A stretch of 59,420 nt of DNA from Runella sp. (GTDB taxonomy: Bacteria > Bacteroidota > Bacteroidia > Cytophagales > Spirosomataceae): positions 1-59,420 of the forward strand of contig NZ_JAIXST010000346.1 in the NCBI RefSeq assembly GCF_027484545.1, in the 5' to 3' direction. Below, piece after piece: positions 1 to 59,420 of the stretch (positions are counted from its first letter, which is position 1; each line of letters opens with the position of its first letter). The notes beneath the pieces were generated by a model. That model ran no database searches and had not been told where the DNA came from. It was given only the letters and a program-made list of their open reading frames with translations. Both the position numbers and the translations under genes were made by a program.

Positions 1-215
1 ATCAAGGCAATCAATGAGACAAAAGACAACTCTTTGTAGGCACTGGCATAGCGTAAAGGCTTGAATACAAACCCCTCGCGCTCAATCAGCGTTTGGTGTG
101 AGCGAAGACCCGTAAATACTACCTCGTACCCTTGCGCTTTTAGTTGACGCGCTTTACCGAAGCCAACAAAATAGTGGCTCGGATAGGGCAATAGGACAAA
201 CAGCGCGGTTTTCAT
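1..215 (-). CDS. Glycosyltransferase, N-terminal fragment (runs off the window)
   Basis: Only the first ~71 codons are present; the gene reads leftward out of the window. The start is the ATG at 213-215. The N-terminus (MKTALFVLLPYPSHYFVGFG, then a Lys-Ala-Arg helix and a second strand EVVFTGL) resembles the Rossmann-like first half of GT-B glycosyltransferases of the UGT/MGT type. In these the first strand is followed by a Gly/His-rich loop and an amphipathic helix. The nucleotide-sugar-binding C-terminal half lies outside, so substrate and product cannot be stated. Another GT-B family is possible. Confidence 0.55.
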   Translation of the reverse strand, partial: MKTALFVLLPYPSHYFVGFGKARQLKAQGYEVVFTGLRSHQTLIEREGFVFKPLRYASAYKELSFVSLIAL

Positions 216-253
216 AGCTATTACTATTCAAATTCATTTTAAAAGCTCGCTTA

Positions 254-1378
254 TTAAAGTGAATCTACCAACAAATTATTTAATATAGGCAATTTTGAAT
301 CGTAGTCCTTCTCTTGCCCACGTTTATAGATTATTTCCCCCGATTTATTAATTAAAAGAACTTCAGGGATACCCATCACCCCATAGACATCTCTTAACTT
401 TTTATCACCGAAAATGTGTACCCATTCCATTTTGTATTTTTGAACAGCTTTGCTAAAACTTGTTGAATCATCATCCAAATTGATTGAGATAATCTCTAAT
501 TTATCAGAAGGATATTTTTCTTTAATTTTTAGCAAAGCTGGAATTTCTTTGATACAAGGACCACACCACGATGCCCAAAAGGTTAGTAAAATATATTTGC
601 CTTTATAATTACTTAATTTGATATTCTTCCCTGTTATATCATGTAAATTGAAATCGGGAGCCAAATCTCTTTTTCGTAAATTTCTTGATTTGAGGGTGTT
701 TTCTATATACTCTCCTTCAATGCTATTTTTTAAGCTATCGGGAAAAACTGTATTATATATCTTAAATAAAGTATCCAGAGGAGTAACTGAGTTTACAATC
801 ATCCCTGTTCTGAATAACCAAAATGAATAGTATAGGCTCCCATTCTTTTTAATAAATGCCATGTATTTGTCATTAATTCGTTGTGATTTTTCATGGTATA
901 TTTTTACAGTTTTTGAATCATTTTTTGCAATTTTTCCTTCATTAGCAAAGTAGAAATCTTGAAAGTCTTTTACTTCTTTAGCTTTAAAAGCATTTAGCTT
1001 GTCCTCCCCCATTTGGCTAACTTCTATAGCATTAATCAATTTCCTTTTGCTTAATGGGTCAGGGGACACTGAATTTGCCATAAAAGTTATCGTTGCGGGT
1101 GCGTCAGTTATCCAAAAATTATTGTACTCTCTATATTTAATATTCTTATCTCGATAAGCAATCATAATAGTAGCGTATCTGGAGTAAAAACTATCAGAAA
1201 ATACACATTGTTTGTCCTTGAAATTTGGCGTTATTTCAGTTCGCCTTACTCCATTTTCATAATATATTACAAATGATTTCTCATTCATATTATCAGGAAT
1301 AACAACTTTTAAAGAAAATACCTTTTGAGCAATAATTGCATTTGGTAAAAAAAGAAAAAACATTATTAAAAGTTTCAT
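254..1378 (-). CDS. TlpA/ResA-family thioredoxin-like protein, exported
   Basis: 374 aa. Residues 1-17 form a signal peptide ending ...AIIA-Q. Residues ~18-235 are a Bacteroidota-type N-terminal region with no enzyme motif that I recognise. Residues ~236-374 are a TlpA/AhpC-TSA thioredoxin fold opening with APDFNL. The redox motif WCGPC is at ~271-275 and the cis-proline motif GIPEVLLI at ~61-68 residues after it. Such proteins reduce or shuffle disulfides in the periplasm. It is the last gene of a probable operon: C39-like/VKOR/thioredoxin protein, Cys-rich peptide, then this gene 67 bp downstream. That context suggests a role in folding the peptide. By eye it is more A+T-rich than the VKOR gene, so the cassette may be of mixed origin. 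The family assignment is firm; the substrate is inferred. Confidence 0.85.
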   Translation of the reverse strand: MKLLIMFFLFLPNAIIAQKVFSLKVVIPDNMNEKSFVIYYENGVRRTEITPNFKDKQCVFSDSFYSRYATIMIAYRDKNIKYREYNNFWITDAPATITFMANSVSPDPLSKRKLINAIEVSQMGEDKLNAFKAKEVKDFQDFYFANEGKIAKNDSKTVKIYHEKSQRINDKYMAFIKKNGSLYYSFWLFRTGMIVNSVTPLDTLFKIYNTVFPDSLKNSIEGEYIENTLKSRNLRKRDLAPDFNLHDITGKNIKLSNYKGKYILLTFWASWCGPCIKEIPALLKIKEKYPSDKLEIISINLDDDSTSFSKAVQKYKMEWVHIFGDKKLRDVYGVMGIPEVLLINKSGEIIYKRGQEKDYDSKLPILNNLLVDSL

Positions 1379-1445
1379 AATCTATATAATTTTAAGAGAT
1401 AGGCTTTTTCCTCCAGCCTATCTCCTGAAAATACTTAGTTGGGAA

Positions 1446-1646
1446 TTATACAATTACTACACATCCTCTTCCGAGGCCAGCCACGTTACATTCACACCCT
1501 CCATGTGTTTGAATAGAGCATATATAATCTCTGTTATCATAACATCTTGTACATGCAGATCCTCCATACTCTTCTCCTCCTTTTATTGCTTTCATCTGAC
1601 TGCGAGAGAGGATATTCTCAGAAAAATGCATCAAAATCTTTTTCAT
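1446..1646 (-). CDS. Six-cysteine peptide precursor with double-glycine leader
   Basis: 66 aa. Residues 1-24 look like the leader of Bacteroidota GG-type natural-product precursors: basic start MKKI, then LSRSQMKAIKGG ending in Gly-Gly at 23-24. The predicted 42-residue core is rich in Gly and Cys, with cysteines in the pattern C-x2-C-x7-C-x7-C-x-C-x8-C and a hydrophobic tail CVVIV. An even number of cysteines beside disulfide-forming proteins suggests three disulfides. Thioether or other modification is not excluded, but no modifying enzyme is seen here. The gene lies 29 bp after the VKOR fusion gene and 67 bp before the TlpA-like gene on the same strand. No C39 ABC exporter is present in the window, so the processing and export partner must lie elsewhere. 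Activity (bacteriocin, signal or structural) is unknown. Confidence 0.75.
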   Translation of the reverse strand: MKKILMHFSENILSRSQMKAIKGGEEYGGSACTRCYDNRDYICSIQTHGGCECNVAGLGRGCVVIV

Positions 1647-1675
1647 GTTTGTAATGTTTTAGTTAAACGATTAAT

Positions 1676-3343
1676 TTATGTTGATTCGGCCAAATCCTTT
1701 TCTAAACTCTCTAATAACATTCCAATTTCATTCAATTTATACCAACGCCCCCAATAAAGGCCATCAACATAGAAAGTGGGTGTCCCAGGAACATTAGCCG
1801 CACTTGTCCATGTACAATGTCCATCTGCTGCTCTCTGATAGATTTCAGTATTAGATACAGGGAAGTTAGCAGCCCATTTTTCATAATTCCGAATTGGTTG
1901 TTTGTACAAGCCCTGCAAAGCTGCCGCTACATCACTACCTGCAGCTTGCAATGCCAAAATATGACGAGCAATTTGTCCAACAGAATCATTAATATCGTGG
2001 CAGGTAGTAAAGAAAATATGCGCCTTTATATTAGAAGATAAAGAAAGCAACTCTTCTAATTCATCATGCCCTTTCCCACACGGCCCGCAGTAAGGATTAG
2101 TTACCATCGTAATGGTATGCTCGGCAGCGGGGTTTCCCAAAATAATCGGTTGTAAATCGGCAGGTACGGGAGGCATTCTTTTTTGTTTTGCTAAAAGTGC
2201 ATTAAAGATGTCAGCGTTGTTTTTAAACTTCCGTAGTTCGCGTTGCCACTCGTCAGCTTGTTTTGATTTTAGGAGCAATGGCTTGATAATGAGCCAAAGG
2301 AGGATGGGAAGTGCAAATGCAACAGCCAAGCCCCCTAACCCCCAATGGGGGGATAAAATTGTTCCCCCATTGGGGGTTAGGGGGCTGAGACACTCCACCC
2401 AAATCACTACCTGCACCGCCACGCACAGCGGGCACCACTGCTTGGCTACCCGCCATTGATACCAGATAGACCAAAAAGTGTAAGGCAATGCCAAGAAGGA
2501 AAGAACTCCCAAACCCCATCCCCCAGCCCCTTCCCCTGTGAGGGAAGGGGAGTTTAAAAACCCTTCTCCTGAAAGGAGAGGGGCAGGGGTGAGGTTAAAA
2601 ATCCAGCCGCCCATAAAATAGAAAAAACCGACTTCGCTCCAGCCTAACCAAGACGTGATTTTGGCGGCGGGAGAAGTGAGGATATGGTTGCAGTCGGTGT
2701 GGTTGTTGAGGCGGCAAAGCGAGTCAGTGAAATCGTTGGTTTTGCCATACTGCACCGATAACAGCAAAGCCGTGAGTATCATGCCTATGGCTTTGAGTCC
2801 TAACAGTACTCCTGTGGATAAGTTGGGGCTTTGGAATATGCCTGCGACTGTCAACAGTACAAAGCCCGCGATAATCAGCGGCCAACGGAGGTTTTCGAGT
2901 TGCTCTTTTTGGCGTTTGGCGGCATAATCCTTTTCGCCCGAGGCTTCGGTAGGTTCGGCAATGAATACTACGCCCGACCATTTTTTAAGGAAGTCTTCGC
3001 GTGTTTCGGTGATGCGTTTTCCTTTTTCGGTACGGTAGGTGAACGCTTCGCCAGTAGCCCTTTCTACGAGTACAAATGTGCCACCGCTGGTACGCAGATG
3101 CGCTATGTAAGGCACCTGCAACAAAGCCAACTGTTCAGCATCAATGCGCAGGGCGGCGTTTTCAATGTGATAACGGTCGAGGGTATCGCCCAAACTCAAC
3201 AGGCTCGGATAATCGGGGTGCTGTTCGAGGGTATCGCGCAGGGTAGTGAGCGTAAGGTGTGGGCGTAGGTCACGCAGGTAGGCCCATGCTACTCCCAGTA
3301 GGTTTTCTCGTTCGGTAAAGGAATGGAAGTTTAACGTCGTCAT
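1676..3343 (-). CDS. C39-like / VKOR / thioredoxin fusion membrane protein
   Basis: 555 aa from the ATG at 3343. An upstream in-frame ATG at 3457 is less likely because the extra codons would consist largely of the palindrome at 3408-3447, and a TAnnTTTG box lies between the two. Residues ~10-130 resemble a C39 peptidase domain but lack the catalytic Cys and His. Residues ~160-370 form a multi-helix VKOR domain with the loop cysteines LCR...DC (~212/221) and the active-site WCPLC (~302-306). Residues ~390-555 are a DsbA/thioredoxin-like domain with NPYCGPC (~417) and cis-Pro PGTPTFYVDG. VKOR homologues pass electrons from periplasmic thioredoxins to quinone, so the protein should form disulfides. 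Its neighbour is a six-Cys GG-leader peptide. Two GC-rich palindromic insertions interrupt the VKOR loops in frame. Confidence 0.85.
   Translation of the reverse strand: MTTLNFHSFTERENLLGVAWAYLRDLRPHLTLTTLRDTLEQHPDYPSLLSLGDTLDRYHIENAALRIDAEQLALLQVPYIAHLRTSGGTFVLVERATGEAFTYRTEKGKRITETREDFLKKWSGVVFIAEPTEASGEKDYAAKRQKEQLENLRWPLIIAGFVLLTVAGIFQSPNLSTGVLLGLKAIGMILTALLLSVQYGKTNDFTDSLCRLNNHTDCNHILTSPAAKITSWLGWSEVGFFYFMGGWIFNLTPAPLLSGEGFLNSPSLTGEGAGGWGLGVLSFLALPYTFWSIWYQWRVAKQWCPLCVAVQVVIWVECLSPLTPNGGTILSPHWGLGGLAVAFALPILLWLIIKPLLLKSKQADEWQRELRKFKNNADIFNALLAKQKRMPPVPADLQPIILGNPAAEHTITMVTNPYCGPCGKGHDELEELLSLSSNIKAHIFFTTCHDINDSVGQIARHILALQAAGSDVAAALQGLYKQPIRNYEKWAANFPVSNTEIYQRAADGHCTWTSAANVPGTPTFYVDGLYWGRWYKLNEIGMLLESLEKDLAEST
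2329..2386. repeat. Palindromic element A, in frame in the VKOR gene
   Basis: A perfect 23-bp inverted repeat (left arm 2329-2351, right arm 2364-2386) around a 12-bp A+T-rich loop. The arms are runs of C5 and G5 separated by TAA and AAT. On the coding strand it encodes a Pro/Gly-rich loop (LSPLTPNGG...SPHWGLGG) just after the WCPLC helix of the VKOR domain. The composition is unlike the surrounding gene, which suggests insertion of a small mobile palindrome rather than native coding sequence. Confidence 0.8.
2512..2596. repeat. Palindromic element B, in frame in the VKOR gene
   Basis: A compound palindrome: an outer imperfect inverted repeat (AACC... / ...GGTT) enclosing two hairpins. The left one (2527-2550) has the 9-bp stem CCCCTTCCC/GGGAAGGGG. 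The right one (2561-2583) has a 10-bp stem with one mismatch. It is translated as a Pro/Gly/Glu-rich segment (LTPAPLLSGEG...SLTGEGAGG) between two transmembrane helices of the VKOR domain without breaking the frame. It resembles C/G-run palindromes often seen between genes in Bacteroidota (recalled, not searched). Confidence 0.75.
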
Positions 3344-3379
3344 ACAACCTTTATCTATCTGTAATCTGTTTAGGTAGCA

Positions 3380-3387
3380 CAAACCTA
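3380..3387 (-). promoter_or_regulatory. -7 box (TAGGTTTG) upstream of the VKOR fusion gene
   Basis: On the minus strand this reads TAGGTTTG, matching the Bacteroidota -7 consensus TAnnTTTG, 37-44 bp upstream of the ATG at 3343. I see no clear TTG at the -33 position. That position falls at the edge of the palindrome at 3408-3447, as expected for a regulator-dependent promoter. It supports the downstream start codon. Confidence 0.45.
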
Positions 3388-3407
3388 ACCAATCTTCCTT
3401 TAGGGTC

Positions 3408-3447
3408 TTATCAGGATTTCTGATAAAATTATCAGAAATCCTGATAA
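3408..3447. promoter_or_regulatory. Nested perfect palindrome, probable regulator-binding site
   Basis: Two 19-bp arms (3408-3426 and 3429-3447) are exact reverse complements separated by AA. Each arm is itself a TTATCAG-N5-CTGATAA inverted repeat, so the 7-mer TTATCAG occurs four times in alternating orientation. It lies between the divergent VKOR and XRE-regulator genes, over the expected -33 region of the former. The natural inference is a double operator for the adjacent XRE protein. An mRNA hairpin or a mobile palindrome is possible. Confidence 0.6.
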
Positions 3448-3659
3448 AATAATTCAAATCTTCCTTATAATACTACTACTTTGACCGCTTGATAAGTTTT
3501 TGAAAAATAATATAGCCTTTTTGGCTTTTTTTACTTTATTGACAAAAGTTACACGATACCCTACAAGAAAATTAGATCAAAGCTTCTGCCTATCATGGTA
3601 AAGAGCGGTCGTTTTTTGATTAAAACAGTCATTAACCAAAATCTAATAAATCGTAGCGT

Positions 3660-4034
3660 ATGAATGAGAATATCCTTGGCCTAAAATTGCGCAAACGTCG
3701 GAATGAACTGGGCAAGACGCAGGAGTGGGTTGCGTTGGAGTTAGAAACCTCCATGAAAGTAAAAGTGAGCCAGCCTACCGTCAATAACTGGGAAAACGGT
3801 AAATCCTGTCCTTCCCTTCCACAGCTTCGGGCATTGGCCAAAATCCTCGGCCTCAAACTATCTTATTTAGTATCAGATACAGATACAGATACAGATACAG
3901 ATACAGATACAGATACAGATACAGATACAGAAAAATTGCAGCTCATGCTCGAAGAATACGCCGAACGATGCCAACGACTGGAAAAGATGAACGATAGACT
4001 GATGAAAGAAAATGAGCAACTGCGGGATAAATAG
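3660..4034 (+). CDS. XRE-family regulator with (Asp-Thr)9 linker and C-terminal coiled coil
   Basis: 124 aa. Residues ~8-66 are a Cro/C1-type helix-turn-helix (LRKRRNELGKTQEWVALELE, then VSQPTVNNWENGKSCPS). Residues 73-90 are nine Asp-Thr dipeptides encoded by a hexanucleotide repeat. Residues 91-124 are a charged heptad-like helix (LEEYAERCQRLEKMNDRLMK) that probably dimerises. The product is a small DNA-binding regulator with no ligand domain. It is transcribed away from the VKOR/peptide cassette across a ~315-bp control region (from 3343) that holds the nested palindrome, so autoregulation and control of the cassette are likely but inferred. Changes in repeat number would alter the linker by two residues at a time without a frameshift. 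Confidence 0.85.
   Translation: MNENILGLKLRKRRNELGKTQEWVALELETSMKVKVSQPTVNNWENGKSCPSLPQLRALAKILGLKLSYLVSDTDTDTDTDTDTDTDTDTEKLQLMLEEYAERCQRLEKMNDRLMKENEQLRDK
3874..3930 (+). repeat. Hexanucleotide tandem repeat (CAGATA)9.5 in the XRE gene
   Basis: Nine and a half perfect copies of CAGATA, coding for alternating Asp and Thr between the HTH and coiled-coil parts of the regulator. Perfect identity of all units points to ongoing slippage or recent expansion. Confidence 0.95.
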
Positions 4035-4057
4035 GAATCTTGTCAAACCCAACAAAA

Positions 4058-4089
4058 AAAGGCAGAAGTCCATCAGAACTTCTGCCTTT
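4058..4089. terminator. Bidirectional intrinsic terminator
   Basis: A 12-bp perfect stem (4058-4069 with 4078-4089; AAAGGCAGAAGT/ACTTCTGCCTTT) with an 8-nt loop, between the convergent XRE gene (ends 4034) and PorE-like gene (ends 4116). A-runs before it and T's after it serve both directions. Confidence 0.85.
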
Positions 4090-4115
4090 AACCAATCACC
4101 TTACAAACATCTATT

Positions 4116-6500
4116 TTACAAACTCAAAATCTTAATTTCTGTACGGCGGTTTTGCTGGTGTTCTTCTTCCGAGCATGGGGTACCGTCTTGGCACTTATTC
4201 ACTAATTTGCTTTCCCCATACCCTGCCGCAATGATTCGCTTAGAGTTAACTCCCTGCTTCACAATGTAAGCAACAGCGGCTTTGGCGCGTTTGGTGGAAA
4301 GTGTTTTGTTGTATTTGGTAGAAGAGCGGCTATCAGTATGCGAACCAAATTCGATTTTCATTTTAGGATATTTGTTCATCAGTTCCACCAACTTTTTCAA
4401 TTCAGTCGAGGCATCGTCACGAATATCCCACTTGTTTAAATCGTAGTAGATATTATCAATCTTGATGACATCGCCTTTTTCAAACATGGTAATATTGGCT
4501 TCTGACGTTTCTCCACCTTTTACCTTACTTCCCATCGTACCGAGATTGTCTTTCAACGCCTCAATGGAATAGTCACAACCGCTCGGAACTTCAAATTTGT
4601 ACGTTCCGTTTTCGTCAGTTACCGCCTCCTGAACAGAGCCATCACATTCGTTATGCAATAATACTTTTACGCCGGGAATGGGTTTGCGATCCTTTTGAGT
4701 ATTTACCAAACCGCGAAGTGTAAACGTCTTTACAGGAACGGGTTTAGGTTTCACTTTCTCCAACGGAATTTCCAATTTAATCAATTCGGAAACATCTAAA
4801 TCTTTGGTAGTGAAACTTAGTGAGTTGTTCAGATAACCTTCGTTTGATGCCCGAAATATAAAGTCCATGTCTGAATCTAGGCACAAACGCATATTTCCTT
4901 CGTTATCGGTATTAATTGTTTTCACTTCCGGATCGCTTTCATCTTTGCTTACTACTTCTACCGGTACATTGGCAAGCGGGGCTTTCGTTTGAGCGTCAAA
5001 TACATTCACAATTAAATCCTGGCAAGGATTAATGGGTCCGCTGCGTTCAAATCTAAACAAATCGTCATCGGCTCCACCACGGCGGCGATTGCTGCTGAAA
5101 AAGCCGCTTTTGCGCTCTCCGTCGGTAATAATCCCAAAATCATCCTTGTTAGAATTGATTGGCGTTCCCAAATTTTTAGGCTTTTTAGCCATTACTCCTT
5201 CAATCAATTTGGCATAGAACATATCCAAACCACCCAATCCAGGATGTCCGTCCGAAGAAAAGTAAAGATTACCCTGTTCGTCGGCAAAGGGAAACATCTC
5301 GTTGCCTTTGCTGTTGACAGCAGGACCTAAATTGACGGGAGTTGACCAATTATTGTTTTCCAATTTGCTTACGTAAATATCGGTTCCGCCAAAGCCTCCC
5401 GGCATGTCAGAAACGAAGTAAAGCAATTTGTCATCCTTTGATAAGGAAGGATGGCCTACCGAATATTCATCACTGTTGAAGGGAAGTTCTTTCAACTTTC
5501 CCCATTCATTTCCGGTCCAATCCGCTGAATACAACTTTAATTTATTGATTCCGTCTTTACTCGTTTTGTATTTCCCATCCAGGTAATTGTTACGAGTAAA
5601 GAGCATTTTTTTTCCATCTTTAAAAAAAGCGACAGGCCCTTCGTGGTATTTTGAATTCAGGGCTTTACCCATACTTTGGGATTCGATTTTTGCACTTTGC
5701 AAAGGGTCAATCGCTTTTCCATTGGTTGACGTATATCCACCAGGGGTTGGTGTATCATTAGCCGTTGGTGCGGTATATTCGTCAGTACCCAACAGATAAA
5801 CACCTTTGGCTCGTGCGGATTTATTGGCCGGTGCTGAGCCTCCTATTTTACTGGTTTTGGCTGAATTGACCACCGACAAATCAGGAATTTCGTATAAATC
5901 CAGAAAGGCCGTTTGGTTCCAGCCATACGAACGTTTTACGTTCAGTCCCTCATTGCGCGCAGACACAAAAACTAAACCTTTTTTATAATAGGTAGGGCTA
6001 AATTCAGCACGATTTGTATTGATATTATCCAACGCCTCGACCGTGTAACTGGTTGCATTTTTAGAAAGCTTCCCAACATTCGTATATAATTGGGTAAATT
6101 CTTTGCCGCGCAAATCCTCCTGCTGCGCCTGATTATAACGCTCATATACTTCTTTGGCCTCATCGTATTTGCCGTTACTCGCCAACGCCTGGGCATAGTA
6201 CAAATAGCTGTTGGCCTGATTGCGAGGAATGGTTTTTCCTTCGCCAAGCAAGGTGCGAAATACGCGCTCAGCGTTAGGGATATCTCGGATTTGATGATAG
6301 CTGTGCCCCAATTTTATAAGCGTATTGACCTTGGTTGTGTCTTTGAGGTTTTCCTTCAAAGCCTGTTCATAGAGTTCAATTGCTTTGGTATAAGCCATCA
6401 TTTCGTATTGGCGATTGGCTTGATTAAGAGATGTTTGTGCTTTAACATCTGATATCCAGAGACCGACTACCAATGCCGTTAGAAAAATATAAGTCTTCAT
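4116..6500 (-). CDS. PorE-like OmpA-family protein (TPR, beta-propeller, CRD, OmpA)
   Basis: 794 aa, signal peptide ~1-21. In order: TPR-like helices (~22-140), PD40/WD40-like propeller blades (~165-480; repeats such as LYFVSDMPGGFGGTDIYVSK and LYFSSDGHPGLGGLDMFYAK), two carboxypeptidase-regulatory-like beta-sandwiches (~495-665), and a C-terminal OmpA peptidoglycan-binding domain (~680-794; IDNIYYDLNKWDIRDDA, then FGSHTDSRSS). This order matches PorE of the Porphyromonas T9SS, which tethers the secretion machinery to peptidoglycan. It is the last gene after the giant adhesin and the PorP/SprF gene, so here it is more likely the anchor for this cargo module than the core PorE. The Asp and Arg expected for diaminopimelate binding are present in the OmpA domain. 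Confidence 0.85.
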   Translation of the reverse strand: MKTYIFLTALVVGLWISDVKAQTSLNQANRQYEMMAYTKAIELYEQALKENLKDTTKVNTLIKLGHSYHQIRDIPNAERVFRTLLGEGKTIPRNQANSYLYYAQALASNGKYDEAKEVYERYNQAQQEDLRGKEFTQLYTNVGKLSKNATSYTVEALDNINTNRAEFSPTYYKKGLVFVSARNEGLNVKRSYGWNQTAFLDLYEIPDLSVVNSAKTSKIGGSAPANKSARAKGVYLLGTDEYTAPTANDTPTPGGYTSTNGKAIDPLQSAKIESQSMGKALNSKYHEGPVAFFKDGKKMLFTRNNYLDGKYKTSKDGINKLKLYSADWTGNEWGKLKELPFNSDEYSVGHPSLSKDDKLLYFVSDMPGGFGGTDIYVSKLENNNWSTPVNLGPAVNSKGNEMFPFADEQGNLYFSSDGHPGLGGLDMFYAKLIEGVMAKKPKNLGTPINSNKDDFGIITDGERKSGFFSSNRRRGGADDDLFRFERSGPINPCQDLIVNVFDAQTKAPLANVPVEVVSKDESDPEVKTINTDNEGNMRLCLDSDMDFIFRASNEGYLNNSLSFTTKDLDVSELIKLEIPLEKVKPKPVPVKTFTLRGLVNTQKDRKPIPGVKVLLHNECDGSVQEAVTDENGTYKFEVPSGCDYSIEALKDNLGTMGSKVKGGETSEANITMFEKGDVIKIDNIYYDLNKWDIRDDASTELKKLVELMNKYPKMKIEFGSHTDSRSSTKYNKTLSTKRAKAAVAYIVKQGVNSKRIIAAGYGESKLVNKCQDGTPCSEEEHQQNRRTEIKILSL

Positions 6501-6526
6501 GTTTCCAAAATTTGGGTAAAGAAAAA

Positions 6527-6577
6527 GGTATATTCTCCCTTGTTGGTGTGTTAAAACCCTTCATGAAGAATATACCC
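6527..6577 (-). promoter_or_regulatory. Intercistronic hairpin between the PorP/SprF and PorE-like genes
   Basis: A 10-bp inverted repeat GGTATATTCT/AGAATATACC (6527-6536, 6568-6577) lies in the 99-bp gap between the two genes. It has no clear U-tract, so an mRNA processing or attenuation element is more likely than a full terminator. Function is inferred. Confidence 0.35.
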
Positions 6578-6599
6578 TTGACTACGTTTTAAAAAACCC

Positions 6600-7607
6600 T
6601 TAGAAATAGCGAGGAGTAAGAATCTTGCTCTTGCTGAATCCAAACTCGTAACGCAGCATGATTTCGTGGGTTGGAATGTTCAAAAACTTGCGACTGTCGT
6701 TCAGATTATTACGAGTCCAGTCATAAGAATATCCCAAGCGAAACTGATCTGACAATTGAAGTTCGACCATACCAACGAGCGCGTCTCCTTTCAAAACATT
6801 TCCATCGATTTGTTGAATTTTGCCGGCATAGGTCGAAAAGCGATTATGACGGTACGACATTCCGAAAGCAACACGGTCGTTAAACCAAAGATTCAGGTTT
6901 CCGTCCAATGAAAGTCCTACGCCGCTCACGTAACGAGCCATCATAGAAGGCTTGAGTTTTACGTTGTTGCGTCCGATTACAAACCCTGCTACTGCGTAGT
7001 AGTGACGACGTACTTTGGCACGTTGATCGTTGTCGTAATCGTTCAGGTTGTTCTCAATCAAATAAGGCACTGAAATTCCTAAGTAAGAACGATCGTTGCT
7101 AAGATAAATACCAGTTCCGAAGTTTGGCAAAATTTTAGAAACATTACTGGCAAATGCAGGATCTGACAGGTTGTTTCCAAGATTAGCTTTAGACAAATCC
7201 CAGCGGAAACTCATTGCGCCCCCCTGCAAACCTAATGCCAAAGTCGAACGTTCGCCTATTTTGATGCGAAAAGCGTAAGAAAGCATAGCACCTGTCCAGT
7301 TTTCAAGACCGATTTGGTCATTGAATAATTGAAGGCCAAGGCCTACTCGTTCACGATTGACGGTCATATCAATGCTGAAAGTTGCCGTCTGCGGTGCGCC
7401 TGCCATTCCACCCCATTGGTTGCGGTAGAGAGCGGTTGCACTTAGGACATCGCGACTGCCGGCGTAGGCGGGATTGAGGGCCATCATGTTAAACATGTAC
7501 TGCGAGAACAATTTGTCCTGCTGGGCCCAGGTTTTACTGCTGCCGATCAACGTGATCAGCAGCAGTAATATCGTGCACTTTTGTTTGATGAGATTGGTCA
7601 TCGTCAT
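6600..7607 (-). CDS. PorP/SprF-family T9SS-associated outer-membrane protein
   Basis: 335 aa with a signal peptide to ~28 (...TWA-QQDKLFSQYMFNMMALNPAYAG). The segment LFSQYMFNMMALNPAYAGSRD is the diagnostic N-terminus of the PorP/SprF family; the rest is a series of amphipathic beta-strands for an outer-membrane barrel. In Flavobacterium SprF is needed to display the adhesin SprB, and type B sorting domains require a cognate SprF-like protein. The gene starts inside the stop codon of the giant adhesin (TAATG overlap at 7607), so the two are probably translationally coupled and form a cargo/partner pair. Confidence 0.93.
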   Translation of the reverse strand: MTMTNLIKQKCTILLLLITLIGSSKTWAQQDKLFSQYMFNMMALNPAYAGSRDVLSATALYRNQWGGMAGAPQTATFSIDMTVNRERVGLGLQLFNDQIGLENWTGAMLSYAFRIKIGERSTLALGLQGGAMSFRWDLSKANLGNNLSDPAFASNVSKILPNFGTGIYLSNDRSYLGISVPYLIENNLNDYDNDQRAKVRRHYYAVAGFVIGRNNVKLKPSMMARYVSGVGLSLDGNLNLWFNDRVAFGMSYRHNRFSTYAGKIQQIDGNVLKGDALVGMVELQLSDQFRLGYSYDWTRNNLNDSRKFLNIPTHEIMLRYEFGFSKSKILTPRYF

Positions 7608-10600
7608 TAGCGGTTAATGGTCATAAATCGACTTGATTTCTTAATCTCACCGCCGTTTTGGTCTTGCAGAATCACATTGTAGAAATATGTTCCGGCAGGC
7701 ACCCCTTGGTTGTTATTAGCTACACCTACGTTAGCTCCTCCCTCCCAATCGTTCTGATAATCGTTGTTACGATAGACCAAATTCATCCAGCGGTTGTATA
7801 TTTCAAGAACAATCTTCGTGCCAGATGGATGACGAATCACAAATTTATCGTTGATTCCGTCAGCATTTGGTGAGAAACCTTCAGGGATAAACAAACCACC
7901 GTCAGAAGTAATCACAATTGGTGTAAATTCTGCTTCAGTCAAGCCTGTTGGGTCATTGTCTCCGTTCAGATCAGGTACCAAGCCGTTGGTTGAAAGATCT
8001 GTCACAGAATTCTGACCGGCTAAGGCTGAGCCAAGTGCGCGGTTGAGATAAGGCGTCAGGCGTCCGTCGTTCGTTACGTTGATAGTAAAGAACAATGAAT
8101 CTGTACGTCCACCTGCCAAACGACTTTGTTGCGCGAGCAAGAGATTTACATCGCGGTCTCCGTCGAAGCCAGGATTGATACGTAAGCTGCTTGAGTCATT
8201 GGCAGTCGGTGTACCTACTAACTGATAGCTTGCGCCGGTCAGAGAACTGTATACTTTAGTCAATGAGTCAGATACCTGAACGTTGGTCAACACACCTGCA
8301 CCGTAGTTTTTCAAGATAACACGGTAAGTGATGTTCAAACTTCCATCCCCTTTACGTAAGGTATCTTTGATAGACATCGCCAATCCAAGTAAACCTTTGC
8401 CTGGAGTCGAGTTGAGTGATACCGGCGTAGATTCGCTGTTGTTGCGTGGATCCAAGTCATTGTCAGGGTCAACATTATCACCTGTCGTTGACGTATCGGC
8501 CGTTGCTACACCACCTTGCGTTAAACCTGTACCGATAGCGATATTGTAGAACTTCGTTACGGAATCAGGATTGTAAAGCGAAACAATTACCGCTAAGTTG
8601 ATACTGCGAGTGGCACCTTTTGGTAATGTACTCAAAGAGTCAACCAATAAATTGGTGAGCAGCCCTTGACCTGTATAGGTCGAATCTACTGTCAACCCGC
8701 CGTCTGCAGTAACAAGTGGTTTACCAACAATTGCCGCCTTCGATCCAAATGTGAGTCCCAAGTCATCCTTCACCTGGATTTTTTTGAGGTCACTTGTACC
8801 AAGGTTAGTTATACTGATGGTGTAAGGAATCTTGAATTTACCATCTCCGACGACAATCGGTCTGCCTGCTGATTTAGATAAACCAATCAAAGCGCTTGGC
8901 AAATCGAAACGTACAGGAGTCGAGTTATCAACAGGAGCATTCACGACAGTACCTTTATTAGAAGCATCTTTCACCGGTGTACCGCTTCCGTTACCCGAAG
9001 CAACTACGCTTCCTAAGAATAGTCCGGTATTTCCGTTTGGCTTGATGTTGATAGTGACCAAAACCACATTTTCAGCACCTACCGCCAATGAACTTCCTGA
9101 ACCTAAGATGTTCTTATCAGAAGTTCCGTTGTAACTGCCATTCGGTACCAATGTACTTCCGGCATTTACAGTTGGAGCACCTACTACTGTAAAGGTAGCC
9201 GGTAATCCTATGTGACCCGTAATGCTGTCTACTACCTGAACACCGGTTAATGGAATGTTACCAACGTTTTTCACCGTGATTTTATAAGTAACATCGTAGC
9301 TGACATCAGCGCCGTCGCCTTTCTTAACGATATTATCAACCGCCAAGGCTACTCCGATTGCAGGTGAGACAGTACCATCGCTTACTACTATACTTACCGA
9401 AGACTGGTTGTTAGAACCGTTAGGATCTACTTGGTCAGCGTAAGTGATGGCAACTTTGTTGGTTACTTGGTTACCCGGTTTTTTCGCTTTGGCAACTACC
9501 GTTAATGTATCGCTGCTTCCTGCGGTCAGAGACGCAATCCGTGTGGTCAATACGCCACCCGTGTTGGTCATTCCGGAAGTAGAAACCACTTCCAATTCTG
9601 ACGGCATGATATCGCGAACATCTACGTTGGTTGCCTTGTGCTGACCGTTGTTTTTCACTACGATCTTGTAAGTAACATTTTCACCTACCAGCGCCACTGC
9701 TTTGTTAGCAGTCTTGTTGATGCTCAAATCAGAGCGGAGTGTATCGGTAGCACAATCGAAGATTTTCACTTCAATTGCGGCCGGTGCACTATAACAACCG
9801 TCTTTCTTATAAACGACGTAGTATGTGCCGCCTCCTACTGCTTCCGGTGTGCCTACAAGGCAGGTACATGCCAATTGCGCTGCTGATCTGAACTGAGTTG
9901 TATAAGTTCCGTTACCTTCAAGAGCTGTGGTCAAATCTACCGTGGTACTTGGGCAAGTATTACGAAGGTTTTTCACGATTGGTGTTGGCAGCGCTTTTAC
10001 AACTACTGTAATATAAGCGGATGGAACTGAGCAACAACGTTTAACATCGACAAGTGCATAAGCATACGTACCCGGCTCGGTTACGTTCCATTGTCTGATA
10101 CCATCAGAAGCAGGGAACAACACTTTACCGTCTTTAAACCATTTCACTTGATAATCCTGTTCGCTGGCTTTCAGTTTCACAGTGTCACCTTGACAGATCG
10201 TGATTGTTTGAGGCAATGTATCTGCTTTGAGCGTACCGTTTACGATGATTTGAGGTCTGAACTTGATACCTTCAAAGATCAGTTTCAAATCGTCTTTCCC
10301 AGCTACGCATTTGCCGCTACCATCAGGATCGTTGGTGGTTAGGGTGAGCATAACCTCACCCTTAATCAAATCTTCCAACGATGGATAGTAAGTAGCATCG
10401 AGCGCAAGCGGATTGCTGAACTTACCTGTTCCGTTTGTTGACCAAATTGCACTTGTGGCAACTCCACCGATTTTACCATTGAGTTTGTACTCGATAGCAG
10501 CACAGATAGCGGCGTCTCCACCGGCATCTGCCGTAGCAGGGTTGGTTTCACAAGGCGTTGTTTCGCAAGGCGAAATCAGGACGTGGATAGCAACACCTTC

Positions 10601-13600
10601 ACTGTAGCAACCGACAGTTGAGCGGAAGAATGCGTAGTAAGTACCACTCACTCCTACTGCTAACGGATTAGCTACCGTTGGCGAGCCTGGCGTATTTCCT
10701 TCGTGGAACTCAAGTACTAAACCTGCACCTGTTGTGTAGTTCTTCACCGCTGTGGCGAGATCTACCGTTTTCACAGGGCATACATTAGCTAGGCTAACCA
10801 CTTCAGGTGTTTTCACTTTCGGAGCCACTATCACATTTAAGGTGTTTGAAGCTACACTTTTGCAAGAAGCATTGTTGCAGCAATAAGCAACGTAAATAGT
10901 GCTGGCAGCAGGAACAATCGTAATTGAGCTTCCTACCTGACCGTTTGACCATTGGATGTATCCTGAACAAGCAGTCAACGCTGTCAGAGTTACTGACTCA
11001 CCATAGCAAAGGTTAGTTTTGGAAGCCTGAACCGTTGGAGCGGCAGGTACGCCAACCACGATGGTAAGCGGTGACGATGGCGCACTTTCACAATTGCCTA
11101 CTTTACACTTAACAGTGTAAGTAGTTGTTGTTTCGGGCGTTACAGAAATCTCAACACCTGTTGCGCCATTAGACCATAGTACCGTTCCTTCGCAACCCGA
11201 AGCTTTTATGCTTACTGTTTCACCTTTGCAAATTGCTTTGGTTGAGCAGAGGATGGTTGGAGGGTACACTTTCGTTACTACAACAGTTACTGCATTTGAG
11301 GCATCGCTTGTGCAATCACCTTTCTTACATACTGCGGTATAAGTAGTTATACCAAGTGGGTTCACAGTAATGCTGTTACCCGTTGCACCGTTTGACCAGT
11401 TAATTGTACCGCCTTCGCAACCTGTTGCTGTGAGTTTTACGCTACCACCCTCACATACTACTGCGGCGTCTGCCGAAATAGATGGAGCTTTGCAGTCAAT
11501 CACTTTCACAGTTACCGGTATAGAAGCTTGGCTGGTACATGCTCCCACTTTACATACTGCTGTATAAGAAGTAGTTACCGTTGGAGTTACCACAATACTG
11601 GCTCCTGCTTTACCGTTTGACCAAGTGATTTCACCATCGCAACCAGTTGCAGTCAATACCGATGTTTCACCCAATTGGATTACTGCCGGAGCAGCTGATA
11701 CCGTTGGAGGTGTTACAGGGTATACTTTGATTGTGTAGTCAGCCGATATTGGGCTTGTACAGTCACCTACTTTACATTTTGCAGTATAGGTAGTAGTTAC
11801 GGTTGGATGAATGACGATAGCAGGACCTATTTCACCTGTTGACCAATAGACTGTGCCTGCGCAGTTTTTCACCTGAAGCGTTACGCTTTCACTAGGACAA
11901 ACTTTATCAGTACTACAGATTACAATTGGTTTTTCAGGAGTTGGTACTACTGTAACCGTTGCAGAACCCGGAGCGCTTTCACATTTACCGATTGTACATT
12001 TGGCAGTGTAGGTGGTGGTTGCATTTACAACTACGTCAATGCTTACACCTGTTGCACCTGTACTCCAGCTAATGGTTCCGCCTTTACAACTGGCAGCCGT
12101 CAATTTAACTGTGCTGCCTGCACAAACCGTTGACGATGGACTTACAGTAATTGTTGGAGGCGTTGAAATGTTGTCTACCGTTACCGTTACATACCCCGGT
12201 GCACTATCGCATTTACCATTTACGCGGCATGATACTGAGTAAGTTGTCGTCGTTGTTGGCGTTACTGTGATACTTGCTACACCTGTTGCACCTGTACTCC
12301 ATACATAAGTACCTGTACAGCCAGAAGCAGTCAATACTGAACTTTCACCTGCGCAAATACTTGGTTTAGAAGCATATACCGAAGATACCGCACCAGCTGT
12401 AGTCACCGTAATCTTCACTTTATTTGATTTAGGACTTTCGCAAGTTCCTACCTTACAAACCGCAGTGTATTCAGTAGTAGCCGTAGGGCTTAGTGTAATA
12501 CTTACACCTGTTGCACCATTTGACCAGAGAATTGTACCATCACAAGTACCACCCGCAGTAAGGGTTGTGCTTTGACCTGCACAAATCAAGGTTGGCTCAG
12601 CAGAGATTGTTGGTGCGGTAGCATTACCCACTGTGATTGTCACAGGAGCAGAAAGTCCGCTTACACACTTACCGAGTGAACATGTAGCTGTGTAAGTAGT
12701 CGTAGAAGCAGGGCTTACTACAATACTTGCACCTGTTACACCGCTTGACCAAGTTACGATACCTTCACAACCTGAGGCAGTCAATGTAACACTGCCACCG
12801 TTACAAATAGTAGTCGATGGGCTTGCAACCACGGTTGGAGGCGTTACAGGGATAACTTTGATAGTGTAATCTTTCGATCTTGCTTTGCAGCCACCATTGT
12901 TACAAACCGCCCAATACGTAGTCGTTGTCGTTGGATAAACCACAATGGCAGGGCCTGTTTCTCCCGTTGACCATTCTACAATACCTGCACAATTTGTCAC
13001 CTGAAGCGTTACGCTTTCACCCGGACAAACTTTATCGGTGCCGCAAATAACTACAGGAGTTTCTCCTTTAGGGATAACATTGATTGTTACGCTCGCTTTT
13101 GGACTTTCACACTTGCCAATTTTACAATATGCTGTGTAAGTTGCAGTTTCTGTCGGTGTTACCACAATCTGTGCTCCCGTAGCGCCTGTACTCCATACGA
13201 TTGTACCTGCACAATTAGAGGCAGTCAATGTTGCCGAACTTCCCAAACAAATGGTTTTAGAAGAGCTAACTACAATAACCGGTGTCGTTGGCGTGTTTAT
13301 GTAAATCGTAGTTGGATTTGACGGACCGCTTATGCAACCGTTTTTGTTACAAACAGCTGTATACGTAGTGGTTTCGGTCGGTTTCACAACAACGCTTGCG
13401 CCTATTGCTCCATTAGACCACATAATTGTACCACCTGCACAACCGATTGCATAAATAGTTGTACTGTCACCAGGACAAAAATTGGTAGTTGCACAAGCCA
13501 AAACAGGAGGTTCAGGTTGTTTGATACAGTCTACTTTAATTGTTACCGTTGAAGTATCGTTATTCGCTTTCGTCGGATCGTTGTTCAGTCCTTTTACAAT

Positions 13601-16600
13601 CGCTGTGTTCGTGATTGTTCCAATCGCGTTGATTGTTGCACGGATTTGGAGAGTACGATTTGCACCTACTGCCAAGTTTCCGATTGTCCAAACACCTGTT
13701 CCTACATTGTATTCAGCAGCAGGGTTTGCACTTACAAACGTCAACAAAGAAGGTAATACATCATTAACTGTTACACTTGGTGCATTTATAAGACCGTTGT
13801 TAGAAGCAACTACGCTATACGTAATTGTCTGACCCACTGTGTATGGAGACGGTTCGATAACTGACTTCACAACTGCTAAATCTGTTACGCAAGGCTTGAT
13901 TTCCACTTTTACTCGGCCTGCATTGCTGTATGTTCCGCAAGATGCTACTTCAAATAAGTAGTAGTACCCTGATACACATACATTTGTAGGATCTGCTACC
14001 AACGGATCCGTTGGCTTAGGACCTGTACGCCATTCTAAGCGACCACCCGGTGTACGAGGCTGTAATCCATGCGCAGTTAAATCAATGCACAATTTAGGAC
14101 AATCATTTGTAAGATCATCACACGTTGGAGTTGGAGGAGTTGGACATACAACTGCAATGTCTTCGTTGTCTTCGTCATCCTCTTTAGGTGTCCCTGTACC
14201 ATTGCCCGGAGAAGAGTCTTGATCAGGTTGATCTGACTTGCTTACTTGAGCAAAGTTCTTGATTGTTCCTGTTCCAACCACTTTGGCGACAAACGTCAAA
14301 GTAATGGTTTGAGCTACTTCAATTTTAGCAATTTTACCAGTTAACACTGTTCCAGCAAGCGTGAACGCAGCGTCACCTGATACATATTGTAAACCTGCCT
14401 GTAACGTATCGGTTACTTCAACGTTAGTGGCTACAGATGGACCGTCGTTAGTTACTTTAATTGTATAAGTAACGTTGTCATTCTGCTGTGGCGTTTTGTT
14501 GCTAACCGTCTTCGTCAAACTCAAATCAGCAGGACAAAGTTGGATTGTCACAACGATTCTACCAGGATTGCTGTATTCGCCGCAAGCTGCTACTTCAAAT
14601 ACGTAGTAGTTACCCGGAGTACAAACCTTAGTTGGGTCAGCTACCAATGGCGACTGAGGCGTATTTCCTGTATGCCATTCCAATCTGCTGCCCGGAAGAC
14701 TTGGTGCTGTAACGTATTTAGTCAAATCAACACATTTAATCGGACACTCGTTTTTAGCATCTTCACAGGTTGGAGTTGGAGGAATCGTACATGTTTTAAC
14801 ACGTACCAGTTCGTTGTCGTCGTCGTCTTCTCCTTTAGTGAAGCCGTTACCCAGTATCGAATCTTTGTCTTTTACAGTATTGCCGTTTTTATCTTTGGCA
14901 TCCTTGATCTGTGCAAAGTTCGTCAACGTAGTTCCTGCAAAAGTAGCATCCACTTTTACCGTGACGTCAACCGTAGCGGTTGCACCCGGTGCCAACGGTC
15001 CAGCTATCGGTACATTCAAGGTCGCAATCCGACCTGCTACTGTCCAGTCCGTATCGGCCAAAGTCATACCAGCAGGTAATGAATCTAACAGTGCAATAGC
15101 GGTTGCCGTCATTGAACCTTCGTTTTTAACCGTCAAAGTGAAGTTTACCAAATCGCCTAGCGCTACATCTGTCGATTGGCCAGCTGCTAATGATTTGTTC
15201 AACGCCAAACGAAACGTGGTCAAACCTGCACCTATGGTCAAGTCACTGCGTTTCTGCGGTGTCAAGACCACAGCAGGGGTGATACCCGTAATTGGATCGG
15301 CATCACTATCCGTTACATCTGAACCCGTATTAGGTTTCAAACTTAATTTACATGTATCTAGCAGAGTCTTCGTATCAAACTGTACGTAGTAAGTACCTAC
15401 CAGTAAGTTAGTAAACAAGTATTTACCATCTGTACCTGTCAACATCGAATCTTTCTTCGCGACAGGACCGCTGGCAGTGCCCGTCCATAAGATTACCTTC
15501 ACGCCTTTCACACCTGGTTCACCAGAATCCTGTTGGCCGTTATCATTACGATCTTTCCATACAAAATCTCCAATGCTGCCCAATGGCGTAACACGTACCG
15601 GTTCGTCATCGTCATCATCTTCTGATTTAGTAAAGCCGTTACCCGGTGTCGAATCTTGGTCTTTTACAGGGTTGCCGTTTTTATCTTTGGCATCCTTGAT
15701 CTGTGCAAAGTTCGTCAAAGTAGTTCCTGTAAAATTAGCATCCACTTTCACAGTGATGTCAACCGTAGCGGTTGCACCTGGTGCCAATGGACCGGCAATT
15801 ACGTTATTCAACGTTGCGATTTGACCCGCTGCTGTCCAATCTGTGTCGGCCAAACTCATACCTGCCGGTAATGAATCCGTCAAGGCAATGTTGGTCGCCG
15901 TCATTGAACCTTCGTTTTTAACCGTCAAAGTGAAGGTTACTAAATCGCCTGGCAATACATCTGCTAATTGGCCGGCTGCCAACGATTTGTTCAACGCCAA
16001 ATCGAAATTAGTTACCGCTGCATCTATTGTTGGATTGTCCTTATTAATTCCTGATTTGGTAGGATCAATAACTACTACCTGAGAGAAACCTGTAGTTGGA
16101 TCTGCATCGTTATCAGTTAAATCTGAACCTTGATTTGAATTCAAACTCAATTGACATGTATCAGGCAAACTTGTTGGATCAAACAATACTTTGTAAGAAC
16201 CCGAAGTTAAGTTGGTAAACAGATATTCACCATTAAGACCGGTAAATGTGGTATCAATGGGTGAGAACGTGCTACCGCTATCTTTATATAGTATTACACG
16301 TACATTTTTCACACCCGGTTCACCGGAATCCTGCTGGCCGTTATCATTACGATCTTTCCAAACAAAATCTCCAATGCTGCCAAGTGGGCTGTACAATGCA
16401 CCGTCAATCGTAGGATTGTCTTTGTCAATACCGCTTTTGGCAGGATCAATTTTAACGACCGGACTAATACCGGTGGTTGAATTGAAATCGCTGTCTTTGG
16501 TATCGTCACCGCCTTTGTTGGTTGAATCACTCAATACGCAACCTGCTGGTAAAGTGGTTTTAACTATTTGTACAAGGTAATCGCCTTTTAGCAATCCGCT

Positions 16601-18832
16601 GAACGTATAGAAACCTTGTTTACCGCCATTCGTTATCGTAAGTGTTGAATCCAGTTTAGCTAAAGGCTGACCGCTTACATTTGCACTCCACAAAATAACT
16701 TTGACGCCGTTTACGCCTGACTCGGTTGCATCCTGAATACCATCGTTATCTGTATCTTTCCATACATAATCTCCGATACTACCCAAAAAATTACGCAATG
16801 CACCGTCAATCGTAGGATTGTCTTTGTCAATTCCACCTTTGATAGGATCAAGTGTTACGATTTGGCTAAGTCCCGTTGTTGGGTTAAAGTCGCTGTCTTT
16901 CGTATCATCTCCACCTTTATTAGTAGAGTCACTTAATACACAACCTGCCGGTAAAGAGCCTACCAATATTTTAACTTGATATTCTCCTTTTGACAAAGAT
17001 TCAAATGAGTACCATCCTAAAGCTCCCCCAACCGGATTGTTAGCCGTTAGAGTGATATCAACAGGAACGAAAGCTCCCGCCTGATCTTTCTGGAATAAAA
17101 CAACCTGAACGTTGTTGACTCCTGAATTACCATCATCCTGAATACCATTATTATTCAGATCTTTCCATACATAATCTCCAATACTTCCCAACGGACTAAA
17201 CAAAGCTCCATCTACCCTTGGATTGTCTTTCAAAATTCCACCTTGCTCCGGATCTAATGTCACCACTTGGCTATAGCCTGTAGTAGGATCAATATCGCTG
17301 TCTTTAGCATTGTCTCCACCTTTATTAGTAGAGTCGCTTAAAATACAGCCCAGTGGCAATGTGGTTTTGTCTAACTGTACAATATAATTTCCTGCTAACA
17401 ATCCATCAAAGTGGTAATAACCGCCTTGCGTCGAATCTCCCGGATTAGTAGTAGTAAGCATTGTGTCAAGAGGTGTAATTGGCACTCCTCCGACTGCACT
17501 CCATAAGATAACACGGACACCATTTACACCCGGCTCGCCCGCATCCTGAATACCGTTATTAAAAACATCTTTCCATACAAAATCCCCAATACTTCCAAGC
17601 GGCCCTGAAATCACTACAATCTCGCAACAACCGGTTGCAGGACAAGCATTCACTTGGGCACTAAACGCAAAACGGCCGGTACCTTTAATAATTAAGGTAT
17701 CGCCGTTCACAGAAGCACTATCGGAAGCAGCACCTGTAATAGCTCCGCTTCCTACTTTGGTCCACACAACATTAGAATAACCGACCACAGAAAGTGACAC
17801 GGCGTACTCATTGCCCGGATACCACAAAATCGGCACTGAAAAACAGGCCGTTGCATAATCATCTTCACTTAAAGTACCGTTGCCCGGGTTGGAGTCGGAA
17901 TCTACCTGACCCGCATCCATCGACATTACTTCTACAATATTGAAATAAACGCCTCTTCCTGTAACAGTTCCTGTCAATTCAAGTTTAACAGAATCACCAG
18001 AAGCGATGGTAGGAATATTCCACAAACCAGTTGCCGGATTGAAAGTTGTTCCTGCCTGAGGAGTATTAGCCGTCAGGTCAGCTCCGTCCGTTGGGAAAAG
18101 ATCTTTAACTATCACTCCGGTAGCAGCATCCGGTCCATCATTTTTTGCATAGACAGTAAATTTGATAGATTGTCCAATGGTAGGTTGAGCAAAGTCAATT
18201 TTCTTGGACAGTTTAATATCTACTATTTTTTGGCCTAATGCTGTAAATACAGTCAGTAGAACCAAAGTAAAAGCCCCCATTAAGGATTTAAAGGGTCTTA
18301 TCAAGCGATTTTTCGGGAAAGACGAATCAATATAGACTATTGATTCATAGCTATTTACTTCCCCCTCCCAGTCGGGCGGGGAAGTAGATACCCACCGTCT
18401 CGATTTTTCATCGAAACGCGCCCCCAGAACACGCTGCTTATACTGAGGAGAAATGGATAACTTACTCATAGTCTGTGAAATAATTGATTGAAGGGATGTA
18501 AATTTTTGGGTAAAATCTTCAGCACGGATGCCGTAAAGTTTGCCAGTGGGCGGTGATGCCCCAGGGAGATGATAGTGCTGATCAATTCCAACTGAATTGA
18601 CCCAAAAAGCCTTTTGGCCTTTCTGAAAGAGTTTTGGTTTATACGGAATTTGATATCCCGGATTTCTCTCTACCGCTCTCTTTCGATTAGGCAAGATCAA
18701 TTGAATACAAGAGGCGGCACCTTTCAAAAAAAGCCAAAAGGTTTCTCCTAAAGAAGTGTTTTTTGTACTGCTTTTGCGCTCAAAATTCCGGCTTGTTTCA
18801 AGGTCGGGTGTTGTGGTAAATCGTGCTTTCAT
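7607..18832 (-). CDS. Giant T9SS surface adhesin (DUF11, SdrD-B, Ig-like repeats, type B CTD)
   Basis: 3741 aa as the longest open frame. A Sec signal (PFKSLMGAFTLVLLTVFTALG-Q) appears only at residues ~180-200, so the start may be Met185 (18280), Met122 (18469) or Met1 (18832). After it come a DUF11 domain, a PKD/Ig-like domain, five SdrD-B/Cna-B domains (each opening LGSIGDFVWKD or similar; first codons near 17590, 17190, 16785, 16385, 15585), DUF11 domains between and after them, Cys-containing Ig-like modules, 12 tandem ~75-aa Ig-like repeats (~13530-10830), more Ig and DUF11-like domains, and a type B gliding/T9SS sorting domain (last ~90 aa, from FIPEGFSPNADGIND). It should be exported by the T9SS and anchored outside the cell, acting like SprB in adhesion or gliding. 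The ligand is unknown. Confidence 0.92.
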   Translation of the reverse strand: MKARFTTTPDLETSRNFERKSSTKNTSLGETFWLFLKGAASCIQLILPNRKRAVERNPGYQIPYKPKLFQKGQKAFWVNSVGIDQHYHLPGASPPTGKLYGIRAEDFTQKFTSLQSIISQTMSKLSISPQYKQRVLGARFDEKSRRWVSTSPPDWEGEVNSYESIVYIDSSFPKNRLIRPFKSLMGAFTLVLLTVFTALGQKIVDIKLSKKIDFAQPTIGQSIKFTVYAKNDGPDAATGVIVKDLFPTDGADLTANTPQAGTTFNPATGLWNIPTIASGDSVKLELTGTVTGRGVYFNIVEVMSMDAGQVDSDSNPGNGTLSEDDYATACFSVPILWYPGNEYAVSLSVVGYSNVVWTKVGSGAITGAASDSASVNGDTLIIKGTGRFAFSAQVNACPATGCCEIVVISGPLGSIGDFVWKDVFNNGIQDAGEPGVNGVRVILWSAVGGVPITPLDTMLTTTNPGDSTQGGYYHFDGLLAGNYIVQLDKTTLPLGCILSDSTNKGGDNAKDSDIDPTTGYSQVVTLDPEQGGILKDNPRVDGALFSPLGSIGDYVWKDLNNNGIQDDGNSGVNNVQVVLFQKDQAGAFVPVDITLTANNPVGGALGWYSFESLSKGEYQVKILVGSLPAGCVLSDSTNKGGDDTKDSDFNPTTGLSQIVTLDPIKGGIDKDNPTIDGALRNFLGSIGDYVWKDTDNDGIQDATESGVNGVKVILWSANVSGQPLAKLDSTLTITNGGKQGFYTFSGLLKGDYLVQIVKTTLPAGCVLSDSTNKGGDDTKDSDFNSTTGISPVVKIDPAKSGIDKDNPTIDGALYSPLGSIGDFVWKDRNDNGQQDSGEPGVKNVRVILYKDSGSTFSPIDTTFTGLNGEYLFTNLTSGSYKVLFDPTSLPDTCQLSLNSNQGSDLTDNDADPTTGFSQVVVIDPTKSGINKDNPTIDAAVTNFDLALNKSLAAGQLADVLPGDLVTFTLTVKNEGSMTATNIALTDSLPAGMSLADTDWTAAGQIATLNNVIAGPLAPGATATVDITVKVDANFTGTTLTNFAQIKDAKDKNGNPVKDQDSTPGNGFTKSEDDDDDEPVRVTPLGSIGDFVWKDRNDNGQQDSGEPGVKGVKVILWTGTASGPVAKKDSMLTGTDGKYLFTNLLVGTYYVQFDTKTLLDTCKLSLKPNTGSDVTDSDADPITGITPAVVLTPQKRSDLTIGAGLTTFRLALNKSLAAGQSTDVALGDLVNFTLTVKNEGSMTATAIALLDSLPAGMTLADTDWTVAGRIATLNVPIAGPLAPGATATVDVTVKVDATFAGTTLTNFAQIKDAKDKNGNTVKDKDSILGNGFTKGEDDDDNELVRVKTCTIPPTPTCEDAKNECPIKCVDLTKYVTAPSLPGSRLEWHTGNTPQSPLVADPTKVCTPGNYYVFEVAACGEYSNPGRIVVTIQLCPADLSLTKTVSNKTPQQNDNVTYTIKVTNDGPSVATNVEVTDTLQAGLQYVSGDAAFTLAGTVLTGKIAKIEVAQTITLTFVAKVVGTGTIKNFAQVSKSDQPDQDSSPGNGTGTPKEDDEDNEDIAVVCPTPPTPTCDDLTNDCPKLCIDLTAHGLQPRTPGGRLEWRTGPKPTDPLVADPTNVCVSGYYYLFEVASCGTYSNAGRVKVEIKPCVTDLAVVKSVIEPSPYTVGQTITYSVVASNNGLINAPSVTVNDVLPSLLTFVSANPAAEYNVGTGVWTIGNLAVGANRTLQIRATINAIGTITNTAIVKGLNNDPTKANNDTSTVTIKVDCIKQPEPPVLACATTNFCPGDSTTIYAIGCAGGTIMWSNGAIGASVVVKPTETTTYTAVCNKNGCISGPSNPTTIYINTPTTPVIVVSSSKTICLGSSATLTASNCAGTIVWSTGATGAQIVVTPTETATYTAYCKIGKCESPKASVTINVIPKGETPVVICGTDKVCPGESVTLQVTNCAGIVEWSTGETGPAIVVYPTTTTTYWAVCNNGGCKARSKDYTIKVIPVTPPTVVASPSTTICNGGSVTLTASGCEGIVTWSSGVTGASIVVSPASTTTYTATCSLGKCVSGLSAPVTITVGNATAPTISAEPTLICAGQSTTLTAGGTCDGTILWSNGATGVSITLSPTATTEYTAVCKVGTCESPKSNKVKITVTTAGAVSSVYASKPSICAGESSVLTASGCTGTYVWSTGATGVASITVTPTTTTTYSVSCRVNGKCDSAPGYVTVTVDNISTPPTITVSPSSTVCAGSTVKLTAASCKGGTISWSTGATGVSIDVVVNATTTYTAKCTIGKCESAPGSATVTVVPTPEKPIVICSTDKVCPSESVTLQVKNCAGTVYWSTGEIGPAIVIHPTVTTTYTAKCKVGDCTSPISADYTIKVYPVTPPTVSAAPAVIQLGETSVLTATGCDGEITWSNGKAGASIVVTPTVTTSYTAVCKVGACTSQASIPVTVKVIDCKAPSISADAAVVCEGGSVKLTATGCEGGTINWSNGATGNSITVNPLGITTYTAVCKKGDCTSDASNAVTVVVTKVYPPTILCSTKAICKGETVSIKASGCEGTVLWSNGATGVEISVTPETTTTYTVKCKVGNCESAPSSPLTIVVGVPAAPTVQASKTNLCYGESVTLTALTACSGYIQWSNGQVGSSITIVPAASTIYVAYCCNNASCKSVASNTLNVIVAPKVKTPEVVSLANVCPVKTVDLATAVKNYTTGAGLVLEFHEGNTPGSPTVANPLAVGVSGTYYAFFRSTVGCYSEGVAIHVLISPCETTPCETNPATADAGGDAAICAAIEYKLNGKIGGVATSAIWSTNGTGKFSNPLALDATYYPSLEDLIKGEVMLTLTTNDPDGSGKCVAGKDDLKLIFEGIKFRPQIIVNGTLKADTLPQTITICQGDTVKLKASEQDYQVKWFKDGKVLFPASDGIRQWNVTEPGTYAYALVDVKRCCSVPSAYITVVVKALPTPIVKNLRNTCPSTTVDLTTALEGNGTYTTQFRSAAQLACTCLVGTPEAVGGGTYYVVYKKDGCYSAPAAIEVKIFDCATDTLRSDLSINKTANKAVALVGENVTYKIVVKNNGQHKATNVDVRDIMPSELEVVSTSGMTNTGGVLTTRIASLTAGSSDTLTVVAKAKKPGNQVTNKVAITYADQVDPNGSNNQSSVSIVVSDGTVSPAIGVALAVDNIVKKGDGADVSYDVTYKITVKNVGNIPLTGVQVVDSITGHIGLPATFTVVGAPTVNAGSTLVPNGSYNGTSDKNILGSGSSLAVGAENVVLVTINIKPNGNTGLFLGSVVASGNGSGTPVKDASNKGTVVNAPVDNSTPVRFDLPSALIGLSKSAGRPIVVGDGKFKIPYTISITNLGTSDLKKIQVKDDLGLTFGSKAAIVGKPLVTADGGLTVDSTYTGQGLLTNLLVDSLSTLPKGATRSINLAVIVSLYNPDSVTKFYNIAIGTGLTQGGVATADTSTTGDNVDPDNDLDPRNNSESTPVSLNSTPGKGLLGLAMSIKDTLRKGDGSLNITYRVILKNYGAGVLTNVQVSDSLTKVYSSLTGASYQLVGTPTANDSSSLRINPGFDGDRDVNLLLAQQSRLAGGRTDSLFFTINVTNDGRLTPYLNRALGSALAGQNSVTDLSTNGLVPDLNGDNDPTGLTEAEFTPIVITSDGGLFIPEGFSPNADGINDKFVIRHPSGTKIVLEIYNRWMNLVYRNNDYQNDWEGGANVGVANNNQGVPAGTYFYNVILQDQNGGEIKKSSRFMTINR
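10830..13530 (-). repeat. Twelve tandem ~225-bp repeats encoding Cys-rich Ig-like domains
   Basis: Each unit encodes ~75 aa with the pattern C-x-G...L-T-A-x-x-C-x-G...W-S-x-G-x-x-G...T-T-Y-T-A-x-C-x-x-G-x-C. Almost every copy has four cysteines. Copies 3-4 and 8-9 share the linker signature IKV(I/Y)PVTPPTV and near-identical openings, so a block of about five units was probably duplicated. Boundaries are approximate. Confidence 0.8.
14800..16400 (-). repeat. Two ~800-bp near-identical SdrD-B + DUF11 units
   Basis: The SdrD-B opening near 16385 and that near 15585 are almost identical over ~70 bp. The DUF11 blocks that follow each (about 15600-16010 and 14800-15215) are also nearly identical, giving a period of ~800 bp. 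Much higher identity than among the other SdrD-B copies implies a recent tandem duplication. Confidence 0.75.
18324..18390. repeat. Pair of palindromes in the giant gene's N-terminal extension
   Basis: First, GAATCAATA-tagac-TATTGATTC (18324-18346), a perfect 9-bp stem. Second, 18357-18385, ACTTCCCC...GGGGAAGT with an inner CCC/GGG stem, extended by five more matches with one mismatch (to 18352-18390). Both are translated in frame if the long N-terminus is used. The second resembles the C/G-run palindromes in the VKOR gene. Confidence 0.65.
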
Positions 18833-19311
18833 CTGCCACTTTACGTTTGTTTGCTATATACTTTATCCCATAGCTGTCTCAAACACCTAACTGTGCGGGA
18901 TTTCCGCCAGAAAATGTTTAGTTCTGCTTTACCGGTGAAGTTGGGCTTTGACCCACGTAGCAAGTATCCAAAATGATGCCAAAGTCATCGTGGCAATGAC
19001 CTACTTTTAAAGTGAAGAATTAAAGCGTTGTTTATCAACCATTTAGGCAAATAGTTAATTTTGAAATACACGCCCATTGATATAGTATTTTTTATATAAA
19101 ATATTAAACTATTTCAATTTTAAACCAGTCGGGTACTAATTAGCTAAAACCGTGCCAATAAACAGGTATTTTGGCCTTAAAAGGGGGCAAAACAGGGTCT
19201 GAAGGCCTATTTTCAAGACAAAAAATGTCGTTTATCCTTTGTAAAAATATACTTAAAAAACATAAAAAAAGCCGAGCATTTCTGCTCGGCTTTTCTATCA
19301 AATATCACTCC
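18833..19311. other. Intergenic region upstream of the giant adhesin; no gene seen
   Basis: About 480 bp of A+T-rich DNA between the TolB-like gene's 3' end and the longest adhesin start. It contains the terminator at 19267-19294 and presumably the adhesin promoter, but no convincing TAnnTTTG/TTG pair was found on the minus strand. No ORF with coding character and no RNA gene was recognised. Confidence 0.5.
19267..19294 (-). terminator. Intrinsic terminator of the propeller/barrel gene
   Basis: A perfect 12-bp stem AAAAGCCGAGCA/TGCTCGGCTTTT with a 4-nt loop, followed on the minus strand by a run of seven T's (19264-19270), 18 bp past the stop at 19312. Confidence 0.93.
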
Positions 19312-22300
19312 TTAAAAGTCATATCCAAGGGTTAAATAAGGAATGGGTTTATTAACTTCTCCGTTATCAAAACCCCATGCATAGTCAAACTTTACATAGA
19401 ATCCAAACAACATTGTTCGGGCACCTAAACCATACCCAAGCAAAAATGGATTACGGAAATTATTAACCGTTGCACTGAAAAAGTCTAAACGAATGATTTC
19501 AGTATTTAAGCTATTCTGACGGTTAAAAGGCCATTTGCCTGTCCAAGCCGTACCTACATCCGTAAAGCCTACTAATTGGAAATTACGCAGGAAATTAGAA
19601 GTAATCGGTCCGCGATAAAAGTACTTAACCAATGGCATCCGCAATTCTGCATTAAACAATAAATGGCTACTGCCAGATACTTTATTGAAGTTGAACCCGC
19701 GCAAATTCGTGGCCATTTCTACGAAAAATATATCTCGATTATCAATCGGTATCAATGAACTGCTCAACCCTACCGCTAATGGATTTACCGTACGTTCGTC
19801 CTGATTGTTGCCGGTCCAGTTTTCCATTCCTCCCATTACACTTTGTTTAGGAGATTTACCTTCGGAATGGGCAAAAGACAACCTGGTGGCAAAAATCAGG
19901 TCTCGGTGAATTTTCTGATAATGGCGAAGGTCAATGGCAATCCGATTAAAACCTCTCGTTCCATTGATTCCTCCAAACAAATCGTACCGTATTTTAAAAC
20001 GAGTACCTTCCATCATATTCATCCCGTTTATGCGGGAGTTGTCATAGACAAATTCACCTCTGGCTCCCAAATAAGTAGAAGCCACATCGGCGGCAGAAAT
20101 ATTACTGACATCCAACAAACGGGATTCGGCAAAAAATGGAGTCAGTGATACTCTCGTATTATTGTTTATCGGATACGCAGCTGTAAATGCTACTCGGTTG
20201 TAACGATACTTCTGACTTGCCGGCGGTTGCACATACAAACTCTGACGATCTACCCTTACCGTGTAATCAATTCGGTGCGCCAAGTTATTGTACTCAGCCC
20301 AAAGGTTGTTGGTACGAAAGTTCAGCAATCCCAAGAAAAAGCCTGCTTTTACGATGTGATTCTCCAGCAAATCGTTCATTGTCAACGATTGCGCAAAACC
20401 AAATCCTCTGATAGGGTCAATGCGCCAATCGGAGGTAGCATCATTGCTGATGAACAAACTCTTATAACTGATTGGGCCTTTTATTGTAATATTTTCCCTT
20501 TTTCGATTGCGCGAAGGAAGGTTGGCAGCACTTGAAATAGTTGTCCCTCTCCGCTGACGATATTCAAACGTTTTAAGCACATCCGCATCAAACTCGTAAT
20601 TATCGGTATCAACCTCTCCAGAATCCAACTGAATTTTCCGTGGATTAGCCATTTGGGCAATCAAACTGGCATCTGCGGCAGGATTATTACGTTGTTCAGT
20701 TTTATAAACGGATACTCCCGAAATACTTTGAATACGGGATGTAGGCACCAATTCGGTCGCAATGGGTGTGAGACGTCGTTGGTAAATCACAGCTTCTTTA
20801 TCGTTGAACCAATTAATACCTGCAAACGCACCTGAAGGCAATAGATAATCGTAATCTCGAATATTTTGGTTAAAGCCTGTTACAGAACTAAGTCTCTTTA
20901 TATCTAATTCATATTTGAACAGATTATTTACACCCTTATAGTCAGAAAGAAAATAGAATGTATTTTCATCGGCAGAACGTGGGTTAGAAATAACTCCCAA
21001 TGAATCTACAACCCGAGTGACCGTTTGTGCTCGCGGATTACCATCGTGAATAAATAAAGCCGTTTTCTCTTTAACTGTTTTATAGGAACCCTTATCGGTT
21101 ACTGTCAAAGAATCTTTCAAACGATTGGATGTAAATAAAACTCGGGTCGTAGAACTTCCCGAAAAATGAGGATAACGATCATCGTACAAATCGCTTGTCA
21201 GTTGAAGCAGGGATGAGCGTCCTACATTAAATAAAAACAGGTCATTTTGCCCGCGGCTATCTGCACTTAATGCTAACGTTGAGCCATCGTTTGAAATATC
21301 AAAATCCGTTACCTGATTGATACCTCTAACTTCTCTGCTCAAACGCAACTTAGATTTTCCCTTATCAGAAATGTCAAAGATTTCCAAAAAAACACGTCCA
21401 TTTTCTTCCGTAATAATCGCCAGGCCATTGTTACGACTCCAAGCTACCAAAGGTGTGCGGCTCAGATACGTTCTTTTCTCAAGCGAATACTTACCTTTAA
21501 TAATTGTAGTGCTAACTTTGCTTTCAGTATTGATAATATCCACTGTATATTTACCGCTCTTACGATTAGTAACGGCAACGTACTGATTATCAAGACTGAG
21601 CCGAACAGAGTTGGGAAGATTTCCCAAAGGTAAATCCAGCTCCTGACGCCAATCCCCTAACGGATCTTTATAGGTGGCACTTGTTGTAGTGGCCATTTTG
21701 GTATAAAAATCGCGCCAATCTTTCAGAAAACGCGTAAAAGAAACTCCTAAGGTACTGGCAACACTTGTCTGCTCCGTGCGGATAATACGCGTAAGATTTA
21801 AGATATTGGAAATATTGTCTTTGCCATAACGTTCGGCGATATAATTCCAAATAGACTGTCCTACAAGGGTAGCCTCAGAGCCCGTCAATAAAGACGGTTT
21901 TTTCATCTGACGGTGCACAATCGCATCCCGCATGTAGTCATCCAATTCTGGGCTCCATCCTTCGGCGATGTAAGCTGCAATACCTGACATGAACCAATCC
22001 GGCAACGACAACAGTAACGAACTTTGTAAAGCATCCTTCAAACTGCCGCCGTAGAGCATATCGTACACAAACAGGCGGGATATTTCCTTAATAAGCTGTT
22101 TCCGAAAACTGACTTGATCCCCCGAAAAGGCAATTTCTAAGCGTGACTTTGCCAAATTCAGCTCCGTCTCACTTAGGTCAGTGCTATTGGCCATTCCCAT
22201 ATTGCTTTGCAGCAACTCTTGGGGCGAGTTATAAAGAAAAATCTTGATTCTGTTATAGGGTGTGTATCCCAACACTTCAGTAATGCGGTCAAACTCTGAC

Positions 22301-22524
22301 TCGGCATACTGTGCTGCCAACGTAGCCAATGGCGTACCTGCTCCATAATGATAAATCTCAAAGTTATTAGTTTTGAGAATTTTCCATTCAAATCGTTGGT
22401 ACTGGACACGGTTTTTGCCAAACTGCTCTTGCGAAGGATAATTTTGCGCTTCGACCATTTGGGTAAGCAAAAGTGCTGCCCCTATGCAAAGAAATTGTGA
22501 AATAGAAACCCTTTTCATAATCAA
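19312..22524 (-). CDS. TolB-like propeller protein with peptidase-like head and outer-membrane barrel
   Basis: 1070 aa, signal peptide to ~26 (...MVEA-QNYPSQEQFG). Residues ~30-290 resemble the gluzincin-like domain found before TolB propellers in Bacteroidota. The zinc motif HExxH is replaced by KEISR, and the usual E-G-x-A-x-Y of the third ligand region reads SGIAAY, so catalysis is not expected. Residues ~290-640 carry PD40/TolB-type propeller blades (e.g. STLALSADSRGQNDLFLFNV). Residues ~690-1070 are beta-strands ending in an Omp85/surface-antigen-like barrel terminus (VKFDYAWGFDNGEVNKPIPY, then a terminal Phe). It probably sits in the outer membrane with a periplasmic head. The function is not known to me; envelope assembly or binding is a guess. 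It is monocistronic with its own terminator. Confidence 0.75.
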   Translation of the reverse strand: MIMKRVSISQFLCIGAALLLTQMVEAQNYPSQEQFGKNRVQYQRFEWKILKTNNFEIYHYGAGTPLATLAAQYAESEFDRITEVLGYTPYNRIKIFLYNSPQELLQSNMGMANSTDLSETELNLAKSRLEIAFSGDQVSFRKQLIKEISRLFVYDMLYGGSLKDALQSSLLLSLPDWFMSGIAAYIAEGWSPELDDYMRDAIVHRQMKKPSLLTGSEATLVGQSIWNYIAERYGKDNISNILNLTRIIRTEQTSVASTLGVSFTRFLKDWRDFYTKMATTTSATYKDPLGDWRQELDLPLGNLPNSVRLSLDNQYVAVTNRKSGKYTVDIINTESKVSTTIIKGKYSLEKRTYLSRTPLVAWSRNNGLAIITEENGRVFLEIFDISDKGKSKLRLSREVRGINQVTDFDISNDGSTLALSADSRGQNDLFLFNVGRSSLLQLTSDLYDDRYPHFSGSSTTRVLFTSNRLKDSLTVTDKGSYKTVKEKTALFIHDGNPRAQTVTRVVDSLGVISNPRSADENTFYFLSDYKGVNNLFKYELDIKRLSSVTGFNQNIRDYDYLLPSGAFAGINWFNDKEAVIYQRRLTPIATELVPTSRIQSISGVSVYKTEQRNNPAADASLIAQMANPRKIQLDSGEVDTDNYEFDADVLKTFEYRQRRGTTISSAANLPSRNRKRENITIKGPISYKSLFISNDATSDWRIDPIRGFGFAQSLTMNDLLENHIVKAGFFLGLLNFRTNNLWAEYNNLAHRIDYTVRVDRQSLYVQPPASQKYRYNRVAFTAAYPINNNTRVSLTPFFAESRLLDVSNISAADVASTYLGARGEFVYDNSRINGMNMMEGTRFKIRYDLFGGINGTRGFNRIAIDLRHYQKIHRDLIFATRLSFAHSEGKSPKQSVMGGMENWTGNNQDERTVNPLAVGLSSSLIPIDNRDIFFVEMATNLRGFNFNKVSGSSHLLFNAELRMPLVKYFYRGPITSNFLRNFQLVGFTDVGTAWTGKWPFNRQNSLNTEIIRLDFFSATVNNFRNPFLLGYGLGARTMLFGFYVKFDYAWGFDNGEVNKPIPYLTLGYDF

Positions 22525-22599
22525 CCTGAACTGTTAACCGTTAATTGTTAGCCGCTAATAGTTTAACTACAATACCATTAACTATTATACTGACTACGA

Positions 22600-23676
22600 T
22601 TAACTTAATTTAGAACGAAAATATAACGAAAAAACTCGCTCAATATTCACCTCTGCATCTAAATCTTCTCCCGATTCTAAAAATTTTGCAAATTGTTCAG
22701 AAAAATAAGGTGCCAACGTAACTCCTTTTGTTCCTAATCCATTAAATATTCCCAATTCAGGATGCTCCGGATGCAATCCCACAAAAGGACGACGGTCATC
22801 TGTGGAAGGACGTATCCCTGCCTGTTGCTCCAAAATTTGATACGGCTTTTTTAAGTACCCTTTTATTTTCTCTTCTAAAGAATCACGTGCTTCGTCAGTT
22901 ATGTCCCAATCCAGATTATCCCACGAATAAGTAGCTCCTAAGCGACATTTACCCTGTCCATCTATCGGTAGTATAAAAGTTCCCTGATTGATGATTTCGG
23001 TCAATGGATAGTCTTCAACAAGTACGATTAGATTTTCTCCTTTCACAGGATTGAAAGGCAACCAATTAAAAAAAGGATTCTGACAGGCTTCGTATCCTTC
23101 ACAAAATAGTATTTTTTTAATTTCAATATTTTTATAAAAAACTGCTTCTTTTTGAAAATCAATATGTTGATAATCAAAATTTTCAAAAATATATTGACTT
23201 TTACTCACAAAGAAGGTCTTTACTTTTTCGACCATCTCCGAACAATCTACCCAACCGGACTGCGTAATTTGAAGACCACCGTACGGATTTTCAATAAAAG
23301 AAGTGAATTTTTCATTGTCTGCCTTCTCCAAAACGTATTTGGCCGAAATTGGGTCAGCGCTTTGGGCTAAGTAAGAATTTTGCTCTTCGATTGAACGAAA
23401 AGGGCGATAGATGTTACAAAAATGCAAAAGTTCACTCCCAACGCTTTTTTGCATGTCTTCATAAAACTGACACGCAAAAGGAAACAATTCGTCGGCTTTC
23501 CAAGTACGATTCAATTTTTTCCCGGTAAGTGGGTTAAAAACACCCGCTGATGCTTTTGATGCAGAAGGTAGAGTTGGGTCGTCTAATAGTAAGACGTGAT
23601 GTCCTCGCAGATGCAATGTCCAAGCTAATACTGACCCCGCAATACCTTGCCCTACGATAAGATAATCGGCCGTCAT
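22600..23676 (-). CDS. FAD-dependent oxidoreductase of the DAO family
   Basis: 358 aa, cytoplasmic. The N-terminal dinucleotide-binding motif is VGQGIAGSVLAW (Gly9-x-Gly11-x-x-Gly14). A DAO-type C-terminal motif AGIRPSTDDRRPFVG, followed by GLGTKGVTLAPYFSEQ, contacts the flavin. The fold is shared by glycine/D-amino-acid oxidases and the MnmC C-terminal domain. The substrate cannot be chosen from sequence. The gene overlaps cmk by 4 bp (ATGA, 23673-23676), so it is translationally coupled to it, although no functional link with cytidylate kinase is evident. Confidence 0.8.
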   Translation of the reverse strand: MTADYLIVGQGIAGSVLAWTLHLRGHHVLLLDDPTLPSASKASAGVFNPLTGKKLNRTWKADELFPFACQFYEDMQKSVGSELLHFCNIYRPFRSIEEQNSYLAQSADPISAKYVLEKADNEKFTSFIENPYGGLQITQSGWVDCSEMVEKVKTFFVSKSQYIFENFDYQHIDFQKEAVFYKNIEIKKILFCEGYEACQNPFFNWLPFNPVKGENLIVLVEDYPLTEIINQGTFILPIDGQGKCRLGATYSWDNLDWDITDEARDSLEEKIKGYLKKPYQILEQQAGIRPSTDDRRPFVGLHPEHPELGIFNGLGTKGVTLAPYFSEQFAKFLESGEDLDAEVNIERVFSLYFRSKLS

Positions 23677-24380
23677 GATTTGAAATTATTTTCCCGAATA
23701 AGCTCGCTTATTTTTTCATCGGCCAGATGCGTCACCAATTCTATCTGTTCATCAAGGGTCATAAAGGAGGTGTCCACCCATATTGCACCTTCGGCTTGCT
23801 TGAGTGGGCTATCGGCACGAGTAGTATCAATGTAGTCTCTCATCCGAATATTTTGAAGAATCTCAGCAAGGTCTAGCATCTCACCTTTGGCCAACAATTC
23901 AATTTGACGGCGTTGTGCCCTGATTTCTGGATCGGCCGTCATAAACACCTTGAGCTCTGCATCGGGAAATACGACGGTGCCAATATCACGCCCGTCCATT
24001 ACCACCCCGCGCGCTTTGCCCATGCGTTGCTGTTGCGCTACCATAGCTCGGCGCACCTCTGATACGGCACTGACTTCACTCACCCAATTGGCAATGTATA
24101 ATTTTCGGATTTCGTCTTCAACATTCAATCCATTCAGGTATGTCTCATTGCGTCCTGTTTCAGGATTACGCCTAAAGTCTATTTTTATATTTTCTAAGGC
24201 TTTGACAATTTCTTTGGGATTGGTGAGTGATACATGATGGGTATAAAAATACAACGTGACAGCCCGATACATGGCTCCTGTGTCAATGTAGGCGTATCCC
24301 AGATAAGACGCCACTCCTTTGGCAGTTGTGCTTTTACCACAACTCGAATAGCCATCTACGGCAATGATAATTTTAGGCAT
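23673..24380 (-). CDS. cmk: Cytidylate kinase
   Basis: 235 aa from the ATG at 24380. The frame is open upstream to 24500, but the family begins right at MPKIIIAVDG and a TATCTTTG box lies just upstream, so the later start is preferred. The P-loop GYSSCGKST is at ~10-18, the CMP-binding IDTGAMYRA at ~31-39, and VVMDGRDIGTVVFPDA is the cmk signature, followed by the lid RRQIELL. It phosphorylates CMP and dCMP with ATP. Length matches the family. Its 3' end overlaps the DAO gene by 4 bp. Confidence 0.95.
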   Translation of the reverse strand: MPKIIIAVDGYSSCGKSTTAKGVASYLGYAYIDTGAMYRAVTLYFYTHHVSLTNPKEIVKALENIKIDFRRNPETGRNETYLNGLNVEDEIRKLYIANWVSEVSAVSEVRRAMVAQQQRMGKARGVVMDGRDIGTVVFPDAELKVFMTADPEIRAQRRQIELLAKGEMLDLAEILQNIRMRDYIDTTRADSPLKQAEGAIWVDTSFMTLDEQIELVTHLADEKISELIRENNFKS

Positions 24381-24402
24381 GAAAGAGATAAAAAATTCGC
24401 TG

Positions 24403-24410
24403 CAAAGATA
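24403..24410 (-). promoter_or_regulatory. -7 box (TATCTTTG) of cmk
   Basis: On the minus strand this reads TATCTTTG, a full match to TAnnTTTG, 23-30 bp upstream of the cmk ATG. A TTG lies at 24426-24428, spacing 15, which is shorter than usual. Confidence 0.4.
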
Positions 24411-24638
24411 ATCAGGAAGGTTTGACAATTTGGTCAGTACATTCAGATTGATGCCTATAAGATTAAAATCTTTTAAATCCTTGTATTTCCCATTCTTCAT
24501 TTCTATATTTACTCTACTTGATGGTACTTTTCCCTATTAACAAGACCGTATAATAAATTTTAGAGGAACGTCCATCATTTAAAAGGTTTTTTGTATTTTC
24601 TTTGAAACGTTATTTACAACTAAAAATCACAATTTACC

Positions 24639-25163
24639 ATGAAAAAAGTTTTTTATTCCTCATTGCTGGCCTTAGCCGCAATCGTATGTTTTCAAACTAA
24701 TTCATTAGCTCAATCCTACCAAAAGGGGGATAAGCTTCTAAATCTTGGTGTTGGTTTAGGTACTTATGGAGCAGGTGGTATTGGCTTAGGCGGTTCATTT
24801 GAATTCGGAATCCACGATGCAATCAGCGTTGGTGTTCTGGGCGGTTACTCAGGCAGAAGCAACTATTTAGGCTCTGGTTCAAATTGGTCGGTACTTACTT
24901 TTGGGGCCAGAGGTTCTTATCACTTTAATGAATTATTGAAATTGGATGATGATAAGATTGACTTATACGCAGGCTTAGGCCTTGGTTACAGAAATATCAG
25001 TTGGGGTTATGCAGGAACTGCTTATAGCAGCTCTTATGGAAGCGGAGTATTACTTCTTGCACACATAGGGGGCAAGTATTATTTCAAACCTAATTTAGGC
25101 GTATTTGCTGAGTTAGGCTCAGGATTTGGTACCCTACAGGCAGGGATTGCTTTCAAATTTTAA
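24639..25163 (+). CDS. Small outer-membrane beta-barrel protein
   Basis: 174 aa, signal peptide to ~25 (...TNSLA-QSYQKGDKLLN). The mature part is a Gly-rich series of alternating strands (GVGLGTYGAGGIGLGGSFEF; AELGSGFGTLQAGIAFKF) ending in Phe, typical of 8-stranded OmpX/OmpW-like barrels in Bacteroidota. It sits in the outer membrane; no specific role can be assigned. It is transcribed alone, divergently from cmk, 82 bp before the TM2 gene. Confidence 0.8.
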   Translation: MKKVFYSSLLALAAIVCFQTNSLAQSYQKGDKLLNLGVGLGTYGAGGIGLGGSFEFGIHDAISVGVLGGYSGRSNYLGSGSNWSVLTFGARGSYHFNELLKLDDDKIDLYAGLGLGYRNISWGYAGTAYSSSYGSGVLLLAHIGGKYYFKPNLGVFAELGSGFGTLQAGIAFKF

Positions 25164-25245
25164 AATTTCTCCAATTCTCATTTGTTGATTACGTCCCAAT
25201 GGTTATTTTTGAGGCGTAATCACAATTAAAACCCGAAAGTAAATT

Positions 25246-25689
25246 ATGAAAAAACTATTTGCACTTGTTTTTTGCTTTGCTGTACTTCTTGTAAGTAAAA
25301 GCCATGCCACTACTGCTGAGTATTTTGTAGATGCTCAAGCGATTGAACAAACCCTCAACGCGGGTGAGCAATTGGATATAGCCAATGTGGAACAGGCAGC
25401 TACGGCATTTGAAAGTTTAATGGGAGAAGGCAAAGATGTTACAAAAATTATGGCAGGTGATAAAAAACCAGTTGTAGCTTTTATCTTGGCTTGGGTTGTA
25501 GGTTTCTTAGGTATTCACCGCGCTTATCTTGGTACTGCTGGTGGGGTTATCGTAGGATATATTCTAACCTGCGGCGGTCTTGGAATCGTAGCTTTGATTG
25601 ACTGGATTGTACTGCTTCTGGAAGTCATCGAAGAGAAAAACTTTGATAAATACGTGGATAACAAGAAGTTCTTTATGTTTGCAAATTAA
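25246..25689 (+). CDS. TM2-domain membrane protein with signal peptide
   Basis: 147 aa. Signal peptide ~1-21, a short Ala/Glu-rich segment, then a TM2 domain (~75-130): two hydrophobic helices joined by FLGIHRAYLGTAGG, matching the TM2 hallmark G-x-H-R-x-Y-x-G, and a second helix with GLGIVALIDWIVLLLE. It is an inner-membrane protein. TM2 proteins lack a known enzymatic role. A terminator follows at 25703-25739. The neighbouring minus-strand operon encodes two proteins with a related helix-G-x-Y-x-G-helix hairpin. Confidence 0.85.
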   Translation: MKKLFALVFCFAVLLVSKSHATTAEYFVDAQAIEQTLNAGEQLDIANVEQAATAFESLMGEGKDVTKIMAGDKKPVVAFILAWVVGFLGIHRAYLGTAGGVIVGYILTCGGLGIVALIDWIVLLLEVIEEKNFDKYVDNKKFFMFAN

Positions 25690-25702
25690 GTCCATTTCTG
25701 GC

Positions 25703-25739
25703 AAAAAAAGAGAGATAATTCCGTTATCTCTCTTTTTTT
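25703..25739. terminator. Bidirectional terminator overlapping the end of a coding sequence
   Basis: A perfect 16-bp stem (25703-25718 with 25724-25739) with a 5-nt loop, flanked by A and T runs. It terminates the TM2 gene. On the other strand it includes the last four codons and stop codon of the convergent gene, which ends at 25724. Confidence 0.9.
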
Positions 25740-26608
25740 TGTTCATTTTCGACCAGTAAAGCCCTTATCTTTTGGCTATTCCGTGCTTTTCGCTTACGAT
25801 TAGTTTCCTCCGCCATCAAAGAAGCCCTTCTGGCTCCTCCAAAATAAAATGTCTGAAATAAACCTGCGCCCGAAAAAAAACTAATAAGATAATATTTGTT
25901 CAAAACATGGTATACGCCAAAACCCAAGGACAATGCCTGTAACCCCGCCGATACTAACCCTTCTTTTGGGTACCCTGCATAGATTTGCCCCAATCCAGGC
26001 ATCAGAAAAGACAGCAATTGCGCTTTATCGGGGTTCTTAGGCTTTTTTTTCAGGAAATCATATAACTTATCAACTTGAATAGTTAATCGATTACGGCTCA
26101 CATATCGGGCAAATATCACTTTTGATTCTGTCCACCGCTCCAGTTCGTTGAGCGTTAAAATTTCCAATACATCCAACGAGGCAGTCAAAGTAGTATCGCG
26201 TGTATAAAAACGGGTTTGTTGAATTTGTCCGTAGGCTTCATTGTATCGTTGGCTCAAATATCCACACAGTGCCCCCTCATACCTTAATTTGAATTGAAGG
26301 GTATCATTGGGTTCATTCAAATCAAATCGCTGCGCCGTTTGCCAAGCATCCTCGAAAGTCCGTAAAGCTTTTTGACACTGAATTTTTTGATTTAGTAACG
26401 TATTTGTTAATAACCTGAAATTTTCTGAAATTACTGTATCCACTTGCTGATTTTGGTCAAACAATGCTTTTTCGTAATAGACCGCAGCTAAAGCGTATTC
26501 ATGCCCTTTCATCAGGCTATCAGCCATTTGTCGAGCCTGTGTCCTACTTTCATTACTGATTAAAAACAGTACGGATAGGAATTTGCATATTAAACAGAAT
26601 CTGTTCAT
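25724..26608 (-). CDS. TPR-like protein with C-terminal PGxGQIYxG membrane hairpin (paralogue 2)
   Basis: 294 aa. A hydrophobic leader (~1-20) is followed by helical TPR-like repeats (~25-175), then membrane helices starting at SFLMPGLGQIYAGYPKEG (~200-218), and a basic C-terminal tail. The motif PGLGQIYAG recalls TM2/DUF5683-type hairpins. It overlaps the preceding gene by 56 bp and shares its layout, so the two are probably ancient duplicates acting together in the envelope. No enzyme motif is seen. It is the last gene of the LolA-like/YidD operon. Confidence 0.7.
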   Translation of the reverse strand: MNRFCLICKFLSVLFLISNESRTQARQMADSLMKGHEYALAAVYYEKALFDQNQQVDTVISENFRLLTNTLLNQKIQCQKALRTFEDAWQTAQRFDLNEPNDTLQFKLRYEGALCGYLSQRYNEAYGQIQQTRFYTRDTTLTASLDVLEILTLNELERWTESKVIFARYVSRNRLTIQVDKLYDFLKKKPKNPDKAQLLSFLMPGLGQIYAGYPKEGLVSAGLQALSLGFGVYHVLNKYYLISFFSGAGLFQTFYFGGARRASLMAEETNRKRKARNSQKIRALLVENEQKKER

Positions 26609-27410
26609 TGACTTTATCTTTGAATTCTTGCTTACGTATATGTACTGTCAGCGTACTTCCCCAAATATTTCCTACATAAAAAAACGTAAATAAACCACTG
26701 TACAATAGAAATCGGGGGCTTTTCCAGCCATCTCGGCGATACGCTTCGTAGGTTTGCAATCCCAATGCTAAGTTTTGAATAAAAGTAATTAAGCCTTGTC
26801 CCGTTTTACCGGCATAAATTTTTCCACTTCCGGGCACAATGGCAGACATTAAACCCGCCAATAGCGGGGATTTATGCTTATGCTGTTGAATCAAGCGGTA
26901 ATTTTCTCCCAACTTTTCTTCTTCCTGACTAAAAGCGAAATACTTTCCATTGAACTGTTGGCGATAGGAAACAAATTTGAGTGTATCACGCTCAAGCAAA
27001 GCGACTCCTGCCAGTTGAAAGTTTCGGAGTGCTGTCAGTAAAGAATCAGAAGTTGAAAGCTGGGATAGAACTTGGTCTGCCTTTTGGTAGCGTTTCTGAA
27101 AAGTGTGCCCAATTCCTTCTAAAAATTTTGATTTAATGTAGTTCGGATGGTGGATAGGCACCTGTTCAAAATAATGTAGGGCCGAATCCAATTTCAATTG
27201 ATTATAAAATGCCAAACCGCGATAATAAGGAAATGTTTGGCGATGCTGCGTCCAGTGAAGAACGTCGTTATAGTACTTTTTCTCTAATAAATATTCTATA
27301 AAGAGAGAATCTGAAGAAAGTGCCTGCTGGGCGAAAAGAGGATTAGAAAAGAGTAGAAAGAAAGAAACACGCTTGCAATAGGACAAAAACAGCCTTATAA
27401 CTTTTCTCAT
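26553..27410 (-). CDS. TPR-like protein with C-terminal PGxGKIYxG membrane hairpin (paralogue 1)
   Basis: 285 aa. Signal or anchor helix ~1-27 (ends ...PLFA-QQA), a helical TPR-like middle (ALHYFEQVPIHHPNYIKSKF), then GLMSAIVPGSGKIYAGKTGQ and two hydrophobic helices. Its architecture matches the next gene. It starts in a 4-bp ATGA overlap with yidD and its 3' end overlaps the second paralogue by 56 bp. Function unknown. The constant linkage to an exported YidD suggests a role in inner-membrane or periplasmic protein handling, which is inference only. Confidence 0.7.
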   Translation of the reverse strand: MRKVIRLFLSYCKRVSFFLLFSNPLFAQQALSSDSLFIEYLLEKKYYNDVLHWTQHRQTFPYYRGLAFYNQLKLDSALHYFEQVPIHHPNYIKSKFLEGIGHTFQKRYQKADQVLSQLSTSDSLLTALRNFQLAGVALLERDTLKFVSYRQQFNGKYFAFSQEEEKLGENYRLIQQHKHKSPLLAGLMSAIVPGSGKIYAGKTGQGLITFIQNLALGLQTYEAYRRDGWKSPRFLLYSGLFTFFYVGNIWGSTLTVHIRKQEFKDKVNEQILFNMQIPIRTVFNQ

Positions 27411-27871
27411 TGCACCTCCTTTGTTTTTACCCGATACATCGTTGGTACATCCACTACCCTACCCGTTTGTGGATTGATACGCAACAGTTCAATACTTGTT
27501 GCGGCTACTCGATTACAGCGAGCAAGTCGGTCAGCGGTGAGAGCAATACCTTTAACAATTCCAAATTCCTGAATCGCAGCCCGACTGAAACGCGAACAAG
27601 ACAACTCATATAAACAAGCTGCAGAAATTTGTGGTGAAATCACTTTCTGATAACCCGTTAAAGCACCATTCAACAACCAATACGCAGGATTGAAACGCAG
27701 AAAAGGGGTAGGTTTAGACTTTTTGGTTTGTCCAAATGTAACCGTTGGGGCAGAGCCTGACTCTGCCAGCAGTTCTAAATCCGTAACTTGTGACCATATA
27801 TTTCCTGAAGTCAAGAAAAAACAGACGGATATAAAAAACAAAAGCACCTTCTTCATTTCTTTTTGCCTCAT
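27407..27871 (-). CDS. YidD-family protein with an N-terminal signal peptide
   Basis: 154 aa. Residues 1-27 form a Sec signal (KKVLLFFISVCFFLTSGNIWS-Q). Residues ~64-130 match YidD: NGALTGYQKVISPQI, then CLYELSCSRFSRAAIQEFG and KGIALTADRLARCNR, keeping the three family cysteines (86, 92, 119). Classical YidD is a ~85-aa cytoplasmic-side peripheral protein encoded beside yidC and assists membrane insertion. This one is exported, nearly twice as long and far from any yidC. It is ATGA-coupled to both flanking genes. The domain call is firm; a periplasmic function is inferred. Confidence 0.85.
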   Translation of the reverse strand: MRQKEMKKVLLFFISVCFFLTSGNIWSQVTDLELLAESGSAPTVTFGQTKKSKPTPFLRFNPAYWLLNGALTGYQKVISPQISAACLYELSCSRFSRAAIQEFGIVKGIALTADRLARCNRVAATSIELLRINPQTGRVVDVPTMYRVKTKEVQ

Positions 27872-28566
27872 TTTATGATTTTAGCATTCGCCGGAATTGA
27901 AAATTCTAACAAATTCGAGGTAACTTGTTCATTCACCTTTAAGGCTCCATAGGCTGTTTTGGTAACAATCGAATCTCGAGCTGTCAAATAGTCAATTTGT
28001 GTAATTGTCTGTGGAAAATCTACGCTTCCCAGTTTAGTATAATCATAATAAAACACCTTCTTAATAGTGCGCTCTGACGGATCAACATACTTCATAAAAA
28101 TTGGGTTCTGCCCTTTATGAACGAGTTCTACGCGTTTGATATTTTTAGCCAACGGAGTTGGGGATTTCCAAATTGTAATCATCACCCCATTTTCAAACTT
28201 AGTTTCTCCCAAACTAAAACCCATACTTGACAGTCCCAAATCAGCTTTTCTATTGTGTAAAAAGAAGAAGAATTGCGTTGTTTCGGTACTATAAGTAGCA
28301 TTTTGTTGTTGCAAAACGGTATTTTTGGTTGGATCATAGACTTTTAGTTCCCCATTCGAATTATTAAAAACATACAATTCAGAAGGCTTGGGAAACAGCG
28401 TTATCATGCGGCCTGATGTGGCATAACATAATTCAGCATGGGTATTTGTAGTTTTTCCTTTGTGTGCAGTACGCATGGTCATGGTTGCACTCACTTTTCG
28501 TACATTTTGGTTATATGCCTTTGAAAAGACTAAAAATAAAAAGATAATTTTCCAATAATTCATCAC
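27868..28566 (-). CDS. LolA-like periplasmic protein
   Basis: 232 aa with a signal peptide to ~19 (...SKAYN-QNVRKVSATM). The mature part is a single domain of antiparallel strands: early SATMTMRTAHKGKT and YATSGRMITLFPKPSELYVF, then VYDPTKNTVLQQQNATYS and late TKLGSVDFPQTITQIDYL. This recalls the half-barrel of LolA/LolB-type lipoprotein carriers, here as a divergent Bacteroidota member. It is the first gene of the four-gene operon and overlaps yidD by 4 bp (ATGA). Binding of a lipid or lipoprotein is inferred from the fold guess, not shown. Confidence 0.55.
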   Translation of the reverse strand: MMNYWKIIFLFLVFSKAYNQNVRKVSATMTMRTAHKGKTTNTHAELCYATSGRMITLFPKPSELYVFNNSNGELKVYDPTKNTVLQQQNATYSTETTQFFFFLHNRKADLGLSSMGFSLGETKFENGVMITIWKSPTPLAKNIKRVELVHKGQNPIFMKYVDPSERTIKKVFYYDYTKLGSVDFPQTITQIDYLTARDSIVTKTAYGALKVNEQVTSNLLEFSIPANAKIIK

Positions 28567-28702
28567 AATACTTTTTTCTCAAAAAACATTGGCAAAATAC
28601 AGCCTTTCGGGGAGATACAAAAATGGAATTCCTGAATAGGTAATTTAGCTCTTTTGGTATTATACAAAAAAGACGGTATTTTAGTCAAAAAATCACGCCA
28701 AA

Positions 28703-29263
28703 ATGAGAGTTATTAGCACCGAACGTTGGACTTACGACGACATGAAGGCCAAACTCCCCGCCGAATCTCGGTATGAGTTAAGAAATTTTAGCCTAATTGA
28801 TATGCCTTCTCCAAAAAGAATTCACCAGCGGATTACAGGATTTGTTTACCGTAAACTATTCAATTTAATCAATCTCAGTCAACTCGGTGAAGTATTTGTT
28901 TCTCCGTTTGATGTCGTTTTAGACAAGGGTAACGTGTGCCAACCTGATGTTTTCTTTTTGTCGAAGGAGAAAAGAAGCCTTTCGACCGAAGAAGGTATTT
29001 TTGGCGCACTGGATTTAACCGTGGAGGTAGTATCAAAAGGCTCGGTCGTACGAGATTATGTGGAAAAGAAAAATGACTATGAGCAATTTGGGGTAAACGA
29101 ATATTGGATTATTGACCCTTTAAACGAAACAATCATTGTTTATGCACTCATAAACGACAAATATGTTGTTTTCTCAGCAGTCGAAGAATCCGGAACGGCT
29201 CATTCTAAGTTAGTAGAAGGATTTGAATTGACTTTTGAGGAAGTTTTTAAAGCTGAAGCATAA
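28703..29263 (+). CDS. Uma2-family PD-(D/E)xK nuclease-like protein
   Basis: 186 aa. Features of the Uma2/DUF820 family: N-terminal W-T-Y-D-D-M helix, YELRNFSLIDMPSPKRIHQR, the catalytic Asp-Val pair in VCQPDVFFLSKE (~90-101), and LTVEVVSKGSVVRDYVEKKN (~113-132) giving the E-x-x-S...K core, followed by YEQFGVNEYWIIDP. The family has a restriction-endonuclease-like fold, but its biological role is not settled. It is monocistronic and convergent with prmC (3-bp gap). A second, divergent family member is at 58770-59354. Confidence 0.88.
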   Translation: MRVISTERWTYDDMKAKLPAESRYELRNFSLIDMPSPKRIHQRITGFVYRKLFNLINLSQLGEVFVSPFDVVLDKGNVCQPDVFFLSKEKRSLSTEEGIFGALDLTVEVVSKGSVVRDYVEKKNDYEQFGVNEYWIIDPLNETIIVYALINDKYVVFSAVEESGTAHSKLVEGFELTFEEVFKAEA

Positions 29264-29266
29264 TTT

Positions 29267-30130
29267 CTACACCTCCTCTACCGAAAGCCTTGCTTTCACG
29301 ATACGGTCTTTTCCATACATATCCTGAATAACTTCTACTTTTCTAAAGCCCTTTTCTACAAAAAGTTTTTGGGTCGCCGCCCCGAAATGCTCATTGATTT
29401 CAACGTAACAAGCCCCTGTACTTTTAAGGTGTTTGAGACAGAAATCAGCAATGGCACGGTAAAACAAAAGTGGATCTGCATCTTCCACAAACAGAGCTAA
29501 ATGAGGTTCAAATCGAAGTACATTTGGCTCCATACTAATTTGTTCTGAATATGTGACGTAAGGAGGGTTGCTTACTACACAATCAAATTGACCTTCAAAG
29601 GTATCTTCTTTGAGAATATCATATTTCTCAAACTTAACTTCCGAAAGCAGTCTGTGTGCATTTTCCTGCGCAACGGCCAAAGCATCGTCTGATACATCCC
29701 ACCCCCACACTTTCGCAAAAGACATAAAACGATCCAACGCTATAGCAATACATCCACTTCCAGTACCGATATCCACAATTTTGACAGGGTCTTCGTCCCA
29801 ATAACAGTCTTTGACCACTAAACGCACTAATTCTTCGGTTTCAGGACGAGGAATTAAAACAGAAGGAGATACTTTAAATTCTAAATTGCAGAAGTAGGTA
29901 GACCCTATAATGTGTTGTACAGGCTCACTTTGGTTGAGTCTTGCAATGATAATGTCCCAATCGGGCTGAGAAGCATTGGACGGAATAGGCTTATCAACAA
30001 GCACGTCCACATTACGTAGTCTCAGGTAATGTTCCAACAACATAAAGGCCATTGCCCGAGCTTCTTTGTGGGAATAGGCAGTTACATTTCGGACAATATA
30101 ATCAAAAAGAGGTTTTGTAGAGGAATACAT
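29267..30130 (-). CDS. prmC: Peptide chain release factor N5-glutamine methyltransferase
   Basis: 287 aa. N-terminal helical substrate-binding part (~1-85), then a class I SAM methyltransferase: VDIGTGSGCIAIAL (SAM motif I, ~117-130) and the N5-glutamine signature NPPYVTYSE (~187-195). SVLIPRPETEELV is the conserved HemK/PrmC linker. It methylates the GGQ glutamine of RF1 and RF2. It is at the downstream end of the minus-strand respiratory cluster, separated by a 106-bp gap with a GC-rich patch, and may be read through from it. Confidence 0.95.
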   Translation of the reverse strand: MYSSTKPLFDYIVRNVTAYSHKEARAMAFMLLEHYLRLRNVDVLVDKPIPSNASQPDWDIIIARLNQSEPVQHIIGSTYFCNLEFKVSPSVLIPRPETEELVRLVVKDCYWDEDPVKIVDIGTGSGCIAIALDRFMSFAKVWGWDVSDDALAVAQENAHRLLSEVKFEKYDILKEDTFEGQFDCVVSNPPYVTYSEQISMEPNVLRFEPHLALFVEDADPLLFYRAIADFCLKHLKSTGACYVEINEHFGAATQKLFVEKGFRKVEVIQDMYGKDRIVKARLSVEEV

Positions 30131-30144
30131 GTGAGTTTACAGTT

Positions 30145-30178
30145 GCGGGGCGCCCCGTGGCGACCGTGCCCGTGCGGC
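30145..30178. repeat. GC-rich patch of foreign composition
   Basis: 30 of 34 bases are G or C in otherwise A+T-rich intergenic DNA. It contains the self-palindrome GGGGCGCCCC (30147-30156). It is bounded by TTTACAGTTG on one side and CAACAGTTTG on the other. It could be a small interspersed element; copies elsewhere in the genome would be needed to confirm that. Confidence 0.4.
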
Positions 30179-30236
30179 AGTCCAAAGTCAACAGTTTGTA
30201 ATCTGCTAACCTGAAATTGGTGTAAATATTAACTAC

Positions 30237-30518
30237 TTATTGGCGCAAAGCATCTCGCACACGTGCTTGAACAGCCAATCGCTGTGCCAATGCTTTTTTA
30301 CTGTTACGATACCAAAGATAAGCAATCACCCCTACAATCAAGTAAGGAAACGCAAAGAGGTAGGCAATTCCTGCATTAATTCCATTTCCAATAACATTGC
30401 GTCCGGTGCTCATATTAGTTTCAACGGCACCTTTGCACATAGCACATTGCGCCAATGACAGTTGGCAACTAAAAAAAAAAAAAAAAAGAGCAAAGAAGAC
30501 TATTCTAAGATTTTTCAT
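30237..30518 (-). CDS. Small membrane protein with CAMCKGA motif, end of the cta operon
   Basis: 93 aa. Signal-like helix ~1-23 containing five Phe codons from a T17 tract, then QCAMCKGAVETNM, a short Gly/Asn stretch, one transmembrane helix (~46-68) and a basic tail. The CxxC pair (CAMC) next to the membrane suggests metal binding or redox activity. The protein is known to me only as a conserved Bacteroidota neighbour of cytochrome oxidase genes. It follows the DUF420 gene by 37 bp and may help oxidase assembly. The homopolymer makes this gene prone to frameshift. Confidence 0.7.
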   Translation of the reverse strand: MKNLRIVFFALFFFFFSCQLSLAQCAMCKGAVETNMSTGRNVIGNGINAGIAYLFAFPYLIVGVIAYLWYRNSKKALAQRLAVQARVRDALRQ

Positions 30519-30555
30519 TATTCTGATTCATTAATGAACAATAATCACCCGTTGA

Positions 30556-31098
30556 CTAATTGTAATACGGGGCAATCATCAAATAAACAATCACTCCCGT
30601 GATACTGACATACAGCCAAATAGGAAGCGCCCATTTAACCACTTTTTTATGAAGTTCTATCTGATTGCTGACTGCAAAATAGATAGCCCTTAACACAAAC
30701 CATACCACTCCTATTGAAAGTGTAATATGCGAAACTAACAAAAAATAATATATGGGACGAATTAACCCTTCACCTCCAAACGGAGTTGACTCATTCGAAA
30801 GGTGATATAAAACATAACTCACTAAAAAAATAGCGCCTAACGTAAAGGAAATCGTCATCATCAAGCGATGTGCAGCAATATTTTTTTGTTTAATGAAGTA
30901 GAACCCAGCCAATAACGATACTGCTGTGAGCGAATTTAACAAGCCATTTACATGCGGCAGTGCTTTTGTCCACTCTCCTAATTCAACTTTGGGAATACGC
31001 GGATTAAGTAAAATAGCTACAACCACAGGGATTGCCACTGCAACAATGTTGATTAATTGGTTATACTTTTTGCTTTTTGGTAAAGTAAGTGTGTCCAT
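30556..31098 (-). CDS. DUF420 membrane protein, oxidase-associated
   Basis: 180 aa, about five transmembrane helices. The family's conserved features are visible: LPHVNGLLNSLTAVSLLAGF with an early His-Asn, KQKNIAAHRLMM, YVLYHLSNESTPFGG and LLVSHITLSIGV, i.e. a set of membrane-embedded histidines. DUF420 genes lie in heme-copper oxidase operons. The family includes proteins needed for cytochrome oxidase maturation in Firmicutes (CtaM-like), so an assembly role is likely. It starts 1 bp after the SCO-like gene's stop. Confidence 0.88.
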   Translation of the reverse strand: MDTLTLPKSKKYNQLINIVAVAIPVVVAILLNPRIPKVELGEWTKALPHVNGLLNSLTAVSLLAGFYFIKQKNIAAHRLMMTISFTLGAIFLVSYVLYHLSNESTPFGGEGLIRPIYYFLLVSHITLSIGVVWFVLRAIYFAVSNQIELHKKVVKWALPIWLYVSITGVIVYLMIAPYYN

Positions 31099-31099
31099 T

Positions 31100-31624
31100 T
31101 TATTTCTGTTCCTTTTTGTAAATATCCAACAGTATCTTCACTTCAGCAGACAAACGATCTACCTCTTCTGGGTTCGTTCCATCATAAAAGCCTCTGATAT
31201 AGCCTTTCTTATCTAATAGAACAAACTGCTCGTTATAAGGAATGGTTTCGAGAGATTTTTCTTTTTTTAATAGAGACACCCTGTATTTTTGAGTGGCCTC
31301 TTTTTCTCCCTCATTTCCATCAATATTTACTAATAAAACATCATCAGAAGCCAACTTTTCCACTCTTGAATATTGCTGTATCAGTTGCTTAGAGTCACTT
31401 TTGGCAAAAAAGCTGACAATTTTAATTTGACCTCTATCGGTACTTGGAACCCGGTAAAATAGAGTATCCTTCCCATTCATGGCTATTTTTCCCGAAGAAT
31501 CCGTAAGAGGTACCAAATAAGGAATTTGGAAATGGTTTTCGGCAAAACCGTGTAACAGTAAAATAACTAAAGCCGGTAATACCAACACCAAAGTCAGCAT
31601 TCCGGCTTTTATGTACTTTTGCAT
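31100..31624 (-). CDS. SCO1/SenC-like protein lacking the copper-binding cysteines
   Basis: 174 aa, one N-terminal transmembrane helix (~8-28) and a thioredoxin-like domain. The SCO-type C-terminal motif FVLLDKKGYIRGFYDGT is clear. However, the CxxxC site that should follow the central strand is replaced (IVSFFAKSDSKQL), and no cysteine remains in the whole protein. Canonical SCO proteins deliver copper to the CuA site of subunit II. This one cannot bind copper by the usual ligands and may instead be a scaffold. It lies between the subunit IV and DUF420 genes. Confidence 0.75.
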   Translation of the reverse strand: MQKYIKAGMLTLVLVLPALVILLLHGFAENHFQIPYLVPLTDSSGKIAMNGKDTLFYRVPSTDRGQIKIVSFFAKSDSKQLIQQYSRVEKLASDDVLLVNIDGNEGEKEATQKYRVSLLKKEKSLETIPYNEQFVLLDKKGYIRGFYDGTNPEEVDRLSAEVKILLDIYKKEQK

Positions 31625-31628
31625 AATG

Positions 31629-31943
31629 TTATCTCAAATCAAAAATCGATCCACCTTCGCTTATCAGGGCAATCAACAACCACACTACAAAAATACAGGG
31701 AATCAAAAGTACCCAAATCAAAGATTTTACTTCGTGTTTTAAGTGCATAAACTCTCCTACAATGTAGAAAGCTTTTATGATTGTCATACCCACGAAAATT
31801 GAGGTTTTAAGTAATCCAGCATTGAGTGTAAAAGCAATGGCAAATTCTAAGGCAGTAATTCCTAATAGTATCCAAAAGGTACGCCAAATTACTTTACGTT
31901 GCTCTGCACCGGCGTTTGCGTCTTGTTCATGTACGTGTGCCAT
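31629..31943 (-). CDS. Cytochrome c oxidase subunit IV (prokaryotic type)
   Basis: 104 aa with three transmembrane helices and the family's central motif (FVGMTIIKAFYIVGEFMHLK) in helix 2, where the Lys and Glu/His are conserved in COX4_pro/CyoD proteins. It is a small accessory subunit that stabilises the oxidase. The start MAHVHEQDAN is hydrophilic with two histidines. It lies 43 bp after subunit III. Confidence 0.9.
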   Translation of the reverse strand: MAHVHEQDANAGAEQRKVIWRTFWILLGITALEFAIAFTLNAGLLKTSIFVGMTIIKAFYIVGEFMHLKHEVKSLIWVLLIPCIFVVWLLIALISEGGSIFDLR

Positions 31944-31986
31944 ATCTTTTTTTAGTTAAAATTTAGAAATTAGGTAGTTAGGAATG

Positions 31987-32748
31987 TTATACCAAATAGA
32001 AGAAAGTAAATACAAACACCCATACCAAATCAACAAAGTGCCAATATAGACCTACCTTTTCAACCATTTCGTAGCTTCCTCGACGATCATAGAAACCAGT
32101 TGAAGTGCGGTAGAAAATCATATAATTCAAAATCACTCCTGAAAAAACGTGGGTACCATGAAAACCCGTGATAAAGAAAAAGAAGTCGGCAAATGCCGGC
32201 GGGCCATATTGATTTTGAGTTAGATTTGCTCCAAAAATCGTATTTGACACCCATGAACCATCTATAAGTTCTTTAATTACAGTCCCTTCATCGGTCCCAT
32301 GAATAAAGTGAGTCCATTCCCAAGCTTGGCATCCTAAAAATGTAGCACCTCCCAACAGAGTCCATAGCATGTATTTTTCTACTGCCGGACGATCCATACG
32401 GTGGCCTGCTTCTACAGCCAGTACCATTGTTACGGAGCTAAAAATCAAGATAAAGGTCATAATCCCCACGAAAATCAATGGTGCATGCAGACCGTGCAAA
32501 AACGGTAATGCATCAAAAACCTTTTCCGGTATAGGCCAATAGGCCGGCGATGACACAAAATCCACAACCTTACCCCCATAAGCCGGGTAGCTGTAGCGAA
32601 CTAAGCCATAAGAAACCAGCAAAGCCGAGAATGTGAATGTGTCAGAAATCAAAAAGAACCACATCATCAACTTTCCGTAGCTGGCCTTCATGGGCTCAAC
32701 TCCCCCCAGCCATACATTTTTTACATTCGGTTGTACAGTAGCAGCCAT
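31987..32748 (-). CDS. ctaE: Cytochrome c oxidase subunit III
   Basis: 253 aa with about seven hydrophobic helices. Typical subunit III features are GKLMMWFFLISDTFTFSALL near the start, FLGCQAWEWTHFI, and the C-terminal FFITGFHGTHVFSGV and GLYWHFVDLVWVFVFTFFYL. The subunit supports proton uptake and stability of subunit I. It is the longer of two adjacent subunit III genes. Confidence 0.93.
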   Translation of the reverse strand: MAATVQPNVKNVWLGGVEPMKASYGKLMMWFFLISDTFTFSALLVSYGLVRYSYPAYGGKVVDFVSSPAYWPIPEKVFDALPFLHGLHAPLIFVGIMTFILIFSSVTMVLAVEAGHRMDRPAVEKYMLWTLLGGATFLGCQAWEWTHFIHGTDEGTVIKELIDGSWVSNTIFGANLTQNQYGPPAFADFFFFITGFHGTHVFSGVILNYMIFYRTSTGFYDRRGSYEMVEKVGLYWHFVDLVWVFVFTFFYLV

Positions 32749-32790
32749 CGTTATTCTATTAAAAATTCAGGTTATAATTAAAATTTTACT

Positions 32791-33375
32791 TTAACGAAAA
32801 TACAAAAGAAACGCGAACAGATAAATCCACAAAATGTCTAAAAAATGCCAGTAGGTTGTACAAATCTCAATCCTTCTTAGATTTTTAGCGTGTACCTTTA
32901 ATCTCATTGCTGTAATAAAAGTAACGCACAATACAATCAATCCCGTAATCAAGTGCCCTCCGTGAAGCAGCGTAAAAACATAAAAAAATGACCCCGACGG
33001 ATTACCAACAAAGTAAATGTTCTGAGCTACAAGGTCTTTCCAACCTTCAAACTGCATCCATAAAAATGCAAGCCCAAGGACAAAAGTAATAGAAATTGCG
33101 ATTTTGAGGGTATTGAAATTGTCTTTTTTTGCAGCTAAATAAGCCCAGTGCATTGATATACTGCTTATAATCAGCACAACAGTGCTATACCAAAAAATTT
33201 GAGGTATTTCAAATTCCACCCAATTCCCCTCCGCCCTACGTACCAAATAGGCACTGGTTTGGGAAGCAAAAAGCATGATAATCGTCACAATAAAACCCCA
33301 TAAAATAAATTTTTTGGGATCCATTGAGAGAATTTCAGGCGCTTCTTCTAACTGTAATTTTTCAGCCTTTTCCAT
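32791..33375 (-). CDS. Heme-copper oxidase subunit III family protein (second copy)
   Basis: 194 aa, five transmembrane helices. Retained motifs: FASQTSAYLVRRAEGNW, VFTLLHGGHLITGLIVL and TYWHFLDILWIYLFAFLLYF. It lacks the first two helices, like the short CyoC/ShxB-type subunit III. Tandem long and short subunit III genes are usual in Bacteroidota caa3 clusters. It follows ctaB by 15 bp. Confidence 0.9.
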   Translation of the reverse strand: MEKAEKLQLEEAPEILSMDPKKFILWGFIVTIIMLFASQTSAYLVRRAEGNWVEFEIPQIFWYSTVVLIISSISMHWAYLAAKKDNFNTLKIAISITFVLGLAFLWMQFEGWKDLVAQNIYFVGNPSGSFFYVFTLLHGGHLITGLIVLCVTFITAMRLKVHAKNLRRIEICTTYWHFLDILWIYLFAFLLYFR

Positions 33376-33390
33376 AATATCAGTAAAAAA

Positions 33391-34266
33391 CTAAATCTTA
33401 TCAAGTAAATACGCTATTTGCACAATTGGCAAGTAAATAAACGAACCAAACATTAATTGAAGTGCTGTTTTATCCGAACATTTTCTCATTAAATGAAATG
33501 TTTGACCTAAAAACAAAGCGCCAAATAACATTGCAACCAAAGCAGAATTTATACCTGTCATTCCTAACTCATAAGGCAACCATCCGACCGGCAGCAGAAA
33601 CAATGTATAAATCATCATCTGTACTGCTGTACTTCTGTCTTTCCCTACTTTTGAGGGCAACAAATTAAAGTTTGCTTTTTTGTAGTCTTCATCCAATACC
33701 CATGCAATTGCCCAGAAATGGGGGAATTGCCAAAAAAATTGAATAGCAAACAATATACCAGGCTCTAAGCCAAATTGATTCGTAGCTGCTACCCATCCAA
33801 TCATGGGAGGAAACGCTCCGGGAATAGCCCCTACAAAAACAGCTATCGGACCTACACGTTTTAGAGGCGTATAAACAAATCCATATAGAATAGTAGAGAG
33901 TATTGCTAAAGCACAGGCTCTTAGATTAAATTCAATTAAGAATACAAATGATGCGCCTGAGAAAAGAACAACTGCCAGCCAAGTAGCTTCCTGTGCGCTT
34001 ATTCGTCCGCTTGGCAAAGGACGATTCTGCGTCCGTTTCATCAACTTATCCAAATCTTTTTCAACGATTTGGTTAATGATATTTGCGGCCCCTGTAATGG
34101 AAAAAGCTGCCAGTAAAAAGATGACCAGTGATTCCCACTCAACTTTTTCAATGGCCAGGCTGTATCCAAACGCTCCCGAAAAAGCTACTAACCACGCCAA
34201 GCGAAGCTTCATTAGCTCTAAGTAAACTCGGATTTTATCGGAAAGTATATTAAATGCTATTGCCAT
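33391..34266 (-). CDS. ctaB: Protoheme IX farnesyltransferase (heme O synthase)
   Basis: 291 aa, multi-helix UbiA-superfamily prenyltransferase. The first Asp-rich motif is in NIINQIVEKDLDKLMKRTQN (N-x-x-x-D-x-x-x-D type), followed by RPLPSGRISAQEA. The second conserved region is WVLDEDYKKANFNLLPSKVG. It attaches farnesyl to heme B to make heme O, the precursor used by CtaA. It lies 7 bp after ctaA in the same operon. Confidence 0.95.
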   Translation of the reverse strand: MAIAFNILSDKIRVYLELMKLRLAWLVAFSGAFGYSLAIEKVEWESLVIFLLAAFSITGAANIINQIVEKDLDKLMKRTQNRPLPSGRISAQEATWLAVVLFSGASFVFLIEFNLRACALAILSTILYGFVYTPLKRVGPIAVFVGAIPGAFPPMIGWVAATNQFGLEPGILFAIQFFWQFPHFWAIAWVLDEDYKKANFNLLPSKVGKDRSTAVQMMIYTLFLLPVGWLPYELGMTGINSALVAMLFGALFLGQTFHLMRKCSDKTALQLMFGSFIYLPIVQIAYLLDKI

Positions 34267-34273
34267 TTCAGAC

Positions 34274-35290
34274 TTATCTATTTTCGAGTTGAGTCACCAA
34301 TGATTGTTTAAAAACTTGATTTGCATTAATTAGCAACAATACTACAAATTGTAGTCCAAGTGCAACTGTCGCTAAAGTCAGGTGAATCGGTTGTGCAAAT
34401 GCAGGAACTTTCAGATAAGCTAATACAATTCCCGTTGCAATCTCAATGAGTAACAGAATCAAAAGGGCGGAAGATAGCTGAAAAATTATTCCTCTCGAAG
34501 CTATATTTTTTCTTAACCAATAGACCAAGCCAACGTGCATTCCTAAAATCAAAATAGAAAACGAACGATGAATATAAAACTTAAGCCCTAAGCTATTAAT
34601 CCACTGGGCTCGTCCTGCTTCTCCAAATTCTTTAATCGCCACATCCATTGCCTCACGTACCTGAGTTCCAATCAAAACCTGCAACAACGATAAAAGCAAC
34701 GTCCATTGCAACCACTTATTGATAAACTTCTTATGATTTATTTCTTCTACTGAAACATGACCGACAAAGGATCTGGCCATTACATATAAAAGAATAAATA
34801 CGATAACAATCGCCAAAAGCATGTGTAAAGTTACCAATATCGGTGCCAGTTCTGTCGAAACCACTTTTGAGCCCAACCATCCTTCAAAACCTACTAACAA
34901 AAAGGCCAATAAGCTCATAAAAAAAACAGGACGGTCTCTCTTAAGGAAAGGAATTGACGCTAAAAGTGTTCCGAAAATTACCAGCCCCGTAAAAGCCCCA
35001 AATAGGCGATTTAGATATTCTGTCCAAGTCTTGAAGGCATTAAACTCAACTTCACCTTTAAGCTTTGCGCCAAAAATCTCCTGATAATTTGCAGGTAATT
35101 GAGATATCTCAGTTGGTGGGACCCAACTTCCAAAGCATTTTGGCCAATCAGGACATCCCATACCGGCACCGGTACTTCTAACGATTCCGCCGATAAGAAT
35201 TAATACATATACGACAATAACCGTTAGAAGTGCCAGCCGCCGAAACAGTCGGGTGTTATTTTCAGAATTAATGAGCCGCGAATTGGTCAT
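34274..35290 (-). CDS. ctaA: Heme A synthase
   Basis: About 338 aa from the ATG at 35290; an ATG at 35308 would add six residues. Eight transmembrane helices. Signature motifs: LILIGGIVRSTGAGMGCPDW near the N-terminus with the nearby Cys pair CPDWPKC, FNAFKTWTEYLNRLFGAFTG, LHMLLAI, and the later heme-binding YIHRSFSILILGMHVGLVY. It oxidises heme O to heme A for the aa3 oxidase. The 5' end overlaps ctaD by 23 bp, so translation is probably coupled. Confidence 0.94.
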   Translation of the reverse strand: MTNSRLINSENNTRLFRRLALLTVIVVYVLILIGGIVRSTGAGMGCPDWPKCFGSWVPPTEISQLPANYQEIFGAKLKGEVEFNAFKTWTEYLNRLFGAFTGLVIFGTLLASIPFLKRDRPVFFMSLLAFLLVGFEGWLGSKVVSTELAPILVTLHMLLAIVIVFILLYVMARSFVGHVSVEEINHKKFINKWLQWTLLLSLLQVLIGTQVREAMDVAIKEFGEAGRAQWINSLGLKFYIHRSFSILILGMHVGLVYWLRKNIASRGIIFQLSSALLILLLIEIATGIVLAYLKVPAFAQPIHLTLATVALGLQFVVLLLINANQVFKQSLVTQLENR

Positions 35291-37148
35291 TATAGTTTTG
35301 TGCCTCAATTTCTTTTTCCTGTGCTATGTATGCATTTTCATGTGGGAAGTTTGATTCCAACGTTTGTGAATGCGGAACATTTTGAGGAATAAAATCATCG
35401 GGTGCGCCCGGTTTGCTGTAATCATAAGGCCACCGGTATACTGCCGGTATTTCACCTACCCAGTTACCATGTCCAACATTGACTGGAGTAGTCCATTCCA
35501 ATGTATTAGATTTCCAAGGATTAGCAGGAGCTACCTTTCCTTTAAATATACTGTAGAAGAAATTCCAAAGGAAAATAAATTGAGCAAAGAAAGTTAATAT
35601 AGCTGCCACACTGATGAACATATTCATATCAGTGAAAGATTTTGCAAAATCAAAAGCTGTAAACTGATAATAACGGCGAGGGAAACCGGCAATACCAATG
35701 TAGTGCATCGGCATAAATATCAGATAGACTCCAGCAAATGTCAGCCAGAAGTGAATTTGCCCCATTGTATTATTGAGCATACGTCCAAACATTTTTGGAA
35801 ACCAGTGATAAATCCCTGCAAAGAATCCAAATGCTGAAGCAGCGCCCATTACAATGTGGAAGTGAGCTACCACAAAATACGTATCGTGCAATTGAATATC
35901 TAAGGCCGCATTACCCAGAATGATACCCGTCAATCCACCAGATACGAAAAGTGAAACAAGTCCAATTGAAAACAACATTGCAGGTGTAAATACAATGTTA
36001 CCTCTCCAAAGTGTTGTGATATAATTGAATGCTTTTACCGCAGATGGAACCGCAATAATCAGTGTTAAGAACATAAAGATGGACCCCAAGAATGGATTCA
36101 TACCTGTTACAAACATGTGGTGAGCCCAAACAATGAATGCCAGAAAAGCGATTGCCATTAATGAAGCAATCATAGCACGGTAACCAAAGATTGGTTTACG
36201 GGAATTGGTAGCGATAATTTCGGAAGTAATCCCTAATGCAGGTAACAGAACTATATACACTTCAGGGTGCCCTAAGAACCAGAATAAATGTTGGAACAGA
36301 ATAGGGCTACCACCTACGTTAGGTAAAGCTTCTCCATTAATATAGATTTCTGAAAGGTAAAAACTTGTACCAAAATGACGGTCAAAAATCAATAATAATG
36401 CGGCAGATAATAACACAGGAAATGAAATAATGCCCAATATAGCCGTAATCATAAATGCCCAGATCGTCAGTGGAAGACGTGTAAAAGTCATCCCACGGGT
36501 ACGCAGGTTGATAATTGTAGTCACATAGTTTAAGCTCCCTAATAAAGAGGACATGATAAAGATAGCCATACTAAGCAACCATAAAGTCATACCCATTTCC
36601 GAGCCCATGTGCGCTTGTGGTAGAGCACTTAATGGAGGATAAATTACCCAGCCGCCTGCAGCAGGTCCTGTTTCAAGAAAAATTGATATAAACATCAATA
36701 CACTCGAAACAAAAAAGAACCAAAAAGACAACATATTGAGAAACCCGGAAGCCATATCACGTGCCCCCACCTGTAAGGGAATTAAGAAGTTACTGAAAGT
36801 ACCGCTCAATCCGGCCGTCAACACAAAGAAAACCATAATAGTGCCATGCATCGTTACTAATGCAAGGTAGAAATTAGGATCTATAGCACCTGTTTCTGTA
36901 ATCCATTTTCCTAAAAATGGTTTTAACCAACTAAGGTTAGCCCCCGGGAATCCTAATTGCAAGCGAAAGACTACCGACATGGCAGCACCGATAATTGCCC
37001 AAAAAATACCAGTAATCATGTATTGCTTTGCAATTACCTTGTGATCTTCTGAGAAGATATACTTACGCCAGAAGTTTAACTCCTCATGATGCTCATGCTC
37101 ATCATGAGCGTGAACATCGTGTTCCAAATTAGCCTCTACTACTGACAT
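35268..37148 (-). CDS. ctaD: Cytochrome c oxidase subunit I
   Basis: 626 aa, 12+ transmembrane helices. Low-spin heme and binuclear-centre residues are visible: VTMHGTIMVFF, FWFLGHPEVYIVLLPALG (CuB His and cross-linked Tyr), WAHHMFVTG, and HDTYFVVAHFHIVMG (heme a3 and a His ligands). This is the catalytic subunit that reduces O2 and pumps protons. The N-terminal ~25 residues are His-rich (HDVHAHDEHEHHEE). It lies between ctaC and ctaA in the operon. Confidence 0.97.
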   Translation of the reverse strand: MSVVEANLEHDVHAHDEHEHHEELNFWRKYIFSEDHKVIAKQYMITGIFWAIIGAAMSVVFRLQLGFPGANLSWLKPFLGKWITETGAIDPNFYLALVTMHGTIMVFFVLTAGLSGTFSNFLIPLQVGARDMASGFLNMLSFWFFFVSSVLMFISIFLETGPAAGGWVIYPPLSALPQAHMGSEMGMTLWLLSMAIFIMSSLLGSLNYVTTIINLRTRGMTFTRLPLTIWAFMITAILGIISFPVLLSAALLLIFDRHFGTSFYLSEIYINGEALPNVGGSPILFQHLFWFLGHPEVYIVLLPALGITSEIIATNSRKPIFGYRAMIASLMAIAFLAFIVWAHHMFVTGMNPFLGSIFMFLTLIIAVPSAVKAFNYITTLWRGNIVFTPAMLFSIGLVSLFVSGGLTGIILGNAALDIQLHDTYFVVAHFHIVMGAASAFGFFAGIYHWFPKMFGRMLNNTMGQIHFWLTFAGVYLIFMPMHYIGIAGFPRRYYQFTAFDFAKSFTDMNMFISVAAILTFFAQFIFLWNFFYSIFKGKVAPANPWKSNTLEWTTPVNVGHGNWVGEIPAVYRWPYDYSKPGAPDDFIPQNVPHSQTLESNFPHENAYIAQEKEIEAQNYNDQFAAH

Positions 37149-37178
37149 TTTTATTAAAGTTTAAAGTTATTGTTTTCA

Positions 37179-38300
37179 TTAACGAAATGATGTACTTGTG
37201 GCGGTTGCCGACCCAGTTGTTGCAGTTGTAATATCTATCTCTTCTACGTAAGGTGCATAGTCCATTGCTTTTGCCCTTAATCTCTCAGGGATTTTAGAAA
37301 TGAATTTTGGATTAGCTTCTAAAATCTGTGACAAAACTGGCTTTTGTTGTTGTTTCCAAGCATCTACGGAAGCTTTATCTTCTACAATTAAACGTAAACG
37401 CATTGCGAAGTGGCCACGTCCACAGACTTCAGTACAGGCAATTTCATAATCAAAATTAGGATTACCTGTTTCTGCACGCATTTGCTCAGTTGATTTGTCT
37501 GGGGTAAACCAAAATTTAGTTGGCATTCCAGGAACAGCATCCATTTTTACCCGCATGTGGGGAATAAATACACTATGCAATACATCACGGGCACGTATTT
37601 TTAATGAAACGGGTTTTCCAACTTCTACATGCATTTCACTTACATTGATAAAGTCATCGAATGAAGCTTCGTCTGAGTAGTCAATACCGCTTGGATTACT
37701 ATTATTATCATCAATTAATTTATAATTATAATTACCCAATTTATTGTCTTGAATACCTCCATAACGAACAACCCAACCAAACTGTTTACCCATGATTTCA
37801 ACGACCTGCGCGTCAGCGGGAGCATCAGACATGATATGAGTCCACGAACGGAAACCTAAAAATACCAACACCGCCATGATAACAGCAGGGATGGCAGTCC
37901 AAATCAATTCTAATTTGTGATCTTCGGGATAGAAAGTGGCTTTGTATCCTTTTTTATATTGGTATTTCCAAGCAAAAAAGAACAACAAGAAATTTACCGC
38001 AAAAAAAGCAATGGTCAACAAACCCATATCAAACCAAAATTGGCTATCGGTTTCACGACCATGAGGAGAAGAAGCTTCTGGCAAAAAATATGCCTCTGCC
38101 GATAAATAAGACCATACCATTCCGATTGAACCTGCAATCAAAAATAATATCCAAAGGGCTCCATTAATCTTATTATTGGGAACAGGAGCCTCATCATCGG
38201 AGGCCGATTTAATATTGCCCATTACATTCTGCAGTTTTGCCGCAACGGCAACTGCAATTCCCAACAGCACAATCAATAATAATCCAACTAAATAAACCAT
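37179..38300 (-). CDS. ctaC: Cytochrome c oxidase subunit II (CuA)
   Basis: 373 aa. An N-terminal helix (~1-20), a linker, two further transmembrane helices (~47-130), then a periplasmic cupredoxin domain with the CuA ligands HSVFIPHMRVK and CTEVCGRGHFAMRLRL (Cys-x3-Cys-x3-His...Met). It takes electrons from a c-type cytochrome and passes them to subunit I. No C-terminal cytochrome c domain is present. A short insertion rich in Asn, Asp and Ser (~200-220) precedes the CuA part. Confidence 0.96.
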   Translation of the reverse strand: MVYLVGLLLIVLLGIAVAVAAKLQNVMGNIKSASDDEAPVPNNKINGALWILFLIAGSIGMVWSYLSAEAYFLPEASSPHGRETDSQFWFDMGLLTIAFFAVNFLLFFFAWKYQYKKGYKATFYPEDHKLELIWTAIPAVIMAVLVFLGFRSWTHIMSDAPADAQVVEIMGKQFGWVVRYGGIQDNKLGNYNYKLIDDNNSNPSGIDYSDEASFDDFINVSEMHVEVGKPVSLKIRARDVLHSVFIPHMRVKMDAVPGMPTKFWFTPDKSTEQMRAETGNPNFDYEIACTEVCGRGHFAMRLRLIVEDKASVDAWKQQQKPVLSQILEANPKFISKIPERLRAKAMDYAPYVEEIDITTATTGSATATSTSFR

Positions 38301-38383
38301 TGTAATTTGTGATTTTAAGTTGATTTAATGATTTTGAGAATCAGAAAAAATTTGCTTTTTCCGCAAAATCAATTCATTTATAA

Positions 38384-39700
38384 TTACGCAATATCATGGT
38401 GAAGAGACTCTTCCAGCATTGGGTGATTGCGCGGAATCAAATTGGCTTTAGTCAATTGGTTTGATATTGTCCAAATAAATGCACAGGTAAATAACAATAT
38501 AAACCCGAATTCTACTGCACCAAAACCGCCATTTTCACCCACTGTCCCCGGCATAATATTCGTATAAAAATCAAAGTAATGTCCCGCTAAGATAGACCAA
38601 CAGGCAATTTTCAGAATAAGTGGTGTACGTTTTGAGTCCCTTGTCATTAAAACTAAAAAGGGTATCACAAAGTTTAGAAGAATGTTAATAAAAAACGGTG
38701 CTTTGTAAATTCCTCCGTAGCCCGTGAAACGTTCACGATAATAAATAGCCTCTTCAGGTAAGTTAGCGTAGTAAATCAGCAAAAACTGAGCAAACCACAC
38801 GTACGTCCAGAAGATAGTAAAAGCAAAGCAGAATTTACCCAAATCGTGTAAATGGCTTTCATTCACTGCTTTCAAATATCCTCTTTCTTTTAAAGTTACA
38901 ATAGTTAATGTCATTGTAGCCAAACCTGCTACGTGCCAACTTGCTAATGTATACCAACCAAACATAGTTGAGAACCAGTGGGTATCAATAGACATTACAA
39001 AGTCCCAGGCAGAAGTAGAAGAAGTTACAGCGAATACAACTAAGAAAGCTGTTCCGTATTTAATGGCTTTTTCATAATTATCGGTACCGCCAATTTCGTC
39101 TTCTTGAATTGACAAGCTGCGAAGTACTCTCCAAAGGCCATACCATAAACTAAAATATAGGACCAAACGGATTATAAAGAAAGGCTTATTTAAAAAGCCC
39201 TGTTTACCCGCGATTACGGCATCATAATTAGGACTTTGTGGATCCATAATACCTTCATGCATCCAATGAAAAAGTTGATCCCCAAAAAATACAGCAAGTA
39301 CCAATATGATAATTGCGGGAATTGGTAAAAACGAAGGCATTGCTTCGGGAATACGTCTGAATACTGCTGACCACCCTGCTTGAGCAAGGTTATTGTACGA
39401 CAGAAAAAACATCCCAATAATTGAAATACCTGCGAAATACACACTATTTACCCACAAATTGGCAATAATACGTTTTGTCCAATGATAAGCATGTGCTCCG
39501 TGCTCGTGAGCATGCTCAGCCGCATGTCCTGCTGCTGCATGTGCGTCGTGGTCATGACCACCGCCTTGTGATAGGATATATGCCCCCACCAAAACCAGCG
39601 CGGCACCAATACCCATGCCAATGAGCAGATTACGTTTTGAGTCGGCGGTAAATTCAAATTGTTCTTCGACAGAAACAACTTCGTGATGATGTGCGCCCAT
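38384..39700 (-). CDS. actF: Alternative complex III membrane subunit ActF
   Basis: 438 aa with about ten transmembrane helices, similar to ActF (a NrfD/PsrC-like relative). Conserved-looking segments: AGWSAVFRRIPEAMPSFLPI, SSTSAWDFVMSIDTHWFSTM, FWTYVWFAQFLLIYYANLPE, and RDSKRTPLILKIACW. It forms part of the membrane domain of the menaquinol:cytochrome c oxidoreductase. A His-rich stretch (~49-75; GHDHDAHAAAGHAAEHAHEH) lies in a loop after helix 1. It is downstream of actE and upstream of ctaC. Confidence 0.92.
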   Translation of the reverse strand: MGAHHHEVVSVEEQFEFTADSKRNLLIGMGIGAALVLVGAYILSQGGGHDHDAHAAAGHAAEHAHEHGAHAYHWTKRIIANLWVNSVYFAGISIIGMFFLSYNNLAQAGWSAVFRRIPEAMPSFLPIPAIIILVLAVFFGDQLFHWMHEGIMDPQSPNYDAVIAGKQGFLNKPFFIIRLVLYFSLWYGLWRVLRSLSIQEDEIGGTDNYEKAIKYGTAFLVVFAVTSSTSAWDFVMSIDTHWFSTMFGWYTLASWHVAGLATMTLTIVTLKERGYLKAVNESHLHDLGKFCFAFTIFWTYVWFAQFLLIYYANLPEEAIYYRERFTGYGGIYKAPFFINILLNFVIPFLVLMTRDSKRTPLILKIACWSILAGHYFDFYTNIMPGTVGENGGFGAVEFGFILLFTCAFIWTISNQLTKANLIPRNHPMLEESLHHDIA

Positions 39701-39737
39701 TATAAATCTTTATCGTTAATTGTTAATTGTTATCTCA

Positions 39738-39782
39738 GTGGCGAGCCACCTGTTCATTTTTCAATGTGGGGTTTCCCACATT
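39738..39782 (-). repeat. Two small hairpins between actE and actF
   Basis: GTGGC-ga-GCCAC at 39738-39749 and AATGTGGG-gttt-CCCACATT at 39763-39782 lie in the 91-bp gap, next to tandem TTAATTGT copies (39717-39731). There is no T-run, so they are more likely mRNA processing or stability elements or small interspersed repeats than terminators. Confidence 0.4.
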
Positions 39783-39791
39783 AAATACTTT

Positions 39792-40382
39792 TTATCCTTT
39801 TTGTAACTTATGAATATAATGAGCTATTTTCCAACGCTCTTCAGGAGTAACTTGTGAACCATGTGGCCACATACGTCCTTTTCCATGAGTAATCACGTGA
39901 AAAATATGTCCGTCAGTCATGTTGAGATATGCATCAGCTTTGTAGTTGGGCACCCCTTTATACATATCTGCTACTGCGCCCTCGCCTGCCCCCGTTTCGC
40001 CGTGGCAATGTTGACAATAACGACCGTATAGTGCTTTGCCCTCGGCCAATGATTTTTCATTGTTAGGAATTGGATTCTTTAATACCGTTTCTGCAATAGC
40101 AAGATCATCTTTTCCCAAATGGTAAATCATTAAATCAACCCCTGAACTGTCAAGCTGAGTCTTATAATTACGTCGTGATACGGTACCTGTTACTGGTTCA
40201 CGCATATTCTTACCATCTGCATTTATAGGGTTCTTATTAATCTGAGAGTAAGGCTCGTAACCAACCGAATTGTACATATTGGGTGCAAATTCCCAACCTG
40301 TCTCATCATGACCGCGTTGGCATGATGTTAAAGCGGTCATAGCTGTAAAAGTACAGGCTATCAATGTATGGATTCTTTTCAT
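39792..40382 (-). CDS. actE: Alternative complex III monoheme cytochrome c lipoprotein ActE
   Basis: 196 aa. Lipoprotein signal with lipobox LTSC (Cys21), then a linker (EFAPNMYNSVGYEPYSQINK) and one cytochrome c domain with heme motif CQHCH (~121-125) and a distal Met in GRMWPHGSQ. It accepts electrons within alternative complex III and may pass them to the oxidase or a soluble cytochrome. The position between actD and actF is canonical. Confidence 0.93.
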   Translation of the reverse strand: MKRIHTLIACTFTAMTALTSCQRGHDETGWEFAPNMYNSVGYEPYSQINKNPINADGKNMREPVTGTVSRRNYKTQLDSSGVDLMIYHLGKDDLAIAETVLKNPIPNNEKSLAEGKALYGRYCQHCHGETGAGEGAVADMYKGVPNYKADAYLNMTDGHIFHVITHGKGRMWPHGSQVTPEERWKIAHYIHKLQKG

Positions 40383-40397
40383 CGTATTTTTAAAGCA

Positions 40398-40925
40398 TTA
40401 AATCTGTTTAATACTCACTTCCTCTGCCCCCGAAGCTTTTATCAAGCTTGTGATCTCGATTTCTGACATTTTATTTTTGCTAAGATCTACAGCCATCACA
40501 AACTTATTGTCAGTACAACGTGGGTCAAATAAAAGCGGTTTAACGGTTGGACCGAGACCATTTGAAAGAAAGAAAGTAAATGTCATACCGAATGCTGTAA
40601 AAAGCACTGTTAATTCAAACATAGCTGGTACGTAGTTAGGCAAAGAAATAGGATCTTTGCCCCCAATGACCATTGGCCAATCAATACCCATAGTCCAAGT
40701 AGTAAGGGTAAGAGCACAAAGAAAGCCTGTTACACCAAAGCAAAAAGCAGCTATACCGATACGAGTACGAGGATGGCCGATAGCAGTATCCATACCATGG
40801 ATGGCAAAAGGAGAATAGACCTCATAAATTTTTACCCCTGCATTTTTTACTTTGCTGACTGCATCCAGAATTACGTCGTCGTCATCATAGATACCTACTA
40901 AAAACTTTTTATTTGTGTCCGTCAT
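40398..40925 (-). CDS. actD: Alternative complex III subunit ActD (DUF3341)
   Basis: 175 aa with the DUF3341 pattern: a cytoplasmic N-terminal domain (FLVGIYDDDDVILDAVSKVK, then EVYSPFAIHGMDTAIG), two transmembrane helices (~58-80, ~100-125) with WPMVIGGKDPISLPNYVPAM between them, and a C-terminal tail. It is a structural subunit of the menaquinol-oxidising complex. It lies 50 bp after actC and 15 bp before actE. Confidence 0.94.
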   Translation of the reverse strand: MTDTNKKFLVGIYDDDDVILDAVSKVKNAGVKIYEVYSPFAIHGMDTAIGHPRTRIGIAAFCFGVTGFLCALTLTTWTMGIDWPMVIGGKDPISLPNYVPAMFELTVLFTAFGMTFTFFLSNGLGPTVKPLLFDPRCTDNKFVMAVDLSKNKMSEIEITSLIKASGAEEVSIKQI

Positions 40926-40975
40926 TTTTATGTCAATTAAATTTGGAACTTATGATTCTCGCGAACCAGAATCTT

Positions 40976-42403
40976 TTATTCTGCATCCTTTTTGTAAGCA
41001 GGAGAGGCTAACCGATCTGCTTTTGAAACACCTGATACTTTTATAGGTAGTTTCTCTGATGTTGACTTAATTACAGCTTTTACTTCAGCCATATTAATTA
41101 CCGGTAGATACTTCGAAAATAAGAAGAAACAGGTGAAGAAAAAACCAAAAGAGAAGATATAATCTCCAATGTCAAACATCGTAGGATAAAACATAGCCCA
41201 GCTTGACGGAACGTAGTCACGGTGAAGAGAGGTAACAATAATCACAAACCGTTCAAACCACATCCCGATATTTACAATAACAGAGATAAAGAATGTCCAG
41301 GTTACACTGCGACGAATATGACGGCTCCAAAACAACTGCGGTGAAATAACGTTGCATGTCATCATTGCCCAATAGGCCCACCAGTAAGGTCCCGTTGCGC
41401 GGTTGATGAAAGCATAACTTTCAAACTCTACGCCCGAATACCAAGCCATAAAGAACTCTGTCAAATAAGCTACCCCTACAATCGAACCCGTGAGTGTAAT
41501 GATTTTATTCATCATTTCAATGTGTTCATGCGTAATATAATCTTCCAACTTATATACAACACGCGTCACCAGCATCAGATTTTGAACCATTGCGAATCCT
41601 GAGAAAATAGCTCCTGCAACGAAGTATGGCGGAAAAATGGTCGTATGCCAACCCGGAATAACTGAGGTAGCAAAGTCCATGGATACAATGGTATGTACCG
41701 AAAGTACAAGGGGAGTTGACAAACCAGCCAAAATTAAGCTGATATACTCATAACGCGCCCAAGTTTTAGCTGAGCCATTCCACCCTAAAGACAAGGTACC
41801 GTAAATGTATTTGGAAACTTTGTTCTGTGCACGGTCGCGGATAGTAGCCAAATCAGGCACCAAACCTACATACCAAAACAAACAGGAAACGGAGAAATAA
41901 GTTGAGATGGCAAACACGTCCCAAACCAACGGGGAGTTGAAGTTTACCCACAATGAACCAAAGGTATTTGGCAAGGGCAATGCCCAATAAGCCAACCACG
42001 GGCGCCCCATGTGCATCACAATAAAGGACGCAGCGCAAAGAACAGCGAAAATGGTCATCGCCTCTGCAGCACGGTTGATAGAAGTTCTCCATTTTTGACG
42101 GAAAAGGAGCAAAATAGCTGAAATCAAAGTACCGGCGTGACCAATACCAACCCACCATACGAAGTTAGTGATATCCCAAGCCCAACCGACAGTTTTGTTA
42201 AGGCCCCAAACGCCTAAACCTTCCCACCAAGTCCAGAAGACACAGCAAGTACCATACAGTAAAACCACAAATGAAAGCGTAAAAGCGGCTTTCCATTCTT
42301 TGGTTGGCTTGCCTTCCACCTGCTTACAGATATCCTCTGTCACGTCGGCGTAGGTTTTGCCGCCGGTTACGAGAGGGGTTCTTACGGGTGAAGTAACGTG
42401 CAT
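40976..42403 (-). CDS. actC: Alternative complex III NrfD-like membrane subunit ActC
   Basis: 475 aa, about ten transmembrane helices, NrfD/PsrC family. Visible motifs: [55 protein letters not shown], and [15 protein letters not shown]. It contains the quinol-binding site that feeds electrons to the ActB Fe-S clusters. The gene lies 79 bp after actB. Confidence 0.95.
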
Positions 42404-42482
42404 ATTTTTAAGAGTTATTAGTTAATTTTTATTAATTAATTGTCAATCAAAACGGAGAACCGCACAAACTTGTACCTAATTC

Positions 42483-45400
42483 TTAATGACCTCCATGTTC
42501 AGCATGAGACTCGGCAGTTGCCGCTTTTGCGTCCACATCTTTGTTACGGATTTTAACAAGATTTGCGTCCACATCTTTGTTACGGATTTTAACAAGATAA
42601 GAAATTTGTGGTTTTACGTTGATTTCTTCTAACATTTGGAATGCACGTCCTTCTTTTTCTTCTGACAATAATTTAGAAAGACGGCTTTCAGGGTCGTTCA
42701 TATCACCAAATACAATCGCTTCCGTTGGACAAGATTGAGCACAAGCAGTTACAATCTCTCCATCAACAGGACGACGACGTTCTTTTTTAGCATTCAATTT
42801 ACCCTCTTGAATACGCTGCACGCACATTGAGCATTTTTCAATAACTCCGCGTGAACGTACTGTTACATCAGGGTTAATGACCATTTTGCCAAGGTCATTA
42901 TTGTAATGATAATCGAAATTATCATTATCAAAATATTTAAACCAATTGAAACGACGTACTTTATAAGGGCAGTTATTGGCACAATAGCGAGTACCCACAC
43001 AACGGTTATAAGCCATTTGGTTAAGTCCTTCTGTGCTGTGAGTTGTAGCTAATACAGGACATACTGTTTCGCAAGGAGCATTACCACAATGTTGGCACAT
43101 CAATGGCTGGAAAGTTACTTCGGGATTTTCAGAAGCGATTTCCAATGCTTTTAGGTCTTCAACCGCATCACTGCTATAGTAGCGGTCAATACGAATCCAG
43201 TGCATTTCGCGACGGTTAATCACTTCCTGGCGGCCTACAACAGAAACGTTATTTTCAACCTGACAACTAATTACGCACGCACCACAACCTGTGCACGAAT
43301 TTAAGTCAATAGCCATTCCCCATGAGTGGTTAGGCTTTTCATAGCCATTCCACAATGAAATTTCGCCTGGACTTTTTAAGCCTTCAGAAGTAACCACATG
43401 CGGGAAATAGCGTCCTGCTTTCGTATCTTTTTGATATTCCGCCAAACGAGCTTCCTGCAATACTGCTTTTCTGCCCATTACAGTATCGTGCGTTTGTGTT
43501 TGGGCTATTTTACGAGTCTCACCCGTTTTAGATAATGTCCCGTCACCAGCACTAAAATTCACAAATCCGCCTTTGAATTGAGCCAGTGGATAAACATTTA
43601 CCCCTACTCCATTTCCAGCTTTACCGGCTTTTTCACGACCATACCCAATTGCAATGGCAACAGTGCCATTTGCTTGACCAGGCTGTACAATTACAGGTAA
43701 TTCCACCGACTTGCCTTTTATTTCTACTTTTACCACATCATCTTGAGCAAGCCCAAGTTCTTTAGCGGTTTTCTGAGATATGCTTGCATAATTATCCCAA
43801 CAAGCTTTGGTTATTGGCTCAGGGAACTCTTGTAACCATGGGTTGTTGGCTAATGCACCCGTACCCATTCCTACTTTTTCATAAAGCACTACCTCAAGTG
43901 CCGTTGCATTTGCTTTATAAGTACTATTAATGGTAGCAATTGCGCCATCAACCCCTGCGGTACCACTCACGCTGCTACCGGCAACTGCTGCACCTTTTTC
44001 TAAGACACCATCATGTAATGCCTTTGTCCAGGCACCTTCAAAATCAGCCCCTGTTATAATATTAGTTTTCCAGTAATTACGGAGATATGCATAAAAATCA
44101 CTGCTCAAACCTGCCCATTTTAAAAGGCTTGACTGCGCTTGACGTGTTTTAAATATCAACGAAATAGCGGGTTGTTGTAAGCTATAAAAACCAGCTTTAG
44201 GCTCGGCATCACCCCAAGATTCTAAGTAATGAGGGGCAGGAGCAATGTATTTGCAAAGGGAAGACGTTTCGTCTGAACGATCGGCAAAAGAAACCGAAAG
44301 AGCCGATTTGGAGAGTCCGTCCTTTAATTCTGCACCGCGTGGGTGATCATAAACAGGGTTACAACCATAAAATACAACTGCGCTGACAGAACCAGATTTT
44401 ACACCATCAATCAATTCATTCATTGCCAAGTCATTGCCTTGACGGAAATTAACCGGTGTATTTAAATCAATTGTAGATCCGTAAGAGCCCAACGCTTCAT
44501 TAAGTGCATTCACTACAATTTGAACGTTAGGGTCATTAGAACCTGACACTACTACCGCTGCCCCTTGCGCAGCTTTCAAATCTTTAGCTGCTTTTTCAAG
44601 CATTTTATCAACATCCGCACCTAAAGATGCCGCAGCTTTGCCCGTTACTTTATTATAGAGTGTCAGAGCTATCAATCCTTCCTGTGAAGGTTTTATAGCA
44701 GTGCGATAATCGGCATTTGAACCGGTAAGCGACAATGCTGTCTCAAACTGATAATGACGCAACATATCTCTTTTACCACCTTTAGCACTGCTTAGTTTAC
44801 GTCCTTGTACATATTGCTGAGCAAATACCTCAGGCGAAATCCAAGTACCCAGAAAATCACAGCTTACTCCTACTACGACCTTTGCTTTACTAAAGTCATA
44901 AGACGGAACTACAGCTTTACCAAACGCGTCTCCGTTTGCTTTTACCAAACCGGCTACTGAGTTAGCATCGTACATGACGTGCTTAGTAGTAGGGTATTTA
45001 GCAGTAAAATCAGAAATTACGGCTTTTGTGGAAGGACTCAAAATCGTTGAAGATACGATACGAATCTGTCCTCCTTTACCTGCAATTGACGCTAACTGCG
45101 TAGTGATTTCTTTATCAATCACATCCCAATCAGCATCAACTTCGCCTTTTTTAGGACCTTTTAACTTCTCAGCATCATATAAAGCCAATAAAGAAGCATG
45201 CGCCCTTGCACTTACTCCTCCTTTGCTAATGCTTGATTGCTTATTACCTTCAATCTTGATAGGACGCCCTTCGCGCGTTTTTACCAAAATACTGGCATAG
45301 TCGCCGCCTTCAGCGTAGGTAGAAGCATACCAATCCGCAATAGAAGGGAAAGTATCTATAGGTTTGTTAAGATAAGGAACTGACTTTTTTACGGGAGCAT

Positions 45401-45611
45401 CACAAGCAGCTAACGATACAGCAGCAACTCCAAATCCCAACACTTTTAAGAAATCCCGACGGTCTGAACCTGTTCCGTCTACGATACTCTTGTTACTGCC
45501 GGAATCCGTTGGCTCAAAGCTGCCAAATTCGTTATGTGCATTTTTTATAAAAGTCTCATCATTCCGAAGCTCCTCCAATCCTTTCCAATACCTCTTCGTT
45601 TGGTTTTCCAT
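42483..45611 (-). CDS. actB: Alternative complex III Fe-S subunit ActB
   Basis: 1042 aa. The extended N-terminus ends in a Tat motif (DRRDFLKVLGFGVAAVSLAAC, Arg51-Arg52, possible lipid Cys70). Residues ~75-720 are a molybdopterin-oxidoreductase-like domain, which in this family carries no cofactor. Residues ~745-1000 are a ferredoxin-like part with four Cys clusters: CTGCGACVISC, CQHCGNAPCETVCP, CVGTRYCANNCPY and CSMCVQRI...CAQSCP. It carries electrons from ActC quinol to ActA hemes. The C-terminus contains a perfect 12-residue tandem duplication (36 bp) and a His-rich end (SHAEHGGH). Confidence 0.95.
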   Translation of the reverse strand: MENQTKRYWKGLEELRNDETFIKNAHNEFGSFEPTDSGSNKSIVDGTGSDRRDFLKVLGFGVAAVSLAACDAPVKKSVPYLNKPIDTFPSIADWYASTYAEGGDYASILVKTREGRPIKIEGNKQSSISKGGVSARAHASLLALYDAEKLKGPKKGEVDADWDVIDKEITTQLASIAGKGGQIRIVSSTILSPSTKAVISDFTAKYPTTKHVMYDANSVAGLVKANGDAFGKAVVPSYDFSKAKVVVGVSCDFLGTWISPEVFAQQYVQGRKLSSAKGGKRDMLRHYQFETALSLTGSNADYRTAIKPSQEGLIALTLYNKVTGKAAASLGADVDKMLEKAAKDLKAAQGAAVVVSGSNDPNVQIVVNALNEALGSYGSTIDLNTPVNFRQGNDLAMNELIDGVKSGSVSAVVFYGCNPVYDHPRGAELKDGLSKSALSVSFADRSDETSSLCKYIAPAPHYLESWGDAEPKAGFYSLQQPAISLIFKTRQAQSSLLKWAGLSSDFYAYLRNYWKTNIITGADFEGAWTKALHDGVLEKGAAVAGSSVSGTAGVDGAIATINSTYKANATALEVVLYEKVGMGTGALANNPWLQEFPEPITKACWDNYASISQKTAKELGLAQDDVVKVEIKGKSVELPVIVQPGQANGTVAIAIGYGREKAGKAGNGVGVNVYPLAQFKGGFVNFSAGDGTLSKTGETRKIAQTQTHDTVMGRKAVLQEARLAEYQKDTKAGRYFPHVVTSEGLKSPGEISLWNGYEKPNHSWGMAIDLNSCTGCGACVISCQVENNVSVVGRQEVINRREMHWIRIDRYYSSDAVEDLKALEIASENPEVTFQPLMCQHCGNAPCETVCPVLATTHSTEGLNQMAYNRCVGTRYCANNCPYKVRRFNWFKYFDNDNFDYHYNNDLGKMVINPDVTVRSRGVIEKCSMCVQRIQEGKLNAKKERRRPVDGEIVTACAQSCPTEAIVFGDMNDPESRLSKLLSEEKEGRAFQMLEEINVKPQISYLVKIRNKDVDANLVKIRNKDVDAKAATAESHAEHGGH
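42526..42597. repeat. Perfect 36-bp tandem duplication in actB
   Basis: Copies at 42526-42561 and 42562-42597 are identical, encoding LVKIRNKDVDA twice in succession near the ActB C-terminus. In-frame and without any divergence, so it is probably a recent slippage or duplication event. Confidence 0.95.
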
Positions 45612-45647
45612 ATATTTATGAATGTAGATTCTGGATTCTTAAATTTT

Positions 45648-46850
45648 CTAATAGTGACACTTTGAACATTCTAACCCGCCAATGTCAGCTACTTTCAAAG
45701 GCTCTTTGCTTTTCTTTGCATGAAGTGCAGTAAGCTTATCATAATAGGCATTGCCTTTCGTATTTACATCTGTCTTACGGTGACAATCAATACACCATCC
45801 CATCGTTAATGAAGAACGTTGTTCTACTACTTCCATGGTTTGAATTTCACCATGACATTGTTGACACTGTACACCACCTACATTTACGTGTTGGGCGTGA
45901 TTAAAATAAGCTAAATCAGGCAAATTGTGAATACGAACCCATTCAATTGGTTGGTTTTTCTCAATTGCAGTGTAAATTTTTTGGATTTCAGGAGATTCTT
46001 TTTTGATAACGCCATGGCAATTCATGCAAATATTCGCCGATGGAATGGTAGCTGATTTGCCACGATTTACACCCGTATGGCAATAATTACAATCTACCTT
46101 ATATTGACCTGCATGAAGTTTATGAGAAAAAGCAATAGGCTGCTTAGGCGCATATCCCTGCTGTACTCCTATTCCGTACATTCCATCAATGGTGGCTTTA
46201 GTCACCATAAGAATGAAAAACCAAACTGTGGCACTGCGAACGGCTGAGTTTTTACTGAAAGCAACCAATCCGTTTCTAAGTTTGTCGCCCATGGAAGTGC
46301 CTTCACTGGAAGATACGTCCCCACTGACCGCTTTAGACAAAATCGAAACGATTGCTAACAATACTCCCAATACTAACAGCATTACCAATAATAAGGCAAC
46401 TAAAATGTAAGTAAACAAATCAGATGGGCCTGAACCACCGGAAACTGCTTGAGCGGTATTAGTTGCACCGGCCGGTGCAGCAGCGACTGCAGTATTTGCT
46501 TTTTCAATATATGCCAAAATGTCTTTCACCTCTTTGTCTCCAAATGCGGGGAAAGCAGTCATTTGTGCTTTATTGAATTTGTTGTACAAAGCAACTGCAT
46601 ACTCATCTCCTGCCTGAATAACGCCATTGGGATTTTTCACCCATTTTACTATCCAAGCTAAATCACGGCGCTGTTGAATACCTTTTAATCCGGGACCAAC
46701 GACTACCTCATCTTTGGGAGAGTGACAAGCTTTACAATTATTATTAAACAGCGTTTCGCCGCTTGCTGCATCGCCATCTTGAGCTATTGCCTTACTTAGG
46801 CTTATCATAGCTAAAAGGGCTATGACAAATAGTCGACTAATGTTACGCAT
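45648..46850 (-). CDS. actA: Alternative complex III multiheme cytochrome c ActA (six CxxCH)
   Basis: 400 aa from the ATG at 46850. The frame is open to 46919, but a promoter at 46919-46950 would place transcription start inside those codons, and a signal peptide (LFVIALLAMISLSKAIA-Q) follows this Met. The first domain is a monoheme cytochrome c (CKACH), then a transmembrane helix (~150-175), then a C-terminal pentaheme domain (CNYCH, CMNCH, CQQCH, CIDCH, CSKCH). ActA passes electrons from ActB to the periplasmic acceptor. The N-terminal monoheme domain brings the total to six hemes. First gene of the long respiratory operon. Confidence 0.93.
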   Translation of the reverse strand: MRNISRLFVIALLAMISLSKAIAQDGDAASGETLFNNNCKACHSPKDEVVVGPGLKGIQQRRDLAWIVKWVKNPNGVIQAGDEYAVALYNKFNKAQMTAFPAFGDKEVKDILAYIEKANTAVAAAPAGATNTAQAVSGGSGPSDLFTYILVALLLVMLLVLGVLLAIVSILSKAVSGDVSSSEGTSMGDKLRNGLVAFSKNSAVRSATVWFFILMVTKATIDGMYGIGVQQGYAPKQPIAFSHKLHAGQYKVDCNYCHTGVNRGKSATIPSANICMNCHGVIKKESPEIQKIYTAIEKNQPIEWVRIHNLPDLAYFNHAQHVNVGGVQCQQCHGEIQTMEVVEQRSSLTMGWCIDCHRKTDVNTKGNAYYDKLTALHAKKSKEPLKVADIGGLECSKCHY

Positions 46851-46918
46851 TTCTTTGAAAAATAAACAACTCCTCATTTGTGTATAAATTAACAAAAACG
46901 TGATACTTCTTGACCGCA

Positions 46919-46950
46919 CAAAAGTAATGCACGATTACATACGTGCCAAA
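46919..46950 (-). promoter_or_regulatory. Promoter of the act-cta operon
   Basis: On the minus strand: TTTG (46947-46950), 20-bp spacer, TACTTTTG (46919-46926). This is a full match to the Bacteroidota TTTG-N19/21-TAnnTTTG consensus. Transcription would begin near 46913, ~60 bp before the chosen actA start. Confidence 0.75.
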
Positions 46951-47070
46951 GCATTTCTATCCTTAATTTGCAATAATTTAATTATTTAGATTTTTTCTAA
47001 TTAAGCTTAGAAGTAATTGTGAAGCATAGAATATAGCATTATTTGATTGAAAATGGCCGGATTAAAAACA

Positions 47071-47120
47071 AAAAATACCATTCAGCATGTTAAAACTTAT
47101 CATGGCTGAATGGTATTTTT
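47071..47120 (-). terminator. Terminator downstream of tRNA-Cys
   Basis: A perfect 16-bp stem (47071-47086 with 47105-47120; arms AAAAATACCATTCAGC and its complement) with an 18-nt loop, 25 bp past the tRNA 3' end on the minus strand, followed by T-rich sequence. It isolates the act operon from rpsA and tRNA transcription. Confidence 0.85.
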
Positions 47121-47144
47121 CTTAGAAAATAAATTTGCAATAAG

Positions 47145-47215
47145 AGGTCCCGAGCGGATTCGAACCGCTGTACGAGCTTTTGCAGAGCTCTGCCTAGCCA
47201 CTCGGCCACAGGACC
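47145..47215 (-). tRNA. tRNA-Cys (GCA)
   Basis: 71-nt cloverleaf on the minus strand. Acceptor stem GGTCCTG/CGGGACC with one G-U pair and discriminator U. D-arm from GCCGAGTGGCTAGGC. Anticodon stem GAGCT/AGCTC around loop CTGCAAA (anticodon GCA). T-arm AGCGG-TTCGAAT-CCGCT. The CCA end is not encoded. It follows rpsA by ~100 bp, with an inverted repeat (GGATGTTAGT/ACTAACATCC) between them. Confidence 0.97.
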
Positions 47216-47318
47216 TTTTTATTAGTTGGATGTTAGTATGTTTTGGTTGTCTGAAAATATTCTAACAAACCTACAAACTAACATCCACGTGCAAATATAA
47301 CAGTTTATTTTAGTTCTG

Positions 47319-49136
47319 TTACTCTGCTTCTGCCTCTTTTGTAACTTTCTTTGTAGCGGCAGCTTTTTTCTTCTTTTCGCCTTCTTCCAATTGTTCTTTT
47401 AAAGCCGAAAGTGCTTCTAAATCACCCAAAGTAGCTTTTTCAGCATCTTTAGGTTTTTCTACTTTAGCAGGTTTAGCTTTTTCTTCAACTTTGGGCTCTT
47501 CTTTTTCCTGCCAAGTTTTGACATGAGAAAGAACAATACGTTTTTCTTCTTTTAAGAATTCAGTTACTTTAAAATCAAGCGACTCGCCTACTTCAGCAAC
47601 CGTACCATCTTCTTTGGCTAAGTTTTTCAAAATAGCAACTCCTTCAATTCCGTAAGGTAATTCAAGAGTGGCAACCTTATCGCCTTTACCAACAACAGTA
47701 CACTTATGCACTGAACCTACAGCGAAGATGCTTTCAAAAGTATCCCAAGGATTTTCTTCCAAGTGCTTATGGCTTAAAGAAAGACGACGGTTATCTGCGT
47801 CTAATTCAAGAACCATTACTTCAAGTTCCTCGCCTACTTTAATAAAATCGCTTGGGTGTTTGATTTTTTTAGTCCATGAAAGATCCGATACGTGAACCAA
47901 ACCGTCAATACCTTCTTCTAATTCAAGGAAAAGACCAAAGTTAGTAAGATTACGAACAATACCTTTATGTTTAGTACCAACAGCGTATTTATCAATGATT
48001 TCCTGACGTGTCCAAGGATCAGCAGTCAGTTGTTTCAATCCTAACGACATTTTACGTTCGTTACGATCTAATGTTAATACAACGGCCTCTACTTCATCAC
48101 CAATTTTCAGGAAGTCCTGAGGATTGCGTAAATGTTGTGACCAAGACATTTCCGAAACGTGAATGAGTCCTTCTACACCCGGCATAATTTCAAGGAAAGC
48201 GCCGTAATCTGCTACGTTAACTACTTTACCTTTTACTTTAGAGCCGATTTCGATTTCTGATGCAAGTGCTTCCCAAGGATGAGCCTGCAATTGCTTCATA
48301 CCAAGTGAAATACGTTTTTTATCTTCGTCAAAATCCAAAACTACGACGTTGATTTTTTGGTCAAGGCTTAACAAATCCGAAGGATCGTTGATACGTCCCC
48401 AAGAAATATCAGTAATGTGCAATAAACCATCAACACCGCCTAAGTCAATAAACACCCCAAATTTGGTCATGTTTTTGATAACACCTTCCAATACCTGACC
48501 GCGTTCCAAATTAGTAAGAATTTGTTGGCGTTGTGCTTCAAGGTCTTTTTCAATAAGAATTTTATGAGAAACAACCACGTTATTATTAGCATGGTTAATT
48601 TTCACTACTTTTACTTCCATCTTCTTACCTACAAACACATCAAAGTCGCGAATAGGCTTCACGTCAATTTGTGAACCCGGCAAGAAAGCTTCAATGCTGT
48701 AGATATCAACAATAAGACCGCCTTTCGTACGACGTTTCACAAAACCATCAATCACTAAATCATGATCAAATGATTTTTGGATGTTATCCCATGCCGTAAT
48801 TACGCGCGCTTTCTTACGAGAAAGTATCAATTGACCGTTAGGGTCTTCTTGATTTTCAATATATACTTCAATTTCGTCGCCGATTTTCAGATCCGTCAAA
48901 TCACGAAATTCTGAACGCGGTACGATACCGTCTGATTTTGAACCAATATTCAAAATCACTTCGCGGTCATTCATACCGACCACGACTCCTTTTACGACCT
49001 CTTTTTCGGCGACGGGTGAGATAGTCCCGTTGATCAATTGTTCCAATTGGGCTTTTTCAGAAGCAGAATAGCCACTACCAAAGCCGCGATTATCGACTCT
49101 GTCCCAATCAAAATCAGCTAATTGAGTTTTACTCAT
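47319..49136 (-). CDS. rpsA: 30S ribosomal protein S1
   Basis: 605 aa with six S1 RNA-binding domains. Examples are GVVVGMNDREVILNIGSKSD (1), GFVKRRTKGGLIVDIYSIEA (2), GVIKNMTKFGVFIDLGGVDG (3), GKVVNVADYGAFLEIMPGVE (4), GIVRNLTNFGLFLELEEGID (5) and a more divergent sixth (GKGDKVATLELPYGIEGVA). The Lys/Glu-rich tail (~545-605) is typical of Bacteroidota S1. It binds mRNA on the 30S subunit; in a phylum with weak Shine-Dalgarno use it is important for initiation. Its promoter is at 49231-49261. Confidence 0.96.
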   Translation of the reverse strand: MSKTQLADFDWDRVDNRGFGSGYSASEKAQLEQLINGTISPVAEKEVVKGVVVGMNDREVILNIGSKSDGIVPRSEFRDLTDLKIGDEIEVYIENQEDPNGQLILSRKKARVITAWDNIQKSFDHDLVIDGFVKRRTKGGLIVDIYSIEAFLPGSQIDVKPIRDFDVFVGKKMEVKVVKINHANNNVVVSHKILIEKDLEAQRQQILTNLERGQVLEGVIKNMTKFGVFIDLGGVDGLLHITDISWGRINDPSDLLSLDQKINVVVLDFDEDKKRISLGMKQLQAHPWEALASEIEIGSKVKGKVVNVADYGAFLEIMPGVEGLIHVSEMSWSQHLRNPQDFLKIGDEVEAVVLTLDRNERKMSLGLKQLTADPWTRQEIIDKYAVGTKHKGIVRNLTNFGLFLELEEGIDGLVHVSDLSWTKKIKHPSDFIKVGEELEVMVLELDADNRRLSLSHKHLEENPWDTFESIFAVGSVHKCTVVGKGDKVATLELPYGIEGVAILKNLAKEDGTVAEVGESLDFKVTEFLKEEKRIVLSHVKTWQEKEEPKVEEKAKPAKVEKPKDAEKATLGDLEALSALKEQLEEGEKKKKAAATKKVTKEAEAE

Positions 49137-49230
49137 AATATAGTTGTGAAATTGCCTTTTCTTACATCAGTCTTCAGGCAAATAGACTGAAATTTAGTGA
49201 AACAAATCCCGCCCCTTGCAAAACGGATTG

Positions 49231-49261
49231 CAAAGGTAGAAGTTTCTACAAAAAAAAGCAA
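49231..49261 (-). promoter_or_regulatory. Promoter of rpsA
   Basis: On the minus strand: TTG (49259-49261), 20-bp spacer, TACCTTTG (49231-49238), matching the Bacteroidota consensus. Transcription would start near 49225, leaving an ~90-nt leader before the rpsA ATG. Confidence 0.65.
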
Positions 49262-49267
49262 TTTTTT

Positions 49268-49780
49268 TTAGTACGCCTTTTCTCTTTTTGCCAAAAAAGG
49301 CATCCACGATTCTTCGGTAGTACCCGAATATTCACGCATAAATAAAATAAACGAGGGTTTAAAAGGACGTTGCCGCATAGGCATCGAAGCTTCTTCCGGA
49401 GTACAATCTCCTTTACGCGTATTGCAACGTTTACAGGCAGTTGCGAGATTTTCCCAACTTGTTCGCCCTCCGCGGGACTTTGGCATGACATGATCAAGTG
49501 TGAGATCTTCGTGAGTTCCGCAATAAACACAGCGGTGATTATCTCGCTTAAAAATATTCTGCCGTGTCATCATTACGCCTTTGTAAGGCAAGTTAATGTA
49601 ACGGTGCAGTCGAATCACCGTTGGCATTGGGAATACACTGCTTACTGTGCGTAGATAATACGCAGAAGACTCGGCAACCAATTCAGCCTTGTTGAGATAC
49701 ACCAGCAAGAAGGCTTTGGGGACGGAGCAAATGCTCAACGCGGAGTAATCTTGATTTAGTATTAAGACTTTCCTACCCAT
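49268..49780 (-). CDS. HNH endonuclease family protein
   Basis: 170 aa. N-terminal part MGRKVLILNQDYSALSICSV and then an HNH domain (~77-128) with zinc Cys pairs CVYCG and CKRCN. The catalytic His is in LTLDHVMPKSRGG, followed by TSWENLATACKRCNTRKGD. This is the widespread single-domain HNH family present in most Bacteroidota and many other bacteria, usually not linked to mobile elements. Its substrate is unknown. It is divergent from the TetR gene. Confidence 0.92.
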   Translation of the reverse strand: MGRKVLILNQDYSALSICSVPKAFLLVYLNKAELVAESSAYYLRTVSSVFPMPTVIRLHRYINLPYKGVMMTRQNIFKRDNHRCVYCGTHEDLTLDHVMPKSRGGRTSWENLATACKRCNTRKGDCTPEEASMPMRQRPFKPSFILFMREYSGTTEESWMPFLAKREKAY

Positions 49781-49935
49781 ACCGATACGAGGGGTTTTTA
49801 GGTTTGCGCAATATACAAAGGATTATCGTGAAAAAATGCGTTTCTACAAACTTCTTAACGGAAAATTGTTTTAGTAGATAAACACTCCGTCTATCATTTA
49901 TTTTGTCCCATTTATAAAAAATAAATAAACATCTC

Positions 49936-49965
49936 TTGTTTACTAAACACTGTTTAGTAAATTTG
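49936..49965 (+). promoter_or_regulatory. Promoter of the tetR gene overlapped by its operator
   Basis: TTG (49936-49938), 19-bp spacer, TAAATTTG (49958-49965): a full Bacteroidota consensus. The perfect palindrome at 49939-49961 fills the spacer and enters the -7 box, so a bound repressor would block RNA polymerase. Start of transcription near 49971 supports the ATG at 50008. Confidence 0.7.
49939..49961. promoter_or_regulatory. TetR operator O1
   Basis: A perfect inverted repeat TTTACTAAAC-act-GTTTAGTAAA (10-bp arms) directly upstream of the tetR gene. A related copy (18 of 23 positions identical) precedes the tolC gene at 51133-51155. Confidence 0.75.
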
Positions 49966-50007
49966 CATCGTTCACAAAAATCGACTAAAGTACGTCTGTA
50001 TACAACA

Positions 50008-50625
50008 ATGGGAATTTTAGAGAGGAAAGAGAGAGAGAAAGAAGATATGCGGCGGCTTATTTTGACTGCTGCCCGCAAACTTTTTTTAGAACAAGGGTAC
50101 GAAAAAACCAGTATCCGCAATATTGCTGATGCCATAGAATATAGTCCAGCCACCATTTATCTATACTATAAAGACAAAAACGAGTTGTTTTTTGCCTTGC
50201 ACGAAGAGGCATTTTTGAAATTCATGGAGGAATTAGGTGGCGTTAGAAGCGTTAAAGACCCGTTTGAACGATTGATTGAAATGGGGCATCGTTACATCAA
50301 GTATGCAGTGGAGAATCCTGAATTATACGATTTGATGTTTATCATGACTGCTCCTATGGAAACATTAGCCTGCCGAGACGAATTGTGGGAGGATGGCTTA
50401 AAATCGTTTGGATTACTTAAATGGGTCATTCAGGAGTGTGTCAACATAGGCTATTTAAAAAATACAGATATTGAGATTTCTGCCATGACTGTTTGGGCTT
50501 ATATGCACGGTTTAGTTACCATTTATCTTAAAAACAGAATGAGTATGTTTCAGGATGATCAGCAAATACAACGAATGCAACAGTCGTTTACACTTTTCAG
50601 TAAAATGATAAAAGAGTCTTTGTGA
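50008..50625 (+). CDS. TetR/AcrR-family transcriptional regulator
   Basis: 205 aa from the ATG at 50008. The in-frame ATG at 49936 is rejected because it lies within the promoter. An N-terminal TetR helix-turn-helix (~8-55; ILTAARKLFLEQGYEKTSIR, then ATIYLYYKDKNELFFALHEE) is followed by a helical ligand-binding domain (TetR_C-like, ~75-205). It probably represses itself and the downstream DUF3995 and efflux genes through the palindromes at 49939 and 51133. The ligand is likely a pump substrate. Confidence 0.92.
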   Translation: MGILERKEREKEDMRRLILTAARKLFLEQGYEKTSIRNIADAIEYSPATIYLYYKDKNELFFALHEEAFLKFMEELGGVRSVKDPFERLIEMGHRYIKYAVENPELYDLMFIMTAPMETLACRDELWEDGLKSFGLLKWVIQECVNIGYLKNTDIEISAMTVWAYMHGLVTIYLKNRMSMFQDDQQIQRMQQSFTLFSKMIKESL

Positions 50626-50641
50626 ATCAAACCAATCAGCC

Positions 50642-51070
50642 ATGATTTTATTTCTCGCTATGATACTGATTTTGATTTTTGTAAGTATTTCAATCTTACA
50701 CTTTTATTGGGCTTTTAGGGGCAAAAAATGGGGAAACTTTACCATTCCAACTAAAAGTAATGCTGCTAGCACTCCCCTTTTTAAACCAAGTTTCTTTGAA
50801 ACGTTGGTAGTAGCTGTTGGATTTTTAGTCTTTGTCTGGATTATTGGAATGAATGCCCAAGTATTCCCACTTGTCTGGATAACTAAAAACTATGTTACCT
50901 ATGCCACTTTTGGGATTGTATTTATTTTCCTGTTAAGAGCCATTGGTGAATTTAGATACATTGGATTTTTTAAAAGAATAAAGGATACGACATTCGGACA
51001 AATGGATAGCCGTTATTATTCGCCATTGTGCTTATTAATAGCAATTACTACTCTGATTATCAACACATAA
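50642..51070 (+). CDS. DUF3995 membrane protein
   Basis: 142 aa, four transmembrane helices, DUF3995-like. Helix 1 carries ISILHFYWAFRGKKWGNFTI, where the His-x-x-Trp and following Gly are the family's most recognisable feature; a later segment reads LLRAIGEFRYIGFFKR. The function is not known to me. It starts 16 bp after tetR and is probably cotranscribed with it, so its expression would follow the efflux regulator. Confidence 0.75.
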   Translation: MILFLAMILILIFVSISILHFYWAFRGKKWGNFTIPTKSNAASTPLFKPSFFETLVVAVGFLVFVWIIGMNAQVFPLVWITKNYVTYATFGIVFIFLLRAIGEFRYIGFFKRIKDTTFGQMDSRYYSPLCLLIAITTLIINT

Positions 51071-51132
51071 ACGCCTAATAACTATGAAAACTCACTCATC
51101 AATCTTCAATTAGCAGCCCCTTTTTTTGACTA

Positions 51133-51155
51133 ATTTTTGAACACTGTTTATTAAA
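51133..51155. promoter_or_regulatory. TetR operator-like site O2 upstream of tolC
   Basis: ATTTTTGAAC-act-GTTTATTAAA, matching O1 in 18 of 23 positions (right arm 9 of 10, left arm 6 of 10), 7 bp before the tolC ATG. A TTTG at 51125-51128 lies 20 bp before TATTAAAT, a weak promoter-like pair. Confidence 0.6.
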
Positions 51156-51161
51156 TAAGAC

Positions 51162-52514
51162 ATGATTAGATACTATTACCTACTGCTATTGCTGCTCAGT
51201 GGATTTGGGGCAACGGCACAACAATCAGCCATTCTGGATGCTTATGTTCAGGAAGGTCTACAAAACAATCTCGCTCTTAAACAGGAAGGGTTTGAAATTA
51301 CGAAGTCCATGGAAATAATCCAGCAGGCCAGGGCTTTATTTTACCCTAAAATCGCCTTTAATCCTACCTATTCACTGGCGGCAGGCGGACGACGTTTGGA
51401 GTTTCCTGTTGGAGATTTACTTAATCCCGTTTACAGCACGCTCAATCAGCTTACAAAAACAAGTAACTTTCCTCAAATTGATAACGTAAATCAACTACTG
51501 GCTCCCAACAATTTTCACGACACTAAATTTACTGTCCAGTACGCGATTTACAATCCTGAAATTCAGTACAACTACCTGATTCAAAAGACGCTGTTAAGTG
51601 CGCAGGAAGCTAAAAAGCGAGTGGTAGAAAACGAACTGCGCTACAACATTGAAGGGGCTTATTACCAATACATGCAAACATTGGAGGGATTGAAAATCTA
51701 CGCCAATGCTCAAAAAACCCTTCGTGAGTTGGTACGACTTAATCAAAAATTAGTAGCCAATAATGTGATTACCAAAGATGCAGTTTTTGGGGCAGAATAT
51801 GAGGTCAGTAAATTGGAACAACAGATAACGGTTACTGAAAAGAACCGTGAAATTGCAAAAGCTTACTTTAATTTCCTGTTGAACAAAGACTTAAGTGTTC
51901 CTATTCAGGTGGATTCTACCCTTACTAAAAGCGCAACTAATGTTGGCGATTTAACAAGCTTAGCACAAAACGCCATTTCGAATCGTCAAGAACTCAAGCA
52001 AATAGACCAGTCTATTTTAGCTTCACAAACGGCTGTTACTCTTAACGAAAAAGCAGCTAAAAGACCTTCACTTTTCATTGGTGGAAATACCGGTTTTCAG
52101 GGCTTCGGTTATACATTCTCAGGACAGGCTTATTTGGTAGCCCAAATCGGGTTGCAATGGGATTTGTTTAAAGGGTATGAACGAAAATCAAAAGTTCAGC
52201 AGTCCAAAATTCAAACTGAGCAGCTGCGCACCAAAAAATTGGAAGTGGAAAAACAGATCGAATTGCAAACCACACAGGCATTCTATGAACTGCAAGCTTC
52301 TCGTGAATCATTAAAATCCTTGGCCGACGGAGTGATTAAAGCCGAGCAATATTTCAAGGTTGTTGACAGTCGTTACCGCAATGGTAACGTACTCTTGATT
52401 GAATATGTTCGAGCGCAAAATGAATTGCTCAATGCGCAATTGCAGCAATCATTGGCTCAGTTTGATGTAATGATAAAACAATCACTTTTGGATAAAGTCG
52501 TAGCCGTAAAATAA
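51162..52514 (+). CDS. TolC-family outer-membrane efflux protein
   Basis: 450 aa, signal peptide to ~19 (LLLLLLSGFGATA-Q). Two repeats of long coiled-coil helices and short strand pairs as in outer-membrane efflux proteins: NNLALKQEGFEITKSMEIIQ (repeat 1), RQELKQIDQSILASQTAVTL (repeat 2) and late SRYRNGNVLLIEYVRAQNEL. It forms the trimeric outer-membrane duct of an RND pump. First gene of tolC-MFP-RND, with an operator-like site immediately upstream. Confidence 0.94.
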   Translation: MIRYYYLLLLLLSGFGATAQQSAILDAYVQEGLQNNLALKQEGFEITKSMEIIQQARALFYPKIAFNPTYSLAAGGRRLEFPVGDLLNPVYSTLNQLTKTSNFPQIDNVNQLLAPNNFHDTKFTVQYAIYNPEIQYNYLIQKTLLSAQEAKKRVVENELRYNIEGAYYQYMQTLEGLKIYANAQKTLRELVRLNQKLVANNVITKDAVFGAEYEVSKLEQQITVTEKNREIAKAYFNFLLNKDLSVPIQVDSTLTKSATNVGDLTSLAQNAISNRQELKQIDQSILASQTAVTLNEKAAKRPSLFIGGNTGFQGFGYTFSGQAYLVAQIGLQWDLFKGYERKSKVQQSKIQTEQLRTKKLEVEKQIELQTTQAFYELQASRESLKSLADGVIKAEQYFKVVDSRYRNGNVLLIEYVRAQNELLNAQLQQSLAQFDVMIKQSLLDKVVAVK

Positions 52515-52539
52515 AAGTCAGTTTTAAATTTTTAAACAC

Positions 52540-53589
52540 ATGAAACGATACATTTTCTTTTTATTCATCGCCGCTCTCGTCACTGCTTGCGGCGAAAAAG
52601 AAACTAAAAAACAGGAAACGGCATCTTCCGCCGAAGAAACGTTAATCCCAGTCCAATTATCCAAAATAGAATCGGTTAATCGCTCTGAAAGCATTGTAGC
52701 TTCTGGATTGATGGCCTCATCAGAAGAAGCTAAACTGTCTTTTAAAATCGGTGGCATTATTCAAAGTATTCACGTAAAAGAAGGTCAGAAAGTACGTAAA
52801 GGTCAGGTATTGGCTTCATTAAACATGACTGAAATTGACGCTCAGGTCAGTCAGTCAAAATACAGCGTTGAAAAGGCCGAACGTGATTTTAAGCGAGTGG
52901 AAAGTATGTACAAAGATACTGCCGCTACCCTTGAACAAATGCAAAATGCAACGACCGGTTTTGACGTAGCTAAACAGAATTTACAAATTGCTCAATTCAA
53001 CCGTTCCTACGCCCAAATCACTTCACCGATTGATGGAAATGTCATCAAAAAAATGGCCAATGAAGGAGAATTGACTGGACCAGGCACCCCGATTTTGTTT
53101 TTAACTTCCAATCGCCAGAGCGACTGGGTCGTGCGGATCGGGGTATCGGATAAAGACTGGGCGCGGCTCAAAGTGGGTGATAAAGCTACGGTCACCTTAG
53201 ACGCCTACCCTACCGAAACGTTTACAGGCAGCGTTACTAAGTTAGCGCCCGCTGCCGACCCGATGAACAAGCTCTACGAAATTGAAGTCCGGATCGGTTC
53301 TAATGGAAAGCGGTTTGCCTCCGGTCTATTTGCCAAAGTGGAACTGAAACCTGTACAAAATCGCAATTATACCATGGTACCCATTGAGGCGATTGTAGAA
53401 GGAAACGGAAAGGATGCTTTTGTATACGTCTTGGATGATTCACGGAAAAAAGTAAAACGAATGCCCATTCAAATTGGCTTCGTTGACGGAGATAAAGTAT
53501 TGGTAACAAATGGGTTAAATAACGTATCGGAGGTAATTACTTCAGGAAGTGCTTTTTTGACCGAGACTTCTTCTGTGGTGGTAAAATAA
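52540..53589 (+). CDS. RND efflux periplasmic adaptor (membrane-fusion lipoprotein)
   Basis: 349 aa. Lipoprotein signal with lipobox VTAC (Cys17). Lipoyl/biotinyl-like halves flank an alpha-hairpin (LSFKIGGIIQSIHVKEGQKV, then ITSPIDGNVIKKMANEGELT), followed by a beta-barrel domain (VGDKATVTLDAYPTETFTGS) and a membrane-proximal domain (YTMVPIEAIVEGNGKDAFVY). It bridges the inner-membrane pump and TolC. The gene lies 25 bp after tolC and 18 bp before the RND gene. Confidence 0.94.
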   Translation: MKRYIFFLFIAALVTACGEKETKKQETASSAEETLIPVQLSKIESVNRSESIVASGLMASSEEAKLSFKIGGIIQSIHVKEGQKVRKGQVLASLNMTEIDAQVSQSKYSVEKAERDFKRVESMYKDTAATLEQMQNATTGFDVAKQNLQIAQFNRSYAQITSPIDGNVIKKMANEGELTGPGTPILFLTSNRQSDWVVRIGVSDKDWARLKVGDKATVTLDAYPTETFTGSVTKLAPAADPMNKLYEIEVRIGSNGKRFASGLFAKVELKPVQNRNYTMVPIEAIVEGNGKDAFVYVLDDSRKKVKRMPIQIGFVDGDKVLVTNGLNNVSEVITSGSAFLTETSSVVVK

Positions 53590-53607
53590 TCTAATCATTC
53601 TTTCAAA

Positions 53608-56600
53608 ATGAATTTATCAGAATTTTCCGTCAAAAACTGGCAGTTTATGCTGGTGATGTTTGTGGGTGTGGTCGCCTTGGGGCTCAACTCTCTTTTTAAA
53701 ATGCCACGCGCCGAAGATCCAACCTTTGAGGCTCCCACTTTTATTATCTCTGTTATCTATCCGGGCACCGACCCCAAAGACATGGAAGAATTGGTGGTTG
53801 ACCCCGTTGAAAAACGCCTAAACGAATTAAAAGACGTTAGAAATATTCGTACAACCATCGACGACGGCTTGGCTGTATTTATGCTGGAATACGACTATTC
53901 AGTGGACAACGATGAAAAAAAGCAGGAAATCGCCCGCGAAGTAAACTCCATACGAGGTATTTTACCTACCGACATTTTCGATATTCACTATTTTCAGTTT
54001 GACCCTGGATTGGTAAATATTGTACAAGTTGCCTTGGTCTCAGAAGTAGCCTCTTACAAAGAAATGGCTGATTATTCTGAAAAATTGCGGAAGGTTCTGG
54101 AGAAGAATAAAGACCTGCGAGGCGTCAAAGACTACGGTTTTCCCAAAGAAAACGTACGAATTTCGCTCAACGTTGAAAAAATGGCGCAGGAAGGCATTGC
54201 CATCAATCGAGTACTGGGCGCATTACAGGCTGAAAATCTTAATATTCCTGCGGGAAGCGTACAGGAAGGTGCAAGAAGATTTAACGTAAAAACCAGTGGT
54301 GATTATGAGTCGCTGGAGCAAATGCGTAACACCATAGTTTCGACCAACGGCCAGAAAATCATTTACTTACGAGATATAGCTGAGGTTGATTTTAACTACG
54401 AAGAAGAAACAAATCTTACTCGCCTCAATGGCCGACGGGCTGTACTGGTAGTTGCTGCCCAAAAAACGGGAAAAAACATTACCGAAACGGGAACAAAACT
54501 GAATCTCAGTCTAACGGAATTTGAAAAGACGATGCCGAAGCACATCAAAATGATAAAATATTTTGACCAATCGGTAAGTGTGGACAAGCGTTTAAGTCGT
54601 TTTGCCAAAGATTTCGGAATTGCTATCTTGTTGGTTGCGCTTACATTGCTACCGCTCGGATTAAGAGCTGCCTTGGTAGTAATGATTTCTATTCCGCTGT
54701 CGCTTGCCATTGGACTTACAGCTGTCAACTATCTGGGTTACAGCATCAATCAGTTGAGTGTAGTAGGCTTAATCGTGGCTTTGGGGATTTTAGTGGATGA
54801 CTCTATTGTGGTGGTTGAAAACATTGAGCGATGGATGCGGGATGGTTTCTCCAAAAGAGATGCGGCTATCAAGGCAACCAAACAAATTACGTTGGCCGTG
54901 ATTGGTTGTACAGTAACCTTAGTATTAGCGTTTTTACCTCTCATGTTTTTACCCGAAGCATCGGGAGATTTTATTCGAAGCCTTCCTACAGCGGTGGTGA
55001 TGACCATTGTAGCCTCCATGTTAGTATCGCTTACCATCGTTCCTTTTTTGAGTAGCCGTTTATTGGAAAGCAATCACAATCCAGAAGGGAATATCTTCTT
55101 ACGGGCATTGAAAAAAGTGATTTCAGGTTCCTACAGTCGTTTGCTCAATTGGGCTTTACGCCACCCTTTGCCTACGCTTTTATTTGCCGGATTGATTTTT
55201 GGGGCATCATTGACTATTCCCAAACAAATCGGTTTTGCTTTGTTTCCTAAATCAGAGAAACCTATGTTTCGGATTACGTTTGAAACTCCGGAAGGAAGTA
55301 GCCTGACCGAAACCAACCGCGTATCACGCGTTATTGAAAATGAGTTGAAACGCCATCCGGAAGTCAAATACTTTTCAACGAGTGTTGGCCGTGGCGTTCC
55401 CCGTATGTATTACAATGTGATTGAGCGTTCAGAGTCAAGCAATTATGCCGAGGTTTTTGTGCAACTTCAGGATGAGATTCACCCTCCCGAAAAAATTAAA
55501 ATTATCGACCAACTGCGCGAACGCTTGCGTTACGTACCCAATGCCAACGTAGAAGTAGTGGATTTTGAACAGGGGCCCAACACGGAAGCTCCAGTAGCCA
55601 TTCGGGTTTTGGGTGAAGACCTCGAAAAACTGCGCATCGTAGCTGCCGATGTGGAAAAAATCTTAAAAGACACACCGGGTACGATTTATGTTAAAAATCC
55701 ACTTACCACCCGTCGAACTGATTTACGCGTTAAAATCAATAAAGAAAAAGCGGGTCTTTTGGGCCTGTCAATAGCGGACATCAACCGTACCGTTCGGTTA
55801 GCCATTGCGGGGCTCAATATTGGCACGTTTAAAGATGCCACGGGCGATGATTATAACATTAACGTAACTTTACCGAAAGGGAGAACCACCACACCTGAGG
55901 TTCTTAATAACCTGTACGTAAACACATTGACAGGCCCAGCAATTCCTCTACGACAGATAGCTGAAATACAATTTGAAACTTCTACCAACCAAATTCGCCA
56001 CTTCGACCGTGACCGTTTTGTGACCATATCGGCTTTTGTAAAAAGCGGTTATTTAGTTGACAATGTGTACAATGAGATTTTGGCCAAACTTGAAAAATAT
56101 AAACTCCCGAACGATTTCAGTTATAAAGCAGCAGGAGAACTGGAAGCTCGCGAGAAATCATTTGGCGGCTTAGGTACCATCATTTTGATTACGGCCTTTG
56201 GTTTCCTCGGTGTGTTAATTTTGGAATTTGGAACCTTCAAAAGTTCATTGATTGTACTTTCCGTGATTCCGTTAGGTATCATTGGAGCTTTTACCATGCT
56301 TTGGATTGTGGGCTATCCGCTTTCTTTTGTCGCCGTCATTGGCTTAATTGCTTTGATTGGAATTGAGGTCAAAAACTCCATCTTACTTGTTGACTTTACC
56401 AATCAACTGCGAGAAGAAGGACGACCTCTCATTGAAGCCATTCAGGAAGCGGGCGAGATTCGTTTTGTCCCGATTGTATTGACTTCGCTCACAGCGATTG
56501 GCGGTTTGATTCCGCTCGCCATCGAAGGCAATCCGCTTTATTCTCCTTTGGCTTGGGTTTTGATTGGCGGTTTGATTAGTTCTACTTTGCTATCACGGAT

Positions 56601-56670
56601 TGTAACCCCCGTTTTATATCGCTTAATTCCGCCACGGGTAGAGGTGACAGTAAATGAGGAACAACAATAA
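53608..56670 (+). CDS. RND-family efflux transporter
   Basis: 1020 aa, two copies of one-plus-five transmembrane helices with large periplasmic loops (~40-330 and ~560-860), the AcrB/MexB layout. The transmembrane-4 proton-relay pair is LGILVDDSIVVVENIERWMR (Asp-Asp). The N-terminus NLSEFSVKNWQFMLVMFVGV and motif FMLEYDYSVDNDEKKQEIAR resemble the shorter AcrB/NolG relatives common in Bacteroidota. Heavy-metal (CzcA-type) substrates are less likely because the metal motif is not evident. It drives proton-coupled export; the actual drug or lipid is unknown. Confidence 0.94.
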   Translation: MNLSEFSVKNWQFMLVMFVGVVALGLNSLFKMPRAEDPTFEAPTFIISVIYPGTDPKDMEELVVDPVEKRLNELKDVRNIRTTIDDGLAVFMLEYDYSVDNDEKKQEIAREVNSIRGILPTDIFDIHYFQFDPGLVNIVQVALVSEVASYKEMADYSEKLRKVLEKNKDLRGVKDYGFPKENVRISLNVEKMAQEGIAINRVLGALQAENLNIPAGSVQEGARRFNVKTSGDYESLEQMRNTIVSTNGQKIIYLRDIAEVDFNYEEETNLTRLNGRRAVLVVAAQKTGKNITETGTKLNLSLTEFEKTMPKHIKMIKYFDQSVSVDKRLSRFAKDFGIAILLVALTLLPLGLRAALVVMISIPLSLAIGLTAVNYLGYSINQLSVVGLIVALGILVDDSIVVVENIERWMRDGFSKRDAAIKATKQITLAVIGCTVTLVLAFLPLMFLPEASGDFIRSLPTAVVMTIVASMLVSLTIVPFLSSRLLESNHNPEGNIFLRALKKVISGSYSRLLNWALRHPLPTLLFAGLIFGASLTIPKQIGFALFPKSEKPMFRITFETPEGSSLTETNRVSRVIENELKRHPEVKYFSTSVGRGVPRMYYNVIERSESSNYAEVFVQLQDEIHPPEKIKIIDQLRERLRYVPNANVEVVDFEQGPNTEAPVAIRVLGEDLEKLRIVAADVEKILKDTPGTIYVKNPLTTRRTDLRVKINKEKAGLLGLSIADINRTVRLAIAGLNIGTFKDATGDDYNINVTLPKGRTTTPEVLNNLYVNTLTGPAIPLRQIAEIQFETSTNQIRHFDRDRFVTISAFVKSGYLVDNVYNEILAKLEKYKLPNDFSYKAAGELEAREKSFGGLGTIILITAFGFLGVLILEFGTFKSSLIVLSVIPLGIIGAFTMLWIVGYPLSFVAVIGLIALIGIEVKNSILLVDFTNQLREEGRPLIEAIQEAGEIRFVPIVLTSLTAIGGLIPLAIEGNPLYSPLAWVLIGGLISSTLLSRIVTPVLYRLIPPRVEVTVNEEQQ

Positions 56671-56687
56671 AAATCTCTTGATTATTT

Positions 56688-56723
56688 TAACCATGAAAAT
56701 TGCAAATTTGATTTTCATGGTTA
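56688..56723. terminator. Bidirectional hairpin between the RND and M20 genes
   Basis: A perfect 13-bp stem TAACCATGAAAAT/ATTTTCATGGTTA (56688-56700, 56711-56723) with a 10-nt loop between two convergent genes (ends at 56670 and 56734). The T-runs are short, so termination may be modest. Confidence 0.65.
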
Positions 56724-56733
56724 GAATACTTGA

Positions 56734-58191
56734 TTAACTTCCCTTGACCAACTCCACATAAAACTTTACCACATTCTTAAAATCCTCAATACTGATTCGC
56801 TCATTAGTCCCATGAGGGCGTTTGAGATCTTCCTCATTCATCCGCACGGGCATAAAACGGTAAAGATTGGTGCACACTTTTCTGTAATACCGTGCATCAG
56901 TTGCCCCTACGACCAAATAGGGTGCTACGATAGCATCCGGGAAACAACTTTTAATGGTTCTATGCAGTGTCCGAAAACCTACCGAAGCTGTATCAGAAAC
57001 AGGAGACGGCTCTGAATCAAATTGTTTCAAAACCTCTATTTTAATTCGGTCGTTATCAATTACTTTTCTAACATACTCCTCCACTCCCCTGACCGAATCC
57101 CCGGGTAAAATCCGAAAATTTATTTTGGCTACGGCCTCCACCGGCAACACATTATCTTTTACTCCGGCATGAATTACCGTTGGAGCAATACTTGTTCTCA
57201 TTATAGCATTTCCGGCATTGGTTTTAGCCATAATATTGATAATGACGGATTTCAATAACCAGCGATTGGCCATGGCCAATTTGGTTCCGAAAGGCATTTC
57301 ATCGGCAAGATAGTCTTGTAAATAACTCGCGCCTCCTTCCAAACGAGCCGGGAACGGTTTCTTTTGCAACTTGTCAATCGCTTCGGCTAACATTCCGATA
57401 CTAGTTTGTGGGGGCGGCATAGATGAGTGTCCACCCTCTCCCATGGAAGTCAATTGCAATGTTGTATATCCTTTTTCGGCTACCCCAATCAGCGCGATGG
57501 ATTTATTGATTCCCGAAACACCATCTGTTTTGATGGTACCGCCTTCGTCCATGACATATTCCAATTGAACTTTACGGCTTTCAAGTAAAGCGGCTATCTG
57601 TTGTGCCCCGTATCGTCCCGAAATCTCCTCATCGTGCCCGAAAGCCAAATAAAAAGTACGATTGGGTTGGTAATTTTGCTTCAACAAATACTCTACTGCT
57701 TCCAAAACCCCAATTACTGTCACTTTATCATCGAGCGTGCCACGCCCATACACAAATCCCTCGGCAATATCGCCCGCAAAAGGTTGGTGCTTCCACATTT
57801 TTTCGGTGCCCTGTACCATGGGTACTACATCATAATGACCCATTAAAAGGGCGGGTTTCAAAGAAGTATTTTTCCCATTCCACTGATACAATAGCCCATA
57901 CGTATTAACACGCTCAAATTTCAAACGGCTATGAACCAAAGGATAGGTTTTGGCCAAATAGCCCACAAATTTCTCGAACTGAGTACTATCCATCAGCGAC
58001 AGATCTTCAAAAGAAACGGTTCGAATTTTAACCGCGTCGGATAAATGGACAATGGCTGAATCACTGATGGTCAGAGCCGCAGCAGGGGTAACACCAAGCA
58101 TCTGTTTAGACGAAATCCGAAACGTATTGAATAACAAAACGACAATTAGCAGAAGAAGCGCAAACGCTATAAGACGCAGGATTTTTTTCAT
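56734..58191 (-). CDS. M20-family metallopeptidase (PM20D1-like)
   Basis: 485 aa. N-terminal hydrophobic helix (~5-23) as signal or anchor. Dizinc ligands are visible: PALLMGHYDVVPM (His), GRGTLDDKVTVIGVLEAVEY (bridging Asp), FGHDEEISGRYGA (catalytic Glu-Glu), EYVMDEGG (Asp/Glu) and a C-terminal His in KRPHGTNERIS. The lid domain starts near GVAEKGYTTLQL. It should hydrolyse peptide or N-acyl-amino-acid bonds in the periplasm. Length and the large size match PM20D1/CPS1-type enzymes rather than DapE. It lies 45 bp after folA. Confidence 0.9.
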   Translation of the reverse strand: MKKILRLIAFALLLLIVVLLFNTFRISSKQMLGVTPAAALTISDSAIVHLSDAVKIRTVSFEDLSLMDSTQFEKFVGYLAKTYPLVHSRLKFERVNTYGLLYQWNGKNTSLKPALLMGHYDVVPMVQGTEKMWKHQPFAGDIAEGFVYGRGTLDDKVTVIGVLEAVEYLLKQNYQPNRTFYLAFGHDEEISGRYGAQQIAALLESRKVQLEYVMDEGGTIKTDGVSGINKSIALIGVAEKGYTTLQLTSMGEGGHSSMPPPQTSIGMLAEAIDKLQKKPFPARLEGGASYLQDYLADEMPFGTKLAMANRWLLKSVIINIMAKTNAGNAIMRTSIAPTVIHAGVKDNVLPVEAVAKINFRILPGDSVRGVEEYVRKVIDNDRIKIEVLKQFDSEPSPVSDTASVGFRTLHRTIKSCFPDAIVAPYLVVGATDARYYRKVCTNLYRFMPVRMNEEDLKRPHGTNERISIEDFKNVVKFYVELVKGS

Positions 58192-58236
58192 GAAAAAGAT
58201 ACGAACCGTCTGTCCGTGACTAAGGTTAGGTATATG

Positions 58237-58728
58237 CTATTTACGAACTAATTCCACAAAATCAAATGCTATTGCGTGTTTTTCGTCACTTGTGTGGTGA
58301 AGGCGGCTTTCTTCCTGCCAATATTCAATATCAGGAATGGTAAAGTAAGCGTCGCCCTCAAAATCAGCCCGTACCTCCGTCAAATAAATTTTATCAGCAA
58401 TAGGTAGCGTAAGTCGGTAAATTTCGGCCCCTCCTATCACAAAGACTTCTTCTGTATCCGTTTTTTGGGCTACTTCCACAGCTTCCTCTATTGAATTTAC
58501 AACCAATACTCCTTCCATACACCACTCTTTGCTCCGAGTAATGACAATTGAAGTACGGTTAGGCAGAGGCTTCCCAATGGAATCAAACGTCTTGCGCCCC
58601 ATAATGATGGGATGGCCCGTTGTGAGGCGTTTGAATTGTTTCAAATCATCGGGTAAACGCCAAATCAGTTGATTATCACGGCCAATAACACCGTTTTGGG
58701 CAGCAGCTACAATAAGGGAGATTTTCAA
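58237..58728 (-). CDS. folA: Dihydrofolate reductase
   Basis: 163 aa, full family length. ISLIVAAAQNGVIGRDNQLI (N-terminal strand and loop), WRLPDDLKQFKRLTTGHPII (substrate Asp at ~27), MGRKTFDSIGKPLPNRTSIV (NADPH-binding) and EVFVIGGAEIY (GG pair) are all present. It reduces dihydrofolate to tetrahydrofolate with NADPH in the cytoplasm. It lies upstream of the M20 gene on the same strand. thyA, a frequent neighbour, is not seen in the window. Confidence 0.96.
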   Translation of the reverse strand: MKISLIVAAAQNGVIGRDNQLIWRLPDDLKQFKRLTTGHPIIMGRKTFDSIGKPLPNRTSIVITRSKEWCMEGVLVVNSIEEAVEVAQKTDTEEVFVIGGAEIYRLTLPIADKIYLTEVRADFEGDAYFTIPDIEYWQEESRLHHTSDEKHAIAFDFVELVRK

Positions 58729-58769
58729 GGTTTATAGTTTATAGTAACCGATAACTCATTTTTTCATCA

Positions 58770-59354
58770 TTACTCCATTTCTAAAATATCAATCAATACC
58801 ACTTCAAAATCTATCAGAACATCTTCTCCTACTAATTTTTCAGCAAATGGTTTGGTTTCAGGAACCAAATTGGGTCGAAAAATATAGGTTTGTTGCTCAC
58901 TCATTGACACCAGCCAGCCCAATCGTACGCCATTTGAAATCCACTTCACCATTTTTTGCTTTAAATCTTCCAAATTATCCGTATCAGACTCCAGTTCCAA
59001 TACAAAATCAGGGGCCAAATAGGGAAACGATTTTTTTTCTGCCGTTGATAATTGATTCCAATGCTCTTTATGAATCCAAGCCACATCAGGCGCACGCATG
59101 GATTTATCGGCTAAGAAAAACCCTCCATTGGAATCGATGACTTTCCCCGCTTTGGTACGTCGATTCCAGATAACAAATTCGCCATTGAGTTCACTGTTAT
59201 TAGAGCTTGTAAGTAAATGAGTAGGAGACATATTGATAAATAGTTGACCAAATTCATCTCGTTCTACCCTTAAATCAGGGTTTGATAGACAAAACGTTGC
59301 CAATTCAGTGTCGGTGAATTGCTCGCGGATGGGAATGTGAAGTGGAATAATCAT
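58770..59354 (-). CDS. Uma2-family PD-(D/E)xK nuclease-like protein (second copy)
   Basis: 194 aa from the ATG at 59354. The frame opens at 59393, but that ATG coincides with a TATATTTG promoter box. Uma2 features: NPDLRVERDEFGQLFINMSP, catalytic Asp in MRAPDVAWIHKEHW, and the Glu-x-Glu/Lys region PDFVLELESDTDNLEDLKQK, MVKWISNGVRLGWLVSM. It is clearly more divergent than a simple duplicate of the 28703 gene. The role is not known to me. It precedes folA by 41 bp on the same strand. Confidence 0.87.
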   Translation of the reverse strand: MIIPLHIPIREQFTDTELATFCLSNPDLRVERDEFGQLFINMSPTHLLTSSNNSELNGEFVIWNRRTKAGKVIDSNGGFFLADKSMRAPDVAWIHKEHWNQLSTAEKKSFPYLAPDFVLELESDTDNLEDLKQKMVKWISNGVRLGWLVSMSEQQTYIFRPNLVPETKPFAEKLVGEDVLIDFEVVLIDILEME

Positions 59355-59390
59355 GAGACAGCAACGATTAGGATTCTCCAAATAGTTGAA

Positions 59391-59398
59391 CAAATATA
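59391..59398 (-). promoter_or_regulatory. -7 box (TATATTTG) of the second Uma2 gene
   Basis: On the minus strand this reads TATATTTG, a full TAnnTTTG match 37-44 bp before the ATG at 59354. The -33 element would fall at or past the window edge, so it cannot be checked. Confidence 0.45.
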
Positions 59399-59420
59399 GA
59401 GAATGATTCCCTATTTTTGC

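Follow-up and report, generated by a model that had tools for sequence, protein, structure and literature searches.

The window, that is, the whole stretch of 59,420 bases that was analysed, is the complete contig C259 of a Runella draft genome in 354 contigs, with the cassette at the left end (Table 1). The XRE gene is divergent from the minus-strand genes for the fusion, the peptide, the TlpA-like thioredoxin and the glycosyltransferase. Coordinates and translations confirm the double-glycine (GG) peptide with six core cysteines that the preliminary description had placed between the fusion and the TlpA-like thioredoxin, and the regulator and palindromic control region seen opposite are borne out by an HTH_3 match (3.7e-13) and by two tandem palindromes. 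That reading lacked the start of a glycosyltransferase gene (215-1) and the placing of the redox domains, probably on the cytoplasmic side. Among named relatives identified through the fusion, R. aurantiaca, Runella sp. CRIBMP and R. limosa are the closest.

Table 1. Features of the peptide cassette in the window
Feature	Position	Strand	Basis
UGT/GT1-like glycosyltransferase, N-terminal 71 aa; gene truncated by the contig end	1..215	-	Translation and similarity
TlpA-like thioredoxin, 374 aa, WASWCGPC; hydrophobic signal-peptide-like N-terminus (by eye)	254..1378	-	Pfam AhpC-TSA
RNA hairpin directly 3' of the peptide gene, inside the operon	1394..1426	-	Folding against shuffles
Precursor peptide, 66 aa: 24-aa GG leader and 42-aa core with six Cys	1446..1646	-	Leader pattern
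C39-like/VKOR/thioredoxin fusion, 555 aa if started at ATG 3343; the open frame reaches TTG 3457	1676..3343	-	Pfam
In-frame palindromic repeat within the fusion gene, predicted TM5-TM6 loop	2329..2386	.	Sequence
Tandem operator-like palindromes TATCAG-N5-CTGATA, 21 bp start to start	3409..3446	.	Pattern scan
XRE-family regulator; after the HTH, GATACA is repeated nine times in frame, (Asp-Thr)9	3660..4034	+	Pfam HTH_3

The fusion protein matches the Pfam families VKOR (5.9e-14), C39 (3.1e-9, with the alignment starting only at profile position 25) and Thioredoxin_4 (1.2e-4, slightly under the cut-off), and the TlpA-like protein matches AhpC-TSA at 1.6e-20. A profile search of the PDB with the fusion gave the same three parts and found the C39 domain of PCAT1 (5.9e-9) and the DsbA-like 1z6m (2e-8), together with a weak match to the Synechococcus VKOR-thioredoxin 4nv2 (0.0054). 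Its redox cysteines form three pairs, 210/218, 304/307 and 419/422, the first two being the loop pair and the CxxC of a VKOR. Full-length homologues were chosen for alignment, 84 altogether, with 43 from a first set and 41 from a draw across the phylum; all six redox cysteines are kept in 41 of 41 phylum homologues, and each site is kept in 42 or 43 of the 43 in the first set.

The C39-like part, which the preliminary description took for the cleaving enzyme, has a different fate. The catalytic Cys motif is found in none of the 84 homologues and the catalytic His in one only (L074, not the window protein), while ten have some Cys within the first 35 positions but outside the motif. Both the Cys motif and the His are kept in the six C39 exporters from such cassettes that were aligned. 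An active C39 peptidase in the fusion was therefore rejected, the catalytic site being gone. An excerpt of PMC6363468 describes how LahT places leader residues Val-4, Leu-7 and Leu-12 in a hydrophobic groove that lies ~20 Å away from the catalytic site; a further topic there is substrate recruitment by degenerate C39-like domains. The window leader presents I-4, M-7 and L-12 ahead of its GG end, as expected of a double-glycine leader. Because the C39 site is lost and the LahT-type contacts are matched by these residues, the C39-like domain of the fusion probably holds the leader instead of cutting it. The CLD of type I toxin exporters has in common with it a degenerate C39 fold discussed as a substrate recruiter (the same excerpt of PMC6363468), but has an ABC transporter attached, whereas the Runella domain is joined to a disulfide-forming enzyme.

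Recurrence of the fusion and its peptides

The fusion is widely scattered through the phylum, in a minority of genomes. Matches at E up to 1e-5 were found in 47 of 149 genomes, its own included; in seven of these 47 (G001, G013, G028, G044, G055, G128, G142) the C39-like part alone was matched, several times in frames of ABC-transporter length, and about 40 of the 149 carry the fusion or pieces of it. The phylum draw gave matches at E up to 1e-30 in 41 of 395 genomes (own included) and in 12 of 170 genera. The first set of loci comprises the window and 49 other stretches, 50 in total, some of which share a genome or are cut by a contig end.

A strict leader pattern, which sets no cysteine condition, found 46 distinct peptides in 36 of these 50 loci, every one on the strand of the fusion, and none in the other 14. 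No leader among the 46 contains Cys, and the number of core Cys is even in 43 and odd in three (binomial p 2e-10, with related peptides treated as independent). In a second set of 40 phylum loci, a slightly wider pattern gave 22 peptides in 13 loci, 20 with even and two with odd Cys numbers. Of the remaining 27 phylum loci, 24 were searched with a looser pattern (L182, L186 and L196 were left out), which demanded at least three Cys and is hence biased; a candidate was present in 20, that in L183 lacking a convincing leader, and four loci gave no peptide even so. In both sets together, 63 of 68 distinct cores have an even number of Cys. The co-occurrence of Cys-rich GG peptides with such fusions, a check proposed in the preliminary description, is positive. 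Its view that the cassette is regulated, serves a disulfide-rich double-glycine peptide and brings its own redox enzymes is supported.

The parity of the cores bears also on the direction of the redox chemistry. CGPC is a motif of reducing thioredoxins, and bacterial VKOR modules couple to quinone in the oxidising direction. If the fusion were a reductase, it would keep the leader-bound Cys reduced or spare one Cys for S-glycosylation, which would suit the CGPC motif, the glycosyltransferase cluster in 27 of the 50 loci and the odd-Cys cores (3/46 and 2/22). The coupling of VKOR modules and the preponderance of even cores speak against a reductase, which we regard as very improbable.

The window leader ends in LSRSQMKAIKGG and, like the others, is free of Cys. 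Position -4 is V, I or L in 45 of the 46 peptides of the first set; positions -7 and -12 are hydrophobic across the family too, but the leader pattern selected for both. A chance small ORF was rejected as an explanation for the peptide, since the strict pattern had no match among small ORFs, either in 90 kb from elsewhere in the genome or in five single-base shuffles of the window. Among 27 aligned peptides the leaders are alike (mean pairwise identity 0.49) and the cores unlike (0.17). Window-peptide matches occur in 16 of 200 genomes of the family (own included), many to the leader part only. One clear homologue of the window core was found, in L049 from another genus of the family, with 57% identity over the peptide and all six Cys aligned, whereas the two fusions are 38% identical; this difference suggests that the peptides pass from cassette to cassette independently of the enzymes. 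Peptide-free loci or unconserved cysteines had been named beforehand as grounds for doubt. A minority of loci does lack a recognisable peptide, and the Cys patterns do differ between loci because most cores are unrelated, but the clear homologue keeps the six Cys.

No known leader or peptide family accounts for the window peptide, which scores 15.7 bits against TIGR04149 (cut-off 25) and 18.9 against NF047798 (cut-off 23.5), with other families giving no match. These Bacteroidota families have related GG leaders: at E up to 0.1, 23 of 27 peptides match TIGR04149 and 20 of 27 match NF047798, and of ten peptides from the phylum that were scanned, L195 exceeds the cut-off of NF047798 and L190 that of TIGR04149. 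However, the name of TIGR04149 refers to radical SAM partners, and none that is convincing was found in the 50 loci. A radical-SAM-modified peptide was rejected on the same ground, as a scan of ORFs of at least 250 aa for CxxxCxxC gave five matches, four to the fusion's own thioredoxin motif and one to a MiaB/RimO-like protein (by eye), and no convincing enzyme.

Neighbouring genes and control elements

Similarity clusters of the neighbouring genes in the 50 loci comprise the C39 ABC exporter (32 loci), XRE (27), GT1-like glycosyltransferase (27), TlpA-like (26), HlyD (21), GT2-like (7) and DUF6734 (7); the names come from Pfam matches of few members, and the HlyD-cluster member in L085 is without a Pfam match. 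No immunity gene was identified. In a Spirosoma oryzicola plasmid the fusion is accompanied by a glycosyltransferase, a GG peptide with six core Cys that had escaped annotation, a second glycosyltransferase, the exporter and HlyD. A Parabacteroides distasonis plasmid has the fusion, a 59-aa protein with six Cys after a leader-like part that terminates in AG, a DUF4369-thioredoxin, a LanC-like protein, two glycosyltransferase-type genes and the exporter.

The preliminary description saw no ABC exporter nearby and suggested that a distant or shared transporter may be used. The lack of a visible exporter reflects the end of the contig, and 32 of the 50 loci have an exporter gene; a standalone cassette with a distant exporter is unsupported, as the contig breaks off inside the adjoining glycosyltransferase gene. 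Residues 1-71 of this glycosyltransferase are 90% identical to the enzyme of a related cassette (L041), which matches UDPGT at 1e-10, and residues 72-386 were not found in the Runella draft genome. Elsewhere in the genome there are a glycosyltransferase remnant with stops on contig C347 and a 33% relative on C163. The preliminary description proposed looking for a C39 exporter in the same genome; four exporter loci are present, but in none is the coding frame whole: C347 is interrupted by an in-frame TAG, C331 has two overlapping frames, C21 stops within the membrane domain, and C278 matches only 80 of 137 ATPase-domain positions. The incomplete glycosyltransferase and exporters could reflect assembly breaks or decay. 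It is possible, though we lean against it, that the window copy is a decaying remnant in which fusion, peptide and regulator are intact while glycosylation and export are lost, a state that would not contradict the main explanation of the family as a whole. The truncated and relic glycosyltransferases and the exporters in pieces would fit such decay, as would a second peptide on C347 that contains a TAG; on the other hand, breaks at repeats in a draft of 354 contigs can imitate decay, and the redox Cys, the operator-like sites and the peptide are intact in the window.

The two palindromes begin at 3409 and 3430, between the fusion and XRE genes. When one mismatch is tolerated, 100 versions of the window with shuffled dinucleotides contain 0.11 matches on average and none contains two, and the 7.1-Mb genome has three exact sites, two of them in the cassette. 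At up to one mismatch, both sites recur at the equivalent place in L044 and L045, one in L041 and L042 (the other being degenerate by eye) and none in L043; L041 and L043 have a second pair, with the same 21-bp spacing, located upstream of a different cassette unit. The other loci among the 50 have no such site near the XRE gene. In six Runella the linker of the XRE protein contains 3 to 9 in-frame copies of GATACA or GAAACA.

The 70 nt that follow the window peptide gene have a folding energy of -22.0 kcal/mol, which corresponds to z -5.2 relative to single-base shuffles. Against shuffles of single-base composition, a hairpin with z below -2 follows 28 of the 46 peptide genes; the same test was positive after 3 of 55 fusion, 2 of 27 glycosyltransferase, 0 of 36 TlpA, 1 of 29 exporter and 10 of 28 XRE genes. 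The hairpin may favour the peptide message over that of the enzymes.

Membrane side of the fusion protein

Alignment hydropathy predicts six hydrophobic segments in the fusion, and the canonical VKOR-thioredoxin has one N-terminal membrane helix fewer. A six-helix layout would put the C39-like domain on the same side of the membrane as the thioredoxin domain and both VKOR cysteine pairs, loop and CxxC. On this active-site side (loops and flanks) K+R amount to 17.8% of residues, vs 2.7% in the loops of the other side, with the same direction in 43 of 43 homologues; in the separate phylum set the values are 17.9% and 2.1%, with the same direction in 41 of 41. Helix ends were set on the window sequence and transferred to the homologues via the alignment. 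Three standalone VKORs of the same family (L094, L098, L118), which lack the loop Cys and whose helix ends were set by eye, have the usual, opposite bias, 6.7-9.1% on the CxxC side vs 13.6-15.6%. They were taken from 13 VKOR loci; left out of these controls were L113 and L114 (not clearly four-helix), L097, L121 and L122, the 500-aa proteins with further helices L095, L096, L119 and L120, and the fusion relative L117. The corresponding loop of the Synechococcus enzyme carries K/R. By eye, no signal sequence is visible before the 150-aa C39-like domain.

Under the positive-inside rule, this charge bias predicts that the working parts of the fusion, its C39-like, VKOR and thioredoxin sites, are most likely on the cytoplasmic side, opposite to the canonical VKOR. 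Canonical VKOR enzymes work outside the cytoplasm, and the fusion could instead be an ordinary periplasm-facing VKOR/DsbA, with the peptide exported, cut and only then oxidised and with a vestigial or periplasmic C39-like domain. We judge such an arrangement unlikely. Canonical VKOR-thioredoxin enzymes, among them the sequence relatives 4nv2 and 3kp9, do behave in this way, and the TlpA of the cassette begins like a signal peptide (by eye), but a 150-aa domain would have to lie outside without a visible signal sequence, or the number of helices would have to be odd, and all 84 homologues show a charge bias of the opposite sense. In addition, the C39-like domain is present in all 84 aligned proteins, chosen as full-length, and the GG leader, the ligand to be expected for this domain, is cytoplasmic. 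The periplasmic look of the TlpA partner and the habit of canonical VKORs mean that oxidation after export could still occur.

Compared with the Synechococcus VKOR-thioredoxin (3kp9, 4nv2), the fusion has in common the VKOR core, the loop and CxxC Cys pairs and the thioredoxin domain, with a weak match in sequence; it differs by the additional N-terminal helix, the C39-like domain, the opposite charge bias and the link to a peptide cassette. We know of no leader-binding domain or peptide pathway for the Aeropyrum pernix VKOR or for the engineered inverted VKOR. Precedents for oxidation on the cytoplasmic side are given by both of these enzymes, archaeal and engineered, respectively, unlike the fusion (the former by a title in the reference list of PMC12453122, the latter in an excerpt of PMC5471842).

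Proposed pathway and related systems

Computation shows, for these loci, the order and domain make-up of the genes, a lost C39 site, conserved leaders, mostly even Cys numbers, a charge bias and recurring operator-like sites, and we propose as the likely explanation a biosynthetic cassette for a secreted, disulfide-rich GG-leader peptide of the RiPP/bacteriocin kind, in which the fusion would be a leader-guided disulfide synthase working before export. In such a pathway, whose topology, electron flow and order of steps we infer from sequence, the dead C39 domain would grip the GG leader, the thioredoxin domain would oxidise the core Cys, and the VKOR domain would hand the electrons to membrane quinone. 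Since all working parts of the fusion are most likely cytoplasmic, the core would be oxidised with its leader still attached, before leader removal. The glycosyltransferase probably decorates the core in related cassettes; the C39 ABC exporter would then cut after GG and export the core, and the periplasmic TlpA-like protein may repair its disulfides. The divergent XRE protein would repress the operon via the two sites, which are two helical turns apart. The role of the cassette is probably antagonism.

In the logic of its gene content the wider cassette of the related loci resembles glycocin clusters. Clusters for sublancin, glycocin F and thg/org, as described in an excerpt of PMC12457901, have in common with cassettes of this kind a GG-type leader, a Cys-rich core, dedicated thiol-disulfide proteins, a glycosyltransferase and a C39 ABC exporter. 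They differ in that the Runella-type cassette has a single membrane fusion of dead C39, VKOR and thioredoxin, that its usual glycosyltransferase is UGT/GT1-like and that its phylum is Bacteroidota; the likeness is one of gene content alone. Among the matches listed from a search of titles and abstract openings in the open-licence literature, no report of a C39/VKOR/thioredoxin fusion with GG peptides was found. VKOR and thioredoxin have no mention in PMC10352776 or PMC8939145, and PMC4555120 mentions neither C39 nor Bacteroid.

It is an evenly balanced question whether the broader picture holds, namely that cassettes across the Bacteroidota use a naturally inverted VKOR, with a dead peptidase gripping the leader, to form disulfides in hypervariable peptides in the cytoplasm before export. 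The surprise for specialists lies in a recurrent, leader-linked VKOR with predicted cytoplasmic active sites. If the proposal is true, disulfide formation would be a leader-directed modification in the cytoplasm, a compartment usually thought to prevent stable disulfides. The enzyme would then be a possible tool for producing disulfide-rich peptides in the cytoplasm, and the fusion gene would provide a genome-mining handle for the hypervariable Cys-rich peptides of the Bacteroidota.

Repeats within the fusion and regulator genes

Both palindromic repeat insertions in the gene for the C39-like/VKOR/thioredoxin fusion map to predicted external loops of the protein. The first is of a kind with 32 sites across the genome (at most one mismatch), some of which fall within the exporter genes on contigs C347 and C278. 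In the divergent XRE regulator gene, GATACA is present in nine copies in the window and in the related cassettes L042 and L043, and in three in L041, while GAAACA takes its place in L044 (three copies) and L045 (eight). From these sequences, it is possible that the regulator is tuned by linker length through the hexanucleotide copy number.

Features of the cassette, its relatives and neighbouring genes
Feature	Location	Position
In-frame palindromic repeat insertions	Window, fusion gene	2329-2386; about 2510-2590
In-frame hexanucleotide repeat	Window, XRE gene, linker-coding part	3876-3929
Very large repeat-rich protein, 3741 aa (named by eye)	Window	7607-18832
Two-frame fusion gene	L045 (R. 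limosa)	5998-7685
Rearranged cassette relative	L093 (own contig C347)	1-9658
Unannotated GG peptide, 62 aa, six core Cys	L200 (Spirosoma oryzicola plasmid)	10972-11160
Carboxypeptidase-regulatory/TonB-plug protein, cassette neighbour	L041	8405-10420
	L043	8416-10545
	L093	2838-4853

Two-frame, shorter and rearranged relatives

The fusion genes split over two frames, in R. limosa and in L068, L078 and L081, are either pseudogenes or sequencing errors. Shorter relatives of 450-477 aa lie immediately upstream of an exporter gene in L079, L080 and L083; their similarity to the fusion stops near residue 429, so they may lack the thioredoxin part or carry a different one. The C347 relative contains C39 fragments in repeat, a glycosyltransferase remnant, a peptide gene, TlpA, an exporter and HlyD, with TAG interrupting both the peptide gene and the exporter.

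Neighbouring genes

The Spirosoma peptide gene has a glycosyltransferase gene on each side. In the window, the 3741-aa gene is followed on the same strand by a 335-aa gene and a 794-aa OmpA-like gene, likewise named by eye. The TonB-plug protein was assigned by Pfam in L041 and by similarity in L043 and L093. In L041 and L043 its unit is preceded by its own tandem operator-like sites, and our guess is that this protein serves immunity or uptake.
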